Shown here in pieces: positions 1 through 64,000 of a DNA stretch of 64,000 nt. How positions within the stretch are numbered: position 1 is the first letter of the stretch; each line of letters begins with the position of its first letter. This DNA is from Rhodobiaceae bacterium (lineage in GTDB: Bacteria > Pseudomonadota > Alphaproteobacteria > Parvibaculales > Parvibaculaceae), in NCBI GenBank assembly GCA_021404525.1, contig JAAWWE010000008.1, forward strand, positions 1 through 64,000, given 5' to 3'. Both the position numbers and the translations under genes were made by a program. The notes beneath the pieces were generated by a model that did no database searches, was not told where the DNA came from, and saw only the letters and a program-made list of their open reading frames with translations.

Positions 1-310
1 TGTATAAAGCAATGTGGGGTCCTTCTGCTGCCCCCAGGGTGCCGACGGCACACGGGCGTGCCCATGTTTCCCAAAGAAAACCGGAAAGTTCCCGCGGAAC
101 TGACTAACCCCGGGCATTGCGGTCTCACATGCGTCTGCTACTGCGGCCCAGCGCCCACAAAACGACGCCAAACCCTTGGAATTTGGTCTCTTTTTCTAAA
201 GGTCACCGGCCCTTCTGTCTAGCAAAGCAACGGCCCTGTTCTCTCCAGGTTCGTTCTGCTGACCCGGTTTGTTAAACGCTTCCCCATCAGGTTCAGCGCC
301 CCATCGCCCA
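1..310. other. Left-edge stretch without a recognisable gene
   Basis: No reading frame here looks like a protein I recognise. The stretch lies downstream of recA. The only local structure seen is a short palindrome AGTTCC-cgc-GGAACT at 87-101. The frame that runs on the plus strand into recA is antisense to recA and is treated as a shadow. Confidence 0.5.
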
Positions 311-347
311 CGAAAAAGCGGCGCCCACCGAAATGCGCGCCGCTTTC
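311..347 (-). terminator. Rho-independent terminator of recA
   Basis: A perfect 10-bp stem (AAAGCGGCGC at 315-324 and GCGCCGCTTT at 337-346) with a 12-nt loop is followed, on the minus strand, by a run of T (complement of the A-run at 313-317). It begins about 25 bases after the recA stop codon, so it most likely ends the recA transcript. Confidence 0.85.
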
Positions 348-370
348 AGGTCGAATATGGCGTTTCAGAC

Positions 371-1474
371 CTAACCTGCAACTTCCTCCGGCAGACCATC
401 ATCATCGTCATCCGCATCAGGACCAACGTCGAGTGCCTCTGCAAGCCCGGCATCCGCGCGGATCGCGGTTTCAATGGCCAGTGCCATATCCGGGTTTTCC
501 TTCAGGAAGGTCTTGGCGTTCTCACGTCCCTGCCCGATCCGCTGACTGTCATAAGAATACCAGGAGCCGGATTTCTCAACGACCCCGGCTTTGACACCCA
601 GATCAATGACCTCACCCATCTTGGAGACGCCCTCGCCATACATGATGTCGAATTCAACCTGCTTGAATGGCGGCGCCACCTTGTTCTTCACGACTTTGAC
701 CCGGGTCTGGTTACCCACCACTTCATCCCGGTCTTTGATGGCGCCAATCCGGCGAATATCAAGACGAACAGAGGAATAGAATTTCAGCGCATTCCCACCC
801 GTAGTCGTTTCCGGGCTACCAAACATCACCCCGATCTTCATACGGATCTGGTTGATGAAAATAACCATACAGTTTGATTTGGAAATCGAGCCTGTCAGCT
901 TCCTGAGCGCCTGGCTCATCAGCCGGGCCTGAAGGCCTGGCAGGCTGTCGCCCATATCTCCATCAAGCTCAGCCCGGGGCGTGAGAGCGGCGACAGAGTC
1001 CACAACGATCACATCCACCGCGCCGGAGCGCACCAGCGTGTCGACAATCTCCAGCGCCTGCTCGCCCGTATCAGGCTGCGAGATAAGAAGGTCGTCCAGA
1101 TTAACGCCGAGCTTGCGGGCATAGACCGGGTCCAGCGCGTGCTCCGCATCAACAAAGGCGCAAATGCCCTCTTTCTTCTGTGCTTCCGCCACCGTGTGCA
1201 GTGCAAGCGTGGTTTTACCACTTGATTCAGGCCCATAGACCTCAATCACGCGGCCTTTGGGCAGGCCGCCAATACCAAGCGCGATATCAAGACTGAGAGA
1301 GCCGGTTGGAACCGCTTCAATCTCGACCACCTGCTCGTTTTTGCCGAGCCGCATGATCGAGCCCTTACCAAAAGACCGCTCAATCTGACTGAGCGCTGCA
1401 TCCAGAGCTTTCTGCTTGTCCATACTGTCCTTGCCACGGAGGCTCACTACGTTTTCTTTCTGTTCTCGCGCCAT
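371..1474 (-). CDS. recA: Recombinase RecA
   Basis: RecA binds single-stranded DNA, pairs it with homologous duplex, and triggers LexA self-cleavage in the SOS response. The protein shows the N-terminal [18 protein letters not shown] segment, Walker [10 protein letters not shown] at residues 81-89, the [15 protein letters not shown] strand, loop L1/L2 residues around [13 protein letters not shown] and [14 protein letters not shown], and an acidic C-terminal tail ([12 protein letters not shown]). At 367 residues it has family length. The chosen ATG at 1474 has AAGGGG about 9 bases upstream; an ATG three codons earlier sits directly on that Shine-Dalgarno sequence and is less likely. It is a monocistronic unit with an SOS box about 120 bases upstream and its own terminator. 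Confidence 0.98.
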
Positions 1475-1594
1475 AAGCGTCATCCCCTTATTTCATACCG
1501 GCTCTGCGGAAGCAATTGAGGTAAATGTACCTTTTTTGTTCTCATGAGCAAGAAAAAGTTTAACCCATTGAATTAATTGATATATTTAGGGAGT

Positions 1595-1609
1595 GTTCTA
1601 AACCTGTTC
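1595..1609. promoter_or_regulatory. SOS (LexA) box of recA
   Basis: GTTC-TAAACCT-GTTC is a perfect match to the alphaproteobacterial LexA operator GTTC-N7-GTTC. It lies in the 195-bp gap between recA and cckA, about 120 bases upstream of the recA start, and the same motif occurs upstream of imuB and imuA in this window. Confidence 0.85.
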
Positions 1610-1669
1610 CACAGATTTATGCACAGGCAGGCGCTCTGTTAAGTAGAATCGCCCGAGGAGGCGCCCGTT

Positions 1670-4267
1670 CTACTCCATCGCCTCTTTCACAGCAGCTGCG
1701 AGCTGTTTCAGACTGAAAGGCTTCGGAAGGAAGCGGAAGTCAACGGACGGGTCCAGGCTCTTGGCAAACGCATCTTCTGCGTAGCCGGAAATGAAGATGA
1801 TCTTGGTGCCCGGCCGCTTCTCCTGCAGCTGTTTCACCATGGTGGGCCCATCCATATTGGGCATCACTACATCACTGACCACGAGATCAATCGTGCCCTC
1901 GTGACTGTCGACAATCTCCAGCGCCACATCCCCGCTCTCAGCTTCAAGCACAGTGTAGCCCCGGGTCCCAAGTGCCCGGACAGCAAAGGTCCGCACGGCG
2001 TCTTCGTCTTCGACGAGCAGGATCGTGCCCTTACCTGTCAGGTCAGGCGCCGCTGTTTCCTCAACCTCGGCCTTAACTTTGGCCGCTGCTTCCTCTTCCG
2101 TTTCAAAGTAGCGCGGGAGATAGATGCGGAAGGTCGTGCCTTTATCCACCGTTGAGAAGGCAAAGATATAGCCGCCGGTCTGCTTCACGATCCCATAAAC
2201 CGTGGAGAGGCCAAGGCCCGTGCCCTTGCTCACATCTTTGGTCGTGAAGAAGGGCTCAAAAATCTTGCCCAAATGCTCTTTCGGGATGCCACAGCCGGTG
2301 TCCGTTACCTCGATCAACACATATTCCGCGGGCGGCATCAGCGCGTGGTCCAGCGCTTTTGCATCCTCAGCAGAGACGTTCGCCGTCCGGATGGTGAGCC
2401 GTCCGCCATCCTCCATAGCATCGCGCGCATTCACAGCGAGATTGATCACCACCTGTTCCAGCTGGTTCTGGTCAACCTTCACAAGGCCCAGATCCCGCTC
2501 ATGGGTGATCTTAAGCTCAACCGTCTCACCCAGAAGACGGCTCAGCAGATTTGAAAGCTCCGCCAGCTCATCTGTGAGATTGAGCACTTTCGGTCGCAAA
2601 GTCTGACGACGGGAGAAAGCGAGCAGCTGACGCACCAGGTTGGCAGCGCGGTTCGCATTCTGCTTGATCTGCATGACATCGGCGAAGCTCGGATCTCCCG
2701 CTTGGTGGCGCGCAAGAAGCAGGTCACAAAAGCCGATAATCGCCGTGAGCAGATTGTTAAAGTCGTGCGCCACACCACCGGCCAATTGCCCAACAGCCTG
2801 CATTTTCTGTGACTGGGCAAACTGCATCTCAAGCGATTTCTGCTCACTCGTGTCGATGAGGTAGGCAATGATAGAGGGCTGCCCGTCCGTCTCGTTGGAA
2901 TAGCTTGCAAAAAGCTGCGCAGTCTTCTCAATCTCCTCGCCTTGTTTTTGCTGGAACCGAATATCAATCGGGCCGCGTGAGCCTCCAGATGAGACCGCGC
3001 CATCAAGGAACTCTTTGAGCGCTGCCCTGTCTTCTGCCACCACGACATCGGCAAACCGGCTGCCTGCATCTGGCGTCCCGCCAACAAGGGTCACAAAGGC
3101 TGCATTTGAACTACCAAGCACACCATCTTTATCGAGTGTAGCCACGCCAATCGGCGCATTATTGAAGAACCGGGCAAAGCGCATCTCAGCATCTCGCAGA
3201 TGCGCTTCCGTATCGTCTTCCTCTTCCCGGTACATCACCACAGACCGTGACGCGCCAGGCGATCCATCAATTGTTGGCGCAAAATTCTGCACGATGCGCA
3301 CCTGGATAGGCCCGTCTGGGCCAGCCAGGTCAACATCAATGACCTGGGTGCCTTCGTCTCCCTCTTTTTCTTGAACAAAGGCGTTCACATCGCCCGCAAC
3401 GAGATCACCGAACCTCGTGCCGCCAGACACCAATTCCTCTGGTGACCGGCCAACCATGGTCGCAAACATCTGGTTCACATAATCAAGCTGCCCCGACTCC
3501 TGCGCTGAGAAAAAACCGAACGGGGCATCATCCAGGTAAGCGAGATATTTATCACGTCCAACCTGAGCTTGCGCTGCCGCAAGCCTCTCCGCGGTCATGT
3601 CTCTTAGAAGCCAGATACTGGCTCCAGTCTTGGCGGCAGCGCCAGTCAGAGGTTGAACGGCAGCCTTAAAGACCCGCTCCTGTCCTTGGCCTGCAGGAGG
3701 GACGAAGCGCAGCTCTTCTTCATCCGCTAAGCCCAATCGAGCCGCTTGCGCCAATTGATAAAGCTGCTCATCCACGCCCGCCTGCCCGGCAAGCAACCGC
3801 TCCAGCGGCATGGGACGGTCATGGGCATCAAGCCCAAGATGTCGATAAGCCTGGTTCGCAAAAAGGACAGAGCCGCGTCTGTCTGTCACGAGACAGGGGT
3901 CTGGCAGGCTTTCCAATGCATGCCCCGCAACACCCGTGACTTTGCCACGGCCAACGATCGGACTTGAAGGACGTCCGGCAATCAATGCCACAGTTGAGAA
4001 AAACCCAACAGCGACCAGGCCGCCAATCATCAGATAGCCTAAGGGGCCAGCGGCACTTAAATTGAGAAAGATAAATCCGCCGGCGGCACCGGCAAGAAAG
4101 AGACCAATAAGGCCAGCCAGGCCCAGCGAACTGCGCCACCGGTTCTGATCAGAAAAACCCGGTTTGTCTGAAGAAGGCCGCGCGGGCTCACTGACATGTG
4201 TTGTCGGACCAGAAGCGGGCTCTTGGCTCCCAGGATCCCCTTGCCCATCCATCAGTGTATCGCTCAT
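1670..4267 (-). CDS. cckA: Cell-cycle hybrid histidine kinase CckA
   Basis: CckA is the membrane hybrid kinase that passes phosphate through ChpT to CtrA and CpdR in alphaproteobacteria. Two membrane segments lie near residues 47-69 and 75-97. Three PAS-like regions follow (about 115-225, 240-345, 360-475). The HisKA domain has the CckA-type H-box GGVAHDFNNLLTAI (His501). The HATPase part carries NLAVNARDAM and GTGLGLSTVYGIVKQ, and a C-terminal receiver domain (about 745-865) has VVSDVVMPNMDG with Asp799 as acceptor. Length 865 is slightly more than the Caulobacter protein. It lies 102 bases downstream of flhB and ends the flgB-to-flhB operon, an arrangement that ties the CtrA-activating kinase physically to flagellar genes. 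Confidence 0.93.
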   Translation of the reverse strand: MSDTLMDGQGDPGSQEPASGPTTHVSEPARPSSDKPGFSDQNRWRSSLGLAGLIGLFLAGAAGGFIFLNLSAAGPLGYLMIGGLVAVGFFSTVALIAGRPSSPIVGRGKVTGVAGHALESLPDPCLVTDRRGSVLFANQAYRHLGLDAHDRPMPLERLLAGQAGVDEQLYQLAQAARLGLADEEELRFVPPAGQGQERVFKAAVQPLTGAAAKTGASIWLLRDMTAERLAAAQAQVGRDKYLAYLDDAPFGFFSAQESGQLDYVNQMFATMVGRSPEELVSGGTRFGDLVAGDVNAFVQEKEGDEGTQVIDVDLAGPDGPIQVRIVQNFAPTIDGSPGASRSVVMYREEEDDTEAHLRDAEMRFARFFNNAPIGVATLDKDGVLGSSNAAFVTLVGGTPDAGSRFADVVVAEDRAALKEFLDGAVSSGGSRGPIDIRFQQKQGEEIEKTAQLFASYSNETDGQPSIIAYLIDTSEQKSLEMQFAQSQKMQAVGQLAGGVAHDFNNLLTAIIGFCDLLLARHQAGDPSFADVMQIKQNANRAANLVRQLLAFSRRQTLRPKVLNLTDELAELSNLLSRLLGETVELKITHERDLGLVKVDQNQLEQVVINLAVNARDAMEDGGRLTIRTANVSAEDAKALDHALMPPAEYVLIEVTDTGCGIPKEHLGKIFEPFFTTKDVSKGTGLGLSTVYGIVKQTGGYIFAFSTVDKGTTFRIYLPRYFETEEEAAAKVKAEVEETAAPDLTGKGTILLVEDEDAVRTFAVRALGTRGYTVLEAESGDVALEIVDSHEGTIDLVVSDVVMPNMDGPTMVKQLQEKRPGTKIIFISGYAEDAFAKSLDPSVDFRFLPKPFSLKQLAAAVKEAME

Positions 4268-4369
4268 CTATCCAGATCTTATCCGCCGAGATCACAATCC
4301 CAATAAGCCAGACGTGTTTCCGCATCCGGCCACGTTCAAAGCCCCAGCACATCCGAATCACCGTATGCG

Positions 4370-5443
4370 CTAGTTACGTGACATCTTACTCTTAAGACGC
4401 ATCACGTAGCCAATAACCTCAGCGACAGCTTTGTAGTGTTCTGGCGGAATTGATTCTTCCAACTCAACGGATGCATAGAGTGCACGGGCAAGCGGCGGGC
4501 TCTCAACAATAGGCACCTCATGGTCGGCCCCGATTTCTCTGATTTTCAGCGCAATCGCGTCCATCCCCTTTGCCACACAGACCGGCGCCGCCATACCTTG
4601 TTGGTATTCCAGAGCGACCGCATAGTGGGTCGGGTTGGTGATGATCACCGCAGCATCAGGCACGCGAGACATCATACGCTGACGCCCCCGTTCCATGCGC
4701 AAGGCACGAAGCTTCGCTTTGACGGTTGGATCACCCTCTGTCTGCTTATATTCGTCCTTGACCTCTTGCACCGTCATGCGCTGCTTCTTGTTCCATTGCG
4801 CCACTTCAAACACGTAATCTGCCGCCGCAAGCACAGTCATAATGGCAACCACCATCGCCAGGATTTTGATCGCGATGGACTGAACGAAGGGAAGCAGCAT
4901 CCCCACATCCATGGTCATAAGAATGAGCAGTTGGTCGCGCATGGGCCAGACAATGAGAAAAGTGGCAATGGACACCAAACTCAGCTTCACAAGACCTTTG
5001 GTGAAGTTCATCAGACTTTTTGGGGAAAAAAGCCGCTTTAGGCCTTCTTTCGGCGAGATCTTACTGAGCTTCGGCTTCATGTTCTCTGTCGTGAACACAG
5101 GCATGTTCTGAACGAGATTTCCTGCAATACCCGCCCCGATCAGCAACATCATCGGTATGGCCAGAATCTTGAGAATGGCGATACCGATCTGCTCCCACAC
5201 AAACATGAGGTTGTTTTGATCAACAGAAATGTCATGGGGGTCAGACAGAAAGACGGTAAAGGCGCGCGCGAAATCTCCGGATGCCCCCGTAGAGGCAATA
5301 CCCACCACCAACGCTGTTGCTATCATAATGAACCAGGTATTGACCTCCTGGCTCTTGGGCATGTCACCTTTTTTTCGGGCGTCCTCCAGTTTTTTGGAGG
5401 TCGCCTCTTCGGTTTTTTCTGAATCGTCGGCTTGATCCGCCAT
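4370..5443 (-). CDS. flhB: Flagellar export switch protein FlhB
   Basis: FlhB is the membrane component of the flagellar type III export gate that switches substrate class from rod/hook to filament. The start (residues 1-30) is the usual charged DDSEKTEEATSKKLEDARKKGDMPKSQE segment. Four hydrophobic segments follow, and the cytoplasmic part contains the self-cleaving NPTH motif (ITNPTHYAVAL, near residue 265). Length 357 is typical. It follows fliR by 29 bases and precedes cckA, in the operon flgB-flgC-fliE-fliQ-fliR-flhB-cckA. Confidence 0.97.
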   Translation of the reverse strand: MADQADDSEKTEEATSKKLEDARKKGDMPKSQEVNTWFIMIATALVVGIASTGASGDFARAFTVFLSDPHDISVDQNNLMFVWEQIGIAILKILAIPMMLLIGAGIAGNLVQNMPVFTTENMKPKLSKISPKEGLKRLFSPKSLMNFTKGLVKLSLVSIATFLIVWPMRDQLLILMTMDVGMLLPFVQSIAIKILAMVVAIMTVLAAADYVFEVAQWNKKQRMTVQEVKDEYKQTEGDPTVKAKLRALRMERGRQRMMSRVPDAAVIITNPTHYAVALEYQQGMAAPVCVAKGMDAIALKIREIGADHEVPIVESPPLARALYASVELEESIPPEHYKAVAEVIGYVMRLKSKMSRN

Positions 5444-5472
5444 AGACCCTCTCGCATGAAGCGCCTAGCCCA

Positions 5473-6231
5473 TCAGGCCAGGAACTTACTCATGCTCTCT
5501 TCGAAAAAGGTGAGAAACCACATCATCATCGCGCCCATAAGCACGGCGAATAACGCAAACCCCAACAAAATATTTGCAGGCATAGCCACGAAAAAGATCT
5601 GCACCTGGGGCATCAGCTTCGACAGGATGCCGAGCGCCAGATAGAAAATCATTCCAAACACAACAAAGGGAGCCGCTATCTGGACGGCTAACTTGAAGGA
5701 CCCGGCAACCACACCTGTCGCGGTCTCCACAAAGTCTCCAATTGGTATCCCAGCCCCGGGTTCAAAAAGCACGTAACTGTCGCGCATGGCCGCGATCAGC
5801 AAAAAATGCAGATCCGTCGCAAAAATCATCGTCACCGCGAGCATGGAAAGAAAAGATCCCACCAGCGCACTTTGGATGCCCTGCGTCGGGTCGACATTCT
5901 GGGCAAAAGCAAGCCCCGTCTGAAAAGCGATGATCGTACCTGCAACCTGCAGCGCACTCATTATCAGACGCGCCACCGACCCGATCAGAAAGCCAACAGC
6001 AATTTCCGAGAAAACACCCCACGCGATACCAGCGACCGTCGCGGGAACCGGCCCATAAGCATCTGCAACCAGTGGCATCAAAACCATGGAGATCAGGACC
6101 GCCAGCGTCAGCCTTACACGATTTGAGACGCTGAATTCCCCGAGCGCCGGCATCAACATCACCATGGTGCCTATGCGGGAGAAGACCAGCATGAACACAT
6201 AGGCCGTTGTGGGGGCGAGTTCAAAACTCAT
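5473..6231 (-). CDS. fliR: Flagellar export gate protein FliR
   Basis: FliR is an integral membrane part of the flagellar export gate (FliPQR). The 252-residue protein is almost entirely hydrophobic, begins MSFELAPTTAYVFMLVFSRIG, and contains the FliR signature FQTGLAFAQNVDPTQGIQSALVGSFLS. I chose the ATG at 6231 rather than the TTG two codons upstream. It lies between fliQ (42 bases upstream) and flhB in the minus-strand export operon. Confidence 0.95.
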   Translation of the reverse strand: MSFELAPTTAYVFMLVFSRIGTMVMLMPALGEFSVSNRVRLTLAVLISMVLMPLVADAYGPVPATVAGIAWGVFSEIAVGFLIGSVARLIMSALQVAGTIIAFQTGLAFAQNVDPTQGIQSALVGSFLSMLAVTMIFATDLHFLLIAAMRDSYVLFEPGAGIPIGDFVETATGVVAGSFKLAVQIAAPFVVFGMIFYLALGILSKLMPQVQIFFVAMPANILLGFALFAVLMGAMMMWFLTFFEESMSKFLA

Positions 6232-6273
6232 GTACAAGCACCGTAAGGGTTTTCAGGAACATGCCGGTCCACA

Positions 6274-6537
6274 TCAACCCGAGACAATTCTGTCGGCAAT
6301 GTAGGTCATGTATGCCCCCAAAGTACTGCCCATGAAGGGCAGCATCACGATGAGGCCTATGAAGATCGCAAGAATTTTTGGAACAAAAACCAACGTCATT
6401 TCTTGGATCTGCGTCAGCGCCTGGAAGAGCGCGATAACAAGACCGACTCCCAGGCCAATCAGCATTAGAGGCGACGAGACTTTGAGCAACACAACAATGC
6501 CCTCACGTCCAACATCCAAAACTTCTGCTCCAGTCAT
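6274..6537 (-). CDS. fliQ: Flagellar export gate protein FliQ
   Basis: An 87-residue protein with two membrane segments, the normal size and topology for FliQ. It begins MTGAEVLDVGREGIVVLLK and contains the family segment LVIALFQALTQIQEMTLVFVPKI. FliQ packs in several copies around the FliP/FliR core of the export gate. Neighbours fliE upstream and fliR downstream confirm the assignment. Confidence 0.95.
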   Translation of the reverse strand: MTGAEVLDVGREGIVVLLKVSSPLMLIGLGVGLVIALFQALTQIQEMTLVFVPKILAIFIGLIVMLPFMGSTLGAYMTYIADRIVSG

Positions 6538-6561
6538 CCCCTGCTCTCCTCAAATGTACCG

Positions 6562-6885
6562 TTAGATCGGCATCTTCATGATTTCCTGATAGGCGGTAAT
6601 CACATTGTCGCGGATCGCAACAACGGTCTGTAATGTCGCTTCGGCTTCCGACACCGCGGTCACCACGTCAACCACATCCGCCGTTCCGGCGACAGAGGCA
6701 GCTGTCTGCTGCTCAGCGTTGATGCCGGTAGCTGCCATATTTTCCACGACACCTTTGAGCATGTCGCCAAAGCCGCCCTGACCCGCGCCTGCCGTCGCCG
6801 ACACATCATTGGCGCCCCCAAGGTCAGTCGCCTGTTTAACAGCATTTGTATAGGCATTAAGTGCAACAGAAGCAGGAACAGTCAT
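6562..6885 (-). CDS. fliE: Flagellar hook-basal body protein FliE
   Basis: FliE joins the MS ring to the proximal rod and is the first rod-type export substrate. The 107-residue protein ends with the conserved C-terminal helix (AEATLQTVVAIRDNVITAYQEIMKMPI). The first half is Ala/Gly-rich. It lies between flgC and fliQ, the usual alphaproteobacterial order, with 24 bases to fliQ. Confidence 0.94.
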   Translation of the reverse strand: MTVPASVALNAYTNAVKQATDLGGANDVSATAGAGQGGFGDMLKGVVENMAATGINAEQQTAASVAGTADVVDVVTAVSEAEATLQTVVAIRDNVITAYQEIMKMPI

Positions 6886-6925
6886 ACCGTCTTTCCTTCA
6901 AAAGGCCCTGAGTTAAGCGATCGAT

Positions 6926-7336
6926 TCAGCGACGCAACAGTTCGAGCGTCTGGGACATCATGCGTCGAGAGGCCTGGATCATATTGAGGTTCGCTTCATA
7001 AGAGCGCTGTGCCTCTTTCATATCCATGGACTCCACAAGTCCATTCACATTCGGCATCTGCACATAGCCATTCTCGTCAGCACCGGGATGTCCGGGCATA
7101 TATTTCAGTTCAAAGTCAGATTTATCGGCGACAGGTTTGCCAACCTTCACAACCCGCGCATTGAGCTCGCGGTCAAGTTCGCTCTCAAACGTCACGATCT
7201 GACGTCGATAAGGCTCAGCGCCCGGTGTCGTTGCGGCCGACTGCGAGTTGGCAATATTCTCTGCCAGTACCCGCATACGCCCACTTTGGGCCCGCATGCC
7301 GGAAGCGGCAATCATCATTGATTTCACGAGATCCAT
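6926..7336 (-). CDS. flgC: Flagellar proximal rod protein FlgC
   Basis: FlgC is a proximal rod subunit. The N-terminal helix MDLVKSMMIAASGMRAQSGR and the NIANS motif are those of the rod/hook family, and the C-terminal helix SYEANLNMIQASRRMMSQTLELLRR is typical. The 136-residue length matches the family. It follows flgB by 22 bases. Confidence 0.96.
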   Translation of the reverse strand: MDLVKSMMIAASGMRAQSGRMRVLAENIANSQSAATTPGAEPYRRQIVTFESELDRELNARVVKVGKPVADKSDFELKYMPGHPGADENGYVQMPNVNGLVESMDMKEAQRSYEANLNMIQASRRMMSQTLELLRR

Positions 7337-7358
7337 AACCTGCTCTCCTCAGATACGC

Positions 7359-7769
7359 TCAGCCCTTACCCAGGGCAATTTTCAACATGCCGACGCTCTT
7401 GGCATAGAGACCCGTCACCGTCTGGTAATCCATCTGGTTCTCCGCGGCTTTAATCATCTGCTCTTCCAACACCACCGCATTACCGGTCGGTGTGGTCTCA
7501 AAATCTGGACTTCGCACATAGGCCGATGAGCTGCCGCCTGTGCTGCCATTTGCATTTAAATGATTGTCGTCAGTGCGGGCAGCTGACAAAACCTGGCGTG
7601 AAACGCGGCTGCGCAGCATTGCCCCAAAGTCAGGCTCCGACAGGTCTTTAGCAATATAATTGGGTGTATCTGCATTCGCGACATTCTCTGCAATCACCCG
7701 CTGCCGGTCCGACAGCCAATGCATGCGTTCCTTCATCATCGAAAAGATGGGGGAGTCACCAAGAAACAT
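7359..7769 (-). CDS. flgB: Flagellar proximal rod protein FlgB
   Basis: FlgB is a rod subunit and the first gene of the flgBC-fliEQR-flhB-cckA operon. The protein shows the family's N-terminal helix with NVANADTPNYIAKDL and the C-terminal helix ending TGLYAKSVGMLKIALGKG. I place the start at the ATG encoding MFLGDSPIFSMMKERM, giving 136 residues; the frame is open for 18 codons further upstream, but that extension (rich in Arg, His, Thr) is unlike other FlgB proteins. Confidence 0.95.
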   Translation of the reverse strand: MFLGDSPIFSMMKERMHWLSDRQRVIAENVANADTPNYIAKDLSEPDFGAMLRSRVSRQVLSAARTDDNHLNANGSTGGSSSAYVRSPDFETTPTGNAVVLEEQMIKAAENQMDYQTVTGLYAKSVGMLKIALGKG

Positions 7770-7907
7770 GGGAGCGCGTGTCCTGATCATGCACCATGAG
7801 GTGCGGGTTGCCGCGTGGTGCAACCCTTTCTGGGATCACGCGAGTGAGAAATCGCGAACAGATGCAATCCTTGCGTCGTTCGTTAAGAGCAGTTTCGCGC
7901 CACTAGG

Positions 7908-7922
7908 TAAATTTTGCCTTAA
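7908..7922 (-). promoter_or_regulatory. Candidate CtrA box for the flgB operon
   Basis: On the minus strand the sequence reads TTAA-GGCAAAA-TTTA, one mismatch from the CtrA consensus TTAA-N7-TTAA. It lies about 140 bases upstream of the flgB start codon. It is a motif match only. Confidence 0.4.
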
Positions 7923-7989
7923 TTGGTTTCCCACAGGCAAAAGGCCTCAAAACACCCGCCTATTGTATCTACAGGACTTTCTGAAGGGC

Positions 7990-8004
7990 TTAACCCGTTC
8001 TTAA
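7990..8004 (+). promoter_or_regulatory. Candidate CtrA box for fliO-fliP
   Basis: TTAA-CCCGTTC-TTAA is a perfect match to the CtrA consensus and is followed by GCATAAA, a string also found after the second perfect CtrA box at 22391-22405. It lies about 100 bases upstream of fliO. Confidence 0.65.
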
Positions 8005-8011
8005 GCATAAA

Positions 8012-8028
8012 CCCGGCAACATCTGCCC
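8012..8028. promoter_or_regulatory. GGCA-N5-TGCC palindrome (FlbD/ftr-like)
   Basis: CCCGGCA-ACATC-TGCCC lies 7 bases beyond the CtrA box. The same palindrome recurs at 17555, 22416, 22439 and 39486, always at flagellar promoters, and resembles the ftr element bound by the sigma-54 activator/repressor FlbD in Caulobacter. The identification as an FlbD site is inference. Confidence 0.5.
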
Positions 8029-8104
8029 AGTTACGGCACATGTGCAGCGATCTTGTTAACCAGTTTCGCTGACCAGGGATGCCAAGGTCTTTTGGGGAAA
8101 GTTC

Positions 8105-8485
8105 ATGGAACTCAGCGAAATACTCCGCTTCGCATCAGCACTCATCTTTGTTGTTGGTCTTATTGTTGCCTGCGCCTGGGGCGCGCGGCGCTTTGGTCTG
8201 GTGCCCACAGGCCGCCAAACATCTATGAATAAGCGCCTTGCGGTGACCGAAACCCTCGCAATCGACCCCAAACGCAAACTGGTAATTGTACGCCATGATG
8301 ATCGCGAACATCTCCTGCTTCTAGGAGATCAGGACACCATTCTGGAAGCGGGCCTTCCCGCCAAAGAAGAGCCGGTGCTTGAAGGGACTGCAGACGTCAA
8401 ACCTCTCAACGCCTCTGCGCTAACGGGGCCCGTGACAGATCAAATGCAAAAGGTTGTTTCTCTTCTGAAGGAGCGCCGCGCGTGA
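8105..8485 (+). CDS. fliO: Flagellar biosynthesis protein FliO
   Basis: FliO is a small membrane protein that helps FliP assemble in the export gate. The 126-residue protein has one N-terminal membrane segment (about residues 6-25) followed by a cytoplasmic domain with RLAVTETLAIDPKRKLVIVRHDDREHLLLLG, the FliO core. The start has GGGGA 6-7 bases upstream. It overlaps fliP by 4 bases (GTGA), so the two are translationally coupled. Confidence 0.92.
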   Translation: MELSEILRFASALIFVVGLIVACAWGARRFGLVPTGRQTSMNKRLAVTETLAIDPKRKLVIVRHDDREHLLLLGDQDTILEAGLPAKEEPVLEGTADVKPLNASALTGPVTDQMQKVVSLLKERRA

Positions 8486-9237
8486 TTTTCAGTCCAAGTC
8501 AAAAACACCTGGTGCTCGCTGCGCTGACGGGCGCGGTTGTTCTTCTATTCTCTGCCCTCCCCGCCGCCGCAGAAACCATCAATGTGGATTTCTCGGAAGG
8601 CTTTGGTCTCACCGAACGCATCGTTCAGATCATCGCACTAGTCACAGTACTCAGTCTCGCCCCGTCGATTCTGATCATGATCACTTCCTTCGTGCGCATC
8701 GTAGTGGTTCTGTCACTTCTTAGAACAGCAATGGGCGTTCAACAGTCACCCCCAAATTCGGTGATCATCAGCCTCGCTCTGTTCCTCACAGCATTCATCA
8801 TGGCGCCAGTGTTTGAAACGGCTTACGAAACGGGTATTCAGCCGCTCATCAACGAAGAAATCGAGATGGGTGAAGCGCTGAGCGTTTCCTCAAAACCATT
8901 TCAAGAATTTATGCTGACGCAGGTGCGGGACAAAGACCTTCAGCTCTTTATGGACCTGTCAAAAACACCGGCGGTTGAAAATCAACAGGAAATTCCTTTT
9001 CAGGTTGTCGTCCCAGCCTTCATGATCAGCGAGCTGAAACGCGCATTTGAAATCGGGTTTCTTATCTTCGTGCCATTCATCGTGATCGACATGATTGTCG
9101 CCTCGGTCCTCATGTCCATGGGCATGATGATGCTGCCACCGATCATTATCTCCCTGCCCTTCAAGCTCATCTTTTTCGTGCTTGTCGACGGTTGGCATTT
9201 GATCACCGGATCGCTGGTTCAGAGTTTCGGAACCTAG
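8482..9237 (+). CDS. fliP: Flagellar export gate protein FliP
   Basis: FliP forms the core channel of the flagellar export gate. The protein has a cleavable signal peptide (LAALTGAVVLLFSALPAAAE) and four membrane segments, with family motifs RIVVVLSLLRTAMGVQQSPPNSV, VVPAFMISELKRAFEIGFLIFVPFIVIDM and SMGMMMLPPIIISLPFKLIFFVLVDGW. Length 251 is typical. It starts with GTG overlapping the fliO stop codon. Confidence 0.97.
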   Translation: MIFSPSQKHLVLAALTGAVVLLFSALPAAAETINVDFSEGFGLTERIVQIIALVTVLSLAPSILIMITSFVRIVVVLSLLRTAMGVQQSPPNSVIISLALFLTAFIMAPVFETAYETGIQPLINEEIEMGEALSVSSKPFQEFMLTQVRDKDLQLFMDLSKTPAVENQQEIPFQVVVPAFMISELKRAFEIGFLIFVPFIVIDMIVASVLMSMGMMMLPPIIISLPFKLIFFVLVDGWHLITGSLVQSFGT

Positions 9238-9259
9238 CTCCAATTCTCAACAGCATGTC

Positions 9260-9297
9260 ACGTCACGACGCGCGCCCTTCGGTCTGCGGCGTGACGT
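9260..9297 (+). terminator. Possible hairpin terminator after fliP
   Basis: ACGTCACG (9260-9267) pairs with CGTGACGT (9290-9297), and further GC pairs extend inside. No clear T-run follows, so it may be an RNA-stability hairpin rather than an intrinsic terminator. It lies between the convergent ends of fliP and the large periplasmic repeat protein gene. Confidence 0.4.
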
Positions 9298-9330
9298 CGC
9301 CTAAACACCATGATCCTGTAGAAAGAGCAG

Positions 9331-12300
9331 TCAGTTGATAGCTGAGTCAGCGCCGTCCAGCGGCTCTGAGAAGCTGCCTTCCATGCTCTGCACGAAGCTG
9401 TCCAGCGTATCGATCGATGCGACGCTGCGAGCAAGGTCTCTAAAGGCCACGCCGTTGGTTTGAATGGGGTCGGTGACCACCGCAAACGCAGCAGCGTCAG
9501 GGCTAGCACTCATCAGATCTCCGAACTTAGCCCGCATACGCTCAAGTCCGACCGCATCATCATCTAGCGAGAAGCTTATGGCAGCCCGCAGCACTTGAAA
9601 CCGTTCATCCTCGGTCAGAGGCAGCGGATCACGCCAGCGCTCGCCAAGCGCGGTTTCAAAGTTGGCGGCTGCAACAGCCCATTGCTGTGACTCCCAGTGA
9701 ATATTTGCAACCAGATCCGCGACGCCCTCTCCGTCGGTCTCCGACAGCAGGTCCAACGCGTGGTCATACAAACCAAGGTCGGTCAATGCCCGGGCTTCGA
9801 GCAATCGGCGTTTATGGGTCAGGTCTTTAGGCAGTCTCACCTGTTTGGTCGAGCGAATAGCACGCAGCGCTGCAGTTGGCTGCCGGTTCATCAACTCAAT
9901 CAGAGCAAGTTTCGCGGCAACCTGTGCCTGAGCAGTACCCCGGAGGCGATTATCCACCTGATGCCGGAGCAGTGTTGCCGCCTTATCGAGCAAATCAACC
10001 TCAACCATCCGATCCGCAAGGTTGCGAATGAGGGCATCCCCCCGTCGACCAATCGGTGTGAGCTCCCGGAACTCATAGTAGATGGAGAGCGCCTCCACCG
10101 GATCCATGTCATCCGCACCCCCGTCCAGATAGAGATCGGTAAACGTCTCCGTCATGGCGGAGGCCACACGTCGTGCACGTTCGGTTTCTGGGAAAGTACC
10201 AACAGCCATCCGCCAGATTTCCAGACCCTCTGCAACCTCGCCCTTCGCAATCAACAATTCACCCAACCGCTCAAGAACCGCAAGTTCAAGATCATCGCCT
10301 CGCCAAACAAGCCGCAAGGCATGGAGCTCTTTGGTGAGTTCTTCGTCACTCATTGCTCCCAATTCATGACGGAGATTGGCATGAGCAAAGCGCGCACGAG
10401 CAAGAATGGCCCTATGATCCGACGTCAGAAGTTGATCATAAATTTCCAGCGCTTCATCAGCGCGGCCGAGCGCTTCATAGAGACGCCCACGCGTGAGGTC
10501 AGACTGTTCCGCCCATCGACCATTGTCGGCGCCAGCAGGAATTCGGTCCAGATTGAATTCGACACTGCCCAGGTCACCAGTCGCAAGCGATGCCTCAGCA
10601 GCTTTCATTCTGAAGAGAGCCTGTAAGTCAGGTCCGTAAATCTCAAAAGCTTTCTCTGCCTGCTCGAACGCCAGGCGCGCGTCACCCCACTGGGCAAGCT
10701 CCGCATACGCAACGCCGCGCCACAAAGACGAGTGTGGATCACCGTCCAAAGCGGGGAAAGCCAGGTCAGCGATTGCTTCTTCCGGGCGCGCCATCATGAT
10801 CTGCGCGACACCGCGTAGCGCCCGAAAGCCCGGATCGTTTTCCATCGTTTCAGAAGCCAACACAGCTCCCTGAAGCATGGTGTAAGCTTCTGTGCCCAAA
10901 CGATAGCTCAGCAGGAACTTAGCGTATTTGATGCGCGCTTCCGCGACATCCGCATCGTCTGCAAGAGCCACTGCGCGCTGATGAAACTGTTTACGCTCGA
11001 TGAAGTTTTTCCCAGGGGAATAGCGCCACCGTTCGAAATCCATACGACCCGGCGCCGATGGGTCACCGACACGGGACGCCGCAGGCGCGCTACCGGAATA
11101 GTCCGGACCATCGGCAGCGGACAAGGTCAGACCTGAACCCCGCGAAACAGTAACGCCACGCGGTGTCTCACTGACATAAAGATCATCCGCCCGCGACACG
11201 AGCGCCAGCCCCTGTGCGGTCGACAGAGCCTCAAATTCAACAAAATTTCGAGGCGCCAACAGCCCCTGCGGCGGGCCCTTAGCCGTGACGATTGCAATCG
11301 TGTCATAGACCACCGGATCGCGAACCCAATGGATGCTCCCGACGCTCTCCACATCAAAAATCACCTGCGGCTCGCCTGTCGCGCTCCACGCACGTGTAAT
11401 TCCGACCGGCCGCGTCGGCTCCACAATCATGTCACCAAGGGTCACGATCCAACGATTGTCACGCTCCCCCGCAGTAAGGAGAACCCGTTCAGGTGGCGCA
11501 AAACGCAGCGCACTCGCCCCATCAAGGTCAACAATCTCTGGATCGCCCAAACGCTCTCGAACAACAGGGCCTAAATCAGACAGGTTAAAGTCTGTTTCCC
11601 GGTCAAAAACCATCCAAACGCGATTGTCCCGCTGGAAGATTGCTGCCTTCGTCGGCTCAGCCCAAGGAAAGGTCAAACGAATGCTGCGTTCTGTTAGGTC
11701 AGAGGTTACAGGCAAAGCTGCTTGGTCAATATCGGCTGGATTGGGATATGCAGAAACAAGTTCATCTGCACGCACAGGTGTCACAGCCTCTTCCGGTTGG
11801 CGCGTCTCCGCCACGGCTTCGGAGGACGGAACTGGCTGACCTACCTCTGTCGTCAGCGCAGCCTCCCCCGCCCCAGTCGTTGCGGGCGCTGCTTGCTCTT
11901 GTGGAGCGGACGCTAGTACGGGAGCTTCTTCACCCGCAGCTTCAGCAGCCGCCGCCTCTTGAGCCGCTGCCGCTCTCTGGCTTTCTGGCTCTTCAATCGG
12001 TTCAGAGGGTGCTGTGGTGGGAACAGGAAGCAAAGGCGCTGGAGCTGCTGCGGCAACAGGCCGCACATCTTCCGGGCGCGCGGGCGCTACATCCAGCACC
12101 ACGCTCAGGTCCTCTCGGAAATCACGAACTTTGACGCCTGGCTCTGTCTCAACGAAGACCGTCAGGCGGCCACCTGACTTTTCAGCCCGCGCAGACGTCA
12201 CCAACGCAGGCGGATCCACACGGAGCGAAGCAAGCGGCAGGTCGGCAACCTGATCGAATGTTATGGTAATCCGATTATCTCGGAAGGCCGTTGAGTAAAG

Positions 12301-12924
12301 AACCGGACGGTCCCACTCAAACGCCAGTCGCGTAAAACTCGGTTGCTCACCAACACGAAGCGCAACGCGTGGCAGGTCCTCAACAATCTCCAGCGCCTGT
12401 GGTCCAAGCTCCGCAAATTGTGCAGCCCGCGCCTGACGTTCTCTTTCTTCCGCCGCCATCCGAGCAACAACGACAGGAGGCAGCGGAGGCGCGTCACCAG
12501 CCCAACCCGGCGCCAGCAGATCAACGTAGAGCTCATGCCCCGCCTCGCGTGCATGGATTTTAAAGTCCGCCTTCATCGCCATGCGAAGCGTGCGGTCATC
12601 TGCGTCCATTCGGACCAGGGCGAGGTAGCGCGGCATCCTGCGCAGCAAATCATCAATATCAATTTCGAGCGGTCGCTCGAAGGTAAGAACCAGGACCCCC
12701 GCCGAAACAAGTGATTCATATCCAGGCAAGCGGGTATCTGGAACGGTCGGGTCTTCTGGCAGCCCTGTGTCAGGCCAGGCAAATACCAGACGGCCAAAGC
12801 CATTTTCTTCTTTGCCCGTCAAACGAACATCATCAGCCGCCATTGCCGGAGAAAGAAGGCCTGCCGTAGAAAGAGCCAGGACCAAAACCGTGCTGAAAAT
12901 GCAGGACCAGAATACGTGACGCAT
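9331..12924 (-). CDS. Giant periplasmic AMIN-like/TPR protein linked to MotB-like genes
   Basis: I do not know a characterised homologue. The 1197-residue protein starts with a signal peptide (cleavage probably after TAGLLSPAMA). Residues about 35-270 and 405-600 are beta-rich and contain three copies of a pattern like xRLxFxW-x(8)-F-xR-xNRxxxxFD (e.g. FTRLAFEWDRPVLYSTAFRDN; IRLTFPWAEPTKAAIFQRDN), reminiscent of AMIN-type envelope-binding domains. An Ala/Glu/Pro-rich linker lies at about 285-400. The second half, from about 690 on, is helical with TPR-like repeats. It is the third gene of a unit with two MotB-like proteins, its ATG overlapping the preceding stop codon by one base. A role in stator or periplasmic flagellar function is inferred from this context only. 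Confidence 0.75.
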   Translation of the reverse strand: MRHVFWSCIFSTVLVLALSTAGLLSPAMAADDVRLTGKEENGFGRLVFAWPDTGLPEDPTVPDTRLPGYESLVSAGVLVLTFERPLEIDIDDLLRRMPRYLALVRMDADDRTLRMAMKADFKIHAREAGHELYVDLLAPGWAGDAPPLPPVVVARMAAEERERQARAAQFAELGPQALEIVEDLPRVALRVGEQPSFTRLAFEWDRPVLYSTAFRDNRITITFDQVADLPLASLRVDPPALVTSARAEKSGGRLTVFVETEPGVKVRDFREDLSVVLDVAPARPEDVRPVAAAAPAPLLPVPTTAPSEPIEEPESQRAAAAQEAAAAEAAGEEAPVLASAPQEQAAPATTGAGEAALTTEVGQPVPSSEAVAETRQPEEAVTPVRADELVSAYPNPADIDQAALPVTSDLTERSIRLTFPWAEPTKAAIFQRDNRVWMVFDRETDFNLSDLGPVVRERLGDPEIVDLDGASALRFAPPERVLLTAGERDNRWIVTLGDMIVEPTRPVGITRAWSATGEPQVIFDVESVGSIHWVRDPVVYDTIAIVTAKGPPQGLLAPRNFVEFEALSTAQGLALVSRADDLYVSETPRGVTVSRGSGLTLSAADGPDYSGSAPAASRVGDPSAPGRMDFERWRYSPGKNFIERKQFHQRAVALADDADVAEARIKYAKFLLSYRLGTEAYTMLQGAVLASETMENDPGFRALRGVAQIMMARPEEAIADLAFPALDGDPHSSLWRGVAYAELAQWGDARLAFEQAEKAFEIYGPDLQALFRMKAAEASLATGDLGSVEFNLDRIPAGADNGRWAEQSDLTRGRLYEALGRADEALEIYDQLLTSDHRAILARARFAHANLRHELGAMSDEELTKELHALRLVWRGDDLELAVLERLGELLIAKGEVAEGLEIWRMAVGTFPETERARRVASAMTETFTDLYLDGGADDMDPVEALSIYYEFRELTPIGRRGDALIRNLADRMVEVDLLDKAATLLRHQVDNRLRGTAQAQVAAKLALIELMNRQPTAALRAIRSTKQVRLPKDLTHKRRLLEARALTDLGLYDHALDLLSETDGEGVADLVANIHWESQQWAVAAANFETALGERWRDPLPLTEDERFQVLRAAISFSLDDDAVGLERMRAKFGDLMSASPDAAAFAVVTDPIQTNGVAFRDLARSVASIDTLDSFVQSMEGSFSEPLDGADSAIN

Positions 12925-13556
12925 CAGGCTCCCCCTCCCCGCGGATCGCTGATGATCAATAACAGCGCATCGCCCGGAAGCCCCGGCGCCACAAACCTTT
13001 CAATAGGACGCGAATAACCTGCTTGCCGCAGTGCAGCTGCAACGCTGTCTGCCCGATCAAAGGCCAATGTCCAATCCTCGGAGGGAACGGAAGACATCAC
13101 GCTAACGGGGTTGGCGACGCCAGACAGAATGCGGGAGAGATCTGCAACCACGCCGCTCGCTAAGGGTCTTAATGCACGACCGTCTGCCGCAAAGGCAAAA
13201 TCTGGCGCAAAGCGGATCATCAGGCGCCCATGCTCAACCCGCTGGCTCAAAGGACCACCCTCACCGAGCGGGGCCAGGCCACGATCAGAAAACACCGCTG
13301 AGAGATAATCGACGGTCAATGTCGGCCGCGACGAAACTTGCACGCTGCGCGCAGCCTCTTGCCTGGCGACCTGATCAACCGCAGAAACGCCCGGTCCACT
13401 TTCTACACTCGCTTCGCCACGGCCACTGAGTGGTGAGGACATGGCATAGATCAGGACAAAGAAAGCGACGAGAATGGCTGTCAGGTCAGCAAAGGTGACC
13501 AGCCAAAGCGATCCCTCGCTTTGAGACTCCACAGCTGTCTGAACAGAGGCGGTCAC
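12924..13556 (-). CDS. MotB-like protein with conserved membrane Asp
   Basis: A 210-residue protein with one N-terminal membrane segment, SLWLVTFADLTAILVAFFVLIYAMS, that matches the MotB plug/TM pattern, including the Asp used for ion flow in MotB. The rest resembles an OmpA-like peptidoglycan-binding domain (FDRADSVAAALRQAGYSRPIERFVAPG near the C-terminus) but is short. It starts with GTG overlapping the stop of the upstream MotB-like gene (GTGA). No motA is in the window. It could be a true stator subunit or a stator-related protein; the domain assignment is good, the function is not proven. Confidence 0.75.
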   Translation of the reverse strand: MTASVQTAVESQSEGSLWLVTFADLTAILVAFFVLIYAMSSPLSGRGEASVESGPGVSAVDQVARQEAARSVQVSSRPTLTVDYLSAVFSDRGLAPLGEGGPLSQRVEHGRLMIRFAPDFAFAADGRALRPLASGVVADLSRILSGVANPVSVMSSVPSEDWTLAFDRADSVAAALRQAGYSRPIERFVAPGLPGDALLLIISDPRGGGA

Positions 13557-14239
13557 GATGCGGCCTCCGGAAGGGTAAAGAACCGGAAACTGACAAACTC
13601 GCGAGGTGCATCGGTCACACCAACAGCCATGTGCCCTTCCGGCGTACCTGCAACGGACAACAGCCGCGCTAAAGAGGCCGCGCGCCGCACATCCAACCTG
13701 TTTTGTGAGGCGGCAGGGACCAGGATCGCAACATGCCGGTCCTTCGAGCCGCCAGACAGTGCTGCACCAAGTGCCGCAAACAAAAGGCGTTTATCAGCAC
13801 GTATCGCCGCTGCCCCGTCGACAAACAGAGAGGAGACATCAAGCGCGAGATCCAATGACCCGCCACGTCGGATGCTCTCCTGCTCGCCAACATCTGCAAA
13901 TGCTGTGACAACGGCATTTGAAAAGTCACCTGATGCCGGTTGCGATCCATGCTGTAAGACAGGCAAGGCGCTGCCACTGAGGCGACCATCATCATCAACC
14001 TTGCCGGCATTCAAAACACCGAAGGCGTCCTGAATACCACCAATGACTGGTCCAACCCGTTGCTCATCGAAGGAAGAACCCGACGTCAGAACAAAGAAAA
14101 ACGTGAGCAGCATCAAAAACAGGGAAAGCTGCAACGTGTGCGTGCCATCAGCATTGGTCGACGCGTCCGCAGCGGCAATCCGCCCCTGCCCATCGATCAG
14201 CGCGACGCTGGCTATATGATCTTGGTCATTCACTGCCAC
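13553..14239 (-). CDS. MotB-like protein lacking the membrane Asp
   Basis: A 228-residue protein, first gene of the three-gene unit. It has a single membrane segment HTLQLSLFLMLLTFFFVLTSGS at about residues 34-53, aligned with the MotB-type segment of its neighbour, but the Asp position is occupied by an uncharged residue. The C-terminal half has an OmpA-like pattern (LDVRRAASLARLLSVAGTPEGHMAVGVTDA). The GTG start is preceded by GGGCAGG. It may form a heteromeric complex with the next protein, in which only one partner carries the ion-binding Asp; this is inference. Confidence 0.65.
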   Translation of the reverse strand: MAVNDQDHIASVALIDGQGRIAAADASTNADGTHTLQLSLFLMLLTFFFVLTSGSSFDEQRVGPVIGGIQDAFGVLNAGKVDDDGRLSGSALPVLQHGSQPASGDFSNAVVTAFADVGEQESIRRGGSLDLALDVSSLFVDGAAAIRADKRLLFAALGAALSGGSKDRHVAILVPAASQNRLDVRRAASLARLLSVAGTPEGHMAVGVTDAPREFVSFRFFTLPEAAS

Positions 14240-14474
14240 GTTTGCCTGCCCGGCTCATTAGCGCCGCTTGTTTCGCGATCCGCTCCCGAATCACTCCCGC
14301 CCAAGCGTTAAGAATGCCCGGAAACCGAGAGATTTGCGAAACAACACCGCGCACTCCACACCTGCGGACAGACTAGGCAAAGCCCAGTAAAGGTGCCGTT
14401 AAGACTGATCAGCTTTTCCGCGGAATTCTGAGGTTTTGAGCCAGTCTCGCCGAAATTTTAGCCCCACAGCGCGG

Positions 14475-15191
14475 TCAGGGAATGGCCGGGGCTTCTTCCA
14501 GCAGAGATGTCATGTCCAGTTCGGAAGGAATGGCCCCACCCGTTGCCAGCTCGACAGTCAGTTCCTGCGCGGCAATAGGGTCCATCGCGGCCAGAATAGG
14601 CGCCATTTTGCGTTCGCTCATGCGCCGAACGACCTGGATCAACACATCCATGTCGAGTTGTCCCAGAATCCGCGCGGCATCTTTCGGTTTCATGTTGGAA
14701 TACATGGTCACAAGCGACGCCAGTTGCTGTTCCTGAGCTTCTTCTTGAACCCCGAACAAGGTTTCAATACGCCCTTCTATGTCCTTGAGCTCATCAATAC
14801 GCGCCTGCACCCGTCGTTCGGATGCTTCGAGCAATCTTGCCTGCATCTGAATGTCCCGCTCCCGCATGTCCAGAGCTTTTCGGCGTTGGCTCAAACTGCG
14901 CAGAACATTCTGTTCGGAATTGGAAGGACGATCAAAATCCTCCGGGGCAAGACGCGCCGATGGGTCGACCTCGGCGACTTCCGGCTCGGCGGTCGTCTCC
15001 GCGGAAGCCTCTTCTGGTGCATCTGCCGCTTCAGCAACATCTTCCTCAGCGTAGGCAGGCTGCACACCACTTAAAAGCGCATCAACGCCAACGCCGATGG
15101 ATATCAATTTGAGGCCCAACAATGCCGCAGCACAAACCATCAGAGATGGCAGCAAACGAACCTGTGGGACTTTGGAAACTTGAGATGTCAT
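14475..15191 (-). CDS. MotE-type flagellar protein (MgtE-N-like)
   Basis: A 238-residue protein with a signal anchor (LLPSLMVCAAALLGLKLISIGVGV), an acidic Ala/Glu-rich stretch (about 48-80), a coiled coil (about 95-155) and a C-terminal MgtE-N-like domain with YSNMKPKDAARILGQLD and ILAAMDPIAAQELTVELA. This organisation is that of alphaproteobacterial MotE, a periplasmic chaperone for the stator-stabilising protein MotC. It is the last gene of the fliL-fliM-DUF6468-motE operon, 6 bases after its neighbour. Confidence 0.75.
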   Translation of the reverse strand: MTSQVSKVPQVRLLPSLMVCAAALLGLKLISIGVGVDALLSGVQPAYAEEDVAEAADAPEEASAETTAEPEVAEVDPSARLAPEDFDRPSNSEQNVLRSLSQRRKALDMRERDIQMQARLLEASERRVQARIDELKDIEGRIETLFGVQEEAQEQQLASLVTMYSNMKPKDAARILGQLDMDVLIQVVRRMSERKMAPILAAMDPIAAQELTVELATGGAIPSELDMTSLLEEAPAIP

Positions 15192-15197
15192 AAGGGG

Positions 15198-15683
15198 CTA
15201 CCGAGCACGTTTCAGCGCATCCAGAAGAGTTTGATTGAGACCATCTTCCAGCCGTCCGGCATCTGCCGGCGTCATGCCTGACTCCGCTGACGGCATGGGT
15301 ACATATTTTTCCCGATCACGGGGTTTAAGCGCGGCGGGCGTTTGCGCAGACGCAGAGGCGCGCGGACGTCCTGTGCCCAACTGACCGGCAACCTTGTTCC
15401 CCGACGCCACCATGACGGAGAGTTCATCCGCCAAAGTGCGTGCATCGCGCATTTGCTGTGTTAGGCCATCATCAAGCTGACCACTCACCTGCTTCATCTG
15501 TGAGATGCTGATCTCCGCGCGGGCTGTCGCGGTATTGAGCTGATCAATGGTTTGCTTCAGCCCATCCTGGCCAGATCGGAGCGCTTTCAGCTTCCGGTCA
15601 AGCATGGCGCAATAGAAGATCGTTGCGCCGAGCAAAATGGCAACCAGTCCATCGAGCAAAAGGTCTGTTGGAATGTTCATCAT
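15198..15683 (-). CDS. DUF6468-type flagellar-cluster membrane protein
   Basis: A 161-residue protein with one N-terminal membrane segment (about 10-27: LDGLVAILLGATIFYCAML) followed by DRKLKALRSGQDGLKQTIDQLNTATARAE, a predicted coiled coil typical of the alphaproteobacterial DUF6468 family found beside fliM. No biochemical role is known to me. Its start overlaps the fliM stop (ATGA) and the gene downstream is motE, which suggests a function at the motor. Confidence 0.72.
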   Translation of the reverse strand: MMNIPTDLLLDGLVAILLGATIFYCAMLDRKLKALRSGQDGLKQTIDQLNTATARAEISISQMKQVSGQLDDGLTQQMRDARTLADELSVMVASGNKVAGQLGTGRPRASASAQTPAALKPRDREKYVPMPSAESGMTPADAGRLEDGLNQTLLDALKRAR

Positions 15684-16867
15684 GACGGTGCCTCATCAGC
15701 GTCAGGCTCAGCAAAAACTGAATTCAAAACCTCCGGCACGCCCTGGGTAAGCCGAACGGCCACATTGCCGCCAGTCCGCCCCATTTTGCCCTTCATCAGG
15801 GGAATGTCACCGCACCGCATATCGACAGTGGAGTCAGGCGATGCATTGAGCATCAGTGTCTGTCCAACTTCAAAGCCCATAACGTCGCCCAAAGTCATCT
15901 GCTGCTCGTCAAGCACAGCATCGATCTGGACTTTTGTCGACCAAAGCTCCGTCGCCAAGTGACCTTCCCAAATGGAGTCGCGGCCGAACTTTTCACCCAT
16001 AAACATCTGCAACAGAAGTTCGCGAATGGGTTCCAGCGTCGCATAAGGCAAGAGCATCTCAATGCGCCCACCCCGATCTTCCATGTCAATACGAAGTTTG
16101 ATCAGGATCGCAGCATTGGCAGGTCGTGCGATGGCCGCAAAGCGCGGATTGGTTTCCATACGATCAAGTTCGAAGGTTACAGGTGAAAGCGGCTCAAACG
16201 CTGCCTTTGCATCGTCCAGCACAACTTCGATCATCCGCTCGACCAGATTGAGCTCAATCGTCGTATAGGGACGGCCTTCGATACGCATGGCAGCTGTGCC
16301 ACGACGACCGCCAAGCAGAACGTCAACGATCGAATAAATCAGATTGGAGTCAACCGTGAAGAGGCCGTAATTGTCCCATTCCTTCGCACGAAACACCGAG
16401 AGGATTGCAGGAAGGGGAATAGAGTTCAGATAGTCGCCGAAACGAATGGACGAAATATTGTCCAGACTGACTTCCACATTGTCTGAGGTAAAGTTACGCA
16501 GGCTCGTTGTCATCAACCGCACAAGGCGGTCAAAGACGATCTCGAGCATGGGCAGGCGTTCGTAGGAAACCAAGGCAGAATTGATGATTGCGCGGATACC
16601 TGTCCGCTCCCCATCATCATTCTCATCGACCTCAAAGCCAAGGAGGCTGTCAATTTCATCCTGGTTCAGAACACGTTCGGAAGCGCCGTCTGCTTCAAGC
16701 TCAGACGCGCCATCGTCATCGTCTGCCATCGCGGCCCACTCTTCGGCCATGGCGTCGTCATCAACGCCACCCTCACCAGAGTCCGCGGCAGCGTCATCAT
16801 CGCCACCAGCTTCCGCCTCCCAGGCAGCAGCCATCTCGTCCTGATCTAGATCTTCGTCATCCGCCAT
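15680..16867 (-). CDS. fliM: Flagellar motor switch protein FliM
   Basis: FliM is the C-ring protein that binds CheY-P and sets rotation direction. The core is clear: VLNQDEIDSLLGF (CheY-binding and start region), YERLPMLEIVFDRLVRLMTTSLRNF, VDVLLGGRRG, and the SpoA-like C-terminal domain ending GVPEVLNSVFAE. Unusually, a very acidic Ala-rich extension of about 65 residues precedes the CheY-binding motif and contains two related strings, DEMAAAWEAEA and DAMAEEWAAMA. I chose the ATG at 16867, which has GGAG 6 bases upstream; a TTG lies four codons earlier. It follows fliL by 30 bases. Confidence 0.94.
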   Translation of the reverse strand: MADDEDLDQDEMAAAWEAEAGGDDDAAADSGEGGVDDDAMAEEWAAMADDDDGASELEADGASERVLNQDEIDSLLGFEVDENDDGERTGIRAIINSALVSYERLPMLEIVFDRLVRLMTTSLRNFTSDNVEVSLDNISSIRFGDYLNSIPLPAILSVFRAKEWDNYGLFTVDSNLIYSIVDVLLGGRRGTAAMRIEGRPYTTIELNLVERMIEVVLDDAKAAFEPLSPVTFELDRMETNPRFAAIARPANAAILIKLRIDMEDRGGRIEMLLPYATLEPIRELLLQMFMGEKFGRDSIWEGHLATELWSTKVQIDAVLDEQQMTLGDVMGFEVGQTLMLNASPDSTVDMRCGDIPLMKGKMGRTGGNVAVRLTQGVPEVLNSVFAEPDADEAPS

Positions 16868-16897
16868 GGCGGTCTCCAATATCCGAAGCGCGGTGCT

Positions 16898-17410
16898 TCA
16901 CTGCACAACCACTTCTTTAAACAAGACATCGCGTACTTCGTGCGGCTCAACAGCCAGATTAAGGCGGCGAAGCAATTCTTCTTTCATACGAACAATTGCG
17001 GCAGAACCGTCCAGGTCTTCAGGACGCAGTTCGCGCAAATAAACCTGAAATCCGTCAACAACGCGGGGCATCAGAAGCTCAATTTCGCTAAGAATTTCCG
17101 CATTCGGAACTTCGAGCGACACCCGCATTTTGAGATACCGGGTTGGGCCACTATCCGTGCTGATGTTCACAAGAAACTCTGGCATGTCATAGAACACAGG
17201 TGGCTCAGTCACCTCTTCTATAACCGCCATCTGGTCCTCATCGCCGCCACCCAAAATACCAAAGGCAAACAGGGCACCAACGATGCCACCGACAACCACA
17301 AGTGCTGGAAGTGCGATGTAAAGAACGATGACCTTACCGCTCATCTTCTTCTTTCCGCCTTCTTCCTCGACCCCTTCTTCGAAGTCGATATCGGCATCCG
17401 TATCGCTCAT
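16898..17410 (-). CDS. fliL: Flagellar basal body-associated protein FliL
   Basis: FliL is a single-pass membrane protein that supports stator function. The 170-residue protein has an acidic cytoplasmic start, a membrane segment at about 26-48 (VIVLYIALPALVVVGGIVGALFAFGI), and the periplasmic FliL domain with FYDMPEFLVNIST, RYLKMRVSLEV and a C-terminus VRDVLFKEVVVQ. It is the first gene of the fliL-fliM-DUF6468-motE operon. Confidence 0.94.
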   Translation of the reverse strand: MSDTDADIDFEEGVEEEGGKKKMSGKVIVLYIALPALVVVGGIVGALFAFGILGGGDEDQMAVIEEVTEPPVFYDMPEFLVNISTDSGPTRYLKMRVSLEVPNAEILSEIELLMPRVVDGFQVYLRELRPEDLDGSAAIVRMKEELLRRLNLAVEPHEVRDVLFKEVVVQ

Positions 17411-17554
17411 AGCCTCATATCCCTCGTTCTCGACGCCGTTAACAAACGGTTGTGAGATCTTGCAATTAGGGACAAATACTCGCCGATGGTGGTTAACGAA
17501 GCGTTGCTCTTCCCCAACTCATCCACAGGGCACGGACTGACAGGCAAGTTTTGC

Positions 17555-17587
17555 CGGGCAACCCCTGCCTTTCGGCGGAGTCTGCCG
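17555..17587. promoter_or_regulatory. Paired FlbD/ftr-like palindromes upstream of flgF
   Basis: CGGGCA-ACCCC-TGCC (17555-17571) and CGGCG-GAGTC-TGCCG (17573-17587) lie back to back upstream of the sigma-54 promoter. The pairing resembles tandem activator sites of sigma-54 enhancers. Identification as FlbD sites is inferred. Confidence 0.45.
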
Positions 17588-17631
17588 CGATCAAAACCCG
17601 ACAAACCATTGATTTTAAATGATTTTCCATT

Positions 17632-17647
17632 TGGCACAGGCGATGCA
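17632..17647 (+). promoter_or_regulatory. Sigma-54 promoter of flgFGAH
   Basis: TGGCAC-AGGCG-ATGCA has the exact GG-N10-GC spacing and five of five bases of the -24 element. The flgF ATG is about 80 bases downstream, leaving a leader of roughly 70 bases. The two palindromes lie 45-75 bases upstream, a plausible activator position. Confidence 0.8.
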
Positions 17648-17726
17648 ATGAGCTTCACCGGGAAACGGGAGCGAAAGCTTCCAGCGGCGGCAAATTGCCA
17701 TCGCAAACAAGAGACGGACGAAACAG

Positions 17727-18458
17727 ATGGAAAACGCTCTCCTGATCGGGATGACCCGACAGATGGCGCTCCGGCGAGAAATGTCGATCATCGCGAACAA
17801 CCTCGCGAACATCAACACGAACGGTTTCAAAGCCGAGCAGCCAATATTTGAACAGTACCTGTCCAGAACAGCTTCTGAGGACAGCCCTAACGATACGATT
17901 TCCTTTGTTCAGGACTTCGGCATGCATCGCGATCTCCGCGAAGGTCGGATGGAAGTTACTGATAATCCGCTTGATGTCGCCATTTCCGGCGAGGGCTACT
18001 TCAAAATCGATGCACCAGAAGGCACACGCTACACACGTAACGGTGCGTTTGAGCTCGACGCCCAAGGCAGACTCGTCACACGTGACGGCTACCCTGTCCT
18101 CTCGGCAGCAGGCACCGGCTTCACCTTCGGACCTGAAGACGGACAGATTCTGATTTCAGGCGATGGCACGATCTCAACAGACCAGGGTCCACAGGGCCAG
18201 CTGAGCCTCGTGACCTTTGACGAAGAACGCAAGCTCCAAAAAGCAGGCGGCACCTTGCTCAAGACAGAAGAGCCAGAAGTCCCTGTTGAAAAAGTGAACG
18301 TGCTTCAGGGCGCTGTCGAAAGCTCAAATGTCCAACCCATTCTGGAAATGACGAACATGATCTCGGTCATGCAGGCCTACCAGAGCGCAAACAAGATCGT
18401 TGAAAAGAGTGACGAATTGCAGCGCCAGGCCATCTCCACATTGGCCAAGGTCAACTAA
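17727..18458 (+). CDS. flgF: Flagellar distal rod protein FlgF
   Basis: FlgF is a proximal/distal rod junction subunit. The 243-residue protein has the rod/hook family N-terminus with MSIIANNLANINTNGFKAEQ, the central GEGYFKIDAPEGTRYTRNGAFELDAQGRLVTRDGYPVL segment and the C-terminal helix MTNMISVMQAYQSANKIVEKSDELQRQAISTLAKVN. It is the first gene of flgF-flgG-flgA-flgH and has a sigma-54 type promoter. Confidence 0.96.
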   Translation: MENALLIGMTRQMALRREMSIIANNLANINTNGFKAEQPIFEQYLSRTASEDSPNDTISFVQDFGMHRDLREGRMEVTDNPLDVAISGEGYFKIDAPEGTRYTRNGAFELDAQGRLVTRDGYPVLSAAGTGFTFGPEDGQILISGDGTISTDQGPQGQLSLVTFDEERKLQKAGGTLLKTEEPEVPVEKVNVLQGAVESSNVQPILEMTNMISVMQAYQSANKIVEKSDELQRQAISTLAKVN

Positions 18459-18500
18459 TTAACCGCGCCTACTAAACAGGCAAGAGAAAGGATCAACCCC

Positions 18501-19286
18501 ATGCAGTCGCTAAGCATCGCCGCCACAGGCATGATGGCCCAGCAGCTCAATGTTGAGGTGATCTCCAATAACGTCGCCAACATGAGCACAGCAGGCTTTA
18601 AACGCCAGAAAGCTACTTTCCAGGATCTGATGTATCAGGATCTGAAGCGTGTTGGTTCAACATCATCTGACTCCGGAACCATTGTTCCAGCTGGCGTTCA
18701 GGTCGGGATGGGTGTTCGCACCGCCGCTGTGACCCGCATCGCTGCTCAGGGCAATCTGGACATCACAGAAAATGACTTTGACCTGGCAATCCAAGGGCGA
18801 GGCTATTTCCGCATCCAGATGCCAAGCGGTGATGATGCGTTCACACGCGCAGGGAATTTCAGCACAAGTGCAACAGGCCAGCTGGTCACTGCCGACGGAT
18901 ATACGGTTCAGCCAGGGATCACAATTCCCTCAAACGCAATTGATGTATCGATCAATGCGCAGGGATTGGTTCAGGTCACACTATCCGGTCAGACCGATCC
19001 GCAGACTGTCGGCCAGCTCGAGCTGGCCGCCTTCCAGAATCCTGCCGGTCTCGATCCGCTTGGTGACAACCTCTTCATGGAATCTGCGGCGAGCGGAACA
19101 CCAACGACAGGCAGTCCGGCTTCTGATGGCTTCGGCTCACTCCTACAGGGTTATCTGGAGACATCGAACGTCAATGCTGTAAGCGAGATCACCAACCTGA
19201 TCACGGCGCAGCGTGCCTATGAAATGAACGCGAAGATGATCACCGCGACAGATGAGATGCTGTCTGTGACCTCGAACCTCCGCTAA
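18501..19286 (+). CDS. flgG: Flagellar distal rod protein FlgG
   Basis: FlgG builds the distal rod. The 261-residue protein starts MQSLSIAATGMMAQQLNVEVISNNVANMSTAGFKRQ and carries the FlgG-specific GVQVGMGVRTAAVTRIAAQGNL segment and C-terminal SNVNAVSEITNLITAQRAYEMNAKMI. Length matches E. coli FlgG (260). It starts 42 bases after flgF. Confidence 0.97.
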   Translation: MQSLSIAATGMMAQQLNVEVISNNVANMSTAGFKRQKATFQDLMYQDLKRVGSTSSDSGTIVPAGVQVGMGVRTAAVTRIAAQGNLDITENDFDLAIQGRGYFRIQMPSGDDAFTRAGNFSTSATGQLVTADGYTVQPGITIPSNAIDVSINAQGLVQVTLSGQTDPQTVGQLELAAFQNPAGLDPLGDNLFMESAASGTPTTGSPASDGFGSLLQGYLETSNVNAVSEITNLITAQRAYEMNAKMITATDEMLSVTSNLR

Positions 19287-19313
19287 CGATAGAAAGTTAA
19301 AAGCAGGTCCATC

Positions 19314-20303
19314 ATGACACGGCTTTCCTTTTCTCAGAGCTGGACTTTGATCAATGCGATCCTCGCATTGTGGGTCCTCTTTTCAATCACCCAAGCCGAG
19401 GCAGCCGTTTTGCGGCCACATGTCTCCGTCACAGGCGACACTGTGACACTCGGCGACTTATTCGACGATGCGGGAACGGCGAGCGATATTGTTATCGCAG
19501 CGGCTCCCCGTCCCGGCGCACCCACCGCGATATCTGTCTCTCGCATTTCCCAGGTGGCGCGTCGGAACGGCATAGCGTGGCGCAACACGCAAGGCCTGAC
19601 CCGCATCGTCGTTTCGAGATCTGGCGTGCCCCTGGCACCAGAAATCACACGCGCAGCGCTTGCCGATGCAATTGCGGAAGAAGCTCCCGCAGTTGCAGCC
19701 AAAGGGCTGATAGAAGTGGTATTCACCAGCGGTGCCGACCGCTTGATGGTGACAGACGATGAAACACCTTCGCTCGCTGTCGAACAGGTCGCATTTGATA
19801 CGCGCAGTGGGCGCTTTCGAGCTGTCGTTCGCGTCCCGGAGGAATCCGAAAATGCCCAACGCTTCCGCATCAGCGGCCGGGCCTATCCTGCTCTGGATAT
19901 CCCGGTTCTCACACACCGTATGCGTCCCGGCGATGAAATTTCAGAAGCCGATATTGATTGGGTGCGCATACCCGCGACACGCGTCTCACAGAACATCATT
20001 GATGACACAAGAGATCTGATTGGCTTTACGCCCCGCAGAAGCCTGCGACCCGGCGAACCAGTTCGAAACAGCGACGTGGAGCCACCACGTCTTGTCGAAA
20101 AAGGATCAATCGTTTCCGTCACCTATAGACTGGCCAATATGAGCCTGTCGACACGCGGTCGTGCCCTAGAAGACGGAGCCCTTGGCGAGATCATTAAAAT
20201 CGTCAATCCCCGCTCCCATCGCACCATTGAGGTTGAAGTAACAGGCACCAACCAGGCCCAAGTTACGCCGGTCGGCCCAATCCGTGTGAGCTCGCTCAAA
20301 TGA
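19314..20303 (+). CDS. flgA: Flagellar P-ring chaperone FlgA
   Basis: FlgA is a periplasmic chaperone for assembly of the P ring (FlgI). The 329-residue protein has a signal peptide ending near FSITQAEAA, an N-terminal region with VTLGDLFDDAG, and the C-terminal SAF domain with LDIPVLTHRMRPGDEISEADIDW, LRPGEPVRNSDVEPPRLVEKGSIVSV and the terminal EVEVTGTNQAQV. It overlaps flgH by 4 bases (ATGA). Confidence 0.93.
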   Translation: MTRLSFSQSWTLINAILALWVLFSITQAEAAVLRPHVSVTGDTVTLGDLFDDAGTASDIVIAAAPRPGAPTAISVSRISQVARRNGIAWRNTQGLTRIVVSRSGVPLAPEITRAALADAIAEEAPAVAAKGLIEVVFTSGADRLMVTDDETPSLAVEQVAFDTRSGRFRAVVRVPEESENAQRFRISGRAYPALDIPVLTHRMRPGDEISEADIDWVRIPATRVSQNIIDDTRDLIGFTPRRSLRPGEPVRNSDVEPPRLVEKGSIVSVTYRLANMSLSTRGRALEDGALGEIIKIVNPRSHRTIEVEVTGTNQAQVTPVGPIRVSSLK

Positions 20304-21091
20304 CAAAAACATCAGGAAAGCCATCTCCAATGACCCGAACATCAAACAAACTCCTGTCGAAATTTGTCGCCTTGGGCTGTCTCGCCCTCACCGTTTCAGG
20401 TTGCGCGGTCGCTGATCGACTGTCTGATGTTGGCGCAGCTCCCGCCCTCTCTTCAATCGCCAATCCTACGGCGCAGCCTGGCTACCAGCCTGTATCGCTT
20501 CCGATGCCGACACCAGAGCGGGCTTCCTATCAGCCGAATTCACTGTGGCGATCCGGTGCTCGAGCCTTCTTTAAGGACCAGCGAGCATCCCGTATCGGCG
20601 ACATCCTGACAGTCCGCATCAACATTGCGGACGAAGCATCCGTCGATAATGAAACCAGCCGTACCCGCACAAACAGCGAAGATGCAGGTCTGGATAGCTT
20701 CTTTGGGTACGAAGCCGCCCTCGGTTCAGTACTGCCCGAAGCTGTCGTTGCTGGCTCGCTCGCAGACCTGGACAGTGCAAGTTCCAGCGTTGGAACCGGG
20801 AAGGTGGATCGCAAGGAAGAAATTGACCTCACAGTTGCTGCTGTCGTGACCCAGCTCCTACCGAACGGAAACATGGTCATCGAAGGCCGCCAGGAAGTCC
20901 GGGTTAATTTCGAGGTAAGAGAATTATTGGTGTCCGGCGTTATTCGTCCGGAGGACATCACCGCGTCGAACACGGTCGCGCATACTCAGATTGCCGAAGC
21001 CCGCATCTCCTACGGTGGTCGAGGTCAGATCACCGATGTGCAGCAACCACGCTATGGCCAACAGGTATTCGACATCCTGATGCCGTTCTGA
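20300..21091 (+). CDS. flgH: Flagellar L-ring lipoprotein FlgH
   Basis: FlgH forms the outer-membrane L ring. Of the 263 residues, a lipoprotein signal with lipobox LTVSGC lies near residue 35 and the mature part has the FlgH motifs SLWRSGARAFFKDQRASRIGDILTVRINIADEA, VVTQLLPNGNMVIEGRQEVRVNFEVRELLVSGVIRPEDI and RISYGGRGQITDVQQPRYGQQVFDILMPF. The first ATG overlaps flgA; an internal ATG ten codons later (MTRTSNK) could also be the start. It ends the flgF operon just before a bidirectional terminator. Confidence 0.95.
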   Translation: MTKTSGKPSPMTRTSNKLLSKFVALGCLALTVSGCAVADRLSDVGAAPALSSIANPTAQPGYQPVSLPMPTPERASYQPNSLWRSGARAFFKDQRASRIGDILTVRINIADEASVDNETSRTRTNSEDAGLDSFFGYEAALGSVLPEAVVAGSLADLDSASSSVGTGKVDRKEEIDLTVAAVVTQLLPNGNMVIEGRQEVRVNFEVRELLVSGVIRPEDITASNTVAHTQIAEARISYGGRGQITDVQQPRYGQQVFDILMPF

Positions 21092-21109
21092 TCACATCTG
21101 GTGAATCAA

Positions 21110-21139
21110 AAAAGGCGGGCTTTTCGAAGCCCGCCTTTT
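21110..21139. terminator. Bidirectional terminator between flgH and dksA
   Basis: A perfect 11-bp stem, AAAAGGCGGGC (21110-21120) with GCCCGCCTTTT (21129-21139), with A-run before and T-run after, so it works on both strands. It separates the convergent flgH and dksA genes. Confidence 0.9.
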
Positions 21140-21161
21140 CTGTTTGCGCTCACCGAAGCGG

Positions 21162-21578
21162 TCAGTCGTCGCGATAGACCTTCTCGCGCCGTTCATGGCG
21201 TTCCTGCGCTTCTATTGACAATGTTGCGATCGGCCGAGCATCCAACCGCTTCAGACTGATCGGCTCACCGGTATCTTCACAATAGCCGTAGGTGCCATCT
21301 TCAATCCGGTGCAAGGCTTGATCAATCTTGGAGACCAATTTCCGTTGACGGTCCCGCGTCCGCAATTCCAGCGCGCGTTCAGTCTCGTTCGAGGCCCTGT
21401 CAGCAATATCTGGATGATGTCCAGATTCATCCTGCAAATGCTGAAGGGTCTCCTTATTCTCCCGGAGAATATCTTCTTTCCACCCTTCCAGCTTTCGCCG
21501 GAAATATTCCTTCTGCCTTTTATTCATAAAAGGCTCGTCATTGCTTGGCGTGTAGTCCTTAGGTAAGCGAACTGCCAT
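21162..21578 (-). CDS. dksA: DksA-type RNA polymerase-binding factor, zinc-site degenerate
   Basis: DksA binds the RNA polymerase secondary channel and works with ppGpp. The 138-residue protein has the coiled coil with conserved DIADRASNETERALELRTRDRQRKLVSKIDQALHRI and the globular part GTYGYCEDTGEPISLKRLDARPIATLSIEAQERHE. Only one of the four zinc-site cysteines of E. coli DksA is present, a pattern I know from other alphaproteobacterial DksA proteins. I chose the ATG at 21578 (MAVRLPKDYTPSNDE), which has a good AGTAAGG Shine-Dalgarno; the frame is open 44 codons further upstream. Confidence 0.93.
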   Translation of the reverse strand: MAVRLPKDYTPSNDEPFMNKRQKEYFRRKLEGWKEDILRENKETLQHLQDESGHHPDIADRASNETERALELRTRDRQRKLVSKIDQALHRIEDGTYGYCEDTGEPISLKRLDARPIATLSIEAQERHERREKVYRDD

Positions 21579-21878
21579 CCTTACTCTCTCTCCCTTTTGC
21601 GCCGAACCAGTACCAGAACGAATACCAGACTGTCCCAACCTCACCTCAGGGTCTGCACAGTCTCGATACGATGAGCCAACGTGGCGCCAGGAAACGGAGT
21701 CCAGTGGCACCTCGCTCTAGGCGCGGCGGGAGTATATGTAGGAGGCCCGCCCCATACAACCAAGGGGTAGAAGCACATCAGTGAAATATGCGTGAAATCA
21801 AGTGCTTGAGCCAAAATTTGGCGTCTTGGAAAGGACAGCCGAGCACTGGAGTGAGGTCAATTCCCTTCACAAAGGGAA
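21579..21878. other. Gap between dksA and fliX with two palindromes
   Basis: No gene is seen. The dksA promoter must lie here. There is a palindrome GCCAAA-a-TTTGGC at 21810-21822, and a hairpin ATTCCCTT-caca-AAGGGAAT at 21860-21879 directly after the fliX stop codon. The hairpin lacks a T-run and is a weak terminator candidate. Confidence 0.45.
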
Positions 21879-22310
21879 TCAACTGGTCCGGCTGTACTTA
21901 GCCAGCTCAACCCTAGCCCTAAGTTCTATATGATCCAGAACATTTGAAAGCTCTGGGTCATCAATCTCGGAACGCTCTTCGCTCACATGCGACAATAACC
22001 GCTCCAGTTTGTCAGCAGGGAGCTCACCAGCAAGCAAACCAAGCTTGAGCTCGTCCAACACATCAAGCGTCTCCGACGCATTTTCGATGGCGCGCCGACG
22101 ACCGGTCAGTGGATCGTCGGGTGCATCCACACCTTGCACAGCCAACAGGGAATGAATGGACGTCAGAGAGGAGACACCGCCAGCAGCCTGGCTCGCCTGT
22201 GCACCACCAGACCCAAAATCGGGCGAAAATACTGCACCTGTTGCACCAGCACCTGCCTTTTTAACCGGTGCTTTTGACGGCGCTGCGCGCTGTGATGACA
22301 CGATCTTCAT
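21879..22310 (-). CDS. fliX: Flagellar assembly regulator FliX
   Basis: FliX is an alphaproteobacterial protein that, with the activator FlbD, couples completion of early flagellar structures to sigma-54 transcription of later genes. The 143-residue product starts MKIVSSQRAAPSKAPVKK and has the conserved helical region RRRAIENASETLDVLDELKLGLLAGELPADKLERL and C-terminal LSNVLDHIELRARVELAKYSR. The chosen ATG has GGAGAG upstream; the frame extends 14 codons further. It is divergent from flgI, the same arrangement as in Caulobacter. Confidence 0.9.
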   Translation of the reverse strand: MKIVSSQRAAPSKAPVKKAGAGATGAVFSPDFGSGGAQASQAAGGVSSLTSIHSLLAVQGVDAPDDPLTGRRRAIENASETLDVLDELKLGLLAGELPADKLERLLSHVSEERSEIDDPELSNVLDHIELRARVELAKYSRTS

Positions 22311-22390
22311 TACGCTCTCCATTAACAGCCACAAACAGCGTCTCGCGACCAATGACTGTCCTCATGCGCTGTAGAATGCAGCCCCCGCAC

Positions 22391-22405
22391 TTAACAGCAC
22401 GTTAA
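22391..22405. promoter_or_regulatory. Candidate CtrA box between fliX and flgI
   Basis: TTAA-CAGCACG-TTAA matches the CtrA consensus perfectly and is followed by GCATAAA and then a GGCA-N5-TGCC palindrome. This reproduces the order at 7990-8028. It lies 80 bases upstream of fliX. Confidence 0.65.
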
Positions 22406-22415
22406 GCATAAAACG

Positions 22416-22453
22416 CCCGGCAAACTCTGCCGAACAAGCGGCAATCGGTGCCG
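22416..22453. promoter_or_regulatory. Two FlbD/ftr-like palindromes between fliX and flgI
   Basis: CGGCA-AACTC-TGCCG (22418-22432) and CGGCA-ATCGG-TGCCG (22439-22453) are two perfect palindromes 21 bases apart, so they lie on the same helix face. The first is joined to a CtrA box, the pair lies about 100 bases upstream of the flgI sigma-54 promoter. FlbD binding is inferred from similarity to Caulobacter ftr sites. Confidence 0.55.
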
Positions 22454-22548
22454 GTTACAACCACCCAACGCGCGGGCAGCTCCGTCGATCAAAAAATTTT
22501 TCCATTACATTTCAATTACTTAGAGACTCTATCCAGCCGCACCAAGGG

Positions 22549-22563
22549 TGGCACAGTGTTCGC
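22549..22563 (+). promoter_or_regulatory. Sigma-54 promoter of flgI
   Basis: TGGCAC-AGTGT-TCGC has perfect -24 bases and exact GG-N10-GC spacing; the -12 element has one deviation. The flgI ATG at 22625 is about 60 bases downstream, which supports that start over the longer open frame. Confidence 0.7.
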
Positions 22564-22624
22564 TAGGGAAGACCCAAGAACACGGGCACACGTGCGCCCG
22601 GATATTGAGACAAAGGTCAAACGC

Positions 22625-23776
22625 ATGCGTTCGTTCGCCAAATGGATTTCCAAGAGCCGCCCAGCAATGCTCGGCCTTGTAAGCACTTTCCTGATGACCT
22701 CGGGATTGCTTTTGCCATCCAGCGCAGAAGCTACATCTCGGATCAAAGACATTGCAGATGTCGAAGGTATCCGGGAAAACCAATTGATCGGCTACGGCCT
22801 TGTTGTCGGTCTTGATGGAACGGGCGACTCTCTGAACAACGCGCCCTTTACACTCCAGAGCTTGACCTCAATGCTCGAACGCCTCGGGGTCAACACCCGC
22901 GACACGGACCTGAACACGGACAATGTTGCCGCGGTTATGGTCACGGCGAACCTTCCCGCTTTTGCACCTCAAGGAACCCGGATCGACGTCACGGTCAGCG
23001 CCCTTGGCGATTCTGAGAGCCTTCAGGGCGGTACCTTGCTTGTGACACCGCTCATGGGTGCGGACGGCGAGGTTTATGCGGTTTCTCAAGGACCTGTTGC
23101 TGTTGGTGGCTTTAGCGCTGGCGGTGATGCCGCTTCTGTCACCCGTGGTGTTCCAACCAATGGCAGGATCTCCAATGGAGCGATCGTCGAGCGGGAAATC
23201 AGCTTTGAAATGGCCGACCTCGGCCTGCTGCGCCTGGCTCTTCGTAACCCGGACCTGACAACAGCGCGCCGGATTGCCTCTGCTATCAACGCTTTTCTTG
23301 GCAGATCAACAGCGACCGCCCAAAACCCAACAACTGTGGAACTCACCATTCCAGCCAATTATCGCGGTACCGCGGTTGATCTTCTGACCGACATTGAACA
23401 ACTCCGAGTGGAACCTGACACCCCTGCCCGCGTGGTGATCGATGAATCATCCGGCGTCATTGTCATGGGACGCGACGTAAGAGTGAGCCAGGTGGCCATT
23501 GCGCAAGGAAATCTCACGATTTCGGTCACCGAAACGCCCCAGGTGAGCCAGCCAAACCCATTTGCCGAAACAGGCGACACAGTGGTCGTTCCCCGAACTG
23601 ATGTCGGTGTGCAAGACGGCGCTGAACGCAGACTGGCTGTTCTCGATGGCTCTGTTTCACTGCAAGTGCTGGTCGATGGACTAAACGCGCTGGGCGTCAG
23701 CCCCCGCGACATGATCACCATTCTTCAATCCATTAAGGCTGCTGGTGCACTGCAGGCAGAAATCGAGGTGCTCTAA
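22625..23776 (+). CDS. flgI: Flagellar P-ring protein FlgI
   Basis: FlgI forms the periplasmic P ring. The 383-residue protein has a long signal peptide (GLVSTFLMTSGLLLPSSAEA) followed by the family signature SRIKDIADVEGIRENQLIGYGLVVGLDGTGDS, and the conserved VVIDESSGVIVMGRDVRVSQVAIAQGNLTI and C-terminal LQSIKAAGALQAEIEVL. The frame is open 59 codons further upstream, but the sigma-54 promoter inside that stretch and the normal length favour the ATG at 22625. Confidence 0.96.
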   Translation: MRSFAKWISKSRPAMLGLVSTFLMTSGLLLPSSAEATSRIKDIADVEGIRENQLIGYGLVVGLDGTGDSLNNAPFTLQSLTSMLERLGVNTRDTDLNTDNVAAVMVTANLPAFAPQGTRIDVTVSALGDSESLQGGTLLVTPLMGADGEVYAVSQGPVAVGGFSAGGDAASVTRGVPTNGRISNGAIVEREISFEMADLGLLRLALRNPDLTTARRIASAINAFLGRSTATAQNPTTVELTIPANYRGTAVDLLTDIEQLRVEPDTPARVVIDESSGVIVMGRDVRVSQVAIAQGNLTISVTETPQVSQPNPFAETGDTVVVPRTDVGVQDGAERRLAVLDGSVSLQVLVDGLNALGVSPRDMITILQSIKAAGALQAEIEVL

Positions 23777-24111
23777 TGGCCGCTGAAGCTGCTTTCGCCT
23801 CCCCTTTTCGCCTCACGACCCAAATTGTAGAGGCTGACCGCGCAGCGACAAATGCGCAAAAACCAACGCAGAATGCGTCGGAAGCCCGCGCAGCCGCAGA
23901 GAGCTTTGAAGCTCATTTCCTCGCAAGTTTTGTTGAGTCCATGTTCTCAGGCATGGAAACCGACGGGCCATTTGGCGGCGGACATGGCGAAACCGTCTTT
24001 CGCTCGCTTCTCAACCAGGAATATGCCGGGGCCATGAGCCAATCTGGCGGTGTCGGCATCGCTGACAGCGTATTCAAAGAAATTCTCAAAATTCAGGAGG
24101 CTTCTCAATGA
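23776..24111 (+). CDS. Rod-binding protein, FlgJ N-terminal type (CheL-like)
   Basis: A 111-residue protein with the FlgJ rod-binding region (AAAESFEAHFLASFVESMFSGM, GGGHGETVFRSLLNQEYAGAMSQSGGVGIADSVFKEI). It lacks the muramidase half of gammaproteobacterial FlgJ, as is usual in alphaproteobacteria, where the Caulobacter counterpart is named CheL. It serves as a cap or scaffold for rod assembly. The start codon overlaps the flgI stop by one base (TAATG). Confidence 0.9.
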   Translation: MAAEAAFASPFRLTTQIVEADRAATNAQKPTQNASEARAAAESFEAHFLASFVESMFSGMETDGPFGGGHGETVFRSLLNQEYAGAMSQSGGVGIADSVFKEILKIQEASQ

Positions 24112-24572
24112 CCCCGCGTCGGCAAGCGAAGACAGAGACACAAACACCGCTGGAAATGGTGGACAGGATGGCCCTTCTTGCGACCCGTTTGAAGGAAGTG
24201 CTGAGCGCAGAGTCTGAGGTGCTCAAGAGCCAGAATCTGAAGAAAGTTTCGGAGTTCCACGAGGAAAAAACGCGTATTTCCAATGAGTTAGCGCTTCAGA
24301 TCTCTGCGTTGAAGAAGGCCCCACACTTGGTTGACCGGGCGCCCGCTGAGCGTGTCTCTCACTTGAAAGCAGTTATGAACGCCCTGCACCAACAGTCTGA
24401 AGAAAGCAGCAAATTGCTCGCAGCTGCCAAGTCTGTGTCTGACAATCTTGTCAAAGCTGTTGCCGGACTAGCAGCACAAAAGCGGGCGCCACAAACAGGA
24501 TATGGCAATAGCGGCGCGATGACCCAATCACGACGCGGCGGCACCCCGCTCTCCCTCGACGCCAGTATTTAA
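24108..24572 (+). CDS. FlgN-like flagellar protein (FlbY type)
   Basis: A 154-residue, mostly helical protein (VDRMALLATRLKEVLSAESEVLKSQNLKKVSEFHEEKTRISNELALQISAL) of the FlgN export-chaperone kind, ending SLDASI. FlgN chaperones the hook-filament junction proteins FlgK and FlgL. It overlaps the preceding gene by 4 bases and stands in the position of flbY in the Caulobacter flgI operon. The family call rests on the helical pattern and the context; it is less certain than its neighbours. Confidence 0.6.
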   Translation: MTPRRQAKTETQTPLEMVDRMALLATRLKEVLSAESEVLKSQNLKKVSEFHEEKTRISNELALQISALKKAPHLVDRAPAERVSHLKAVMNALHQQSEESSKLLAAAKSVSDNLVKAVAGLAAQKRAPQTGYGNSGAMTQSRRGGTPLSLDASI

Positions 24573-24655
24573 GTCCCCGTCCCTGCGGACCCAAACTCCG
24601 AGGCACCCCGTCGCCATATCAAACGCACCAGTTTCTGCGTCCTGCACATCATGTG

Positions 24656-24670
24656 TTAACGCTCTGCTAA
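24656..24670 (+). promoter_or_regulatory. Candidate CtrA-like box upstream of the TPR-glycosyltransferase genes
   Basis: TTAA-CGCTCTG-CTAA has one mismatch to TTAA-N7-TTAA and is followed by CCC. It lies 75 bases upstream of the first TPR gene. Motif match only. Confidence 0.4.
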
Positions 24671-24743
24671 CCCTAATTTGAGACTTCTAGGACAAGAAAA
24701 CCGGTCTCAGACGAGATGTTTAACCAGCAAGGATCGCAGGCCC

Positions 24744-26789
24744 ATGAGCTCCACGCCTCAACCTGTTCAAGCGCAAGGTCTCGATATAGACCGAACCATG
24801 AAACAGGCGGTCCGACTTCATCAGAAAGGTCGGCATGAGCAGGCGGAAAAGCGATACACCAAAGTTCTGACCGCTAACCCATCTCATGTGGGCGCCCTAC
24901 ACCTCATGGGCGTCTTGGCCCACCAGGCGGGGCACAATGACAAAGCCGTGGACTTGATCCGCAGAGCGCTGGATGTCGATCCAAATTTTTCTGACGCTTA
25001 CTTCAATTTGGCGCTCATTCATGAGGCAGAAAACCGAATTGGCGAAGCAGAAGCCTGCTACCGTCAAGCGTTGGAGACAGATTCAGAAAATCTCAAAGCA
25101 CACCTGAATCTCGGAAACCTCCTCTTTCAGCGAGACGACTTTGACGCTGCGCTTAAATGTTATGACGCGGTTTTAGCTCTCGCACCGGCAGATCCTCTTG
25201 CGCATAAAAACCGGTCCCGTGCACTCAGAGCTATGAACAGTAGTGAAGAGTCGCTGCAAGCAGTCGCCCGGGCGGTCGAGCTCCGACCAGATGATGCATT
25301 ATTTCAGTTGGAATATGGCAATGCGCTGCGGGATGACGGACACCCGGACAAAGCGGTAGAGCATTTCTTGATCGCAGAACGTCTGGAACCAGACAATATT
25401 AGCATTCTCTGCAACCTCGGCGGCATCCTGAAAGACCTGAACCGCCAGGACGAAGCGGAAGAGAAACTAAACCGGGCGATCGAAATCGATCCAAACTGTG
25501 CGGAAGCTTATGTAAACCTCGCCAACCTCGCTTTAGATCGGGAAGACCATCAAGAATCAGTCGATCTTATAGATCAGGCTCTGTCCATACGTCCCCAATA
25601 TGCTGAAGCATATTGCACGCTTGGCCGCGTTCTGAGCGCACAAGCAATGAATGAAGATGCTTTTGCGGCGTTTCAAAAAGCCATCGAAATTTCGCCCAAA
25701 TTCGCAGAGGCCTACGTCAATCTTGGATCTGTCCTGCAAACCATCGGCAGGCCAGAAGAAGCGCTGCGCGCATATGAAATTGCACTGAACATTAAGCCAA
25801 AAATGGACATGGCCTATTGGAACCTGGCACTCGCTCTCCTCTCAGCAGGACGATTGGACGAGGGCTGGAGCCTCTTTGGGTATGGCTTTACGTCCAAACA
25901 AAGACAACCGCATCGGCCCTTCCCCGGCCTTATCTGGGAAGGTGAAGATGTCAGCGATAAAACCCTATTCGTCTGGCGCGAACAGGGATTGGGCGACGAC
26001 ATTCGCTTTTCCACGATCTATCACGACCTTGTAGACAAGGCTCAAAAACTCATCATTGAAACGGATGAGAGGCTGGTCCCCCTCTACCAACGCACCTGGC
26101 CAACGGCACTCGTCCGTCCAGAAACACGCACAAGCACGGGGCTGGGGACAATGAGTGACGAAGAAGTTGATTTTGACCTGACGGCGCCTGCTGGGATGGC
26201 CGCGTCTTTTCTTCGGCGTTCGCTTGAAGACTTCCCAACGGAACCCAAGCCGCTCCTGCCGGACCCAAAAATGCAGCGCCGGTGCAATGAATGGCTTGAG
26301 AGCCTTGGCGCAGGACCAAAGGTAGGGATCGCCTGGCGATCAAGCCTGATGACAAAAACACGGGCGCTCTATCACACCAAAATCACAGATTGGATCGAAC
26401 TTCTCCGGTCAAAGGGCATCAATTTTGTGAACCTGCAATATGATGATGTTACCGACGAGCTCAAGGAGCTTCAAAGGGATCACAACCTAACGATCCACCA
26501 GATGCCTAATCTTGATCTCTATAATGACCTAGATGGCGCAGCGGCCCTCACATCGTGCATGGATGTGGTCGTAACCTCGCCCACCTCAGTCGGCGAAATG
26601 GCTGGAGCGCTTCACAAACCGACATTCTGCTACGTCATGAGCAGGCACCCCATGCAGTTGGGGACCGATCACATACCCTGGTTCCCCAAAACGCGCCTCT
26701 ATTCAATGATCGATACAGCTGACCACCAGGAAACTGTCGAGAAGATCACGGAAGATGTACGAGCCTTTCTCAGCATTTCGAAGGACTGA
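24744..26789 (+). CDS. TPR-glycosyltransferase protein 1 (candidate flagellin glycosyltransferase)
   Basis: A 681-residue protein with about ten TPR repeats in residues 10-365 (e.g. AYFNLALIHEAENRIGEAEACYRQALETD) and a C-terminal GT-B-like domain with WREQGLGDDIRFSTIYHDL, PKVGIAWRSSLMTKTRALYHT, DLYNDLDGAAALTSCMDVVVTSPTSV and RHPMQLGTDHIPWFP. This is the layout of OGT-like and of Caulobacter FlmG flagellin-modifying enzymes. It has no signal peptide, so it is cytoplasmic. The start with an AAGGA about 10 bases upstream is chosen over an upstream TTG. It is followed by a paralogue 3 bases later and then by the flagellin genes. The flagellin substrate is inference. Confidence 0.75.
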   Translation: MSSTPQPVQAQGLDIDRTMKQAVRLHQKGRHEQAEKRYTKVLTANPSHVGALHLMGVLAHQAGHNDKAVDLIRRALDVDPNFSDAYFNLALIHEAENRIGEAEACYRQALETDSENLKAHLNLGNLLFQRDDFDAALKCYDAVLALAPADPLAHKNRSRALRAMNSSEESLQAVARAVELRPDDALFQLEYGNALRDDGHPDKAVEHFLIAERLEPDNISILCNLGGILKDLNRQDEAEEKLNRAIEIDPNCAEAYVNLANLALDREDHQESVDLIDQALSIRPQYAEAYCTLGRVLSAQAMNEDAFAAFQKAIEISPKFAEAYVNLGSVLQTIGRPEEALRAYEIALNIKPKMDMAYWNLALALLSAGRLDEGWSLFGYGFTSKQRQPHRPFPGLIWEGEDVSDKTLFVWREQGLGDDIRFSTIYHDLVDKAQKLIIETDERLVPLYQRTWPTALVRPETRTSTGLGTMSDEEVDFDLTAPAGMAASFLRRSLEDFPTEPKPLLPDPKMQRRCNEWLESLGAGPKVGIAWRSSLMTKTRALYHTKITDWIELLRSKGINFVNLQYDDVTDELKELQRDHNLTIHQMPNLDLYNDLDGAAALTSCMDVVVTSPTSVGEMAGALHKPTFCYVMSRHPMQLGTDHIPWFPKTRLYSMIDTADHQETVEKITEDVRAFLSISKD

Positions 26790-26792
26790 CCG

Positions 26793-28631
26793 ATGCCAGC
26801 CAAAATTGCCGGTACGACAACCAATGCGGCCGCGCCGAAAAAAACTGCGAATGACCTGATCCAAAAGGGGATGCTCGCTCACCGACAAGGCAAATTCGCG
26901 GACGCGAGTAAAGCCTATGAGAAAGCGCTCAAAAAGGCGCCAAAAGAACTGGCCGCTCTCAACCTTCTGGCTGACGCACAGCTGAATCTGGGCAAAAATG
27001 CCCGGGCTGTTGAGACCGCACACAAGGCCATTGCCCTCAAAGCGGACATGCCGAGCACCTGGATGGTCAAAGGATCGGCGCAGCGGCGGTTGGGCAAGTA
27101 CGATGAGGCGATCCGCTCGCTTGAAACAGCGCTGGAGCTGAAGCCCGACTATGCTGACGCCCTAATGACCCTTGCCGGCACCTTGCGTGACGCTGGACAG
27201 CTGGACGCGGCGATTGAGGCTTATGAGGACCTCGTCGAAATGGCGCCGGACATGGCGATGGCCTACTACAACCTGGGCAACGCCCTTCATGCCGACGGGC
27301 AAGGTGACGAAGCTATCTTCGCCTTTGAAAGCGCGATCGATCACGATCCATCTTACGCGCCCTCCTTTATCAATCTGGCTGGCGTCCTGAATTCAGGAGA
27401 CCGGGCGGAAGAAGCGCTCGCGATATCTGAAAAAGCATTAGAGATTCTCCCTTCTTCTCGCAGCGCGATGATCAACAGGGGGAACTCCCTTAAGACTCTG
27501 GTTCGTTTCGATGAAGCGGAAGCCCAATACCGCGAGCTCATAGCACTCGATAAGTCGGACGCGACAGCTCATGACCTTTTGGGAACCGTCCTTCAGGGTC
27601 AGGCGCGTATCGACGAGGCAATTGCGGAATATAGGGCCGCCATAGCCATAGATGGCAATGAAAGGCTGTACCAAGGTGATCTCTCTATCGCCCTTCTTGC
27701 GAATGGATCTCTCAGCGAAGGTTGGAAGCTCTATGACGCGCGGTTCGGCGGCGGTGAGGCACTGGTTCGCCAGCGAAAGATCGGCAAAAAGACGTGGCAA
27801 GGTGAGTCTCTCGCTGGCAAAACGCTCTATATCTGGCGCGAACAGGGCGTGGGTGATGATGTTCGCTTTGCTTCCTGCTTCAACGACATCATAAGTCGGG
27901 CCACAGAGGAAGGCGGCAAGGTGCTGATCGAAACAGATCCGCGTCTAATGACTCTGTATGAGAGATCTTTTCCATTCGCAGAAATCCGCGCAGAAGGCGA
28001 CGTCCAAGTTGATGGCGATATAGATTTCGACATCGCAGCTGGGTCCCTTCCGGGCTTGGTCCGCGCCGCCCTCGATCACTTCCCTTCAAAGGCAGGCTAT
28101 TTACGGCCCAAACCGGAGCAAATTGCCCGACTACGGGCAGAAATTGACGCTGTTGGTCAGGGTCTCAAAGTCGGCATCGCCTGGAGAAGTCGCAACATGA
28201 CGGCTAACCGTCGGCGTTTCTACACCGAACTGGAAGATTGGAAAGCCTTGTTTGGCAACGCTGATATCCAACTCATAAACCTTCAGTACGATACTGTTGA
28301 TGAAGAAATTAGCGACGTAAATGCGCGTTTCGATGCCCAGATTCATCAGGTGGAAGGTCTAGACCTGATGAACGACCTCGACAGCGCGGCAGCTCTGACC
28401 GCAGCCATGGACGTCGTGATCTCCGCCCCTGTTTCCGTCGCAGACATTGCAGGTGCTGTAGGCAGCCGGTGTTTTGCCTATGGACCACATCGTCATCCGA
28501 TGTGCCTCGGAACAGACCATTTGCCCTGGTACCCAGAGACGACGTGGATTGGCAAACGCTGGAACGCCCCTCTTCAACAATCAGTGGATAAGATTGTTGA
28601 CGACATAAAGGCGCTCGCAAGCACCAGGTAG
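26793..28631 (+). CDS. TPR-glycosyltransferase protein 2 (candidate flagellin glycosyltransferase)
   Basis: A 612-residue paralogue of the preceding protein, with about seven TPR repeats at residues 20-270 and the same C-terminal domain: WREQGVGDDVRFASCFNDI, KVGIAWRSRNMTANRRRFYTELEDW, DLMNDLDSAAALTAAMDVVISAPVSVADIAGAVGS and RHPMCLGTDHLPWYPET. It begins 3 bases after the stop of protein 1 and is therefore in the same operon. Differences in repeat number suggest different partners or acceptor sites. No terminator is seen before the flagellin promoter region. Confidence 0.75.
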   Translation: MPAKIAGTTTNAAAPKKTANDLIQKGMLAHRQGKFADASKAYEKALKKAPKELAALNLLADAQLNLGKNARAVETAHKAIALKADMPSTWMVKGSAQRRLGKYDEAIRSLETALELKPDYADALMTLAGTLRDAGQLDAAIEAYEDLVEMAPDMAMAYYNLGNALHADGQGDEAIFAFESAIDHDPSYAPSFINLAGVLNSGDRAEEALAISEKALEILPSSRSAMINRGNSLKTLVRFDEAEAQYRELIALDKSDATAHDLLGTVLQGQARIDEAIAEYRAAIAIDGNERLYQGDLSIALLANGSLSEGWKLYDARFGGGEALVRQRKIGKKTWQGESLAGKTLYIWREQGVGDDVRFASCFNDIISRATEEGGKVLIETDPRLMTLYERSFPFAEIRAEGDVQVDGDIDFDIAAGSLPGLVRAALDHFPSKAGYLRPKPEQIARLRAEIDAVGQGLKVGIAWRSRNMTANRRRFYTELEDWKALFGNADIQLINLQYDTVDEEISDVNARFDAQIHQVEGLDLMNDLDSAAALTAAMDVVISAPVSVADIAGAVGSRCFAYGPHRHPMCLGTDHLPWYPETTWIGKRWNAPLQQSVDKIVDDIKALASTR

Positions 28632-28982
28632 GCTCATAAGGCCGGCACAACCCGGCAAGGACCTACCAACACCCGGCAAATCCTTCCTGGCCGTGGCATA
28701 TCTTGCCCAACAGCACACCCCCCAAAAATACACCAAGTCATTGATTTAAAACAGTTTTTCAAACTGGCCCAACCCTTGCGATGTTCCTCCTGACGAAAGC
28801 CGGCCTTCTGCCGGTTTAGGAGGAAATCATGATCCGTAGACGGAGCAAAAATTGGGATGCAGGGACAAAACCCATCAACGTGCCAATTCGAAACACTGTT
28901 TACCGGGCATTAATGATTAACTCCGAGTATACGCACCGTGCCGGAACGGGACAGTTCGGCAAAAGCCCGGAGGGTATAGACC
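28632..28982. promoter_or_regulatory. Control region and leader of flagellin gene 1
   Basis: This 351-bp gap has a sigma-54 promoter at 28765-28779, so the transcript has a leader of about 190 bases. In the leader are a small hairpin CCGGC-cttct-GCCGG, an AGGAGG Shine-Dalgarno and a 53-codon open frame (28829-28990) that runs across the flagellin start codon. The flagellin ATG has its own GGAGG 10 bases upstream. Two CCCGGCAA strings (28656 and 28672) resemble half ftr sites. Confidence 0.6.
28765..28779 (+). promoter_or_regulatory. Sigma-54 promoter of flagellin gene 1
   Basis: TGGCCC-AACCC-TTGC matches the sigma-54 consensus (TGGCAC-N5-TTGC) with one change and has exact GG-N10-GC spacing. 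Transcription would begin near 28791, about 190 bases upstream of the flagellin start. Confidence 0.8.
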
Positions 28983-28990
28983 ATGTCTGA
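28829..28990 (+). CDS. Possible leader peptide overlapping the flagellin 1 start
   Basis: A 53-codon open frame begins with ATG 5 bases after a perfect AGGAGG and ends at a TGA that lies 6 bases inside the flagellin gene, in another frame. The product would start MIRRRSKNWDAGTKPINVPI and has no recognised domain. It is preceded by a small hairpin. It could couple or control flagellin translation, or the Shine-Dalgarno could bind ribosomes for another reason. Only the signal is seen; expression is not shown. Confidence 0.4.
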   Translation: MIRRRSKNWDAGTKPINVPIRNTVYRALMINSEYTHRAGTGQFGKSPEGIDHV

Positions 28991-30110
28991 TGTGGTTTTA
29001 TCAGGAGCAATTCGCTCAAATCTGCTGAGTCTGCAGAACACAGCGAGCTTGCTGGAAACAACCAATGAGCGCCTCGCGACCGGATTGAAGGTCAACAGCG
29101 CTATCGATGATCCGACCGCCTTTTTTACGGCTCGGAACCTAAACACACGTGCAGCTGATCTGACCAACTTGTTGGATTCAATGGACCAAGCTGTACAAAC
29201 GCTCAGAACAGCGGATGAGGGCATTGAGGCTCTTACAAAACTGATCGAGACGGCAAAGGCCACCGCGAACCAGGCGCTTGATACACCTATCAACGCCTCC
29301 TTCGCAGAAGGACCAAGAGATGCCGTCACAGACCAGACGCTAAATCTGACAGCGGTATTCTCTTCAATCGCTTCAACAGATCAGATCACTATTGCGTTTG
29401 ATGGCGGCACCGCCGTTGCAATCACAGTAGGCGGCAAGACCGTTTCGAAGTTCATCAGTTCGATCAATGGATTGAGCGGAATTTCTGCGAGCATCACGTC
29501 GAACGGATCTTTCCGAATTGAAGCAGACGATGGTTCAGACCTCGTCATTGCAAGCGGCGTTGGATCCGTGGCGACCGATCTCGGCATCAACGGGACGTTC
29601 GACAATGGCCAGAACCGCACTCAGTTTGAAGGTGACTTCAACGGCTTGCGTACTCAGATTGACGAACTGGCACTAGACGCCTCTTACCAGGGCATCAACC
29701 TGCTGAGCGGCGACGACCTGACAGTGAACTTCAATGAGTCACAAACCAGTCAGTTGACAATCCAGGGCGTAAGCCTGAACTCTGCTGGCCTGGGTGTGAC
29801 TGCGGTTAGCGCAGATGACTTCACCAACGATGCCACTATCCGATCCTTTATTGCAGAATTGGATGGCGCGATCAGCACACTGCGGGCGCAAGCCTCGACC
29901 TTCGGTGCAAATCTGGGTGTCGTGGAAATCCGGCAGGGCTTCACCGACAACATGGTGAATACGTTGGAGACCGGTGCAGCAAAGCTGACACTCGCAGACA
30001 CAAACGAAGAAGGCGCCAACCTTCTTGCCTTGCAGACACGGCAATCACTGGGCACCACTGCCCTCTCGATCGCCGCGCAGGCTGAACAAAACGTACTGCA
30101 GCTCTTCTAA
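28983..30110 (+). CDS. Flagellin 1 (divergent copy)
   Basis: A filament subunit of 375 residues with the flagellin N-terminal region (NLLSLQNTASLLETTNERLATGLKVNSAIDDPTAFF), a central Flagellin_IN-like part (TVGGKTVSKFISSINGLSGISASI) and the C-terminal helix ANLLALQTRQSLGTTALSIAAQAEQNVLQLF. It differs clearly from flagellins 2 and 3. It is the only one of the three with a recognisable sigma-54 promoter, and is followed by a flaF-like gene. A specialised role (e.g. a regulatory or hook-proximal flagellin) is possible but not shown by the sequence. Confidence 0.93.
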   Translation: MSDVVLSGAIRSNLLSLQNTASLLETTNERLATGLKVNSAIDDPTAFFTARNLNTRAADLTNLLDSMDQAVQTLRTADEGIEALTKLIETAKATANQALDTPINASFAEGPRDAVTDQTLNLTAVFSSIASTDQITIAFDGGTAVAITVGGKTVSKFISSINGLSGISASITSNGSFRIEADDGSDLVIASGVGSVATDLGINGTFDNGQNRTQFEGDFNGLRTQIDELALDASYQGINLLSGDDLTVNFNESQTSQLTIQGVSLNSAGLGVTAVSADDFTNDATIRSFIAELDGAISTLRAQASTFGANLGVVEIRQGFTDNMVNTLETGAAKLTLADTNEEGANLLALQTRQSLGTTALSIAAQAEQNVLQLF

Positions 30111-30155
30111 TAAAATGAGCTGCACTACAAACTGTCCCAAGAACATGGTCTGGGT

Positions 30156-30177
30156 GGACGAGGCTTCGGCCTCGTCC
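30156..30177 (+). terminator. UUCG-loop hairpin after flagellin 1
   Basis: GGACGAGGC (30156-30164), TTCG loop, GCCTCGTCC (30169-30177): a perfect 9-bp stem with a stable UUCG tetraloop. No T-run follows, so it may protect the 3' end of the abundant flagellin mRNA or pause transcription rather than stop it. The flaF-like gene starts 37 bases later. Confidence 0.5.
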
Positions 30178-30214
30178 CCACCTTCCAGATCAAATCAAAC
30201 GGGGCACTAAGGCC

Positions 30215-30574
30215 GTGGCTTCTGCTCGCCCCATATCAGCAGACACCTTGCGCTACCGTGAAGCGGAGTTTCTGATTGCTTCGGCCTCACGACTGGACGG
30301 CATAAAACCGGACCACGCAGCACGCGCACAGCTATCAGACGCGTTGACAGACAATCTCCATATCTGGAACTTGATTGTCGACAAGATAATGTCTGAACCA
30401 GATTGCCAGTTTTCAGCCTCTCTTTGCCTTCAAACCGCTGCCCTTTCCGCGACCGTCTTGCGCTACACACACGACGCAATGACAGGACCGACCGCCACTG
30501 CAGTTCATGTTCTAGCCAACCTGAATCGCGAACTGGCGGCCGAATTTTGTGCAGAAAGCACTTTCGTAACCTAA
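30215..30574 (+). CDS. FlaF-like flagellin regulator, divergent paralogue
   Basis: A 119-residue protein that aligns along its length with the FlaF encoded at 34031-34423: TLRYREAEFLIASASRLD with the FlaF start region, NLHIWNLIVDKI with NRQLWSIFATSV, and VLANLNRELAAEF with LININRQIAAGLF. FlaF proteins assist flagellin secretion or control flagellin synthesis with FlbT. GTG start with AAGG close upstream. It follows flagellin 1 and may be dedicated to it. The homology call is by eye but consistent across three blocks. Confidence 0.65.
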   Translation: MASARPISADTLRYREAEFLIASASRLDGIKPDHAARAQLSDALTDNLHIWNLIVDKIMSEPDCQFSASLCLQTAALSATVLRYTHDAMTGPTATAVHVLANLNRELAAEFCAESTFVT

Positions 30575-30639
30575 ACAAAGTGTCACGCTCAACCGCGGTA
30601 ATTCAAAAATTCTCGCAAGAATTCATTAGCGATACGCCC

Positions 30640-30663
30640 GTCCCTTCATAAAAAATAAGGGAC
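30640..30663 (+). terminator. Probable terminator after the flaF-like gene
   Basis: GTCCCTT (30640-30646) and AAGGGAC (30657-30663) form a 7-bp stem with a 10-nt A-rich loop, followed by AGTTTT. A weak but reasonable intrinsic terminator separating this gene from flagellin 2. Confidence 0.5.
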
Positions 30664-30736
30664 AGTTTTGGCCGGAAACTCAGGCTTTCCTGGTCTCAAC
30701 TCATCTCCCCGGAACTTACCCTCAACAAACCGTATC

Positions 30737-30781
30737 CAACTAATTCGAAAATTAGTTTGGTCCGTTTACGGTAAGTTTACC
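30737..30781. promoter_or_regulatory. Clustered inverted repeats upstream of flagellin 2
   Basis: AACTAAT-tcgaaa-ATTAGTT (30738-30757) and GGTAA-gt-TTACC (30770-30781) stand 12 bases apart, 70-110 bases upstream of flagellin 2. No sigma-54 type promoter was found in this gap. They may be operator sites or parts of an RNA leader. Confidence 0.4.
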
Positions 30782-30850
30782 AACGAGCCCCATAGTGACG
30801 ACAGCTCAGGATGAGCGTCGAAAGTTAGTTCCTAGGAAAGGAAAGTACCT

Positions 30851-31969
30851 ATGGGTGATATTGTTATCTCAAGTGCGGTTCGCGAGAACCTCTCTTCTCT
30901 GCAGAGCACTGCAGATCTTCTTTCACGTACAAACAACCGTCTGTCTACCGGCCTCAAAGTTTCGAGCCCGATCGACAACCCAACGTCGTTCTTCACGGCT
31001 CAGGGCTTGAACAACCGTGCTTCTGACCTCGGAACGCTTCAAGACAATATCGGCCTCGCAGTTGAAACACTTAGTGCCGCTGCATCCGGTATTGAATCTT
31101 TGCAGACCCTGGTTGAGCAAGCTCGATCAACTGCAAACTCTGCGTTGAACACCAAGATCAAAGCAACCGAGATTACCTCTACTGCTTCGTTCACGGACCC
31201 AACGACAGCTCTTTCAGCATTCGCAAACGCTGCGTCTACTGAAACGATCACAATCAACGTCGATGGCGCTACAACAACCATCACAGCAAAAGCTCTGACG
31301 GTTTCCAAATTCGTTTCTGCTGTAAATGGCATCTCCGGTGTATCTGCCTCTCTCTCAGGCAGCGCTCTGAAAGTGTCGGCTGCAAGCGGTCGTGAAGTGA
31401 CCATCGCAAGTGGCGTCGGTTCATTGGGCGGCGACCTTGGTCTGACCGGTACATACGACACCGGCACAAACCGTGACAGCTTCGTAACAGACTACAACAA
31501 CCTTCTGGACCAGATTGACCAGTTGGCTGCTGATGCGAGCTTCAATGGTGTAAACCTTCTTGATGGCAACAGCCTGACAGCAAAGTTCAACGAAGATGGT
31601 TCTTCTTCACTGACCATCTCTGGCGTAACTTTTGACGCCAACGGCCTAAGCCTCAGCGATACAACGACGAGCGCTTTCGGTACTGACTCAGGCATCAACT
31701 CTGTCATCTCCAGCCTTGACTCCGCAACAAACACTCTGCGGACGCAGTCTTCTACCTTCGGTAACAACCTTGCCGTGGTGGAAAACCGTCAGAACTTCAC
31801 AGATTCGCTGATCAGCGTTCTGGAACGAGGTGCTGGTGGGCTGACCCTTGCTGACACAAACGTTGAAGGGGCTAACTTGCTTGCCCTGCAGACACGTCAG
31901 TCTCTGGGTACAACTGCCCTGTCACTGTCTTCTCAGTCCGACCAGGCAGTTCTTTCGTTCATTCGATAA
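30851..31969 (+). CDS. Flagellin 2
   Basis: A filament flagellin of 372 residues, starting MGDIVISSAVRENLSSLQST. The central region has a Flagellin_IN-like segment (TITINVDGATTTITAKALTVSKFVSAVNGISGVSASL), and the C-terminal helix is ANLLALQTRQSLGTTALSLSSQSD. It is nearly identical to flagellin 3 in the first 230 or so residues. Shine-Dalgarno AGGAAAGG; the palindrome TTCCTAGGAA lies directly before it. A strong terminator follows the gene, so it is probably transcribed alone at high level. Confidence 0.97.
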   Translation: MGDIVISSAVRENLSSLQSTADLLSRTNNRLSTGLKVSSPIDNPTSFFTAQGLNNRASDLGTLQDNIGLAVETLSAAASGIESLQTLVEQARSTANSALNTKIKATEITSTASFTDPTTALSAFANAASTETITINVDGATTTITAKALTVSKFVSAVNGISGVSASLSGSALKVSAASGREVTIASGVGSLGGDLGLTGTYDTGTNRDSFVTDYNNLLDQIDQLAADASFNGVNLLDGNSLTAKFNEDGSSSLTISGVTFDANGLSLSDTTTSAFGTDSGINSVISSLDSATNTLRTQSSTFGNNLAVVENRQNFTDSLISVLERGAGGLTLADTNVEGANLLALQTRQSLGTTALSLSSQSDQAVLSFIR

Positions 31970-31991
31970 ACACTTATCGACGACATCCAGG

Positions 31992-32021
31992 AAGGCGGGG
32001 GCTTCAACCCCCGCCTTTTTT
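31992..32021 (+). terminator. Strong terminator after flagellin 2
   Basis: AAGGCGGGGG (31992-32001), loop CTTCAA, CCCCCGCCTT (32008-32017), followed by a T-run to 32020. A textbook intrinsic terminator. Confidence 0.92.
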
Positions 32022-32134
32022 GATTCAACGGTGAGCGGACCCGCAGCCACGAAAAACGCATAAGACACGTTCCTTATTTCCGCAATCTCGCGTAGATTGA
32101 GTCGGCAAGGATTGCTTCAGATACAGGATATGTC

Positions 32135-32557
32135 ATGGCCCTCAAAGTAGAGCTCAAACCCGGCGAACGCTTTATCCTAGGTGAGAGCGTTATCACCAAC
32201 GATGACCAGCGCACGCGCCTCTTCATTGAAGGTAGCGCACCCATCTTGCGTGAAAAGGATGTTATGCGGGTCGAAGAGGCAAATAGTCCCTGCCAGAAAA
32301 TCTACCTGTTGGTGCAGATGATGTACCTATCACCGGATCCGATAAAGCACCACGATACCTACTTTACGGTTGTAAAGGAGGTACAGGAAGCCGCCCCCAG
32401 CACCCTCCCCTACATTGATGCTGTGAACCGTGAGATCCTGAACGGTGCGATGTACAAAGCTCTGAAAGCGGCAAAAAAGCTCATACAATATGAGGCAGAA
32501 CTGATCGCAGGCACGCTTGCGAGCACGTCAGAAGAATCTTCGGCAAACGAGAATTAG
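32135..32557 (+). CDS. flbT: Flagellin mRNA regulator FlbT
   Basis: FlbT binds the 5' untranslated region of flagellin mRNA and limits its translation and stability in Caulobacter until the hook is complete. The 140-residue protein has the family's start MALKVELKPGERFILGESVITNDDQRTRLFIEG, the middle part REKDVMRVEEANSPCQKIYLLVQMMYLS and the C-terminal MYKALKAAKKLIQYEAEL. It stands between flagellins 2 and 3, with its own promoter probably between 32022 and 32134 since a strong terminator precedes it. Confidence 0.95.
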   Translation: MALKVELKPGERFILGESVITNDDQRTRLFIEGSAPILREKDVMRVEEANSPCQKIYLLVQMMYLSPDPIKHHDTYFTVVKEVQEAAPSTLPYIDAVNREILNGAMYKALKAAKKLIQYEAELIAGTLASTSEESSANEN

Positions 32558-32575
32558 CCAGCGCAGATACCTTTT

Positions 32576-32594
32576 CTTAAGCAAGTTGCTTAAG
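32576..32594. repeat. 19-bp perfect palindrome between flbT and flagellin 3
   Basis: CTTAAGCAA-g-TTGCTTAAG, 18 bases after the flbT stop codon. It is AT-rich, without a T-run, and could be an operator rather than a terminator. Flagellin 3 begins about 145 bases downstream. Confidence 0.6.
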
Positions 32595-32737
32595 TGAGAA
32601 GTAACTCTAACCTTAAGTCCTGCCTCTCAGATCACCCCGCAACCCCTCAAATTCAGATTCTCTTAACGCGCCCGGCGCGAGGATGGCTCCAGCTCAGAAC
32701 GAGCTAACGAGTAAATTCCTAGAAAGGGATATGAGTA

Positions 32738-33853
32738 ATGGGTGATATTGTTATCTCAAGTGCGGTTCGCGAGAACCTCTCTTCTCTGCAGAGCACTGCA
32801 GATCTGCTTTCACGTACGAACAACCGTCTGTCTACTGGTCTTAAAGTTGCGAGCCCAATTGACAACCCGACGTCGTTCTTCACAGCTGAAGGCCTTTCAA
32901 ACCGGGCTGCTGACCTGTCCACACTTCAGGACGACGTTGGTCTGGCTGTTGAAACACTGAACGCTGCTGCTGCAGGTATTGATTCGCTCTCAACATTGGT
33001 TGAGCAAGCTAAATCAACTGCAAACTCTGCGTTGAACACCAAGATCAAAGCAACAGAGATTACCTCTACTGCTTCGTTCACAGACCCAACGACAGCTCTT
33101 TCAGCATTCGCAAACGCTGCGTCTACTGAAACGATCACAATCAACGTCGATGGCGCAACAACAACCATCACAGCGAAAGCTCTGACGGTTTCCAAGTTTG
33201 TGTCAGCTGTTAATGGCATCTCCGGTGTATCTGCCTCTCTCTCCGGCAGTTCTCTGAAAGTGTCAGCTGCAAGCGGTCGTGAAGTGACCATTGCAAGTGG
33301 TGTTGGCTCTTTGGGTGGTGACCTCGGTCTTTCCGGTACATATGACACCGGCACAAACCGTGACAGCTTCGTAACAGACTACAACAACCTCCTGGACCAG
33401 ATTGACCAGTTGGCTGGTGACGCAAGCTTCAACGGCGTGAACCTTCTGAGCGGTGACGACCTGACTGCAACGTTCAACGAAGATGGCTCATCTTCGCTGA
33501 CGATCTCAGGTGTGTCGTTCGACTCATCTGGCCTCGGTCTTAGTGACACGACGACGACTGCATTCGGCAGCGACGCCGGCATCAACGCTGTTTCCGCAGC
33601 TTTGGACTCTGCAACGTCAACACTGCGGACGCAGTCTTCTACCTTCGGTAACAACCTTGCCGTTGTGGAAAACCGTCAGAACTTCACAGAGTCTCTGATC
33701 GGTGTTCTGGAAAGTGGTGCTGGTGGGCTGACCCTCGCTGACACCAACGAAGAAGGTGCAAACCTTCTTGCTCTCCAGACTCGTCAGTCTCTGGGTACAA
33801 CGGCTCTGTCTCTCGCTTCTCAGGGCGACCGGTCGGTTCTTTCGTTCATCTAA
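32738..33853 (+). CDS. Flagellin 3
   Basis: A 371-residue flagellin nearly identical to flagellin 2, including the whole segment NTKIKATEITSTASFTDPT to GTYDTGTNRDSFVTDYNNLLDQIDQL; differences concentrate in residues 230-320 and at the C-terminus (SLASQGDRSVLSFI). The leader has AAATTCCTAGAAAGGG, related to the leader of flagellin 2. A terminator hairpin follows. The two genes are a recent duplication or are kept alike by gene conversion. Confidence 0.97.
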   Translation: MGDIVISSAVRENLSSLQSTADLLSRTNNRLSTGLKVASPIDNPTSFFTAEGLSNRAADLSTLQDDVGLAVETLNAAAAGIDSLSTLVEQAKSTANSALNTKIKATEITSTASFTDPTTALSAFANAASTETITINVDGATTTITAKALTVSKFVSAVNGISGVSASLSGSSLKVSAASGREVTIASGVGSLGGDLGLSGTYDTGTNRDSFVTDYNNLLDQIDQLAGDASFNGVNLLSGDDLTATFNEDGSSSLTISGVSFDSSGLGLSDTTTTAFGSDAGINAVSAALDSATSTLRTQSSTFGNNLAVVENRQNFTESLIGVLESGAGGLTLADTNEEGANLLALQTRQSLGTTALSLASQGDRSVLSFI

Positions 33854-33878
33854 TAGAGAGAACGAAACAGAAATTGAG

Positions 33879-33908
33879 CGGCGGGGACCTTGGTTCCCGC
33901 CGTTCCTT
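33879..33908 (+). terminator. Terminator after flagellin 3
   Basis: CGGCGGGGACC with GGTTCCCGCCG (33879-33902, one G-T pair, short loop) followed by TTCCTTTAT. A good intrinsic terminator. Confidence 0.8.
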
Positions 33909-34030
33909 TATGCGCTGGCTCCATAAGATTTTGGGCCAAAACCTGCTCAAAAACACCTCTTCTTAACCCTGAGTGCCTAAGCTCATTTCATCAATGTTGA
34001 GTTGGTTACTGAAGAGTAAAGGCCTTTTGA

Positions 34031-34423
34031 ATGGCAAATCCGGCGCAAGCCTACGGGAAAATGGCGAAACTTGGGAATGACCCAAGAGAACTTGAAGCAA
34101 ACCTTTTGCTCCGGGCTGCTTCGCAGCTCCAAAAAGTTCGGGATAATTGGGAACCGCGGTCGAAAGACATCCTCCCTGCCCTGCATTTCAACCGACAATT
34201 ATGGTCGATTTTTGCGACATCGGTCACGGGCGAAGAGAGTGAACTCCCTTTAGAGATCCGCCAAAACCTGGCCAATCTCTCTCTCTTTGTATTCAAACAA
34301 ACACTGGCCGTCCAAACATCTTCTGACCCACAGAAGCTGGACTCGCTAATCAACATCAATAGACAGATCGCTGCCGGGCTCTTCCAGAAGCCCACAACAG
34401 AAGCCCAAGAAACAACGCCCTAG
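34031..34423 (+). CDS. flaF: Flagellin regulator FlaF
   Basis: FlaF works with FlbT in flagellin synthesis and is a flagellin secretion factor in Caulobacter. The 130-residue protein has NPAQAYGKMAKLGNDPRELEANLLLRAASQLQ, ALHFNRQLWSIF and LININRQIAAGLF, the family pattern. It follows flagellin 3 and is closed by a strong terminator. Confidence 0.95.
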   Translation: MANPAQAYGKMAKLGNDPRELEANLLLRAASQLQKVRDNWEPRSKDILPALHFNRQLWSIFATSVTGEESELPLEIRQNLANLSLFVFKQTLAVQTSSDPQKLDSLININRQIAAGLFQKPTTEAQETTP

Positions 34424-34447
34424 GCAGCAGCGACATCGCACAAGAAA

Positions 34448-34472
34448 AAACCCGGCGCCAATCGCCGGGTTT
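34448..34472. terminator. Bidirectional terminator between flaF and flgL
   Basis: AAACCCGGCG (34448-34457), loop CCAAT, CGCCGGGTTT (34463-34472), with an A-run before and TTCTTTTG after. It can end both flaF (plus) and the flgE-flgK-flgL operon (minus). Confidence 0.92.
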
Positions 34473-34515
34473 CTTTTGTTGGAAGCCTGGTTGATACCCA
34501 GAAGCCTGCATCAGC

Positions 34516-35997
34516 CTACCTAAGGAAGTTCAGAAGGCTGAGTTCGTTGATCCGCGACGTCACCTGGTAGGCCGCTTCAAGTTGGGTCTGCACCACACCA
34601 AGTTTCGCAGCCACTTCATAGGAATCAGCGTTCTCAACTTCATCGATGATGCCTTTCGACACGGAAATCGATCCCTTCGCCTGATCTTTCGTGCCATCAA
34701 TCTTCGCTTGCAGAAAACCCATTTCCATCAGAGCATCAAGCGGAGACCGTGTATTCGTGTAAGCCACCGTATCGGCGACACGCTCCACCATTTCTCCATA
34801 GGCTTTTTCTTCTAGCGGATCGACCCCAGTAAATGTCGTGACCGCCAAAACAGCAGTCGACTTCATCAAATCAATGATTGAACTGTCATCTGCGCGCACA
34901 CCATAGGAAATCGTCTCATTCTCACCAATTTTGGCGAGCGCAGGTGCGTTGCCAGATGTATCACCGGTGTACCAAAAGACGGTGTTCGTCTCGGTCCCAT
35001 CGACAAGGCCCGTCGCGGAGGTCAACGGAGCGCCGTTCACACGTTGAGGCGGATTGCTCTCGAAGAAATCATTGGCCGCTTCTGCAGCAGATGCAGCTTT
35101 GACAGAAGTCTGGGTCAACTCCTGAAGCGCCGTATCAAACGCCGATTGAAAGTTAGCGGCCGTCGCATTTTCGTCCGCGCCGATCAGAAATTCATTTTCA
35201 CCCAGAGGCGCCGTTGATTTCGCAATCAGCGTTATGGTTTCATTTGTGCCATCTGGCATTGTGAACTCAAACGTAATCGTCTCACCCTGCTGGGGCAGCG
35301 TCGCCGTAAAGTCCACATCCAACGATGGTGGAGAGCCCACTGGGCCCGTCGCCGTCGTCCCGGTCAAAGTAGATGTCGTGCCAACAAGTTTTGCACCAAA
35401 CACGCTCGGATCGGCATCCTCAGCGACCGTGAACGTCGACCCGGCTGTACCGATGGTAAGGCGCCCGCGATTGTCTGCGCCCATATCCGCTTGCGCGCGG
35501 TCCGCAATCAAGTCTTCCAGGCCCGCGCGGGTCGTGTCACCGCGCAGCATCAATTCTGGCAACGCCACAGGTGGCGCAGCAGTATCCCTGCCGCCAAACA
35601 TGTGACGACCTTCAAGCTCTGTGTTCAGCAATGAGGCGATCTCATCAAACTGAGAAGCGGCAGACAATTGCAATTGGGTCTGCCCCGCTCCGGTCAGATC
35701 GAAGGACGTTGTCAGCGAGTCTGTGCGAAGCGTCGAGGCTATCTCGTCCATTCTCGTCAACGCAGTTGACTGGACGCCGAGCCGCAGGTTCACCAGCTCC
35801 ATGGTTTTGACATAACCTTCGAGTGAACTGATCTGGTCGCGAAGGGACAAAACAACAGAAGCATCAGATCCAAGGCCACCATAGGTCTCCGCCTTTTTGC
35901 CGGTTACCAATTGCCGGCTCAGATCATCCTGAGTTGACTTCAAGGCATTGACTTCGTCCTGCATCCTCAATGTTCTAGCGAGGGATGAGATTTCCAT
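34516..35997 (-). CDS. flgL: Hook-filament junction protein FlgL
   Basis: FlgL (HAP3) joins the hook to the filament. It has the flagellin-like N-terminal helix MEISSLARTLRMQDEVNALKSTQDDLSRQLVTGKKAETYGGLG and a C-terminal helix ending SYEVAAKLGVVQTQLEAAYQVTSRINELSLLNFLR. At 493 residues it is much longer than E. coli FlgL (317); the extra length is a Thr/Ala-rich insertion with immunoglobulin-like strands at about 130-330. It is the last gene of flgE-flgK-flgL, 19 bases after flgK. Confidence 0.93.
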   Translation of the reverse strand: MEISSLARTLRMQDEVNALKSTQDDLSRQLVTGKKAETYGGLGSDASVVLSLRDQISSLEGYVKTMELVNLRLGVQSTALTRMDEIASTLRTDSLTTSFDLTGAGQTQLQLSAASQFDEIASLLNTELEGRHMFGGRDTAAPPVALPELMLRGDTTRAGLEDLIADRAQADMGADNRGRLTIGTAGSTFTVAEDADPSVFGAKLVGTTSTLTGTTATGPVGSPPSLDVDFTATLPQQGETITFEFTMPDGTNETITLIAKSTAPLGENEFLIGADENATAANFQSAFDTALQELTQTSVKAASAAEAANDFFESNPPQRVNGAPLTSATGLVDGTETNTVFWYTGDTSGNAPALAKIGENETISYGVRADDSSIIDLMKSTAVLAVTTFTGVDPLEEKAYGEMVERVADTVAYTNTRSPLDALMEMGFLQAKIDGTKDQAKGSISVSKGIIDEVENADSYEVAAKLGVVQTQLEAAYQVTSRINELSLLNFLR

Positions 35998-36016
35998 GTG
36001 TCTACTCCACCTTGTC

Positions 36017-37885
36017 TTAGCGGCCGATATTCAGCATGATTTGCATCAGTTCCTGAACCGTCGTCATGACCCGTGCATTAGCGCTATAGGCTGTTTCAAG
36101 AACCAATAGGTTCGACATTTCAGTATCAATATCGACACCTGCATCAGCGTCATACTGTGCCTGCAACGTATCGCGTATGATTTTGAACGACGAGACAGCG
36201 TTTTCCGCATTTGCTGCCTGTGACGCCTGGTAGTCAACGACGCGTCTTGCAAATGCATCGATCGACCCTTCGAACGGAGCCGACGAACTTCCAATACCAA
36301 CGTCAGCCGCATAGCTGCGGATATCGTTTGTCAGTCGCTCAATCAAATCAAGCGGGCGTGTTGGATCACCAACATCGGTCGCTGGTGCTGTGCTGTACGC
36401 AACAAGAAGCGAACTATCAGCAACGACGGTATCGTTCACGCGGATGCGCTGCGCAATACCCGTCTTCTGCCCACCATTGTCCAGGCTGTTGGAGTAAATT
36501 GTCTGGCCATTGCCATCAACAAACAGAGCCATGCCCGTGCCCGCATCAGTCAGAGCAGCAGGTGTCGTTGTCGTCGACAGTGAATTGATATCAGATGTGG
36601 CTCCAGCACCATCATCCACAAACCTCAGCGTCGTACCAGCCGGGTTGGAAACAACAACCGCAGCAGGAAGAGCTGCATTCAGATCCGTTACAATGGTCCC
36701 GATCGGCTGCGTCCAATCTATCCCAATGACGGTGTCGTTTGGATTGTTGGTAGCAGTATTGCTCAAAGGCAAAACACTTGGGTCTTCAACCTTGACGATC
36801 GTTACATTCGTCGTTGTCCCACCAATTGTGTAACTCAGATTAATGGTGTTGCCGGAAAGCATGCCAGCTGTGTCAACTTCAAACCCAGTAGCCGCACCTG
36901 CAACAACAGCTGTGCCGTTGGTTGTCTCTTCCGAAAGCGACAGCATGAGTTCAGAAGCCAGTTCGTCAAGCTGAGATTGCGCTTCAGTCAGGGTTGTGTC
37001 TCTGAGCTCAATGAGCGCAGCGATCTCACCAGACCGGAATGCGCCAGCCGCAATAAGGTCGACTGAGGTAGACCCGGCTGTCAAAGAGATCGTCCCGACC
37101 GTTCGTTGGGTTGGATCAGAGCTGTAGACCGACGTTGCATCCATTGATGTGCGCTCATCAAACGTGAGCTCAGCCGCAGTGGAATCCAACAGCGCAAAGC
37201 CGCCACCAGTGAAGAGGCTCACCGCGCCATCTGATCGCGAGACAACATTGATATCCATCAGCTCAGCAAGCCGATCAATTGCGATATCGCGCTGATCAGC
37301 AAGATCAGCCGTATCGCCCGTTGTCGCGCCCGCGCGAACGATCTGATCATTGATCGTCGCGATCCGCTTCAACAGAACATCAGCCTCTTCGATTGCCGCG
37401 CCGATGCCGGCCTCAGCTTCAAGGCGCAAACTCTGCACCAGGTCAGACATGCTATTGAGCGAGTCTGCCAGGTCATCGGCCTCATTGAGGACGTTTGCCC
37501 GGATCGCCGCATTCTCTGGCGTCGTAGACATTGCCTGCAGTGCATCTGTCAGCTCGGCCAATCGCGAAGAGAGGGCGATGCCGGAATCTGAGGCCCCCAT
37601 CGCCGTATCAATGCGCGAAAGGTAGTCAGCGGCCGTCTGGGCAGCAATTGTATCGGCTTTGGCAACGCGGAGCTGCTGCTGTTGCAGCAGATCAATGTCC
37701 CGTTGAGCAGCTGAATAAGCAACACCGATGCTCCGCCCATCGACCAACTGGCTATGGGTCGTAAGCGTTTTGCGGGTATATCCAGGCGTTCCAGCATTCG
37801 CGATGTTGCGCGAAACCACATCAATGCCAGCCTGTGTGGCATTGAGGCCGCTAATGGAAGCATGGAGCGCGTTCGTAAGTGTCAT
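36017..37885 (-). CDS. flgK: Hook-filament junction protein FlgK
   Basis: FlgK (HAP1) sits on the hook below FlgL. The 622-residue protein starts MTLTNALHASISGLNATQAGIDVVSRNIANAGTPGYTRKTL, with the rod/hook NIAN motif, and ends in the C-terminal helix DTEMSNLLVLETAYSANARVMTTVQELMQIMLNIGR. A coiled coil lies at residues 130-200. Between flgE and flgK are 53 bases without a terminator, so they share a transcript. Confidence 0.96.
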   Translation of the reverse strand: MTLTNALHASISGLNATQAGIDVVSRNIANAGTPGYTRKTLTTHSQLVDGRSIGVAYSAAQRDIDLLQQQQLRVAKADTIAAQTAADYLSRIDTAMGASDSGIALSSRLAELTDALQAMSTTPENAAIRANVLNEADDLADSLNSMSDLVQSLRLEAEAGIGAAIEEADVLLKRIATINDQIVRAGATTGDTADLADQRDIAIDRLAELMDINVVSRSDGAVSLFTGGGFALLDSTAAELTFDERTSMDATSVYSSDPTQRTVGTISLTAGSTSVDLIAAGAFRSGEIAALIELRDTTLTEAQSQLDELASELMLSLSEETTNGTAVVAGAATGFEVDTAGMLSGNTINLSYTIGGTTTNVTIVKVEDPSVLPLSNTATNNPNDTVIGIDWTQPIGTIVTDLNAALPAAVVVSNPAGTTLRFVDDGAGATSDINSLSTTTTPAALTDAGTGMALFVDGNGQTIYSNSLDNGGQKTGIAQRIRVNDTVVADSSLLVAYSTAPATDVGDPTRPLDLIERLTNDIRSYAADVGIGSSSAPFEGSIDAFARRVVDYQASQAANAENAVSSFKIIRDTLQAQYDADAGVDIDTEMSNLLVLETAYSANARVMTTVQELMQIMLNIGR

Positions 37886-37938
37886 CGGACTACCAATAGT
37901 TTGGAAGAGGAGCTACAGAGCTGCCCTCACCTGCCTAC

Positions 37939-39339
37939 TTATCGTTTCATGTTCAGCGTTTCGGTGATCATTTCATCAGCCGTGGTCACAATCCGCGTGT
38001 TAGCGGAATAGGCCTGCTGGGTGATGATCAGTTTGGAAAACTCATCCGCAATGTCGACATTTGAGCCTTCAAGAGCCGCCGCAACAACAGCGCCGCCGCT
38101 CCCAGTCAATGCTTCGCCTGAGCCCTGAGTAGAGGCAAATGCACCACCATCAAGTTTCTGGAGTTCATTCGGGTCGTTGAAACGCACCACTGTGACTTCA
38201 GCAAGGTCGACAGACTTCCCGTTTGAATAAGTGCCAACAATGCGACCATCATTAGACACGGCGACTTCAAGCAAGGAACCCGAGGCAAATCCATCCTGGT
38301 CAAGTGCATTGACCGTCACATTGCCGTTGGTGTCCTCAAACTGGGTGATGTTTGACGTGCCATGGTCCAGCGTCACATTGCCAATATTGTTTCCATTGAT
38401 GGTCAGGTTGGTGATGGTCGCCGATGAAACAGCTGGCGTGAGCTGTCCATTGGCGAAAACATAGTCCTGTCCGACATTGTTCCATTTGGCGGCAGTACCT
38501 GTCGCGGTATCGCTGGTTTTATAGAACATGTTCCAGGTATCGCTGTCTGCGAGGCCTGCAGGACCGTCACCGTCCGTATTTTCAACTTTAGCCCACCGGA
38601 TCTGGACCTGTAGAGGGGCGCCGAGATCGTCATAAACCGTTATGGAGCCGCCTGCGAGAGAGCGGTCAAGAAAAAGGGACTCTTCGCCGGCCTGAACGAA
38701 ACCATTGCCCGCACCACCTGTCACCGTTGTCGGGTCATTGGCAAAGGTACCAGCAAGCAGCAATTCACTGCCTGCAATGGTTGTGTTGGAGTTCACAGTC
38801 TCTGGATAGGCTGGCAGGTTGGCTTCATAGTCGATGACCGTGGTCAGGTTCGCATCAAGGAAAGACCGATTAACCTGAATAGCTGAGGGCACATCGCCGA
38901 CTGGGTTGCCAGTCGCAATATCAATGTCGACCCCTTGCAGGTAGTAGCCTGAGCTGTTCACGAGATAGCCGTTTCGGTCCATCTCAAAATCGCCCTGACG
39001 TGTATATCTGTCGACGTCCAAAAGCACCGGCTGATTGTCGAGAGAGCCAACAGCCTCTGACACGACGAAGAAACCTTCACCGTTAATCGCCATATTGGTC
39101 GCAACTGAGCTCGCATTAATCGCACCCTGCACATTGTTAGTGTAGGCAGGCTGCGCATAGGTCGTCCCTGGCAGGTGGAAATTCTGGCCGCTGGATGTCA
39201 CGGAATCATAAAAGCTCGTGTCAGTCCGTTTGAACCCGGTTGTCTGCGAATTCGCGATATTGTCCGAAATATGGGACAGCGCTGTGGCTTGTGCCCGAAT
39301 CCCTGAAATCGCCGTCGACATCGCACCGTTGAAGCTCAT
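37939..39339 (-). CDS. flgE: Flagellar hook protein FlgE
   Basis: FlgE builds the hook. The 466-residue protein starts MSFNGAMSTAISGIRAQATALSHISDNIANSQTTGFKRTDT and ends with the hook-family C-terminal NVDIADEFSKLIITQQAYSANTRIVTTADEMITETLNMKR. The ATG at 39339 has a very good AAGGAG; the 26-codon upstream extension is not supported. First gene of the operon, with a sigma-54 promoter 60 bases upstream. Confidence 0.96.
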   Translation of the reverse strand: MSFNGAMSTAISGIRAQATALSHISDNIANSQTTGFKRTDTSFYDSVTSSGQNFHLPGTTYAQPAYTNNVQGAINASSVATNMAINGEGFFVVSEAVGSLDNQPVLLDVDRYTRQGDFEMDRNGYLVNSSGYYLQGVDIDIATGNPVGDVPSAIQVNRSFLDANLTTVIDYEANLPAYPETVNSNTTIAGSELLLAGTFANDPTTVTGGAGNGFVQAGEESLFLDRSLAGGSITVYDDLGAPLQVQIRWAKVENTDGDGPAGLADSDTWNMFYKTSDTATGTAAKWNNVGQDYVFANGQLTPAVSSATITNLTINGNNIGNVTLDHGTSNITQFEDTNGNVTVNALDQDGFASGSLLEVAVSNDGRIVGTYSNGKSVDLAEVTVVRFNDPNELQKLDGGAFASTQGSGEALTGSGGAVVAAALEGSNVDIADEFSKLIITQQAYSANTRIVTTADEMITETLNMKR

Positions 39340-39397
39340 CTGTCCTATCTCCTTAAACCTGCCCATAGGCGGGGAACACTCGTTGGGAAGGTAGAAC

Positions 39398-39412
39398 GCA
39401 AGGACTGGGCCA
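39398..39412 (-). promoter_or_regulatory. Sigma-54 promoter of flgE-flgK-flgL
   Basis: On the minus strand TGGCCC-AGTCC-TTGC, with exact GG-N10-GC spacing; it differs from the promoter of flagellin 1 only in the spacer. It predicts a leader of roughly 45-50 bases before flgE. Confidence 0.82.
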
Positions 39413-39485
39413 GACATTTATTCTTTTTATTTCAATGGGTTAGCCGAGCAACCACCTCACCTAACCGGGCAAATTCGGCGCCCTA

Positions 39486-39502
39486 CCCGGCAATATCTGC
39501 CG
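39486..39502. promoter_or_regulatory. FlbD/ftr-like palindrome upstream of flgE
   Basis: CCCGGCA-ATATC-TGCCG lies about 75 bases upstream of the flgE sigma-54 promoter, a good position for a sigma-54 activator. It matches the palindromes at 8012, 22416 and 22439. A partial copy lies at 39466. Confidence 0.55.
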
Positions 39503-39672
39503 CAACGTCGGCAACGTATTTAGAGACCATCTGTTCAATGTTGAGAGAGCCATTCCCAAGACCTTTCCGGCCTTTTGCTTGAACGTAAGACCCGCTAGCC
39601 CTAGGTTCTGTGGCAATTATGAACAGGGAACCAGACCGCAGCAGGCGGTCAACCAAATAAGGCCGAGGAAGC

Positions 39673-40518
39673 ATGAAGTTCGAAGGTACTAAAGATTACG
39701 TCGCAACAGATGATCTACGGATCGCAGTCAACGCGGCAATCACGCTGGAGCGCCCCCTTCTGATTAAGGGTGAGCCAGGAACTGGTAAAACCGTTCTGGC
39801 GGAAGAGATGTCAAAAGCACTCGATGCAGAGCTCATTACCTGGCACATCAAGTCCACCACAAAAGCCCAGCAGGGCCTTTATGAATATGATGCTGTTTCA
39901 CGCCTGCGCGACAGCCAGCTGGGTGACGAACGGGTCAACGACATTTCGAACTACATCGAACGCGGCAAACTCTGGGAGAGTTTTGAGCGCGAAAAACGCC
40001 CGGTACTCCTGATCGACGAGATCGACAAGGCCGACATCGAATTCCCAAATGATCTGCTTCTTGAACTCGACCGCATGGAATTCTTTGTCTACGAAACCGG
40101 TGAAACAATTAAAGCGGCCCAGCGGCCTATTGTTGTGATCACCTCCAATAATGAAAAAGAACTGCCGGACGCCTTCCTGCGCCGCTGTTTCTTCCACTAC
40201 ATCAACTTCCCGGACGAAGAGACGATGAAAAAGATCATCGCCGTCCATTTCCCAGACCTCAAAGGTCGCCTGATCCAAGAAGCATTGAATGTTTTCTACG
40301 AAATCCGCGACGTACCGGGCCTGAAGAAGAAGCCATCCACATCTGAACTCCTGGACTGGCTGAAGCTCCTCCTGGTGGAAGACATTTCCCCGGAAGACCT
40401 CAAGGAACGCGATCCGTCCAAGCTCATCCCACCTCTCCATGGCGCACTGCTCAAGAACGAGCAGGATGTGCACCTGTTTGAGCGTCTGGCCTTCCTTGCC
40501 CGTCGTGAGCGCAACTAG
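39673..40518 (+). CDS. MoxR-family AAA+ ATPase
   Basis: A 281-residue ATPase with Walker A GEPGTGKT (33-40), Walker B VLLIDEID (111-118), sensor 1 ITSNNEKELPDAFLRRC and a helical lid. MoxR ATPases act as chaperones with partner proteins that carry a VWA domain, here the next gene, 26 bases downstream. Cytoplasmic. The substrate is unknown; related pairs serve metal-enzyme maturation (CoxD/CoxE, NorQ/NorD). Confidence 0.9.
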   Translation: MKFEGTKDYVATDDLRIAVNAAITLERPLLIKGEPGTGKTVLAEEMSKALDAELITWHIKSTTKAQQGLYEYDAVSRLRDSQLGDERVNDISNYIERGKLWESFEREKRPVLLIDEIDKADIEFPNDLLLELDRMEFFVYETGETIKAAQRPIVVITSNNEKELPDAFLRRCFFHYINFPDEETMKKIIAVHFPDLKGRLIQEALNVFYEIRDVPGLKKKPSTSELLDWLKLLLVEDISPEDLKERDPSKLIPPLHGALLKNEQDVHLFERLAFLARRERN

Positions 40519-40544
40519 AACCTGGGCAGCAAAAGGAGACGAAC

Positions 40545-41726
40545 ATGTTCGTTAACTTCTTTCATGAGCTGAAATCGGCCAACGTCCCGGTCTCCCTGCG
40601 TGAATATCTCACGCTTCTGGAAGCCATGGACCGTAAGGTCATCGAGGACAAGGTAGAGGACTTCTATTACCTCTCCCGCTCTGCTCTCGTTAAAGACGAG
40701 CGCAATCTCGACAAGTTCGACCGCGTCTTTTCGCATGTTTTCAAAGGCCTGGACTCCCTGGAAGAAGGCGATATCGCCCAAATTCCAGAAGAATGGCTGA
40801 AATCGCTCACCGAGAAATTCCTGACCGAAGAAGAAAAAGCCCAGATCGAAGCACTGGGTGGTTGGGAAAAGATCATGGAAGAGCTGCAAAAGCGGCTCGA
40901 GGAGCAGGAAAAGCGCCACGAGGGCGGCAATAAGTGGATCGGCACCGGCGGGACCTCCCCGTTTGGCGCGGATGGCTACAATCCAGAAGGCGTGCGTATC
41001 GGCCAGAAGGAAGGACGCCACGGCAAGGCGGTCAAAGTCTGGGATAAGCGCGAATACAAGAACCTGGATGATGGCGTGGAACTGGGCACCCGGAACATCA
41101 AGATGGCGCTCCGCCGTCTTCGCCGTTTTGCCCGCGATGGTCAGCCAACAGAATTGGATCTGGACGATACGATCAAATCAACCGCGCACCAGGGCTATCT
41201 CGATATCAAGATGGTCCCAGAGCGGAAAAACAAGATCAACGTCCTGATCTTCTTTGATATCGGCGGCTCCATGGACAGCCATATCAAACTCTGTGAGGAA
41301 CTCTTCTCCGCGGCACGGACTGAGTTCAAAAACATGGAGTATTTCTACTTCCACAACTGTCTCTATGAATATGTCTGGAAGGACAATAAGCGCCGCCATC
41401 AGGAGCGCATGGAGACCTGGGACGTTCTTCACAAATACCCATCAGACTACAAAGTGATCTTTGTCGGCGACGCCACCATGTCGCCGTACGAAATCACCTA
41501 TGCCGGTGGGTCCGTGGAGCATTGGAATGAAGAACCAGGCGCCATCTGGCTGGAACGCATTCAGCAGATCTATGAGAGCGCCATCTGGCTGAACCCGGTT
41601 GCGGAACGCCATTGGGAATACACGCCGTCCATTCAGGTGATCGAACAGGTCTTCCAGGACCGTATGTTCCCCCTCACCCTGGAAGGGTTGGACAATGCCA
41701 TGAGGGAACTCTCTCGCGCCTCCTAA
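40545..41726 (+). CDS. VWA (CoxE-like) protein, MoxR partner
   Basis: A 393-residue protein with a helical N-terminal half (residues 1-125, charged, with EEWLKSLTEKFLTEEEKAQIEALGGWEKIMEELQKRLEEQEKR), a middle segment with DKREYKNLDDGVELGTRNIKMALRRLRRFARDGQPTELDLDDTI, and a C-terminal von Willebrand A domain with a MIDAS-like FFDIGGSMDSH (Asp near 237; DxGGS instead of the usual DxSxS). It forms a two-gene unit with the MoxR ATPase and ends before a terminator. The general pairing is well known, the target is not. Confidence 0.85.
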   Translation: MFVNFFHELKSANVPVSLREYLTLLEAMDRKVIEDKVEDFYYLSRSALVKDERNLDKFDRVFSHVFKGLDSLEEGDIAQIPEEWLKSLTEKFLTEEEKAQIEALGGWEKIMEELQKRLEEQEKRHEGGNKWIGTGGTSPFGADGYNPEGVRIGQKEGRHGKAVKVWDKREYKNLDDGVELGTRNIKMALRRLRRFARDGQPTELDLDDTIKSTAHQGYLDIKMVPERKNKINVLIFFDIGGSMDSHIKLCEELFSAARTEFKNMEYFYFHNCLYEYVWKDNKRRHQERMETWDVLHKYPSDYKVIFVGDATMSPYEITYAGGSVEHWNEEPGAIWLERIQQIYESAIWLNPVAERHWEYTPSIQVIEQVFQDRMFPLTLEGLDNAMRELSRAS

Positions 41727-41759
41727 AGACCGGGGGTTCCACCTCTCAAGAATGTGAAT

Positions 41760-41793
41760 TAAGGGCCGCTTCAATTTCTGAATGCGGCCCTTA
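41760..41793 (+). terminator. Terminator after the MoxR-VWA pair
   Basis: TAAGGGCCGC (41760-41769) and GCGGCCCTTA (41784-41793) form a perfect 10-bp stem with a 14-nt loop, followed by TCTTTT. Confidence 0.85.
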
Positions 41794-41828
41794 TCTTTTA
41801 CCAAGTGGACGAATGAAGGAGCGTACTC

Positions 41829-42485
41829 ATGCAGCTACATGCCGATTTGACCAAACGTGCCGTTGTCGACAGCAACGAACTTGAATGGTTACCTTCGCCC
41901 CTTGCCGGTGTTGAGCGGCGCATGCTGGAGCGGGACGGTGATGAGGTGGCCCGTGCGACCACTATCGTGCGCTACGCACCAGAGAGTTATTTCGACCCGC
42001 ATGTACACGCTTTGGGAGAGGAATATGTGGTGCTCGAGGGCACCTTCTCCGATGAGCATGGCGATTTTGGCAAAGGCTTCTATGTCCGCAATCCTCCCGC
42101 GTCGCGCCACCGCCCCCACTCGAAAGACGGGTGCACCATCCTGGTCAAGCTTCGCCAGATGGACCCAAGCGACACGGTCCAGGTAAACGTCGACACCAGC
42201 AAAGGTGACTATGTGGAAACCGGTGTTCCGGGTCTGACCATGCTCGAAGTGCACAAAGATGAACGCGAACAAGTGGGCTTCTTCCGCTTTGCGCCGGGCA
42301 CAAAAGTGCCGCTGCATGAGCATATTGGCGGTGAAGAGTTCTTTGTGATCGAAGGCTCCCTGTCCGACGCAAAAGACACCTACACGGCGGGTACCTGGGT
42401 CCGCCAGGAACATGGCAGCGCTCACGAGGTCACCAGCGAGGAAGGCTGCCTGCTCTATTCCAAGTCGGGCCACCTACCTCGTTAA
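41829..42485 (+). CDS. Double-cupin protein, ChrR-like
   Basis: A 218-residue protein with two cupin domains. Domain 1 has DPHVHALGEEYVVLEGTFSDEHGDFGKGFYVRNPPASRHRP, domain 2 PLHEHIGGEEFFVIEGSLSDAKDTYTAGTWVRQEHGSAHEV; each has the His-x-His, Glu and later His that bind a metal. The pattern is that of the cupin part of the anti-sigma factor ChrR, but the N-terminal zinc-binding anti-sigma domain is absent, so it is more likely a stand-alone metal-binding or stress protein. Its stop overlaps that of the convergent ABC gene. Confidence 0.8.
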   Translation: MQLHADLTKRAVVDSNELEWLPSPLAGVERRMLERDGDEVARATTIVRYAPESYFDPHVHALGEEYVVLEGTFSDEHGDFGKGFYVRNPPASRHRPHSKDGCTILVKLRQMDPSDTVQVNVDTSKGDYVETGVPGLTMLEVHKDEREQVGFFRFAPGTKVPLHEHIGGEEFFVIEGSLSDAKDTYTAGTWVRQEHGSAHEVTSEEGCLLYSKSGHLPR

Positions 42486-43192
42486 GGCCGTTGATAGGGA
42501 CCGTCCCGCGCGATGGCACCGTCCACCAAATGTACGTTCCGGTCGGCCGCTTCTGCGAATTCAACATCGTGGGTGACGGCGATGATCGTGGTGCCCTGCT
42601 CTTTCGCGAGCCGCACAAAGATATCGCACACGATGTCTGAGTTCTTTGTGTCGAGATTACCGGTCGGCTCGTCCGCCAGGATAAGGGTTGGCGCATTCCC
42701 GAGCGCGCGCGCAATGGCAACCCGCTGACGCTGCCCGCCAGAAAGCTGGTCCGGGTGCTTCAGCGCTTGATCTCCAATCTCAAGATCTTCCAGAAGCTGC
42801 ATACCTCTGTCCCGGGCGTCCCTCTCCGACAACGCCCCCAGCCTTTTGATGGGGATCGTCACATTATCGAGGATCGTGAATTCCGGGAGCAGGAAGTGAA
42901 ACTGAAAAACAAAACCCAAATGAGCCAAGCGAAACTGTGCAAGCGCATCCCGGTCAAGCAGGCTTGTATCCTGCCCTTCGACAATCACCCGGCCCTCTGT
43001 CGGCGCATCAAGCAGCCCCAAGAGGTAGAGCAGAGACGACTTGCCCGATCCTGATGGACCCGTAATGCTGACAAATTCACCCGCCGTGACGGAGAAGGTG
43101 ATGCCGTGCACAAGCGTCACCGGCACGGTCAAAGGCAAGACTCGCGTCACATTTTCAGTCTCTAGAACAACCCTGGACGCTTCCCCGGTCAT
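42482..43192 (-). CDS. ABC transporter ATP-binding protein (MacB/LolD type)
   Basis: A 236-residue ATPase with Walker A GPSGSGKSS, Q-loop FVFQFHFLLPEFT, signature LSGGQRQRVAIARAL, Walker B LILADEPTGNLD and H-loop AVTHDVEFA. The TGNLD string is typical of the MacB/LolD/FtsE group. It starts with ATG overlapping the permease stop (ATGA). The frame is open 20 codons further upstream, inside the permease. Confidence 0.93.
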   Translation of the reverse strand: MTGEASRVVLETENVTRVLPLTVPVTLVHGITFSVTAGEFVSITGPSGSGKSSLLYLLGLLDAPTEGRVIVEGQDTSLLDRDALAQFRLAHLGFVFQFHFLLPEFTILDNVTIPIKRLGALSERDARDRGMQLLEDLEIGDQALKHPDQLSGGQRQRVAIARALGNAPTLILADEPTGNLDTKNSDIVCDIFVRLAKEQGTTIIAVTHDVEFAEAADRNVHLVDGAIARDGPYQRP

Positions 43193-44439
43193 GCCGCCCC
43201 CCGGATGATTTCTACAGGTCGTACGCGGCTGGCGCGATGCGCAGGTATCCACGCAGCGACAATCGAGGATGCCAAGGCGAACACCGCCCCGATAACATAT
43301 TGATAGAAGCCACGATCAAGCGGTAATCGGGAATCATCATAGAACCCCTCAAGTTCAAACTTGATGCTCCCCAAGGCTTCAACTAGCCCAAATCCAACAG
43401 CCCAGCCAATCAGCATCCCAATCACGCCAAGCGCAATACCTTGCAGCAGGAAGATCTGCCGAATGTCATAGGCGCGAAATCCCATAGACATGAGAATTGC
43501 AATATCGCGTCGCTTCTCCATCACCACGGTGGAGATGATATTGAAGATCCCAAAGGAGGCGACAATCATGATCGCGCTCACAATGGAATAGAGGATGACG
43601 TTTCGAACAACGAACAGGGAAAGAAAATCCTCATTTGCTTCCTGCCAGGACTCGGAGCGATAGGTCCATCGCTGCTCTATTCTCGCAGCAACCTCCAAGG
43701 CTGTGTTGGGGTCAGGCAGGCGGATGCGGATCTGATCGGCAATATTGGGCTTGTTCATAAGGACCTGAGCATCCTTCAGAAGAACATAGGCCCGGCCTTC
43801 ATCAAGCATCACATTGCCTGCGCGGAAGATGCCTACAACCTTCATCCGCACAACCAGGCCCGTAGGCGAAACCACCGATGCCAGGTCTCCAACACGCAAC
43901 TGCAGACGATCAGACAGGCCGGTGCCAACAACAATGCCATCCGACGTCGTTTTAAGGGCCGACATGTCGCCCTCGATCATGTCCTCTTCAATGGTAGTGA
44001 GCTCCACCTCCTTATCGGGATCAACCCCCAGAATGGATACACTGCGGTCCTTGCCGCCGTAGCGGACGATGACCTGGCCCGTCAGCACGGCAGAAGCAAT
44101 GGCATTTTCCTCCTGCTCGATCTGTTCCACCTTGCCCTTATAGTCCTTGATGCCCCGAAGCCGCTCCCGAGGTTTCACTCCTTTGAGCGAAAGCGCACCC
44201 GCGTCATAAGCATGGAACAAGGGCTGAATAGAGGGCGTGCGAAACTCGTCTTTGATCGTGACATGGGGCTGACTATTGATGAGCTTATCGGTCAGGTCTT
44301 GCTCAGACCCCTGCATCATTGCGGATACAGCGATGAAAAAACCAACACCCAGCGACACACCAAGAACAGACACAAGAGTCTGCCGTCGACGATGCGTTAG
44401 ATGAGCAAGTGCAATCTGAAAATTGACCCACCGGAACAT
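43189..44439 (-). CDS. ABC transporter permease (FtsX/MacB type)
   Basis: A 416-residue membrane protein with the type VII ABC layout: one N-terminal membrane segment (TLVSVLGVSLGVGFFIAVSAM), a large periplasmic domain (about 45-265) and three C-terminal membrane segments (NVILYSIVSAIMIVASFGIFNIIS; IALGVIGMLIGWAVGFGLVEAL; YVIGAVFALASSIVAAWIPAHRASRVRPVEIIRGAA). It starts 4 bases after the adaptor. Substrate unknown; lipoprotein, peptide or small-molecule export are possible. Confidence 0.9.
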   Translation of the reverse strand: MFRWVNFQIALAHLTHRRRQTLVSVLGVSLGVGFFIAVSAMMQGSEQDLTDKLINSQPHVTIKDEFRTPSIQPLFHAYDAGALSLKGVKPRERLRGIKDYKGKVEQIEQEENAIASAVLTGQVIVRYGGKDRSVSILGVDPDKEVELTTIEEDMIEGDMSALKTTSDGIVVGTGLSDRLQLRVGDLASVVSPTGLVVRMKVVGIFRAGNVMLDEGRAYVLLKDAQVLMNKPNIADQIRIRLPDPNTALEVAARIEQRWTYRSESWQEANEDFLSLFVVRNVILYSIVSAIMIVASFGIFNIISTVVMEKRRDIAILMSMGFRAYDIRQIFLLQGIALGVIGMLIGWAVGFGLVEALGSIKFELEGFYDDSRLPLDRGFYQYVIGAVFALASSIVAAWIPAHRASRVRPVEIIRGAA

Positions 44440-44443
44440 GGGG

Positions 44444-45463
44444 TCACAGCCCTTCTCTGGTCACACGCACGTCCACCCCGTCACTGAGATCAGATGTGGG
44501 ATCTTGTATGACCCAAACATTTTCATTAAGGCCATCAAGCACTTCGACAAATGTCCCATCTATGGGTCCGAGCGTCGGTGAGTTTTTAACAAGCATATTG
44601 TCATCGCTCACCGTCCAGACGGAACCGTTTAAGACCGCACTACTTGGCACAAGCAACGCATCCTCCTTTTCGCGAAGGATAATATTGAGTTCCGTCGTCA
44701 TGCCTGCCAACAAAGGCGTGTCGTCCGGCAGTGCGATATGCACGCGATATGTTCGCGCTATCGGGTCGCCGAAAGGTGTGATCTCTTTGATGCGTCCTTC
44801 CAACGCCTGGCCTTCAAAGGCATCAGCGCGAATAAGCGCTTTCTGACCAACCAGGACGCGCGGAATGTCCTCCTCATCGACCTCCGCTTCCACCCAAAGC
44901 TGTCTGGGATTCCCCAGAACAAACAGGACTTTGCCGGCGGTCACCAAATCCCCCACATCCAGCTGCATCTCAGAGCGCATTACGTCGCCACTGATTGCGG
45001 CACGAATGAAATGCTCTTGCAGGCGGACGCGCGCGGCTTCAAGTGCCGCTTCGGCAGAGCGAAAATTGGCTTCAGACTGATCCTTGGATGCGGCGCTCGT
45101 ATTGCCTGAGCGAAAGAGACGACGATACCGCTCAACATCCGACGTTGCATATTCAAGGCGCGCTTCCAGTTCCCGCACCGCTGCACTTGCCTCCCGATTG
45201 TCGAGAACGGCAAGCACCTCCCCTTCCACGACGGCGTCCCCTTCTTGCACCAGAACTTGCTCAATGCGGCCGGAGACATTCGCACCGACGCGGGCGACAT
45301 GAACCGGCTCTACCGTGCCTGTCGCATAAACCGCGACGACAGACAGACCGCGAATTGGCTGAAGCGCAGTCAATGCCGGTTGCGCGACCAGAGAAAAGTA
45401 GAGAAACACGACGGCGACGATGCCAGAGATCCCCGCCCCAATGATCCAACGGCTTCTTGTCAA
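44444..45463 (-). CDS. Periplasmic adaptor (MacA/HlyD type) of the ABC exporter
   Basis: A 339-residue membrane fusion protein with an N-terminal anchor (ISGIVAVVFLYFSLVA), a biotinyl-lipoyl half-motif (ARVGANVSGRIEQVLVQEGDAVVEGEVLAVLDN), a coiled-coil hairpin (about 100-160), and the second lipoyl half plus beta-barrel (VDVGDLVTAGKVLFVLGNPRQLWVEAEVDEEDIPRV). It is the first gene of a three-gene operon, adaptor-permease-ATPase. The start is a TTG with AAAGAGG upstream; no outer-membrane partner is nearby. Confidence 0.9.
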   Translation of the reverse strand: MTRSRWIIGAGISGIVAVVFLYFSLVAQPALTALQPIRGLSVVAVYATGTVEPVHVARVGANVSGRIEQVLVQEGDAVVEGEVLAVLDNREASAAVRELEARLEYATSDVERYRRLFRSGNTSAASKDQSEANFRSAEAALEAARVRLQEHFIRAAISGDVMRSEMQLDVGDLVTAGKVLFVLGNPRQLWVEAEVDEEDIPRVLVGQKALIRADAFEGQALEGRIKEITPFGDPIARTYRVHIALPDDTPLLAGMTTELNIILREKEDALLVPSSAVLNGSVWTVSDDNMLVKNSPTLGPIDGTFVEVLDGLNENVWVIQDPTSDLSDGVDVRVTREGL

Positions 45464-45637
45464 AATGGCCTCTTTTCCTGCTCAAACAAACCCGGGTCAG
45501 ACTTGACCCGCAGCGCCAATTCTATTTCACGCAATAAACATGGTATTTGGACAGACCTATACAAGGTTCCTTTGCGTAAATGCGACTACCAAAGCCACGT
45601 GTTTCCGCTATTCTCCGCGCCCTAAGGGTGGAACAAA

Positions 45638-46855
45638 ATGATGCAGATCATCGAGTGGCTTAAAAGTGAAAAGTGGAAACGACCCGACATTCTGTTGATG
45701 TTGATGGCCGCCGCGGTGCCGCTGTCCTTTGCCACCTGGAACTCCTTGCTCAACAATTTTGCGATTGAACGCGCCGCCTTTGACGGCGCCGAAATGGGCA
45801 TCCTGCAATCGCTGCGCGAAGTACCGGGTTTTCTGGCATTCACCTTCGTCTTTGTTTTGTTGATCCTGAAGGAACAGAGCTTTGCACTGATCTCTCTGGC
45901 CATCCTAGGCATTGGCACGGCACTGACCGGTTTCTTCCCGACCGCAATAGGTCTCTATTGCACGACGGTTCTTATGTCGATCGGCTACCACTATTACGAG
46001 ACCGCGCAGCAATCCCTAGCCCTGCAATGGCTGCCAAAGGGAGAAGCACCAGTTGTGCTCGGGCGACTTCTCGCTGTCGGAGGTTTTGCGAGCCTGCTTG
46101 CTTACGGACTGATCTTCATCATCTGGGAATGGGTCGGCCTCGACTACCAATGGGTCTATCTCGCCGGTGGCGCTGTAACCGTTCTCATTGCACTTACCGC
46201 TTGGGCACTCTTCCCCACCTTTGAAGCTCCAACCGCACAACGCAAAACGCTCGTCCTGCGATCTCGCTATTGGCTTTATTACGCGCTCACCTTTATGGGA
46301 GGTGCACGCCGCCAGATTTTCGTTGTCTTTGCAGGCTTTATGATGGTGGAGAAGTTCGGCTATTCCGTCACGGCCATCACCCTGCTCTTCCTGATCAACC
46401 AGGCCTTTAACATGGTGCTGGCGCCCAAGATCGGCGGTTTGATTGCACGCTTCGGTGAGCGACGTGCGCTGACCTTTGAATATATTGGGCTGATCGGTGT
46501 CTTTGTGACCTATGCCTTTGTTGAAAACGCGACGCTGGCTGCCGTGCTCTATGTGATAGACCACGCCTTCTTTGCGCTCGCCATCGCCATGAAAACCTAT
46601 TTTCAGAAGATCGCAGACCCCGCAGACATTGCGCCTACGGCAGGCGTTGCCTTTTCCATCAACCACATCGCGGCGGTCGTGATCCCTGCGCTCTTTGGTC
46701 TGATCTGGCTGGTAAACCCGAGCCTTGTCTTCCTTTTAGGGGCGGGCATGGCCGCAATTTCATTGGCGCTCTCGAGGCTCATCCCAACCCACCCGGAAGA
46801 AGGTCGGGAGCTTAGATGGCACAAGGCGCTGTTCGGGGCCCATCCGGCCGATTAG
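45638..46855 (+). CDS. MFS transporter
   Basis: A 405-residue protein with twelve hydrophobic segments, typical of the major facilitator superfamily (e.g. IGLYCTTVLMSIGYHYYETAQQ, FIIWEWVGLDYQWVYLAGGAVTVLIALTAWALFP). The substrate is not evident; it resembles broad drug or solute transporters. It is divergent from the ABC exporter operon and convergent with dnaE2, whose end lies 11 bases away. Confidence 0.85.
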   Translation: MMQIIEWLKSEKWKRPDILLMLMAAAVPLSFATWNSLLNNFAIERAAFDGAEMGILQSLREVPGFLAFTFVFVLLILKEQSFALISLAILGIGTALTGFFPTAIGLYCTTVLMSIGYHYYETAQQSLALQWLPKGEAPVVLGRLLAVGGFASLLAYGLIFIIWEWVGLDYQWVYLAGGAVTVLIALTAWALFPTFEAPTAQRKTLVLRSRYWLYYALTFMGGARRQIFVVFAGFMMVEKFGYSVTAITLLFLINQAFNMVLAPKIGGLIARFGERRALTFEYIGLIGVFVTYAFVENATLAAVLYVIDHAFFALAIAMKTYFQKIADPADIAPTAGVAFSINHIAAVVIPALFGLIWLVNPSLVFLLGAGMAAISLALSRLIPTHPEEGRELRWHKALFGAHPAD

Positions 46856-46866
46856 GACGAGAGACT

Positions 46867-49800
46867 TTAGTGAAAGTCCCGGCTTTTTGGCATGAGACGC
46901 GCAGCTCGGAGTTGCCGCTCATAGAGCTTTTGTAGCGACCGCGTACGCGGATCTTCGCCTGGACGTTTCACCTCATCTGCGTGGGCAAGCCCATTGTCGC
47001 CTATCTCATATTGACCGTCTGTGAGCCCGGCCAGTTCATGGGTCCAGTCTTCCAGCCAATCGGAGACAACGTGGATTACGCCTTCGGCTTTCTGAACCCG
47101 TCCCCGCACAGCGAGAAAGCGTGCTTGCAGCACCGTGCGCCGATAGCGCTCAAAAATCTTCGGCCAGATGATGATGTTTGCAACCCCCGTCTCATCTTCC
47201 AGTGTGGCAAAGATCACCCCGCTCGCGGTACCCGGTCGCTGACGCACCAGAACAAGGCCCGCGAGGTTCACCCGCGTGCCATCCCGAATGGCTTCATCAT
47301 CCAACCGCGCATTTGTGACGACCCGCCGCGCATCCAGTTGCGAACGCAAAAAAGAGACCGGATGCGCCTTCAAGGAAAGACGCATGGTCGCATAATCATG
47401 CACCACCTGTTCGCCGAGAGGCATAGAAGGCAAGTGGACATCCGGCTCTTCCTGAAAACCCGCCTGTTCCAGATGCTCAAAAAGCGGAAGCGCCGCTGGC
47501 GCCTTCCCATTCTGACCCTTCTTATGTTGCCCCCAGCCTCCAAGACCGCGCACCCCCCAAAGGGCATCACGACGGTCCAGGCCGATGGAGCGGAACGCAT
47601 CTGCATTCGCGAGCACTTCAATCACCCGGGGCGTCAGACCAGTCCGGAGCCAAAGGTCACGCACCGAGTCATAGCCACGCAGCCGCTTGTCCTCGACAAG
47701 CTCCGCAGCTTCTTCCCTGAACCCCTTAATATGGCGCAGCCCCAACCGCACAGCACAGGTGTGGCGTGGTTTGGTTTTCCAGCGTTTGCGATGAGTGACC
47801 CTTCCATTAGCTTGTGGCGTTGAAGCGGGCTCCTCAAGGGGCTCTAACGTCGAGTCCCAGTCAGATGCATTCACATCTGCAGGCAGCACCTCAACCCCAT
47901 GCTCCTTTGCATCTCGAACCAATTGAGCAGGCGCATAAAAGCCCATGGGCTGAGAATTCAAGATCGCCGCACAAAACACGTCGGGGTAATGGCACTTGAG
48001 CCAGGCCGACACATAAACAAGGAGCGCAAAAGATGCCGCATGGCTTTCCGGAAAACCATAATCCCCGAAGCCCTCAATCTGTTTAAAACAGCGCTCCGCA
48101 AAATCCTGCTCATAACCCCGCGTCACCATGCCGCCGATAAATTTGTGCTCAAAATCATAGATGGTGCCATTCCGCCGAAACGTTGCCATCGCCCGGCGCA
48201 ACCCGTCGGCTTCTGGTGGGGTAAAGCCAGCCGCGACAATCGCTATTTTCATGGCCTGCTCTTGAAAGAGCGGCACTCCCATGGTCTTGCCCAACACCTC
48301 GCGCAGTTCATCGGAAGGGAATTCGACAGGCTCCTCACCATTCCGTCGGCGCAGATAGGGGTGCACCATGTCCCCCTGAATGGGTCCGGGCCGCACGATC
48401 GCCACCTCCACCACCAAATCGTAAAACGTCTTTGGCTTAAGCCGCGGCAACATAGACATCTGCGCCCGACTTTCCACCTGAAAGACACCGACCGAGTCCG
48501 CCTGGCACAACATGTCATAGACCGCCGGATCATCCTCCGGCACGGTTCGAAGCCCATGACGAATACCGTAATGCGTGTCCAGAAGATCAAACGCTTTGCG
48601 AATGCACGACAACATGCCAAGCGCCAGCACATCAATTTTCAGAATACCCAATGTGTCGAGATCATCCTTATCCCATTCAACAATGGTGCGGTCTTCCATC
48701 GCTGCATTCTGAATCGGCACCACCTCTTCCAGCGCCCCTCGCGTAATAACAAACCCGCCCACATGTTGAGAAAGATGTCGTGGGAACCCGATCAGCTCGC
48801 CCGCAAGAGAAAGCGCCATCGCAATCAACGGGTCCTCCGGATCAAGCCCCGCCTGGCGCACTTCGTCTGCTGCGACGCCCTTCGAGGACCAGCCCCAGGT
48901 CATCCGCGCCATAGCGCCAACCACATCTTCAGAGAGGCCCATGGCCTTACCCACTTCACGGATCGCACTTCGCGCCCGGTAGGTAATCACCGTCGCCGCA
49001 AGGCCGGCCCGGTCCCGACCGTATTTCTCGTAAATATATTGGATGACTTCTTCACGCCGCTCGTGCTCAAAGTCGACATCAATATCCGGCGGTTCATTGC
49101 GCTCTTCCGAGATGAACCGCTCAAACAGGAGATCCACTTTGACCGGATTAACCGCCGTGATACCAAGGCAATAACAGACGGCTGAATTCGCCGCCGACCC
49201 CCGCCCCTGACAGAGAATGTGCTGCGACTCCGCAAAGCGCACAATGTCATACACAGTTAAAAAGTAAGGCGCGAATTTGAGGCGATGAATAAGCTCAAGT
49301 TCGCGCGTCAATGTGTCCCGCAATTTGTCCGTGATACCGTCCGGAAATTTTTCAGCCACACCATCCCAGGTGAGCTTCTCCAGAAGGGCCTGGGGTGAGA
49401 GCGCATCATCAAACACATCATCGGGATATTCATAGGCCAGCTCATCGAGCGAGAACGTACACCGATCAACTATCCGGGCTGTCTCAGCAACCGCCTCTTC
49501 ATATCCCCGAAAAATACGCACCATCTCAGTTCCGTCTTTGAGATGACGCTCTGCATTCGCCTCCAAGCGAAAACCTGCTTCATGAATGGTGCAATGCTCA
49601 CGAATACAGGTCATCACATCCTGCAAACAGCGGCGCTCCGGCGCGTGGTAGAGCACATCATTCGTCGCCACCAGAGGCACACCCGCCACGCCAGCAAGGC
49701 GGGCCAGCTCTTTCATCCGCCTTTGATCATCACCCGTATAAAGACGGCTCAGTCCAAGCCAAACCCGACTGGCAAATAGCTCGGACAGGTCGCGAAGAGA

Positions 49801-50205
49801 CGCCTCAAATGCTTTCCCCGGCGTGACAGGCGGCATAACAATAAAACACTGCCCTTCGCCATAAGACGAAATATCGTGGAGCGTGAGATAGCACTCACCC
49901 TTGGGCGCACGACGATTTCCCAACGTGAGTAGTCGGCAGAGTCGTGCATAGGCTGGCCGGTCTTGCGGATAGGCAATCACTTCAAACCCGTCTTGGGTGA
50001 TCAACCGCACACCTGGCAGAAATCGAAGACCTTGGTCTTTTGCCGCTTTATGCGCGCGCACAATGCCCGCAAATGTATTGCGGTCCGCTACACCAATAGC
50101 AGCAAGCCCCAAATCCACCGCCTGCATCGCGAGCTCATCCCCATGCGACGCGCCCCGCAGAAAGCTGAAATTGCTGGTAATGGCCAGTTCCGCGAAGGAG
50201 GTCAC
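46867..50205 (-). CDS. dnaE2: Error-prone DNA polymerase DnaE2
   Basis: DnaE2 is the second C-family polymerase alpha subunit, which with ImuA and ImuB carries out mutagenic translesion synthesis. The 1112-residue protein starts with a PHP domain (FAELAITSNFSFLRGASH), carries the catalytic PPDIDVDFEHERREEVIQYIY, the HVGGFVITRG segment, the helix-hairpin-helix and the C-terminal OB fold (GLVLVRQRPGTASGVIFATLEDETGVANIIIWPKIFERYR). It is shorter than replicative DnaE1. The GTG start overlaps the imuB stop (GTGA), so it is co-translated with imuB under the SOS box at 51866. Confidence 0.96.
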   Translation of the reverse strand: MTSFAELAITSNFSFLRGASHGDELAMQAVDLGLAAIGVADRNTFAGIVRAHKAAKDQGLRFLPGVRLITQDGFEVIAYPQDRPAYARLCRLLTLGNRRAPKGECYLTLHDISSYGEGQCFIVMPPVTPGKAFEASLRDLSELFASRVWLGLSRLYTGDDQRRMKELARLAGVAGVPLVATNDVLYHAPERRCLQDVMTCIREHCTIHEAGFRLEANAERHLKDGTEMVRIFRGYEEAVAETARIVDRCTFSLDELAYEYPDDVFDDALSPQALLEKLTWDGVAEKFPDGITDKLRDTLTRELELIHRLKFAPYFLTVYDIVRFAESQHILCQGRGSAANSAVCYCLGITAVNPVKVDLLFERFISEERNEPPDIDVDFEHERREEVIQYIYEKYGRDRAGLAATVITYRARSAIREVGKAMGLSEDVVGAMARMTWGWSSKGVAADEVRQAGLDPEDPLIAMALSLAGELIGFPRHLSQHVGGFVITRGALEEVVPIQNAAMEDRTIVEWDKDDLDTLGILKIDVLALGMLSCIRKAFDLLDTHYGIRHGLRTVPEDDPAVYDMLCQADSVGVFQVESRAQMSMLPRLKPKTFYDLVVEVAIVRPGPIQGDMVHPYLRRRNGEEPVEFPSDELREVLGKTMGVPLFQEQAMKIAIVAAGFTPPEADGLRRAMATFRRNGTIYDFEHKFIGGMVTRGYEQDFAERCFKQIEGFGDYGFPESHAASFALLVYVSAWLKCHYPDVFCAAILNSQPMGFYAPAQLVRDAKEHGVEVLPADVNASDWDSTLEPLEEPASTPQANGRVTHRKRWKTKPRHTCAVRLGLRHIKGFREEAAELVEDKRLRGYDSVRDLWLRTGLTPRVIEVLANADAFRSIGLDRRDALWGVRGLGGWGQHKKGQNGKAPAALPLFEHLEQAGFQEEPDVHLPSMPLGEQVVHDYATMRLSLKAHPVSFLRSQLDARRVVTNARLDDEAIRDGTRVNLAGLVLVRQRPGTASGVIFATLEDETGVANIIIWPKIFERYRRTVLQARFLAVRGRVQKAEGVIHVVSDWLEDWTHELAGLTDGQYEIGDNGLAHADEVKRPGEDPRTRSLQKLYERQLRAARLMPKSRDFH

Positions 50206-51818
50206 CCGAACACCCCATGCACAAACCATTTCGGGTTTACCGTCTCGCGACCAAAGAGGCCGTCCCGATAAAGCCAGAAGCGTCGGCCTTGATCATCTTC
50301 CACACGGTAATAGTCCCGCACATGCGCGTGTCCCTGCGACACTGTTCGATGACGCCACCACTCCGGAGCAATGCGTTCGGGCCCTTCAGAGCGCGCCACA
50401 TGATAGGTCACTCGCCGCCAGCGAAACTGACGCGGCGGGCCATCGGGCACTTCTGCAATGGTCTCCACCGCTTCTGCACAAGGCAGCATACGAAGAGGTC
50501 GTCCCACCCGCTGGCGCTCTTCCATCCGCCAGTCGTGAGGTTCCCGGTCTTCTTCTAAGGGACGGATACCCGCCACCGCCGGAATAAAGACAACAGCATT
50601 TTCTGGAATATGGCTTTCGCGCGGTTCAAACCGCCCCACGCGATCAAACCCTAAGCGGTTTCCCAGCCGGTCCACCAGAAACCCAAGGTCAGCCGGACGA
50701 GGTTTCAACCGGCTCTTCTTCACCTCCGTAATGTCAGCTTGTGTATGGGCTATCGGGTCTGCCGCTGTCACATGAAGCACCATCACTTCAATGCCCAGCC
50801 CTATTTCCAGGCCCTGGCCAAATCCGGTCAGCCGTTCAGAAAACAGAGCCGCAATGTGAGCACCATCGTCACTGGGCATACTGGTCCCCACATCAATGCT
50901 GAACCGCATGCCATCAGTTCGAAACAGATGAAGTTCCAAGCGGCGCGCGCCCTGATCCGCCTGTTGAAGCAAGGGCACCATCTCATCACTTAAGAGACGA
51001 ATGGCCTGCTCAATATCTGTAAGCGCCACCAACCCTTCCGCAAACTGCAGACGGGTACGAAACGGGACAAGAGGCATATCAGGAGAGATCGGTTCACTGG
51101 CGCGTCCCAAAGCCTGATCCAAACGTGCCGCCAGAACCTTTCCAAAGCGTGCCACCATCGGTGCCCGTGGCAGTTGATGAAGGTCTCGCACCTGCTTCAT
51201 GCCAAGTCGCGCCAGGTCATCCACCATGGCCATATCCAGTCGAAGCGAGGTTAAGGGTAAGGGGTCAAGGACCGTACGGACTTTGTCTTTCGCAACCAGC
51301 GTCACCGCACGCGGACCATAGCGCGCAACGGCCCAGGCCGCCCCCGGATAAGGCGCCATCCCAATGCGCGCCGGCAGACCAAACCCCGTGAGCCGCCTCA
51401 TCAGGTCTTCCACCAACCGCGCTTCTCCGCCAAAAAGATGAGCACATCCGGTGACATCGAGAAGGATACCATCTGGCTCTTCATGGACCGGGGTTGGGTC
51501 CGGCGCTGTCCAGGGCGTATAGCGCCCACACCAGTCGCTCAGCTGTTTTAGTGCTTGCGTATCGCCGTGCGGATCTTCCCCATGCACCTGAAGCCCTGAG
51601 GCAACCGCCAATGCATCCGCCAGAAGCTGCCCGCGCGACACGCCCAGCCCACGTGCCGCCCCATTGAGCGCAACAACACGCTCTCCTCCCTGTCGGGCAC
51701 CACGCAAGGCCAAAGGAGCGTTCGGATCAAGCTTGTTCGCCCGGGCCAATCGATAAACCGGCCAGTCCGGAAGCCAGAGCGACAAGATGCGCTTTTCTGT
51801 TGAATTTTCAGACGACAC
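50202..51818 (-). CDS. imuB: Y-family polymerase-like protein ImuB
   Basis: ImuB is a catalytically inactive Y-family polymerase relative that links the beta clamp, ImuA and DnaE2 in the mutasome. The 538-residue protein begins ILSLWLPDWPVYRLAR and contains the Y-family little-finger region; the catalytic acidic residues of active Y polymerases are not evident. GTG start, 48 bases downstream of an SOS box. It overlaps dnaE2 by 4 bases. imuA is not adjacent: two lipoprotein genes on the other strand lie between. Confidence 0.93.
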   Translation of the reverse strand: MSSENSTEKRILSLWLPDWPVYRLARANKLDPNAPLALRGARQGGERVVALNGAARGLGVSRGQLLADALAVASGLQVHGEDPHGDTQALKQLSDWCGRYTPWTAPDPTPVHEEPDGILLDVTGCAHLFGGEARLVEDLMRRLTGFGLPARIGMAPYPGAAWAVARYGPRAVTLVAKDKVRTVLDPLPLTSLRLDMAMVDDLARLGMKQVRDLHQLPRAPMVARFGKVLAARLDQALGRASEPISPDMPLVPFRTRLQFAEGLVALTDIEQAIRLLSDEMVPLLQQADQGARRLELHLFRTDGMRFSIDVGTSMPSDDGAHIAALFSERLTGFGQGLEIGLGIEVMVLHVTAADPIAHTQADITEVKKSRLKPRPADLGFLVDRLGNRLGFDRVGRFEPRESHIPENAVVFIPAVAGIRPLEEDREPHDWRMEERQRVGRPLRMLPCAEAVETIAEVPDGPPRQFRWRRVTYHVARSEGPERIAPEWWRHRTVSQGHAHVRDYYRVEDDQGRRFWLYRDGLFGRETVNPKWFVHGVFG

Positions 51819-51865
51819 CGAACTAACCCACTGAAAAATATAACTAAAACAGAATTCGACAATTA

Positions 51866-51880
51866 GAACAAAACAAGAAC
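51866..51880. promoter_or_regulatory. SOS (LexA) box of imuB-dnaE2
   Basis: GAAC-AAAACAA-GAAC, on the minus strand GTTC-N7-GTTC, a perfect alphaproteobacterial LexA operator, 48 bases upstream of imuB. It also lies 80 bases upstream of the divergent lipoprotein gene, so it could affect that gene as well. Confidence 0.85.
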
Positions 51881-51960
51881 ATTAGAGTGTGCCGGAAAGT
51901 GTGACTGAAGGCGAGTCAGTTTTCACGTATGCTTAACGAGTGTTCTGTTTGGAGGCCTAT

Positions 51961-52218
51961 ATGACCTGTTTAAAACCCGTTTTCGCCCTCAGCATCGCTG
52001 CTTTGTTGCTCGCCGCCTGTTCCACCGCAGAAGACCGCGCCCGAGAACAAGCACTTCAGGACCGTGCCGATGACAGGCACTGCCGGGAACTGGGCTTCGA
52101 ACCGGATACAGAACCTTATGGAAACTGCCGCCTGAAACTGAAGGAAATCCGAGCCTCTCAAGAAGCCCCAGACCATCCGAACTTCGGCGTGGGGGTCGGC
52201 ATCGGCATTGGATTGTGA
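51961..52218 (+). CDS. Small lipoprotein A of an imuA-imuB spacer pair
   Basis: An 85-residue protein with a lipoprotein signal peptide (FALSIAALLLAAC lipobox). The mature part has C-R-ELGFEPDTEPYGNCRLKLKEIR and ends in a glycine repeat, FGVGVGIGIGL. Shine-Dalgarno GGAGG 5 bases before the ATG; a start 7 codons upstream is less likely. The next gene is a paralogue, 3 bases away. The family is unknown to me; probably an outer-membrane lipoprotein. Confidence 0.85.
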   Translation: MTCLKPVFALSIAALLLAACSTAEDRAREQALQDRADDRHCRELGFEPDTEPYGNCRLKLKEIRASQEAPDHPNFGVGVGIGIGL

Positions 52219-52221
52219 GCC

Positions 52222-52509
52222 ATGAGAATTCTAGCCATAGCTTTATGCATCACTGGCGGCCTTGCCTTAAGCGCCTGTACAACACCTGAGCAGCGGGCCG
52301 CCCAGGCTGCGGCTCAACGCAATGCAGACGAAGCGGAATGCACAACTTTGGGCTTCCAACCCCAAACAGAAGCCTTCGCTGATTGCCTCTTACGCCTGCG
52401 GGAAATTCGAAGCGAGAACGCTAAAACGCGAGCGCTGAACAATGCCCGCCGCGACCCGTTCTGGCCCTGGTATAGATCGCGCTACAGATACCCTTATCGG
52501 TATTGGTAA
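52222..52509 (+). CDS. Small lipoprotein B of an imuA-imuB spacer pair
   Basis: A 95-residue protein with a lipobox (GGLALSAC) and the same motif as lipoprotein A (C-TTLGFQPQTEAFADCLLRLREIR), followed by a tail rich in Arg, Tyr and Trp (FWPWYRSRYRYPYRYW). The two cysteines of the motif could form a disulphide. It is co-transcribed with lipoprotein A and convergent with imuA, 10 bases away. Confidence 0.85.
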   Translation: MRILAIALCITGGLALSACTTPEQRAAQAAAQRNADEAECTTLGFQPQTEAFADCLLRLREIRSENAKTRALNNARRDPFWPWYRSRYRYPYRYW

Positions 52510-52519
52510 CAACCCAAGA

Positions 52520-53353
52520 CTACGTTCCGTATACGGAGACCTTCTCTGACAAGGGAAGAGGCACGGCAACAGAAGGCTGATCATCTCCTCCTCGGTTCTG
52601 TTCAGACATACTAGAAACAAAACTGCCCACTGAGGCATCCCAGGCAAGCTCTGACAGGAAGGGCCGCCCCCCTTTGCACTTCTCCAGATCAACCTGCCAG
52701 CTGGGCCGATTGATGGCGTGCAGACTCCCCTCCTCCACTGTTGATGCCGCCGAAACACACCACCGCGTGAGCGCTGCACTGGGGCTTACAAGCTCACCAA
52801 ATCCGCGCATCAGAATAAGCGGGGTGCCCGCATCTTCAGCCGCCAGGTGCAGCCGTCTGCTGGCACGCAAATTAAAATGCCGGGAAGCGGCGGGCACTTC
52901 ACCAACAACCGCAGCGAACACACCAGCCCGAACACATTCCTCCAAGGCCCATAACATGTCCGGCTCCCGCGCCGGGTTCACCAGCAGAAGATGGCTTGGA
53001 TCAATCCCAAACCCTGCGAGGCCCGGACCATAAAGCGCCCCCATGTCATAGGCACCCCAACTTTGCTGGCACCAGGCAATCAACCTGTCCTTCCCGCTTG
53101 GCATACCACCTGCACAAGTCGCACGCGTCGCCAAAGCCGCGGCAAACCCAATGGCCGCTCCCATATCGCCATAGGAGGTCGCCCGCACCTCATGCACGCC
53201 ACGCCGGGCCAGACCACCCCCCGGCAGCTGCCTGTCCACATCGTCCAGACCGAGCTGAAACCGCCCCTCTTCCTCTTGAAAAGGTGGGGTTTCCAGCGCC
53301 GCAATCTGCGACCGCAGACCGGCCATCAGTTCTGTTTTCTTTAGGGACTGCAT
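52520..53353 (-). CDS. imuA: SOS mutagenesis protein ImuA
   Basis: ImuA is a RecA-like accessory protein of the DnaE2/ImuB mutasome. The 277-residue protein starts MQSLKKTELMAGLRSQIAALE, with GLDDVDRQLPGGGLARRGVHEVRATSYGDMGAAIGFAAALATRA, the RecA/SulA-like region. I chose the ATG at 53353 over the TTG four codons upstream. An SOS box lies 15 bases upstream of the start. In most genomes it is directly followed by imuB; here 1.5 kb with two divergent lipoprotein genes intervene. Confidence 0.9.
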   Translation of the reverse strand: MQSLKKTELMAGLRSQIAALETPPFQEEEGRFQLGLDDVDRQLPGGGLARRGVHEVRATSYGDMGAAIGFAAALATRATCAGGMPSGKDRLIAWCQQSWGAYDMGALYGPGLAGFGIDPSHLLLVNPAREPDMLWALEECVRAGVFAAVVGEVPAASRHFNLRASRRLHLAAEDAGTPLILMRGFGELVSPSAALTRWCVSAASTVEEGSLHAINRPSWQVDLEKCKGGRPFLSELAWDASVGSFVSSMSEQNRGGDDQPSVAVPLPLSEKVSVYGT

Positions 53354-53358
53354 ACCAC

Positions 53359-53393
53359 TAGCCAAATGTTCTCTTTATGTTCTCATTTGGCTA
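53359..53393. promoter_or_regulatory. SOS (LexA) box of imuA inside a long inverted repeat
   Basis: The operator GTTC-TCTTTAT-GTTC (53368-53382) is perfect. It is flanked by the inverted repeat TAGCCAAATG (53359-53368) and CATTTGGCTA (53384-53393), 10-bp arms. The imuA start codon is 15 bases to the left. Confidence 0.85.
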
Positions 53394-53411
53394 TATGAGA
53401 GTCAAGGCAGG

Positions 53412-54161
53412 CTAGAGAACAGCCTTCCGGGCGAGCATGGTCACCTGTCCCTGTTCAACAGATGAATGCACGATCTCAAAACCGGCTGCTTTCAAGCGCG
53501 CCCGAACATCTGGTTCGCCCAGCCGCAGCTTGGGATAGGAGCTCTTATGGAGCACCCAGCCATCTGCTTCTCGTCGATGAATAAGATCATGAACCTCAAC
53601 CCTGTCGCCCCGGTCCTCCAGGAAACAGGTCATGATCCGGTCCTCCGTCTGCGCAACAGGGATAAACCGGTCAACACCTTCCAGCACATGGGTCAGATCC
53701 CGAAACCCCAGCAAAAGCTGTCCACGGAGGCCAAGCACGTGATGGACTTCACCAAGGAAGCGGTCGACATCTTCAAAAGACCGGAGATGAGGGAGCGTGT
53801 CGCCTAAACAGACAGCAAGCTCAAACCCAGGAAAAACAACACCCTGAAGCTTCGTGATATCCCCCAGTACCGCATGAACGGCAGAGCCCTCGGTCCGTCG
53901 CCTCAACTCGTCCAACAGCGCTTCAGACTGATCAACCGCGGTTACCTGATACCCGATCTTCGTGAGCGCCACACTGTGCATGCCAGGTCCACAGCCAAGA
54001 TCCAACGCCCGAGCCCGCCCGCTCTCACATTCAAGATCAAGCCCACAGAACAGGCCCTTGTCCGCCCGTACGCGGGCGTCAAAGTCTCCGACCATTGTCA
54101 GATAATCCGCTGCGAGTAGATCACGATAATGACTGGCCACATCGCTCATAATATTTTCCAT
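53412..54161 (-). CDS. SAM-dependent methyltransferase, class I
   Basis: A 249-residue protein with motif I ALDLGCGPGMHSVALTKIGYQVTAVDQSEALLDELRRR and motif-II/III-like FELAVCLGDTLPHLRSFEDVDRFLGEVHHVLGLRGQLLLGF. This is the class I methyltransferase fold; substrate not evident. The start is uncertain: ATG at 54161 or the ATG four codons later (54149), which has GGA at better distance. It stands alone between imuA and the chemoreceptor. Confidence 0.85.
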   Translation of the reverse strand: MENIMSDVASHYRDLLAADYLTMVGDFDARVRADKGLFCGLDLECESGRARALDLGCGPGMHSVALTKIGYQVTAVDQSEALLDELRRRTEGSAVHAVLGDITKLQGVVFPGFELAVCLGDTLPHLRSFEDVDRFLGEVHHVLGLRGQLLLGFRDLTHVLEGVDRFIPVAQTEDRIMTCFLEDRGDRVEVHDLIHRREADGWVLHKSSYPKLRLGEPDVRARLKAAGFEIVHSSVEQGQVTMLARKAVL

Positions 54162-54456
54162 ATAAAGACTTGCTTATGTCTTTATACTAAAAATATTAGT
54201 CGTTGCAACTGAACCACGCATGGTGAAACGCGAATGTCTGGTTCGATCGATTTTTCTCTCGCGTCCCCACAAACTCAAAGCATGGACGTCATAACCAATT
54301 GAATTAATTAGATTTTTCAATCCAAATTGATTAGTTCTCATTTTCTGTTGAAGGTTCCATGGTAAAATATTCCGCGCCACACGCCTTTAGTTTTATCTAA
54401 AAAACAAATATTTCAGCTCATGCTCACCCGGCAATCAGATTTATCCGGGTGGTCAC
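54162..54456. promoter_or_regulatory. AT-rich gap and leader of the chemoreceptor gene
   Basis: This 295-bp gap is AT-rich compared with the rest of the window. Directly before the chemoreceptor ATG is an inverted repeat CACCCGG (54425-54431) and CCGGGTG (54445-54451) with a 13-nt loop. The right arm overlaps the likely ribosome-binding site, so the hairpin could limit translation. No sigma-54 promoter with correct spacing was found. Confidence 0.45.
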
Positions 54457-56865
54457 ATGTTCAATCTCTCTCTTTCCAAAAAGCTCCCGCTCATCATCGG
54501 CAGCTTGGCAGCTTCAGCCGCGATAGCAGCGGGAATCGTAGGCTTTATCGAAGGACGCATCGCAGTTCGCACCGCGACAGAAGACAAACTTGCCGCGATC
54601 GTCAACAGTCGCGCAACGTCACTTGAACAATGGTATCACGCGATTGAAGGCGACCTTTCTGTGCAATCAGAGAACCCACTCGTGCATGAAGCTTTGTATG
54701 ATTTCAAAACCGCATGGGACGAGATGGGCACAACGGCAGAGACAAGCCTTCAGGACCTCTACATCACGTCAAACCCCCACCCCACCGGAAGCAAAGATGA
54801 GCTGGATTTTGCATCCGATGGTTCCACCTATTCGATGGTCCACAGGCAGTACCACCCTTACTTCCGATCCTTTCTTCGCGATCGTGGCTATTACGACATC
54901 TTTCTTTTCGATGTTGATGGCAACCTGATCTACACCGTATTCAAAGAGCTGGACTACGCGACCAATCTCAACAGCGGAAAATATGCAGAAACTGACCTCG
55001 GCAATGCCTTTCGCGCCGCCAGAGACAGCGCAAAGCGAGGTTCTCAAACCTACTTCGATTTTAAGCCCTATGCACCAAGTCACGGTGCCCCGGCAGCTTT
55101 CATCTCCACCCCCCTTCTCAATGAGGTCGGAGAGTTCAACGGCGTCCTGGTTTTTCAGATGCCGATCGACACGCTCAATACGCTTATGAACCAGTCTGAT
55201 GGTCTAGGCCAAACCGGCGAAACCTATGCAGTAGGTGAAGACCGCTTAATGCGCAGCGACTCCAGGTTTTCTGAAGACTCAACAATCCTTGTCAGAACCA
55301 TTGAGACGGAAACCGCGGAAGCCGCTTTGAATGGAAACAACGGAATTGCACATACGCTCGACTATCGCGGCAACCAGGTTCTAAGTGCTTATACCTCCGT
55401 TAATCTGGGAGGTAGCATCTGGGCAGTAATCGCCGATCAGGACGAAACCGAGGTAATGGCGCTGGTAGACGGGTTGCTGGTCACCCTGATTCAGGTAATC
55501 GGACTCGGCGTCCTTATTCTGGCCGGTATCGGCATCTGGGTCGGACGTTCGACCACCAAACCTATCCTTGCTATGGCCAAGACCATGGGCGACATCGCCG
55601 AAGGCGATACGGAACAGAAGATCCCCGGTCGCGACCGCGCTGATGAGTTGGGCAAAATGGCCGCAGCAGTAGACGTATTCCGTCTTGGTTTGCTGGAAGC
55701 CAGCAGATTGCGTGAAGAACAGGAAAACGAACGGCTCGCCGCCCGTGAAGACATAAAAAAGGCCATCCAAAATATGGCTGAGCAGGTGGAAGACAGCACG
55801 GCGTCGCTCATTGAGGATGTGTCAAAAGCAATGAGCACCGCGTCAGACGCTTCGCATGCGATGGATACATCCGCGCGGCGCGTAAAAGAGGACTCCCAAC
55901 GCGTCGCCGCGGCAGCAGAGGAATCTCAGGCGAGCCTTGGAACAGTGTCTCAAGCCGCAGAAGGTCTGGCGAACTCCATTCGAGAGATCAGCTCAGAAAT
56001 GGGGGAGTCACTCGCCGCGACAAACGAAGCCGTATCCGCCGGCGACGACGCAAAAATGAAAATCACCTCGCTATCGGATTCAGTCGTCAAGATCAGCGAT
56101 GTCGTGGAAGTCATCACCGGCATTGCCGAGCAGACTAACCTGCTCGCTTTGAACGCAACAATTGAAGCAGCGCGCGCCGGTGAATCCGGCAAAGGGTTTG
56201 CGGTCGTCGCATCCGAAGTCAAAGACCTTGCGAACCAGACAGCAAAATCAACTGAAGAAATCGGTGTCCAGATCTCAGAGATTCAGCAATCAACACAAGA
56301 AGCTGTTCAGTCCTTCTCAAACATCACAGATGCGCTAGCTCGGGTTCAGTCCGTGGCAGAGACAATTGCCGACTCTGTAGAGAAACAAAATACCGCAACC
56401 GAAGAGATCGCAGCAACGGCGGAAGAAACGAAACGTGCCTCGGATGAAGTTGCGCAGAGTGTCACATCTGTGTCTGGCGAGGCCGGCAAAACCAGCGACA
56501 TGACCCAGGAACTAAACCAAGTCATCGACTCGGTGACGGCAATGGTTAGTAAGCTCGGCAGCAATCTGGTGAAAGTCGTTCGGACTTCTACCTCTGAAGC
56601 AGACCGGCGTTTAAGTGGCCGGGTTGCAGACACATCCCCCTGTGATTTGGTCGTAGATGGCGTCACCTACAAAACATCGCTTTCTGACCTGACATCGACA
56701 GGTGCACGGGTGAAACGTCCGAGCGGCATCCAGACAACGATGGGGAATCTGATATTCATGTGCCCCAGTCACAACATTCAGTGTGACGCCAGCATTGTAG
56801 AATCAGGTGACATGTTCATTCGTCTGCGTTTTCTGGAAACACAAAACGTGAAGCAGGTGGCTTAG
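54457..56865 (+). CDS. Methyl-accepting chemotaxis protein with C-terminal PilZ domain
   Basis: An 802-residue chemoreceptor. TM1 lies at about 9-30; a large periplasmic sensor (about 31-325) has Cache-like strands ([42 protein letters not shown]); TM2 follows ([17 protein letters not shown]), then HAMP, and the signalling hairpin has [41 protein letters not shown]. The last 85 residues look like a PilZ domain: the RRLSGR string and [10 protein letters not shown] (the RxxxR and D/NxSxxG pattern that binds c-di-GMP). Such fusions are known in Azospirillum Tlp1. It is convergent with the flavin oxidoreductase gene. Confidence 0.85.
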
Positions 56866-56880
56866 GAGCTCTGCCGCCGG

Positions 56881-57957
56881 CTAGCCCTCAACAAACCCAG
56901 GCCATTGGCCCATATAGTCGACAAACTTGTCACTCAGCCCCTGCTCATTGAGATAAGCCGCGGTGACTGGAATCTTGACCGGCTCAAATGAGGCATCAGC
57001 CGCAAGCTTGTTGGGAAAATCGTGGGTCAATATAGCGGCGCGCCCGAGCAGAACAAAATCACACCCTTGATCCAGACAGGCCTGCGCATCTTCCGGGCGG
57101 GCTATTTTTCCCGCAACACCCAGCCGCACATCGCCCCGGTCCAACTCGGTGAAATAGTGCATAAGCTTCTTGCCTTTGAACTCTTCGTCCGTTGGTTCTT
57201 TGAAAACATTCCAGAGCGACATATCCAGATAGTCAATCTTGTCTTCGCGCATCAGACGCTGCGCAACGTCAACAATCTCATTGAGCTTGAGGTCGAACCG
57301 TTCAGGCGACAACCGGACGCCTAGCTGAAAGTCTGCGCCGCACCGCGCACGAATACCATCGATAACGTCGAACAGAGGGCGCGACCGGTTTTCCAGCGCC
57401 CCACCATATTTATCATCCCGCTGATTTACACCGGGGCTTAGAAATTGGCACAATATATAGCCATGGGCGCCGTGGAGCTCGACACCGTCAAACCCTGCTT
57501 TCTCTGCTCGTTCAGCCGCAACGATAAAGTCTTCAATCAGCTGGTCCACTTCCGCGGTGGACAATGCGCGCGCTCCAAACTCTTCATTGTCTGAAGGGCA
57601 GCGAGGTTTCTCACCTATCAACTCTTCAGGAGAACGCATGCCCGCGTGATGGAGCTGCACCACAGCAATGCTATCCTGACTTTTTATTGCCGTTGCGAGA
57701 CGCGTCAGTCCCTCCAGATGATCATCGGAAAAAATACCAAGCTGCCCCGGAAAGCCCTGCCCAACCGCCTGCACATGCGCCGCACAGGTCATTGTCAGGC
57801 CAAAGCCGCCTTCAGCCCGCATGGTGAGCCACCGAAACTCTTCCTCTGACAGGCGCCCATCTTCATAACTTTGAGTATTTGTAAGAGGTGCGAGCATGAA
57901 GCGGTTCTTCATGACAGGTCCCCGCGTGAAAGACAGCGGTTCAAACAGATCAGTCAT
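56881..57957 (-). CDS. Old Yellow Enzyme family flavin oxidoreductase
   Basis: An FMN-dependent NAD(P)H oxidoreductase that reduces activated C=C bonds. The 358-residue protein has MTDLFEPLSF, VVQLHHAGMRS, GFDGVELHGAHGYILCQFLSPGVNQRDDKYGGALENRSRPLFDVIDGIRARCG and FVLLGRAAILTHDFPNK. The ATG at 57957 was chosen; an ATG one codon earlier is equally possible. It is preceded by the methyltransferase gene, 35 bases upstream, on the same strand. Confidence 0.9.
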   Translation of the reverse strand: MTDLFEPLSFTRGPVMKNRFMLAPLTNTQSYEDGRLSEEEFRWLTMRAEGGFGLTMTCAAHVQAVGQGFPGQLGIFSDDHLEGLTRLATAIKSQDSIAVVQLHHAGMRSPEELIGEKPRCPSDNEEFGARALSTAEVDQLIEDFIVAAERAEKAGFDGVELHGAHGYILCQFLSPGVNQRDDKYGGALENRSRPLFDVIDGIRARCGADFQLGVRLSPERFDLKLNEIVDVAQRLMREDKIDYLDMSLWNVFKEPTDEEFKGKKLMHYFTELDRGDVRLGVAGKIARPEDAQACLDQGCDFVLLGRAAILTHDFPNKLAADASFEPVKIPVTAAYLNEQGLSDKFVDYMGQWPGFVEG

Positions 57958-57992
57958 CATTCTTCCAGATTTTTGGTGAAAACTCGGCGATA

Positions 57993-58619
57993 TCAGGCTT
58001 CCTGCGCCCGACCCCAATAATTGAAGCCCGCGAAACGCGGCGTGTCAGGCAGGTACATGGTTTCGAGGTCTTTGACCTTAAAGCCACCCTCTTCCAGCAA
58101 TGTCGGAATCTTTCGATTCACGTGACAGCCACCAGCGATCCGTTTCCAGAAAGGATTGATACGGTTCTGCCATTGCTGAACCTCTGGATCTGGAGCAAAT
58201 CCATGCTCCAGGAAAATCAGGTTCCCGCCAGGACGTAAAACGCGACGCATTCCTTCCAGCGCAGTCCGGGTGTCTGGAATAGTGCAAAGAGAATAGGTTA
58301 CAAGCACCGTATCCACAGAATTTGCCTCTAGAGGAATCTCCTCACCGGGCAGGCCGATAAATTCAACGTCAAAGCCCAGGCCTTCAGCCCGCGCACCTGC
58401 GATCTTCCAACTTTCTTCGGAAGGGTCGAGACCGATCACCCGCTCAATCCGTGAGGGATCATAATGCTCAAGATTAAGGCCCGTGCCGATACCAATTTCG
58501 AGCACACGACCTTCCGCCATGGGCACGACTTTTTTGCGCTGATAGGAAATTGGCTTAGCCCCGCAGGCAAACTTGCTGTTTATGATCCGAGGGACAATAT
58601 ACTTCTCGTAGAAACCCAT
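57993..58619 (-). CDS. SAM-dependent methyltransferase, UbiE-like
   Basis: A 208-residue protein with VLEIGIGTGLNLEHYDPSRIERVIGLDPSE, VDTVLVTYSLCTIPDTRTALEGMRRVLRPGGNLIFLEHG and C-terminal FKVKDLETMYLPDTPRFAGFNYWGRA, the pattern of small methyltransferases acting on quinones or phospholipids. The ATG at 58619 has GGGAGAG upstream; the open frame continues 44 codons further but without support. Same-strand neighbours are the Old Yellow Enzyme (downstream) and the unrecognised gene (upstream). Confidence 0.85.
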   Translation of the reverse strand: MGFYEKYIVPRIINSKFACGAKPISYQRKKVVPMAEGRVLEIGIGTGLNLEHYDPSRIERVIGLDPSEESWKIAGARAEGLGFDVEFIGLPGEEIPLEANSVDTVLVTYSLCTIPDTRTALEGMRRVLRPGGNLIFLEHGFAPDPEVQQWQNRINPFWKRIAGGCHVNRKIPTLLEEGGFKVKDLETMYLPDTPRFAGFNYWGRAQEA

Positions 58620-58668
58620 CTGCTCTCTCCCAATATTGATGGTCAGAGTATAAGCGCAAATGGGGGGC

Positions 58669-59463
58669 CTAGCGCCAGTCCGATACACCAAAGCGGAGCA
58701 GACGATTCTCGGCGATGTGCCCAACGCAACGTCCACGCCCCCGTAGCGCAAGCACGCCCATCCGAACCAAATTGGCTTGTCTCAAGGGTGAAAGGACCCG
58801 AACGCCTTTGGAAAGCGCATCCCAGATATCCTCCGTGGCCGGTATCACCTGCTTTTTCGCCCTGTCTGGAAGGTCTACAGAGTCAGCAATCAGAATGGCG
58901 CTGAGCGCAGCCTCGACGCTGGACCGCGCATAGACAGCCACAATATCAGCATCACCATCTGCGCTGTCAGGCACCCGTCGCCCGGCCACAGCGATTCCCC
59001 CCTTTACAGCACCGGGTCGCAAACCCCGGATCATTTCAAGCCACAGGGCACCTCTTTGCTCAGATGGAACATCCAGCACCGCATCAAAGCCGATGTTGAA
59101 AGCGCCACATTCACCACTGACAACATAGGCAGACGTCAAACTTGCTCCCTCGCCCATATGCCGGACAGTCTGGTCCGCTAGTGCGCCAACGACAGCATAT
59201 CGCGCCGCCGCTACAGAATGTTCAGGGTGGCCTGCATGAACAGCCGTTCGAGCTGCCTCCAACGCAGTCCGCGCCGCTTCACTGCGGGGCAACACGTCCA
59301 GATGCCCCTGACCAATGAGATGCATATCACCGTCAGCATCTGCCGCAGCTTGCCGGAGGAATTTGGCACCCGCCGCAACGGCACTGTCCGCCTCAGGGCC
59401 GCCCTCAGAGCTAGCGCCCAGGTGATACATCGCACCAAAAATTTCGACTGATGTCGTACTCAC
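58669..59463 (-). CDS. Unrecognised 264-residue protein (perhaps ApbE/UPF0280-like)
   Basis: I do not recognise this protein with certainty. It has LIGQGHLDVLPRSEAARTALEAARTAV, VVGALADQTVRHMGEGASLTSAYVVSGECGAFNIGFDAVLDV, GGIAVAGRRVPDSADGDADIVAVYA and AALSAILIADSVDLPDRA. The order HLD, AD..M, AYV..G, GIA..G, AA..IA.SVD resembles UPF0280 proteins, relatives of ApbE flavin transferases. GTG start with AGGTGAG. It starts 34 bases after the PHP gene and so shares its operon. Confidence 0.45.
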   Translation of the reverse strand: MSTTSVEIFGAMYHLGASSEGGPEADSAVAAGAKFLRQAAADADGDMHLIGQGHLDVLPRSEAARTALEAARTAVHAGHPEHSVAAARYAVVGALADQTVRHMGEGASLTSAYVVSGECGAFNIGFDAVLDVPSEQRGALWLEMIRGLRPGAVKGGIAVAGRRVPDSADGDADIVAVYARSSVEAALSAILIADSVDLPDRAKKQVIPATEDIWDALSKGVRVLSPLRQANLVRMGVLALRGRGRCVGHIAENRLLRFGVSDWR

Positions 59464-59497
59464 ATCTCACCTGCCAGCCACCACACGAAAACCTGGC

Positions 59498-62179
59498 CTA
59501 TTGCATCGCCAAACCGGGTGGCGTCCATATACCATCGCTGTTTGCATCGACATAGATCGGGTTGGTAAACGCATAGGGCCTAAAATCAGGATAGACGACT
59601 GCGTAGTCCTCGCCAGGGTCACCGGATACCTCTACAGTGACATAGCTATCTTTTTCAAACCCAAGTTTGAACGCGACAACTTCGCCGTTGGCAACAGGAA
59701 AGTTTCGAAGAGCTTTCCCATTGACGCTAATGGTAAGCGTCGATGCATCAATCCACGGCGCTGACGAAACCCGGACGGTGAGCTCTGCGCTTGCTGCAGC
59801 AACAGTTTCGCCAAGACCCTTGTCATCAAGTGTGACTTCAAGCATAGGCCCTGTCGTGCCATAGACACGCCCCTGCTGCACAGCGGACACAAAGGTTTCT
59901 TCATCGAACCCTTCAATCGTATCTTCTTCCACTGCAATCATGTTGCGCGGCAGGCCGACCTGCTGCGACGCCGTGTGGGAGTCACTATTGGCGGTCGCTA
60001 CAATCTTCTCACCTTGCGACACGAGCGAGAGCCAATCACGGCGCAGGGCAATCTCGGACTCTCGAGAAATTCCGTTCATCACTTCCATGGCATCAAAGTC
60101 AACATCACGCAGCCCTGTGACCGGGTCTGCATCAATCAGACGACGGTTGCCATCACTACTCAGCGGCTCTCCCGCATTGTAGGACCGCCCAATTCCCATG
60201 TGATCGAGATAGGCTGCTCGATCTCCCGTCCAGTCTTCGTTCCAAGCCTCACTTCCAGGTGCAAACCGGTCATCCCAACGCGCATGATTAAGCTGAATGA
60301 GGGAATCCGAACGACGCGCTTTTAGATCGGCAATCACTTCCCGCCACCGACGGTTTTCGTTGGCGAACGCACCGCGCCGGAATGCGAGAGCTTGCGCGTC
60401 AACCGGAAACGCATTCGCATGACCCAGCGTGTAGGGAGTCCGATCACTCCCGACTTCTCCCGTAATTTCCGTGCCGGCGATGGTCGCAACAAACTCACCC
60501 ACGCCAAGCCGGTCAATTGTCGGTTGAAAATCAAATACGGTTTCATGCTCTGTGGCCACCAGAACTTCCGCGCCTTCAGCAAGATAAGTCGCTACCCGCT
60601 TGGCCCTCGGCATCACCGTATCGAAGCTCGGGCCCGAATGAACGTGAAAGTCCGCAGAGAGAAATCCCGGCGTCTCTACGACAATACTCGGCGTAGCAAT
60701 ATCAATAACCGTATCGTTCCCTGCCTCAACAGACACCTCAGTCTTCTCGAGGGAATATTCAGGCCCCCGTGTTGCATAGACCTCATATTTGCCAGGCGGC
60801 AGCAGTGCAAAACGAGGGTCTCTCTCAGTCCCCATCAGGAATATCTGATTTACACCGGTGAGGCGGTAGGCGCCCTCATCGCGCAATTCAACAGCACCAA
60901 GCAAGTTACCCCCGAAAAGTGGGTCCGCTGTCCCGTCAAGGCCCTTGAATGTCAGGCGCATCGGAGATCCCTGCGGCAGCGCCACGCGCGACGGCGCATC
61001 CAGGTCCACCGTTTCTAGGGTCATATCGGACTCGCCGACCTGAAAAGGAACACTAAGTTCTCGCCCGCCTTTGGCCACCACGCGCAGTGTGTAAGCGCCG
61101 GTGGGTAGGTGAGCCGAGAAAGCCCCTCTTGCGTCAGCGCCCGTCTGAGTGAACGGCGTTCCATCCTTCAAGTCGATATGAACAACCGCTCCGGCTTCTG
61201 AGATACGTCCTGAGACCTTCGCCGCGTCGGCATAGATACGATCAGTAACGCCAGCCACATCCGCCCGCGGTGCCAGATGCATCACTTCTTCGAACGAAAT
61301 TTCATCGCCTGCCGCAAGGTCAGTAAATGGCACCTCAAGGAGCTGCAAAAGACCTATGTCCGATCCATCGCCCGAGACAAAGGGTTCGCTAATCGCAAGA
61401 AAAGACAGGGCTGAAAAATCTGCGAGCGCATAGAAGGGAAGATCAACAACAGTGCCGTCGGCATTTGAGCGTTTGGCGGACACCATCTGCCATCCATAGG
61501 CAATTGGCGCGTCAGCATCTGCTGGGCTTAAGGCAACAATCAAATCTGCCGTACGCGCAAAGGTCGCAATCTCCGTTGGCCCTCGCGTCACAAAACTCTC
61601 CTGCACAAATCCGTTCGACCGACGAGGGTCAATTGTGGATGCCACGAAAGGCACGAGCGAATGATAGTTGAAGAAGATACTGGTATAGAGCGCGACACTT
61701 GGCTCACCGTCGCGCTGGGTGAGACGCTTGGTAATAAAAAGCTTATCAGGCGCATCTGCATCCAACCGGTAACTCGTCTCGACGATCACGCCACCCTGCC
61801 CACCAAAACTGCGAATAACCGCAGATGTCGGGCCAACCTTTGCATCGACACGCTCAATATTGACCGGTGTATCTCGGGAGCTGTCGATGAGGTCCTGCGC
61901 GCCGACATAATGGTCGTCCGCCCGGTCGCAATAGCCAAGGTCGATGAGTGTGCCCCCACGTACCGACAGCTCGCTCTCATGAGCAATTCCGCTGATGACC
62001 GCACAAACCGACCCATTGCTGAGGATCCAATCTCCAATGCCACCCGCCGCATCCGGACCAGCCTGAACATACTGAGCTGCGTTTTCCGCAGTGACGCGTG
62101 TCGCAACGAGCTCACCCGCCAACGCAGGCGAGCTCAGCACCACCATCATGCCCAAAAGTACCCCTGCGAGACCTCGCAT
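59498..62179 (-). CDS. Secreted CehA/McbA-like PHP metallohydrolase
   Basis: An 893-residue protein with a signal peptide (LAGVLLGMMVVLSSPALAGE). Residues about 25-480 are beta-rich, with carboxypeptidase-regulatory-like repeats. From about 500 there is a PHP domain: FLSADFHVHSGPSFD, LVATEHETVFDF, ATIAGTEITGEV, LIQLNHAR and ATANSDSHT, with the His/Asp/Glu residues expected for metal ligands. Relatives hydrolyse phosphoesters or carbamates; the substrate is unknown here. I chose the ATG at 62179 over a TTG five codons upstream. First gene of the minus-strand group ending with the Old Yellow Enzyme. Confidence 0.85.
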   Translation of the reverse strand: MRGLAGVLLGMMVVLSSPALAGELVATRVTAENAAQYVQAGPDAAGGIGDWILSNGSVCAVISGIAHESELSVRGGTLIDLGYCDRADDHYVGAQDLIDSSRDTPVNIERVDAKVGPTSAVIRSFGGQGGVIVETSYRLDADAPDKLFITKRLTQRDGEPSVALYTSIFFNYHSLVPFVASTIDPRRSNGFVQESFVTRGPTEIATFARTADLIVALSPADADAPIAYGWQMVSAKRSNADGTVVDLPFYALADFSALSFLAISEPFVSGDGSDIGLLQLLEVPFTDLAAGDEISFEEVMHLAPRADVAGVTDRIYADAAKVSGRISEAGAVVHIDLKDGTPFTQTGADARGAFSAHLPTGAYTLRVVAKGGRELSVPFQVGESDMTLETVDLDAPSRVALPQGSPMRLTFKGLDGTADPLFGGNLLGAVELRDEGAYRLTGVNQIFLMGTERDPRFALLPPGKYEVYATRGPEYSLEKTEVSVEAGNDTVIDIATPSIVVETPGFLSADFHVHSGPSFDTVMPRAKRVATYLAEGAEVLVATEHETVFDFQPTIDRLGVGEFVATIAGTEITGEVGSDRTPYTLGHANAFPVDAQALAFRRGAFANENRRWREVIADLKARRSDSLIQLNHARWDDRFAPGSEAWNEDWTGDRAAYLDHMGIGRSYNAGEPLSSDGNRRLIDADPVTGLRDVDFDAMEVMNGISRESEIALRRDWLSLVSQGEKIVATANSDSHTASQQVGLPRNMIAVEEDTIEGFDEETFVSAVQQGRVYGTTGPMLEVTLDDKGLGETVAAASAELTVRVSSAPWIDASTLTISVNGKALRNFPVANGEVVAFKLGFEKDSYVTVEVSGDPGEDYAVVYPDFRPYAFTNPIYVDANSDGIWTPPGLAMQ

Positions 62180-62263
62180 CAAACGCTCCCCCAAAATCAG
62201 AATCCACCAACTTTTATTGGGAGCACGCTAACACAAGGAACTTTTGCGGGCATACCAAAACAA

Positions 62264-62290
62264 GAAAGGGCGCCCCGAAAGGCGCCCCTT
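62264..62290 (-). terminator. Terminator after the ferredoxin gene
   Basis: GGGCGCC (62268-62274) and GGCGCCC (62281-62287) with CCGAAA loop; on the minus strand followed by TTTCTTGTTTT. It separates the ferredoxin unit from the PHP gene. Confidence 0.7.
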
Positions 62291-62313
62291 AACACAATAT
62301 CGATCAACAACAG

Positions 62314-62622
62314 TCAGGCTGCGTCAGGAAGACTCAACGTGAGCCCGTTGAGCTCTTCAGAAAAGATCAGCTGACAGGACAGCCGTTCATCCTCACCCGC
62401 CAGATGCTCATCCAACCGGTCAAGCTCTTCATCGTGGGGTTCGTGCAACTTGCCTTGCCATTCCGGTGCAACACGCACGCGGCATTCACCACACACGCTG
62501 GCGCCGCCACACTCGGCGCCAAGCTTTACTCCATGGGCGCGGACAATTTCCATCACCCGCCATCCTTCAACAGCGTCGAGCTCGTGGGCGACGCCGTCGC
62601 GATCTGCAACGACAATCTTCAT
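62314..62622 (-). CDS. [2Fe-2S] ferredoxin, adrenodoxin type
   Basis: A 102-residue ferredoxin with the cluster ligands in AECGGASVCGECRV and a fourth Cys in RLSCQL, and family features VEGWRVMEIVRAHGV and acidic LHEPHDEELDRLDEHLAG. The ATG at 62622 has AAGGTGAG about 5 bases upstream. It lies 36 bases after the ferredoxin reductase gene; the two probably form an electron-transfer pair for P450s, isoprenoid or Fe-S pathways. A terminator follows. Confidence 0.92.
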   Translation of the reverse strand: MKIVVADRDGVAHELDAVEGWRVMEIVRAHGVKLGAECGGASVCGECRVRVAPEWQGKLHEPHDEELDRLDEHLAGEDERLSCQLIFSEELNGLTLSLPDAA

Positions 62623-62658
62623 GTGACTCACCTTTTGGGGGGAGAAGTGAGAGAGGGT

Positions 62659-63963
<1,305 letters not shown>

Positions 63964-64000
63964 ATGACCAAGTGCGAGACGATGGCCGATGTCCGCCGGG
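63964..64000 (+). CDS. Start of a gene cut by the window edge
   Basis: ATG with CGGAG a few bases upstream, encoding MTKCETMADVRR and running off the end. Twelve residues do not allow identification. It is transcribed away from the ferredoxin reductase. Confidence 0.35.
   Translation, partial: MTKCETMADVRR

Follow-up and report, generated by a model that had tools for sequence, protein, structure and literature searches.

Why should a flagellar gene run carry two unequal MotB-like genes with no motA beside them? The question is raised by a 64,000-nucleotide stretch of a Rhodobiaceae genome (contig JAAWWE010000008.1, positions 1 to 64,000), the whole of which is here called the window. The two genes, whose products we call B1 and B2, lie between a MotE-like gene and the gene for a giant periplasmic protein. 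The features of this part of the window are as follows.

8105..9237, plus strand: fliO-fliP, the convergent neighbour that bounds the run
9331..12924, minus strand: giant periplasmic protein, MotK/PflA-like, 1197 aa, ATG start
12924..13556, minus strand: B2, MotB/PomB-like with the channel Asp, 210 aa, GTG start (MotB_plug match)
13553..14239, minus strand: B1, MotB-like without the channel Asp, 228 aa, GTG start (open reading frame and profile comparison)
14475..15191, minus strand: MotE-like E-ring/collar protein, 238 aa (MgtE_N, FlbB model, gene position)
15198..15683, minus strand: DUF6468 protein, in the same gene run as fliL-fliM-motE
15680..16879, minus strand: FliM, the rotor switch, upstream in the run
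16898..17410, minus strand: FliL, the first gene of the run

The preliminary description had read B1, B2 and the giant protein as three open reading frames with overlapping start and stop codons, and this holds at the minus-strand coordinates above, with overlaps of 4 bases (B1/B2) and 1 base (B2/giant). The MotE-like protein matches MgtE_N at E 2.7e-5, just under the cut-off (25.1 against 25.9 bits), and a collar FlbB model at E 9e-8, far under it (32 against 110 bits); the position of its gene matches the arrangement given in PMC10954123. The giant gene follows motE at all 23 family loci read (20 genomes), with the pair between the two where it is present.

B1 and B2 each have one strongly hydrophobic stretch. 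B2 matches Pfam MotB_plug above the cut-off (E 1.2e-9), its profile matches canonical MotB (E 1.6e-20), and its nearest relative in the PDB is PomB (E 4.9e-13). The window's B1 aligns with only the plug half of MotB_plug, under the cut-off (E 0.019); relatives of B1 exceed that cut-off in many of 50 genomes, and the B1 and B2 profiles match one another over nearly their full length (E 4e-20). The earlier claim of two MotB-like single-pass proteins is thus borne out by MotB profiles, directly for B2 and convincingly for B1 only through its wider family. B1 consists of a transmembrane helix, a plug-like segment and a degenerate OmpA-like C-terminal domain, and its structure model is poor (pLDDT 43) and plays no part in the argument. 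Pfam OmpA was not found in either protein of the window; comparison with the profiles of B2 and canonical MotB places an OmpA-type C-terminal domain in both, and a B2 relative from the wider set (L163) matches Pfam OmpA. B1 and B2 each form one clade (support 100/99 and 100/97) in a tree whose bootstraps had not fully settled. Judged by sequence, B1 and B2 are old MotB paralogues, B1 being classed as a paralogue rather than as an ion-carrying MotB.

The channel Asp distinguishes the two. It is present in 37/37 rows of B2 and in 2/36 rows of B1, as well as in 10/10 canonical MotB and 12/12 other MotB/PomB encoded beside their own motA. In its place almost every B1 carries Ser, Gly or Ala, the Asp-bearing exceptions being L157 and L164. 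The contrast that had been noticed in the window is therefore not chance, as it is conserved across the rows. The Arg of the LSxxRA motif is kept in both proteins (B2 37/37, B1 35/36), and the Asp of the GHTD motif is found in 24/37 B2 and 2/36 B1 rows and in neither protein within the family of the window; we take both to be peptidoglycan-binding residues.

The preliminary description found no motA, which is true beside the pair and not true of the genome. A PomA-like motA stands alone elsewhere, flanked by fliN and a sigma54-activator gene within a second cluster of flagellar genes. The nearest PDB relative of this orphan MotA is PomA (E 1.4e-58); it matches NCBIfam PomA at E 4.6e-61, under that model's cut-off, and the genome's other MotA lies above the MotA1 cut-off. 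Related orphan MotA genes are flanked by a sigma54 activator at 40/40 loci and by fliN at 38/40, and no MotB was found in their flanks, mostly 1.5 kb per side, at any of these loci (39 genomes). Of the torque residues, R88 is kept in 41/41 rows, and E96 is replaced by Gln in 19/41 and by Asp in 1/41; these positions presumably correspond to R90 and E98 of E. coli MotA. Its Thr residues, which by PomA numbering we take to be of PomA type, suggest an ion or pH preference other than that of the genome's canonical MotAB. Another candidate partner, the MotA of contig C30, was rejected, with only 26% identity to the orphan-MotA query (E 3e-7) and a MotK-like neighbour of its own. The C30 set seems confined to this assembly, because five of six other genomes of the genus have a single FlhA and the sixth (G007) has two partial matches.

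The orphan MotA closely tracks the pair. Among 40 genomes of the family, 11 have it at 58% identity or more; by genus it is present in 7/7, 2/2 and 2/2 genomes of three genera, in 0/27 of a genus that has motE-motK without the pair, and in 0/2 of a fifth. B1 and B2 occur in 10 of these 11 genomes, the eleventh being 70% complete. In a survey of 385 alphaproteobacterial genomes, 100 have a strong orphan MotA, 93 have B2 (a match over much of the profile) and 86 have both, counts that carry no phylogenetic correction and whose thresholds were chosen after the lists had been inspected. The set is common in the class, and FlhA is present in 100/100 of the strong orphan-MotA genomes. Exceptions to the co-occurrence are 14 such genomes without a broad B2 match, ten of which show a short match that could belong to another MotB. 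B2 occurs without the orphan MotA in seven genomes, six of them lacking an FlhA match. At 26/26 class loci read B1 lies directly upstream of B2. Matches in Acidobacteriota (16/16) and at a Roseibium locus (L011) were rejected as the same module, being adjacent motA-motB pairs with the Asp. Because a dedicated motA elsewhere in the genome tracks the pair so closely, pair and orphan MotA are probably a complete second stator.

The giant protein is of a kind already described, that of MotK of Cereibacter and PflA of Campylobacter. It has a signal-peptide-like N-terminus ending PAMA/ADD (cleavage read by eye), AMIN-like beta domains in a low-confidence model, a Pro/Ala-rich linker and a TPR superhelix. 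Its structure model, confident only over roughly 640-930, was used only for the TPR part and for a fold search, in which the top PDB match was chain K of the Campylobacter motor scaffold (9hmf_K, E 2.3e-10; superposition bad, rmsd 42). A PDB sequence search gave no useful match, and Pfam AMIN does not match the window's giant; a homologue (L204) has an AMIN-like Pfam match above the cut-off (E 9e-7). According to PMC10954123, MotK of C. sphaeroides binds MotE and MotB and is required for rotation. Because of this fit, in fold and in published descriptions, the idea of a new kind of scaffold was dropped. The giant also occurs away from the pair (37/40 family genomes, against 10/40 for the pair), which had been named as a result that would refute the proposed complex. 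Wide occurrence in non-flagellate genomes, named likewise, was not seen within the family, where 36 of the 37 carriers have FlhA.

We consider it rather likely that the pair and the unlinked PomA-like MotA form a heterotypic stator whose units (MotA5:B1:B2) each contain a single Asp and rest on a scaffold of MotE and MotK. Five MotA subunits would enclose a single helix from each of B1 and B2, in a ratio of 5:1:1 instead of 5:2. B2 alone would carry ions, so that ions per MotA revolution would be about half and rotation steps about 72 instead of 36 degrees, and B1 would be the passive half of the axle, retaining its plug-like segment. Because both B subunits in the family of the window have lost the usual peptidoglycan-binding Asp, anchoring there has probably moved to the giant. 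Its AMIN-like domains would hold the wall and its TPR superhelix would hold both the B subunits and the ring of MotE, a role modelled on PflA and MotK, which position stators elsewhere. The earlier suggestion of a stator-related complex with a scaffold thus remains the best reading, with the Asp in one B subunit and absent from the other, and is amended in that a dedicated motA exists and the giant is a known kind.

Sequence alone would fit a B1/B2 heterodimer or homodimers. One alternative, unlikely but to be taken seriously, is that a B2 homodimer sits in MotA (5:2, two Asp) and that B1 stays outside the pore as an accessory single-pass protein, which docks or gates the stator on MotE/MotK through its plug-like segment and OmpA-like domain. 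Other stators have single-pass helpers of this sort, for example FliL, and the Trp before the Asp, never missing from rows of B2, of canonical MotB or of other MotB/PomB, is kept in only 2/36 B1 rows. However, both proteins otherwise retain the helix pattern of MotB, and 36/36 B1 rows have the final Phe of the FF motif, which together with the near full-length homology to B2 is more than an adaptor would need. A second lineage, outside the class and within the same phylum, also argues for B1 in the stator: at 7/7 loci read it has motA-B1-B2-fliL-fliM in one run, with Asp in B2 and Gln or Glu in B1 (Glu at 5/7). Its B1 groups with alphaproteobacterial B1 (98/86) and its B2 does not group with theirs, in a tree with both B1 groups on long branches and bootstraps likewise not fully settled. 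The two lineages may thus hold the pair by common or by separate origin.

The Asp in two B1 and the Glu in the second lineage show that the contrast on which the heterotypic stator rests is not absolute, and suggest that B1 homodimers could once have functioned. B1 and B2 might then each dimerise only with itself while using the same MotA, B2 units driving and B1 units acting as an ion-dead brake or placeholder. We consider this improbable, since the loss of Asp in B1 is near-universal and the genes are adjacent or overlapping at the loci read, which favours a fixed stoichiometry.

It is likewise improbable that the pair is a structural membrane ring that recruits canonical MotAB, as an aid of the FliL or MotX/Y type, and no motor. 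Canonical motB is indeed present in 38/40 family genomes, among them all those with the pair, and in the majority of 50 class genomes that have the pair. Yet the pair tracks one specific MotA with its pore residues kept, and three genomes of one genus (G243, 99% complete; G332, 91%; G409, 88%) have FlhA, orphan MotA, B1 and B2 and no MotB_plug match beyond B1 and B2, so no canonical motB match; the gene clusters of G243 and G332 were read directly. A functionless, decaying duplicate is scarcely credible: the peptidoglycan motif is degenerate in the family of the window, but the pair persists in many families, its Asp pattern and gene order fixed. For the wider claim that a natural MotA5:B1:B2 stator with a single ion-binding Asp occurs across Alphaproteobacteria and another lineage of the phylum, and is the sole stator in some species, we see the case as evenly balanced.

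Such a stator would bear on current motor models. In the 5:2 rotary model for flagellar stators, ExbBD, TolQR and GldLM, as given in PMC9389320, the B chains are equivalent and each ion drives one step of 36 degrees. A conserved stator with an Asp-less B chain would be a natural experiment on this equivalence, and one would expect measurable differences from 5:2 motors in the size of its steps, the ions used per turn and the torque. If the heterotypic reading is true, about one ion is used per 72 degrees, the two-Asp alternation assumed for 5:2 motors is dispensable, and nature already runs the one-site form of a motor thought to require two sites. Unequal B chains would also give an otherwise symmetric axle a fixed orientation, which bears on how stators dock to a periplasmic scaffold. 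A literature search outside most subscription journals found no description of an Asp-less MotB partner or of a two-B flagellar stator, and the B1/B2 pair is apparently the new, undescribed part, the giant being of a known kind.

Among known systems, PomAB/MotAB (MotA5:MotB2) supply the nearest PDB relatives and share the channel Asp, plug-type segment, OmpA-type domain and location among flagellar genes. They differ in that the present system has two distinct B subunits, one Asp-less and both without the peptidoglycan-binding Asp in the window's family, and its motA in another gene cluster. ExbB together with two forms of ExbD, one having Asp and the other Asn, offers a similar Asp/non-Asp pairing, but in TonB-type energising rather than a flagellar stator. 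Two gene runs of the same genome have PLID and PLIN ExbD-like proteins beside an ExbB-like one, these names resting on position and motif. The giant resembles, by the published sources (PMC13023049 and PMC11870540, cited alongside PMC10954123 and PMC9389320), MotK of the C. sphaeroides Fla2 system, CC_2058 of Caulobacter and PflA of Campylobacter (with MotE/FlgY) in its signal peptide, putative AMIN-like domains, TPR part and place after motE in a fliL-fliM run. Unlike them, it is larger (1197 aa) and has the MotB-like pair between motE and motK in this lineage; in C. sphaeroides the partner of MotK is described there as MotB2. The AglRQS gliding motor of Myxococcus likewise uses two MotB homologues together with a single MotA homologue, but in PMC9389320 AglQ and AglS are both described with the Asp, and the motor is not flagellar.

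In this Rhodobiaceae genome, a flagellar gene run encodes B1 (a MotB-like protein without the channel Asp), B2 (a MotB/PomB-like protein with it) and a 1197-residue MotK/PflA-like periplasmic protein, the giant. Gene spacing suggests a single operon from fliL to the giant gene:

16898-17410, minus strand, fliL, flagellar run
15680-16879, minus strand, fliM, flagellar run
15198-15683, minus strand, DUF6468 gene, flagellar run
14475-15191, minus strand, motE-like gene, flagellar run
13553-14239, minus strand, B1, first of the three genes of interest
12924-13556, minus strand, B2, second of the three
9331-12924, minus strand, giant, third of the three

B1 and B2 overlap by 4 bases and B2 and the giant gene by 1 base, and fliO-fliP converge on the three genes from the opposite side. 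Flagellins, flbT, flaF and flgK lie farther along the window, where two neighbouring TPR-rich proteins of 703 and 612 aa (24678-28631) are encoded immediately ahead of three flagellin genes.

By profile comparison, each of the two B proteins is a MotB paralogue. The preliminary description expected both to match MotB by profile; with Pfam, this holds for the B2 of the window (MotB_plug, E 1.2e-9) and, for its B1, over the plug half only (profile positions 28-58, E 0.019). B1 and B2 match each other over nearly their entire length (E 4e-20). Against the canonical MotB profile, the OmpA part is matched by B2 at E 1.6e-20 and by B1 at E 0.0013. Among 50 alphaproteobacterial genomes picked for strong B2 matches, those to MotB_plug (PF13677) span positions ~25-58 in B1, many over the cut-off, and ~9-57 in B2. 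The reported presence of the channel Asp in the second protein and its loss from the first are borne out by an alignment of 95 sequences (37 B2, 36 B1, 10 canonical MotB, one in three of a set of 30, and 12 other MotB/PomB whose genes adjoin a motA of their own). The Asp is present in 37/37 B2, 10/10 canonical MotB and 12/12 other MotB/PomB, and B1 has Ser (20), Gly (11), Ala (3) or Asp (2); a Trp precedes this position in 37/37 B2 and 2/36 B1. The two B1 with both residues (loci L157 of genome G160 and L164 of G078) have kept or regained them. In a tree built with the channel Asp and Trp columns removed, B1 and B2 each form a single clade (100/99 and 100/97, respectively), showing that the split is old and that Asp was lost at the base of or within the B1 branch; the Asp state changes at least three times on this tree. 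In the columns that we take to be the peptidoglycan-binding motif, Asp is present in 24/37 B2 and 2/36 B1, being absent from both proteins of the host family, and the matching Arg in 37/37 B2 and 35/36 B1.

The earlier statement that there is no motA is correct for the neighbourhood of the pair but not for the genome. Contig C33 carries a canonical motA-motB pair, and contig C58 carries fliF-fliG-fliH-fliN-motA-sigma54 activator-flhA, in which the PomA-like motA (the orphan MotA) has no adjoining motB. PomA is both the closest solved structure to the orphan MotA (E 1.4e-58) and its top NCBIfam model (4.6e-61, below the cut-off); the C33 MotA exceeds the MotA1 cut-off. In an alignment of 41 orphan sequences from 39 genomes with 9 canonical MotA, R88, P154, P202, Thr161 and Thr188 are invariant in all 41, the two Thr being of the PomA type, and the canonical sequences have Ala161 and Gly188. 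Position E96, the equivalent of the E. coli MotA torque residue E98, varies: 21 of the 41 have Glu, 19 have Gln and one has Asp (loci L064, L088-L098, L177-L203, L205 and L207). Searches of the flanking DNA, mostly 1.5 kb per side, found no MotB at 40/40 orphan loci (39 genomes), where a sigma54 activator is present at 40/40 and fliN at 38/40, the remaining two being incomplete. Another contig of this genome, C30 (locus L065, 14.5 kb), carries a second flagellar set (FlhA, fliF, fliL, motE, motA and a 781-aa MotK-like protein), which was either acquired horizontally or stems from contamination of the assembly (reported as 5.39%). Its FlhA (2370-4352) is the second of the genome; other genomes of the genus have one each (two partial matches in G007).

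FlhA is present in 220 of 385 Alphaproteobacteria genomes, including all 100 with a strong orphan MotA (E <= 2.3e-61). Broad B2 matches (~100 or more of 215 profile positions) occur in at least 93, a count that may be low because the matches end at E ~4e-5, and coincide with the orphan MotA in at least 86. Among the matches listed, 14 genomes have the orphan MotA without a broad B2, 10 of them with a short B2 match. Seven have a broad B2 without the orphan MotA, and in six of these (G070, G097, G107, G160, G162 and G379) FlhA is unmatched too; G160, with its Asp-bearing B1, has no strong match to FlhA or the orphan MotA. Among FlhA-bearing genomes, the counts with both, orphan MotA only, B2 only and neither are 86, 14, 1 and 119 (Fisher 7e-45, ignoring shared ancestry). 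At the 26 best-scoring loci of 143 matching genomes, host family left out, B1 is immediately upstream of B2 in all, and a long frame, with an AMIN-like start in most, immediately downstream of the pair in 23. The upstream neighbour of B1, where read, is motE or a CheY/CheZ-like gene; the latter lies between motE and B1 or just ahead of B1 in the same run in L204 (1908-2294), L152 (2-817) and L163 (2839-3495), from other alphaproteobacteria.

In the host family, 37 of 40 genomes have the giant, 38 FlhA and 38 canonical motB. The orphan MotA is present in 11 (7/7, 2/2, 2/2, 0/27 and 0/2 in genera g1, g3, g5, g4 and g2, respectively), 10 of which have the pair; the exception, G009, has a completeness of 70% and is without the giant as well. 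Genome G002 of g2, with 100% completeness, matches FlhA (E 4e-217) but none of MotB_plug, the orphan MotA and the giant, its export system being either divergent or incomplete.

We searched 50 pair-bearing alphaproteobacterial genomes for MotB_plug and seven of these for MotA_ExbB. Three genomes of one genus, G243 (99% complete, 30 contigs), G332 (91%) and G409 (88%), have FlhA, the orphan MotA, B1 and B2, and the PF13677 search found no other MotB_plug match in them. Apart from the orphan MotA, the one MotA_ExbB match of G243 is flanked by ybgC-like and tolB-like genes, and we therefore take it to be tolQ; G332 has one similar match and G409 none. Flagellar clusters around both sets look intact in G243 and G332. 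Absence from drafts is not proof, but the three agree, suggesting that they may have no other stator. A fourth genome of this genus, G135, also has canonical motAB. G349, G070 and G162, likewise without a clear canonical motB, were not counted, being fragmentary, lacking FlhA (G070, G162) or having unresolved extra MotA-like matches (G349, G162).

The preliminary description joins the giant to the pair and knows of no characterised system of this shape. The giant itself belongs to the known MotK/PflA kind, and it also occurs without the pair: the 13 loci read in genus g4 have motE followed by motK with no pair in between. In the giant, Pfam detects only weak TPRs; in its G243 homologue it detects an AMIN-like domain over the cut-off (E 9e-7). 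A structure model built from four sequences has confident helical repeats at ~640-930, low-confidence beta domains near 33-137, 195-280 and 404-600, and a Pro/Ala-rich linker at 281-403. Its top PDB fold match is a Campylobacter periplasmic scaffold (9hmf chain K; E 2.3e-10 over 847 columns, with poor superposition), the remaining listed matches being mostly TPR proteins from unrelated systems. In C. sphaeroides, MotK (AMIN and TPR) and MotE are required for rotation and bind MotB2 (PMC10954123), and a review and a preprint regard MotK, MotC and CC_2058 as PflA relatives linking the E-ring to stators.

Outside the class, a MotA is linked directly to such a pair. A wide B1 profile matched 195 of 398 genomes of the phylum, many probably through ordinary MotB; 52 belong to one family, f188, 48 of them with at least two matches (counted by eye). 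All seven f188 loci fetched (genes identified by Pfam in L236 and by BLAST in the other six) encode, in this order, motA, a MotB whose channel residue is Gln (2 loci) or Glu (5 loci), a further MotB that has Asp there, fliL and fliM. The f188 and alphaproteobacterial B1 group at 98/86 on long branches and the respective B2 do not, leaving common ancestry of the B1 sequences undecided; whatever that ancestry, f188 ties MotA to an unequal B pair within one gene run. In contrast, locus L240 (3148-5541, genome G436, also outside the class) has motA followed by two MotB genes both with Asp, a symmetric duplicate.

The most economical account of the gene content, co-occurrence, Asp pattern, paralogy and genomes with no other stator found is a second stator, in which five MotA would surround one B1 and one B2 (MotA5:B1:B2) and which would sit on the MotE/MotK scaffold. 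Here we infer the 5:1:1 ratio, the 72-degree step, the anchoring by MotK and the ion type. The main rival has a B2 homodimer in the stator and B1 as an adaptor outside it. The same Asp/non-Asp pairing as in B1/B2 is found in a related kind of motor in this genome, where ExbB/ExbD-like runs at L061 (3765-4573, C33) and L063 (4243-5045, C16) each encode one ExbD whose channel residue is Asp (PLID) and another in which it is Asn (PLIN). In the paper library searched, we found no description of a flagellar-stator MotB partner without Asp. The closest case described with two MotB homologues is AglRQS (PMC9389320). The 5:2 rotary stator is a known kind, and the unequal B1/B2 pair is, as far as we have seen, new.
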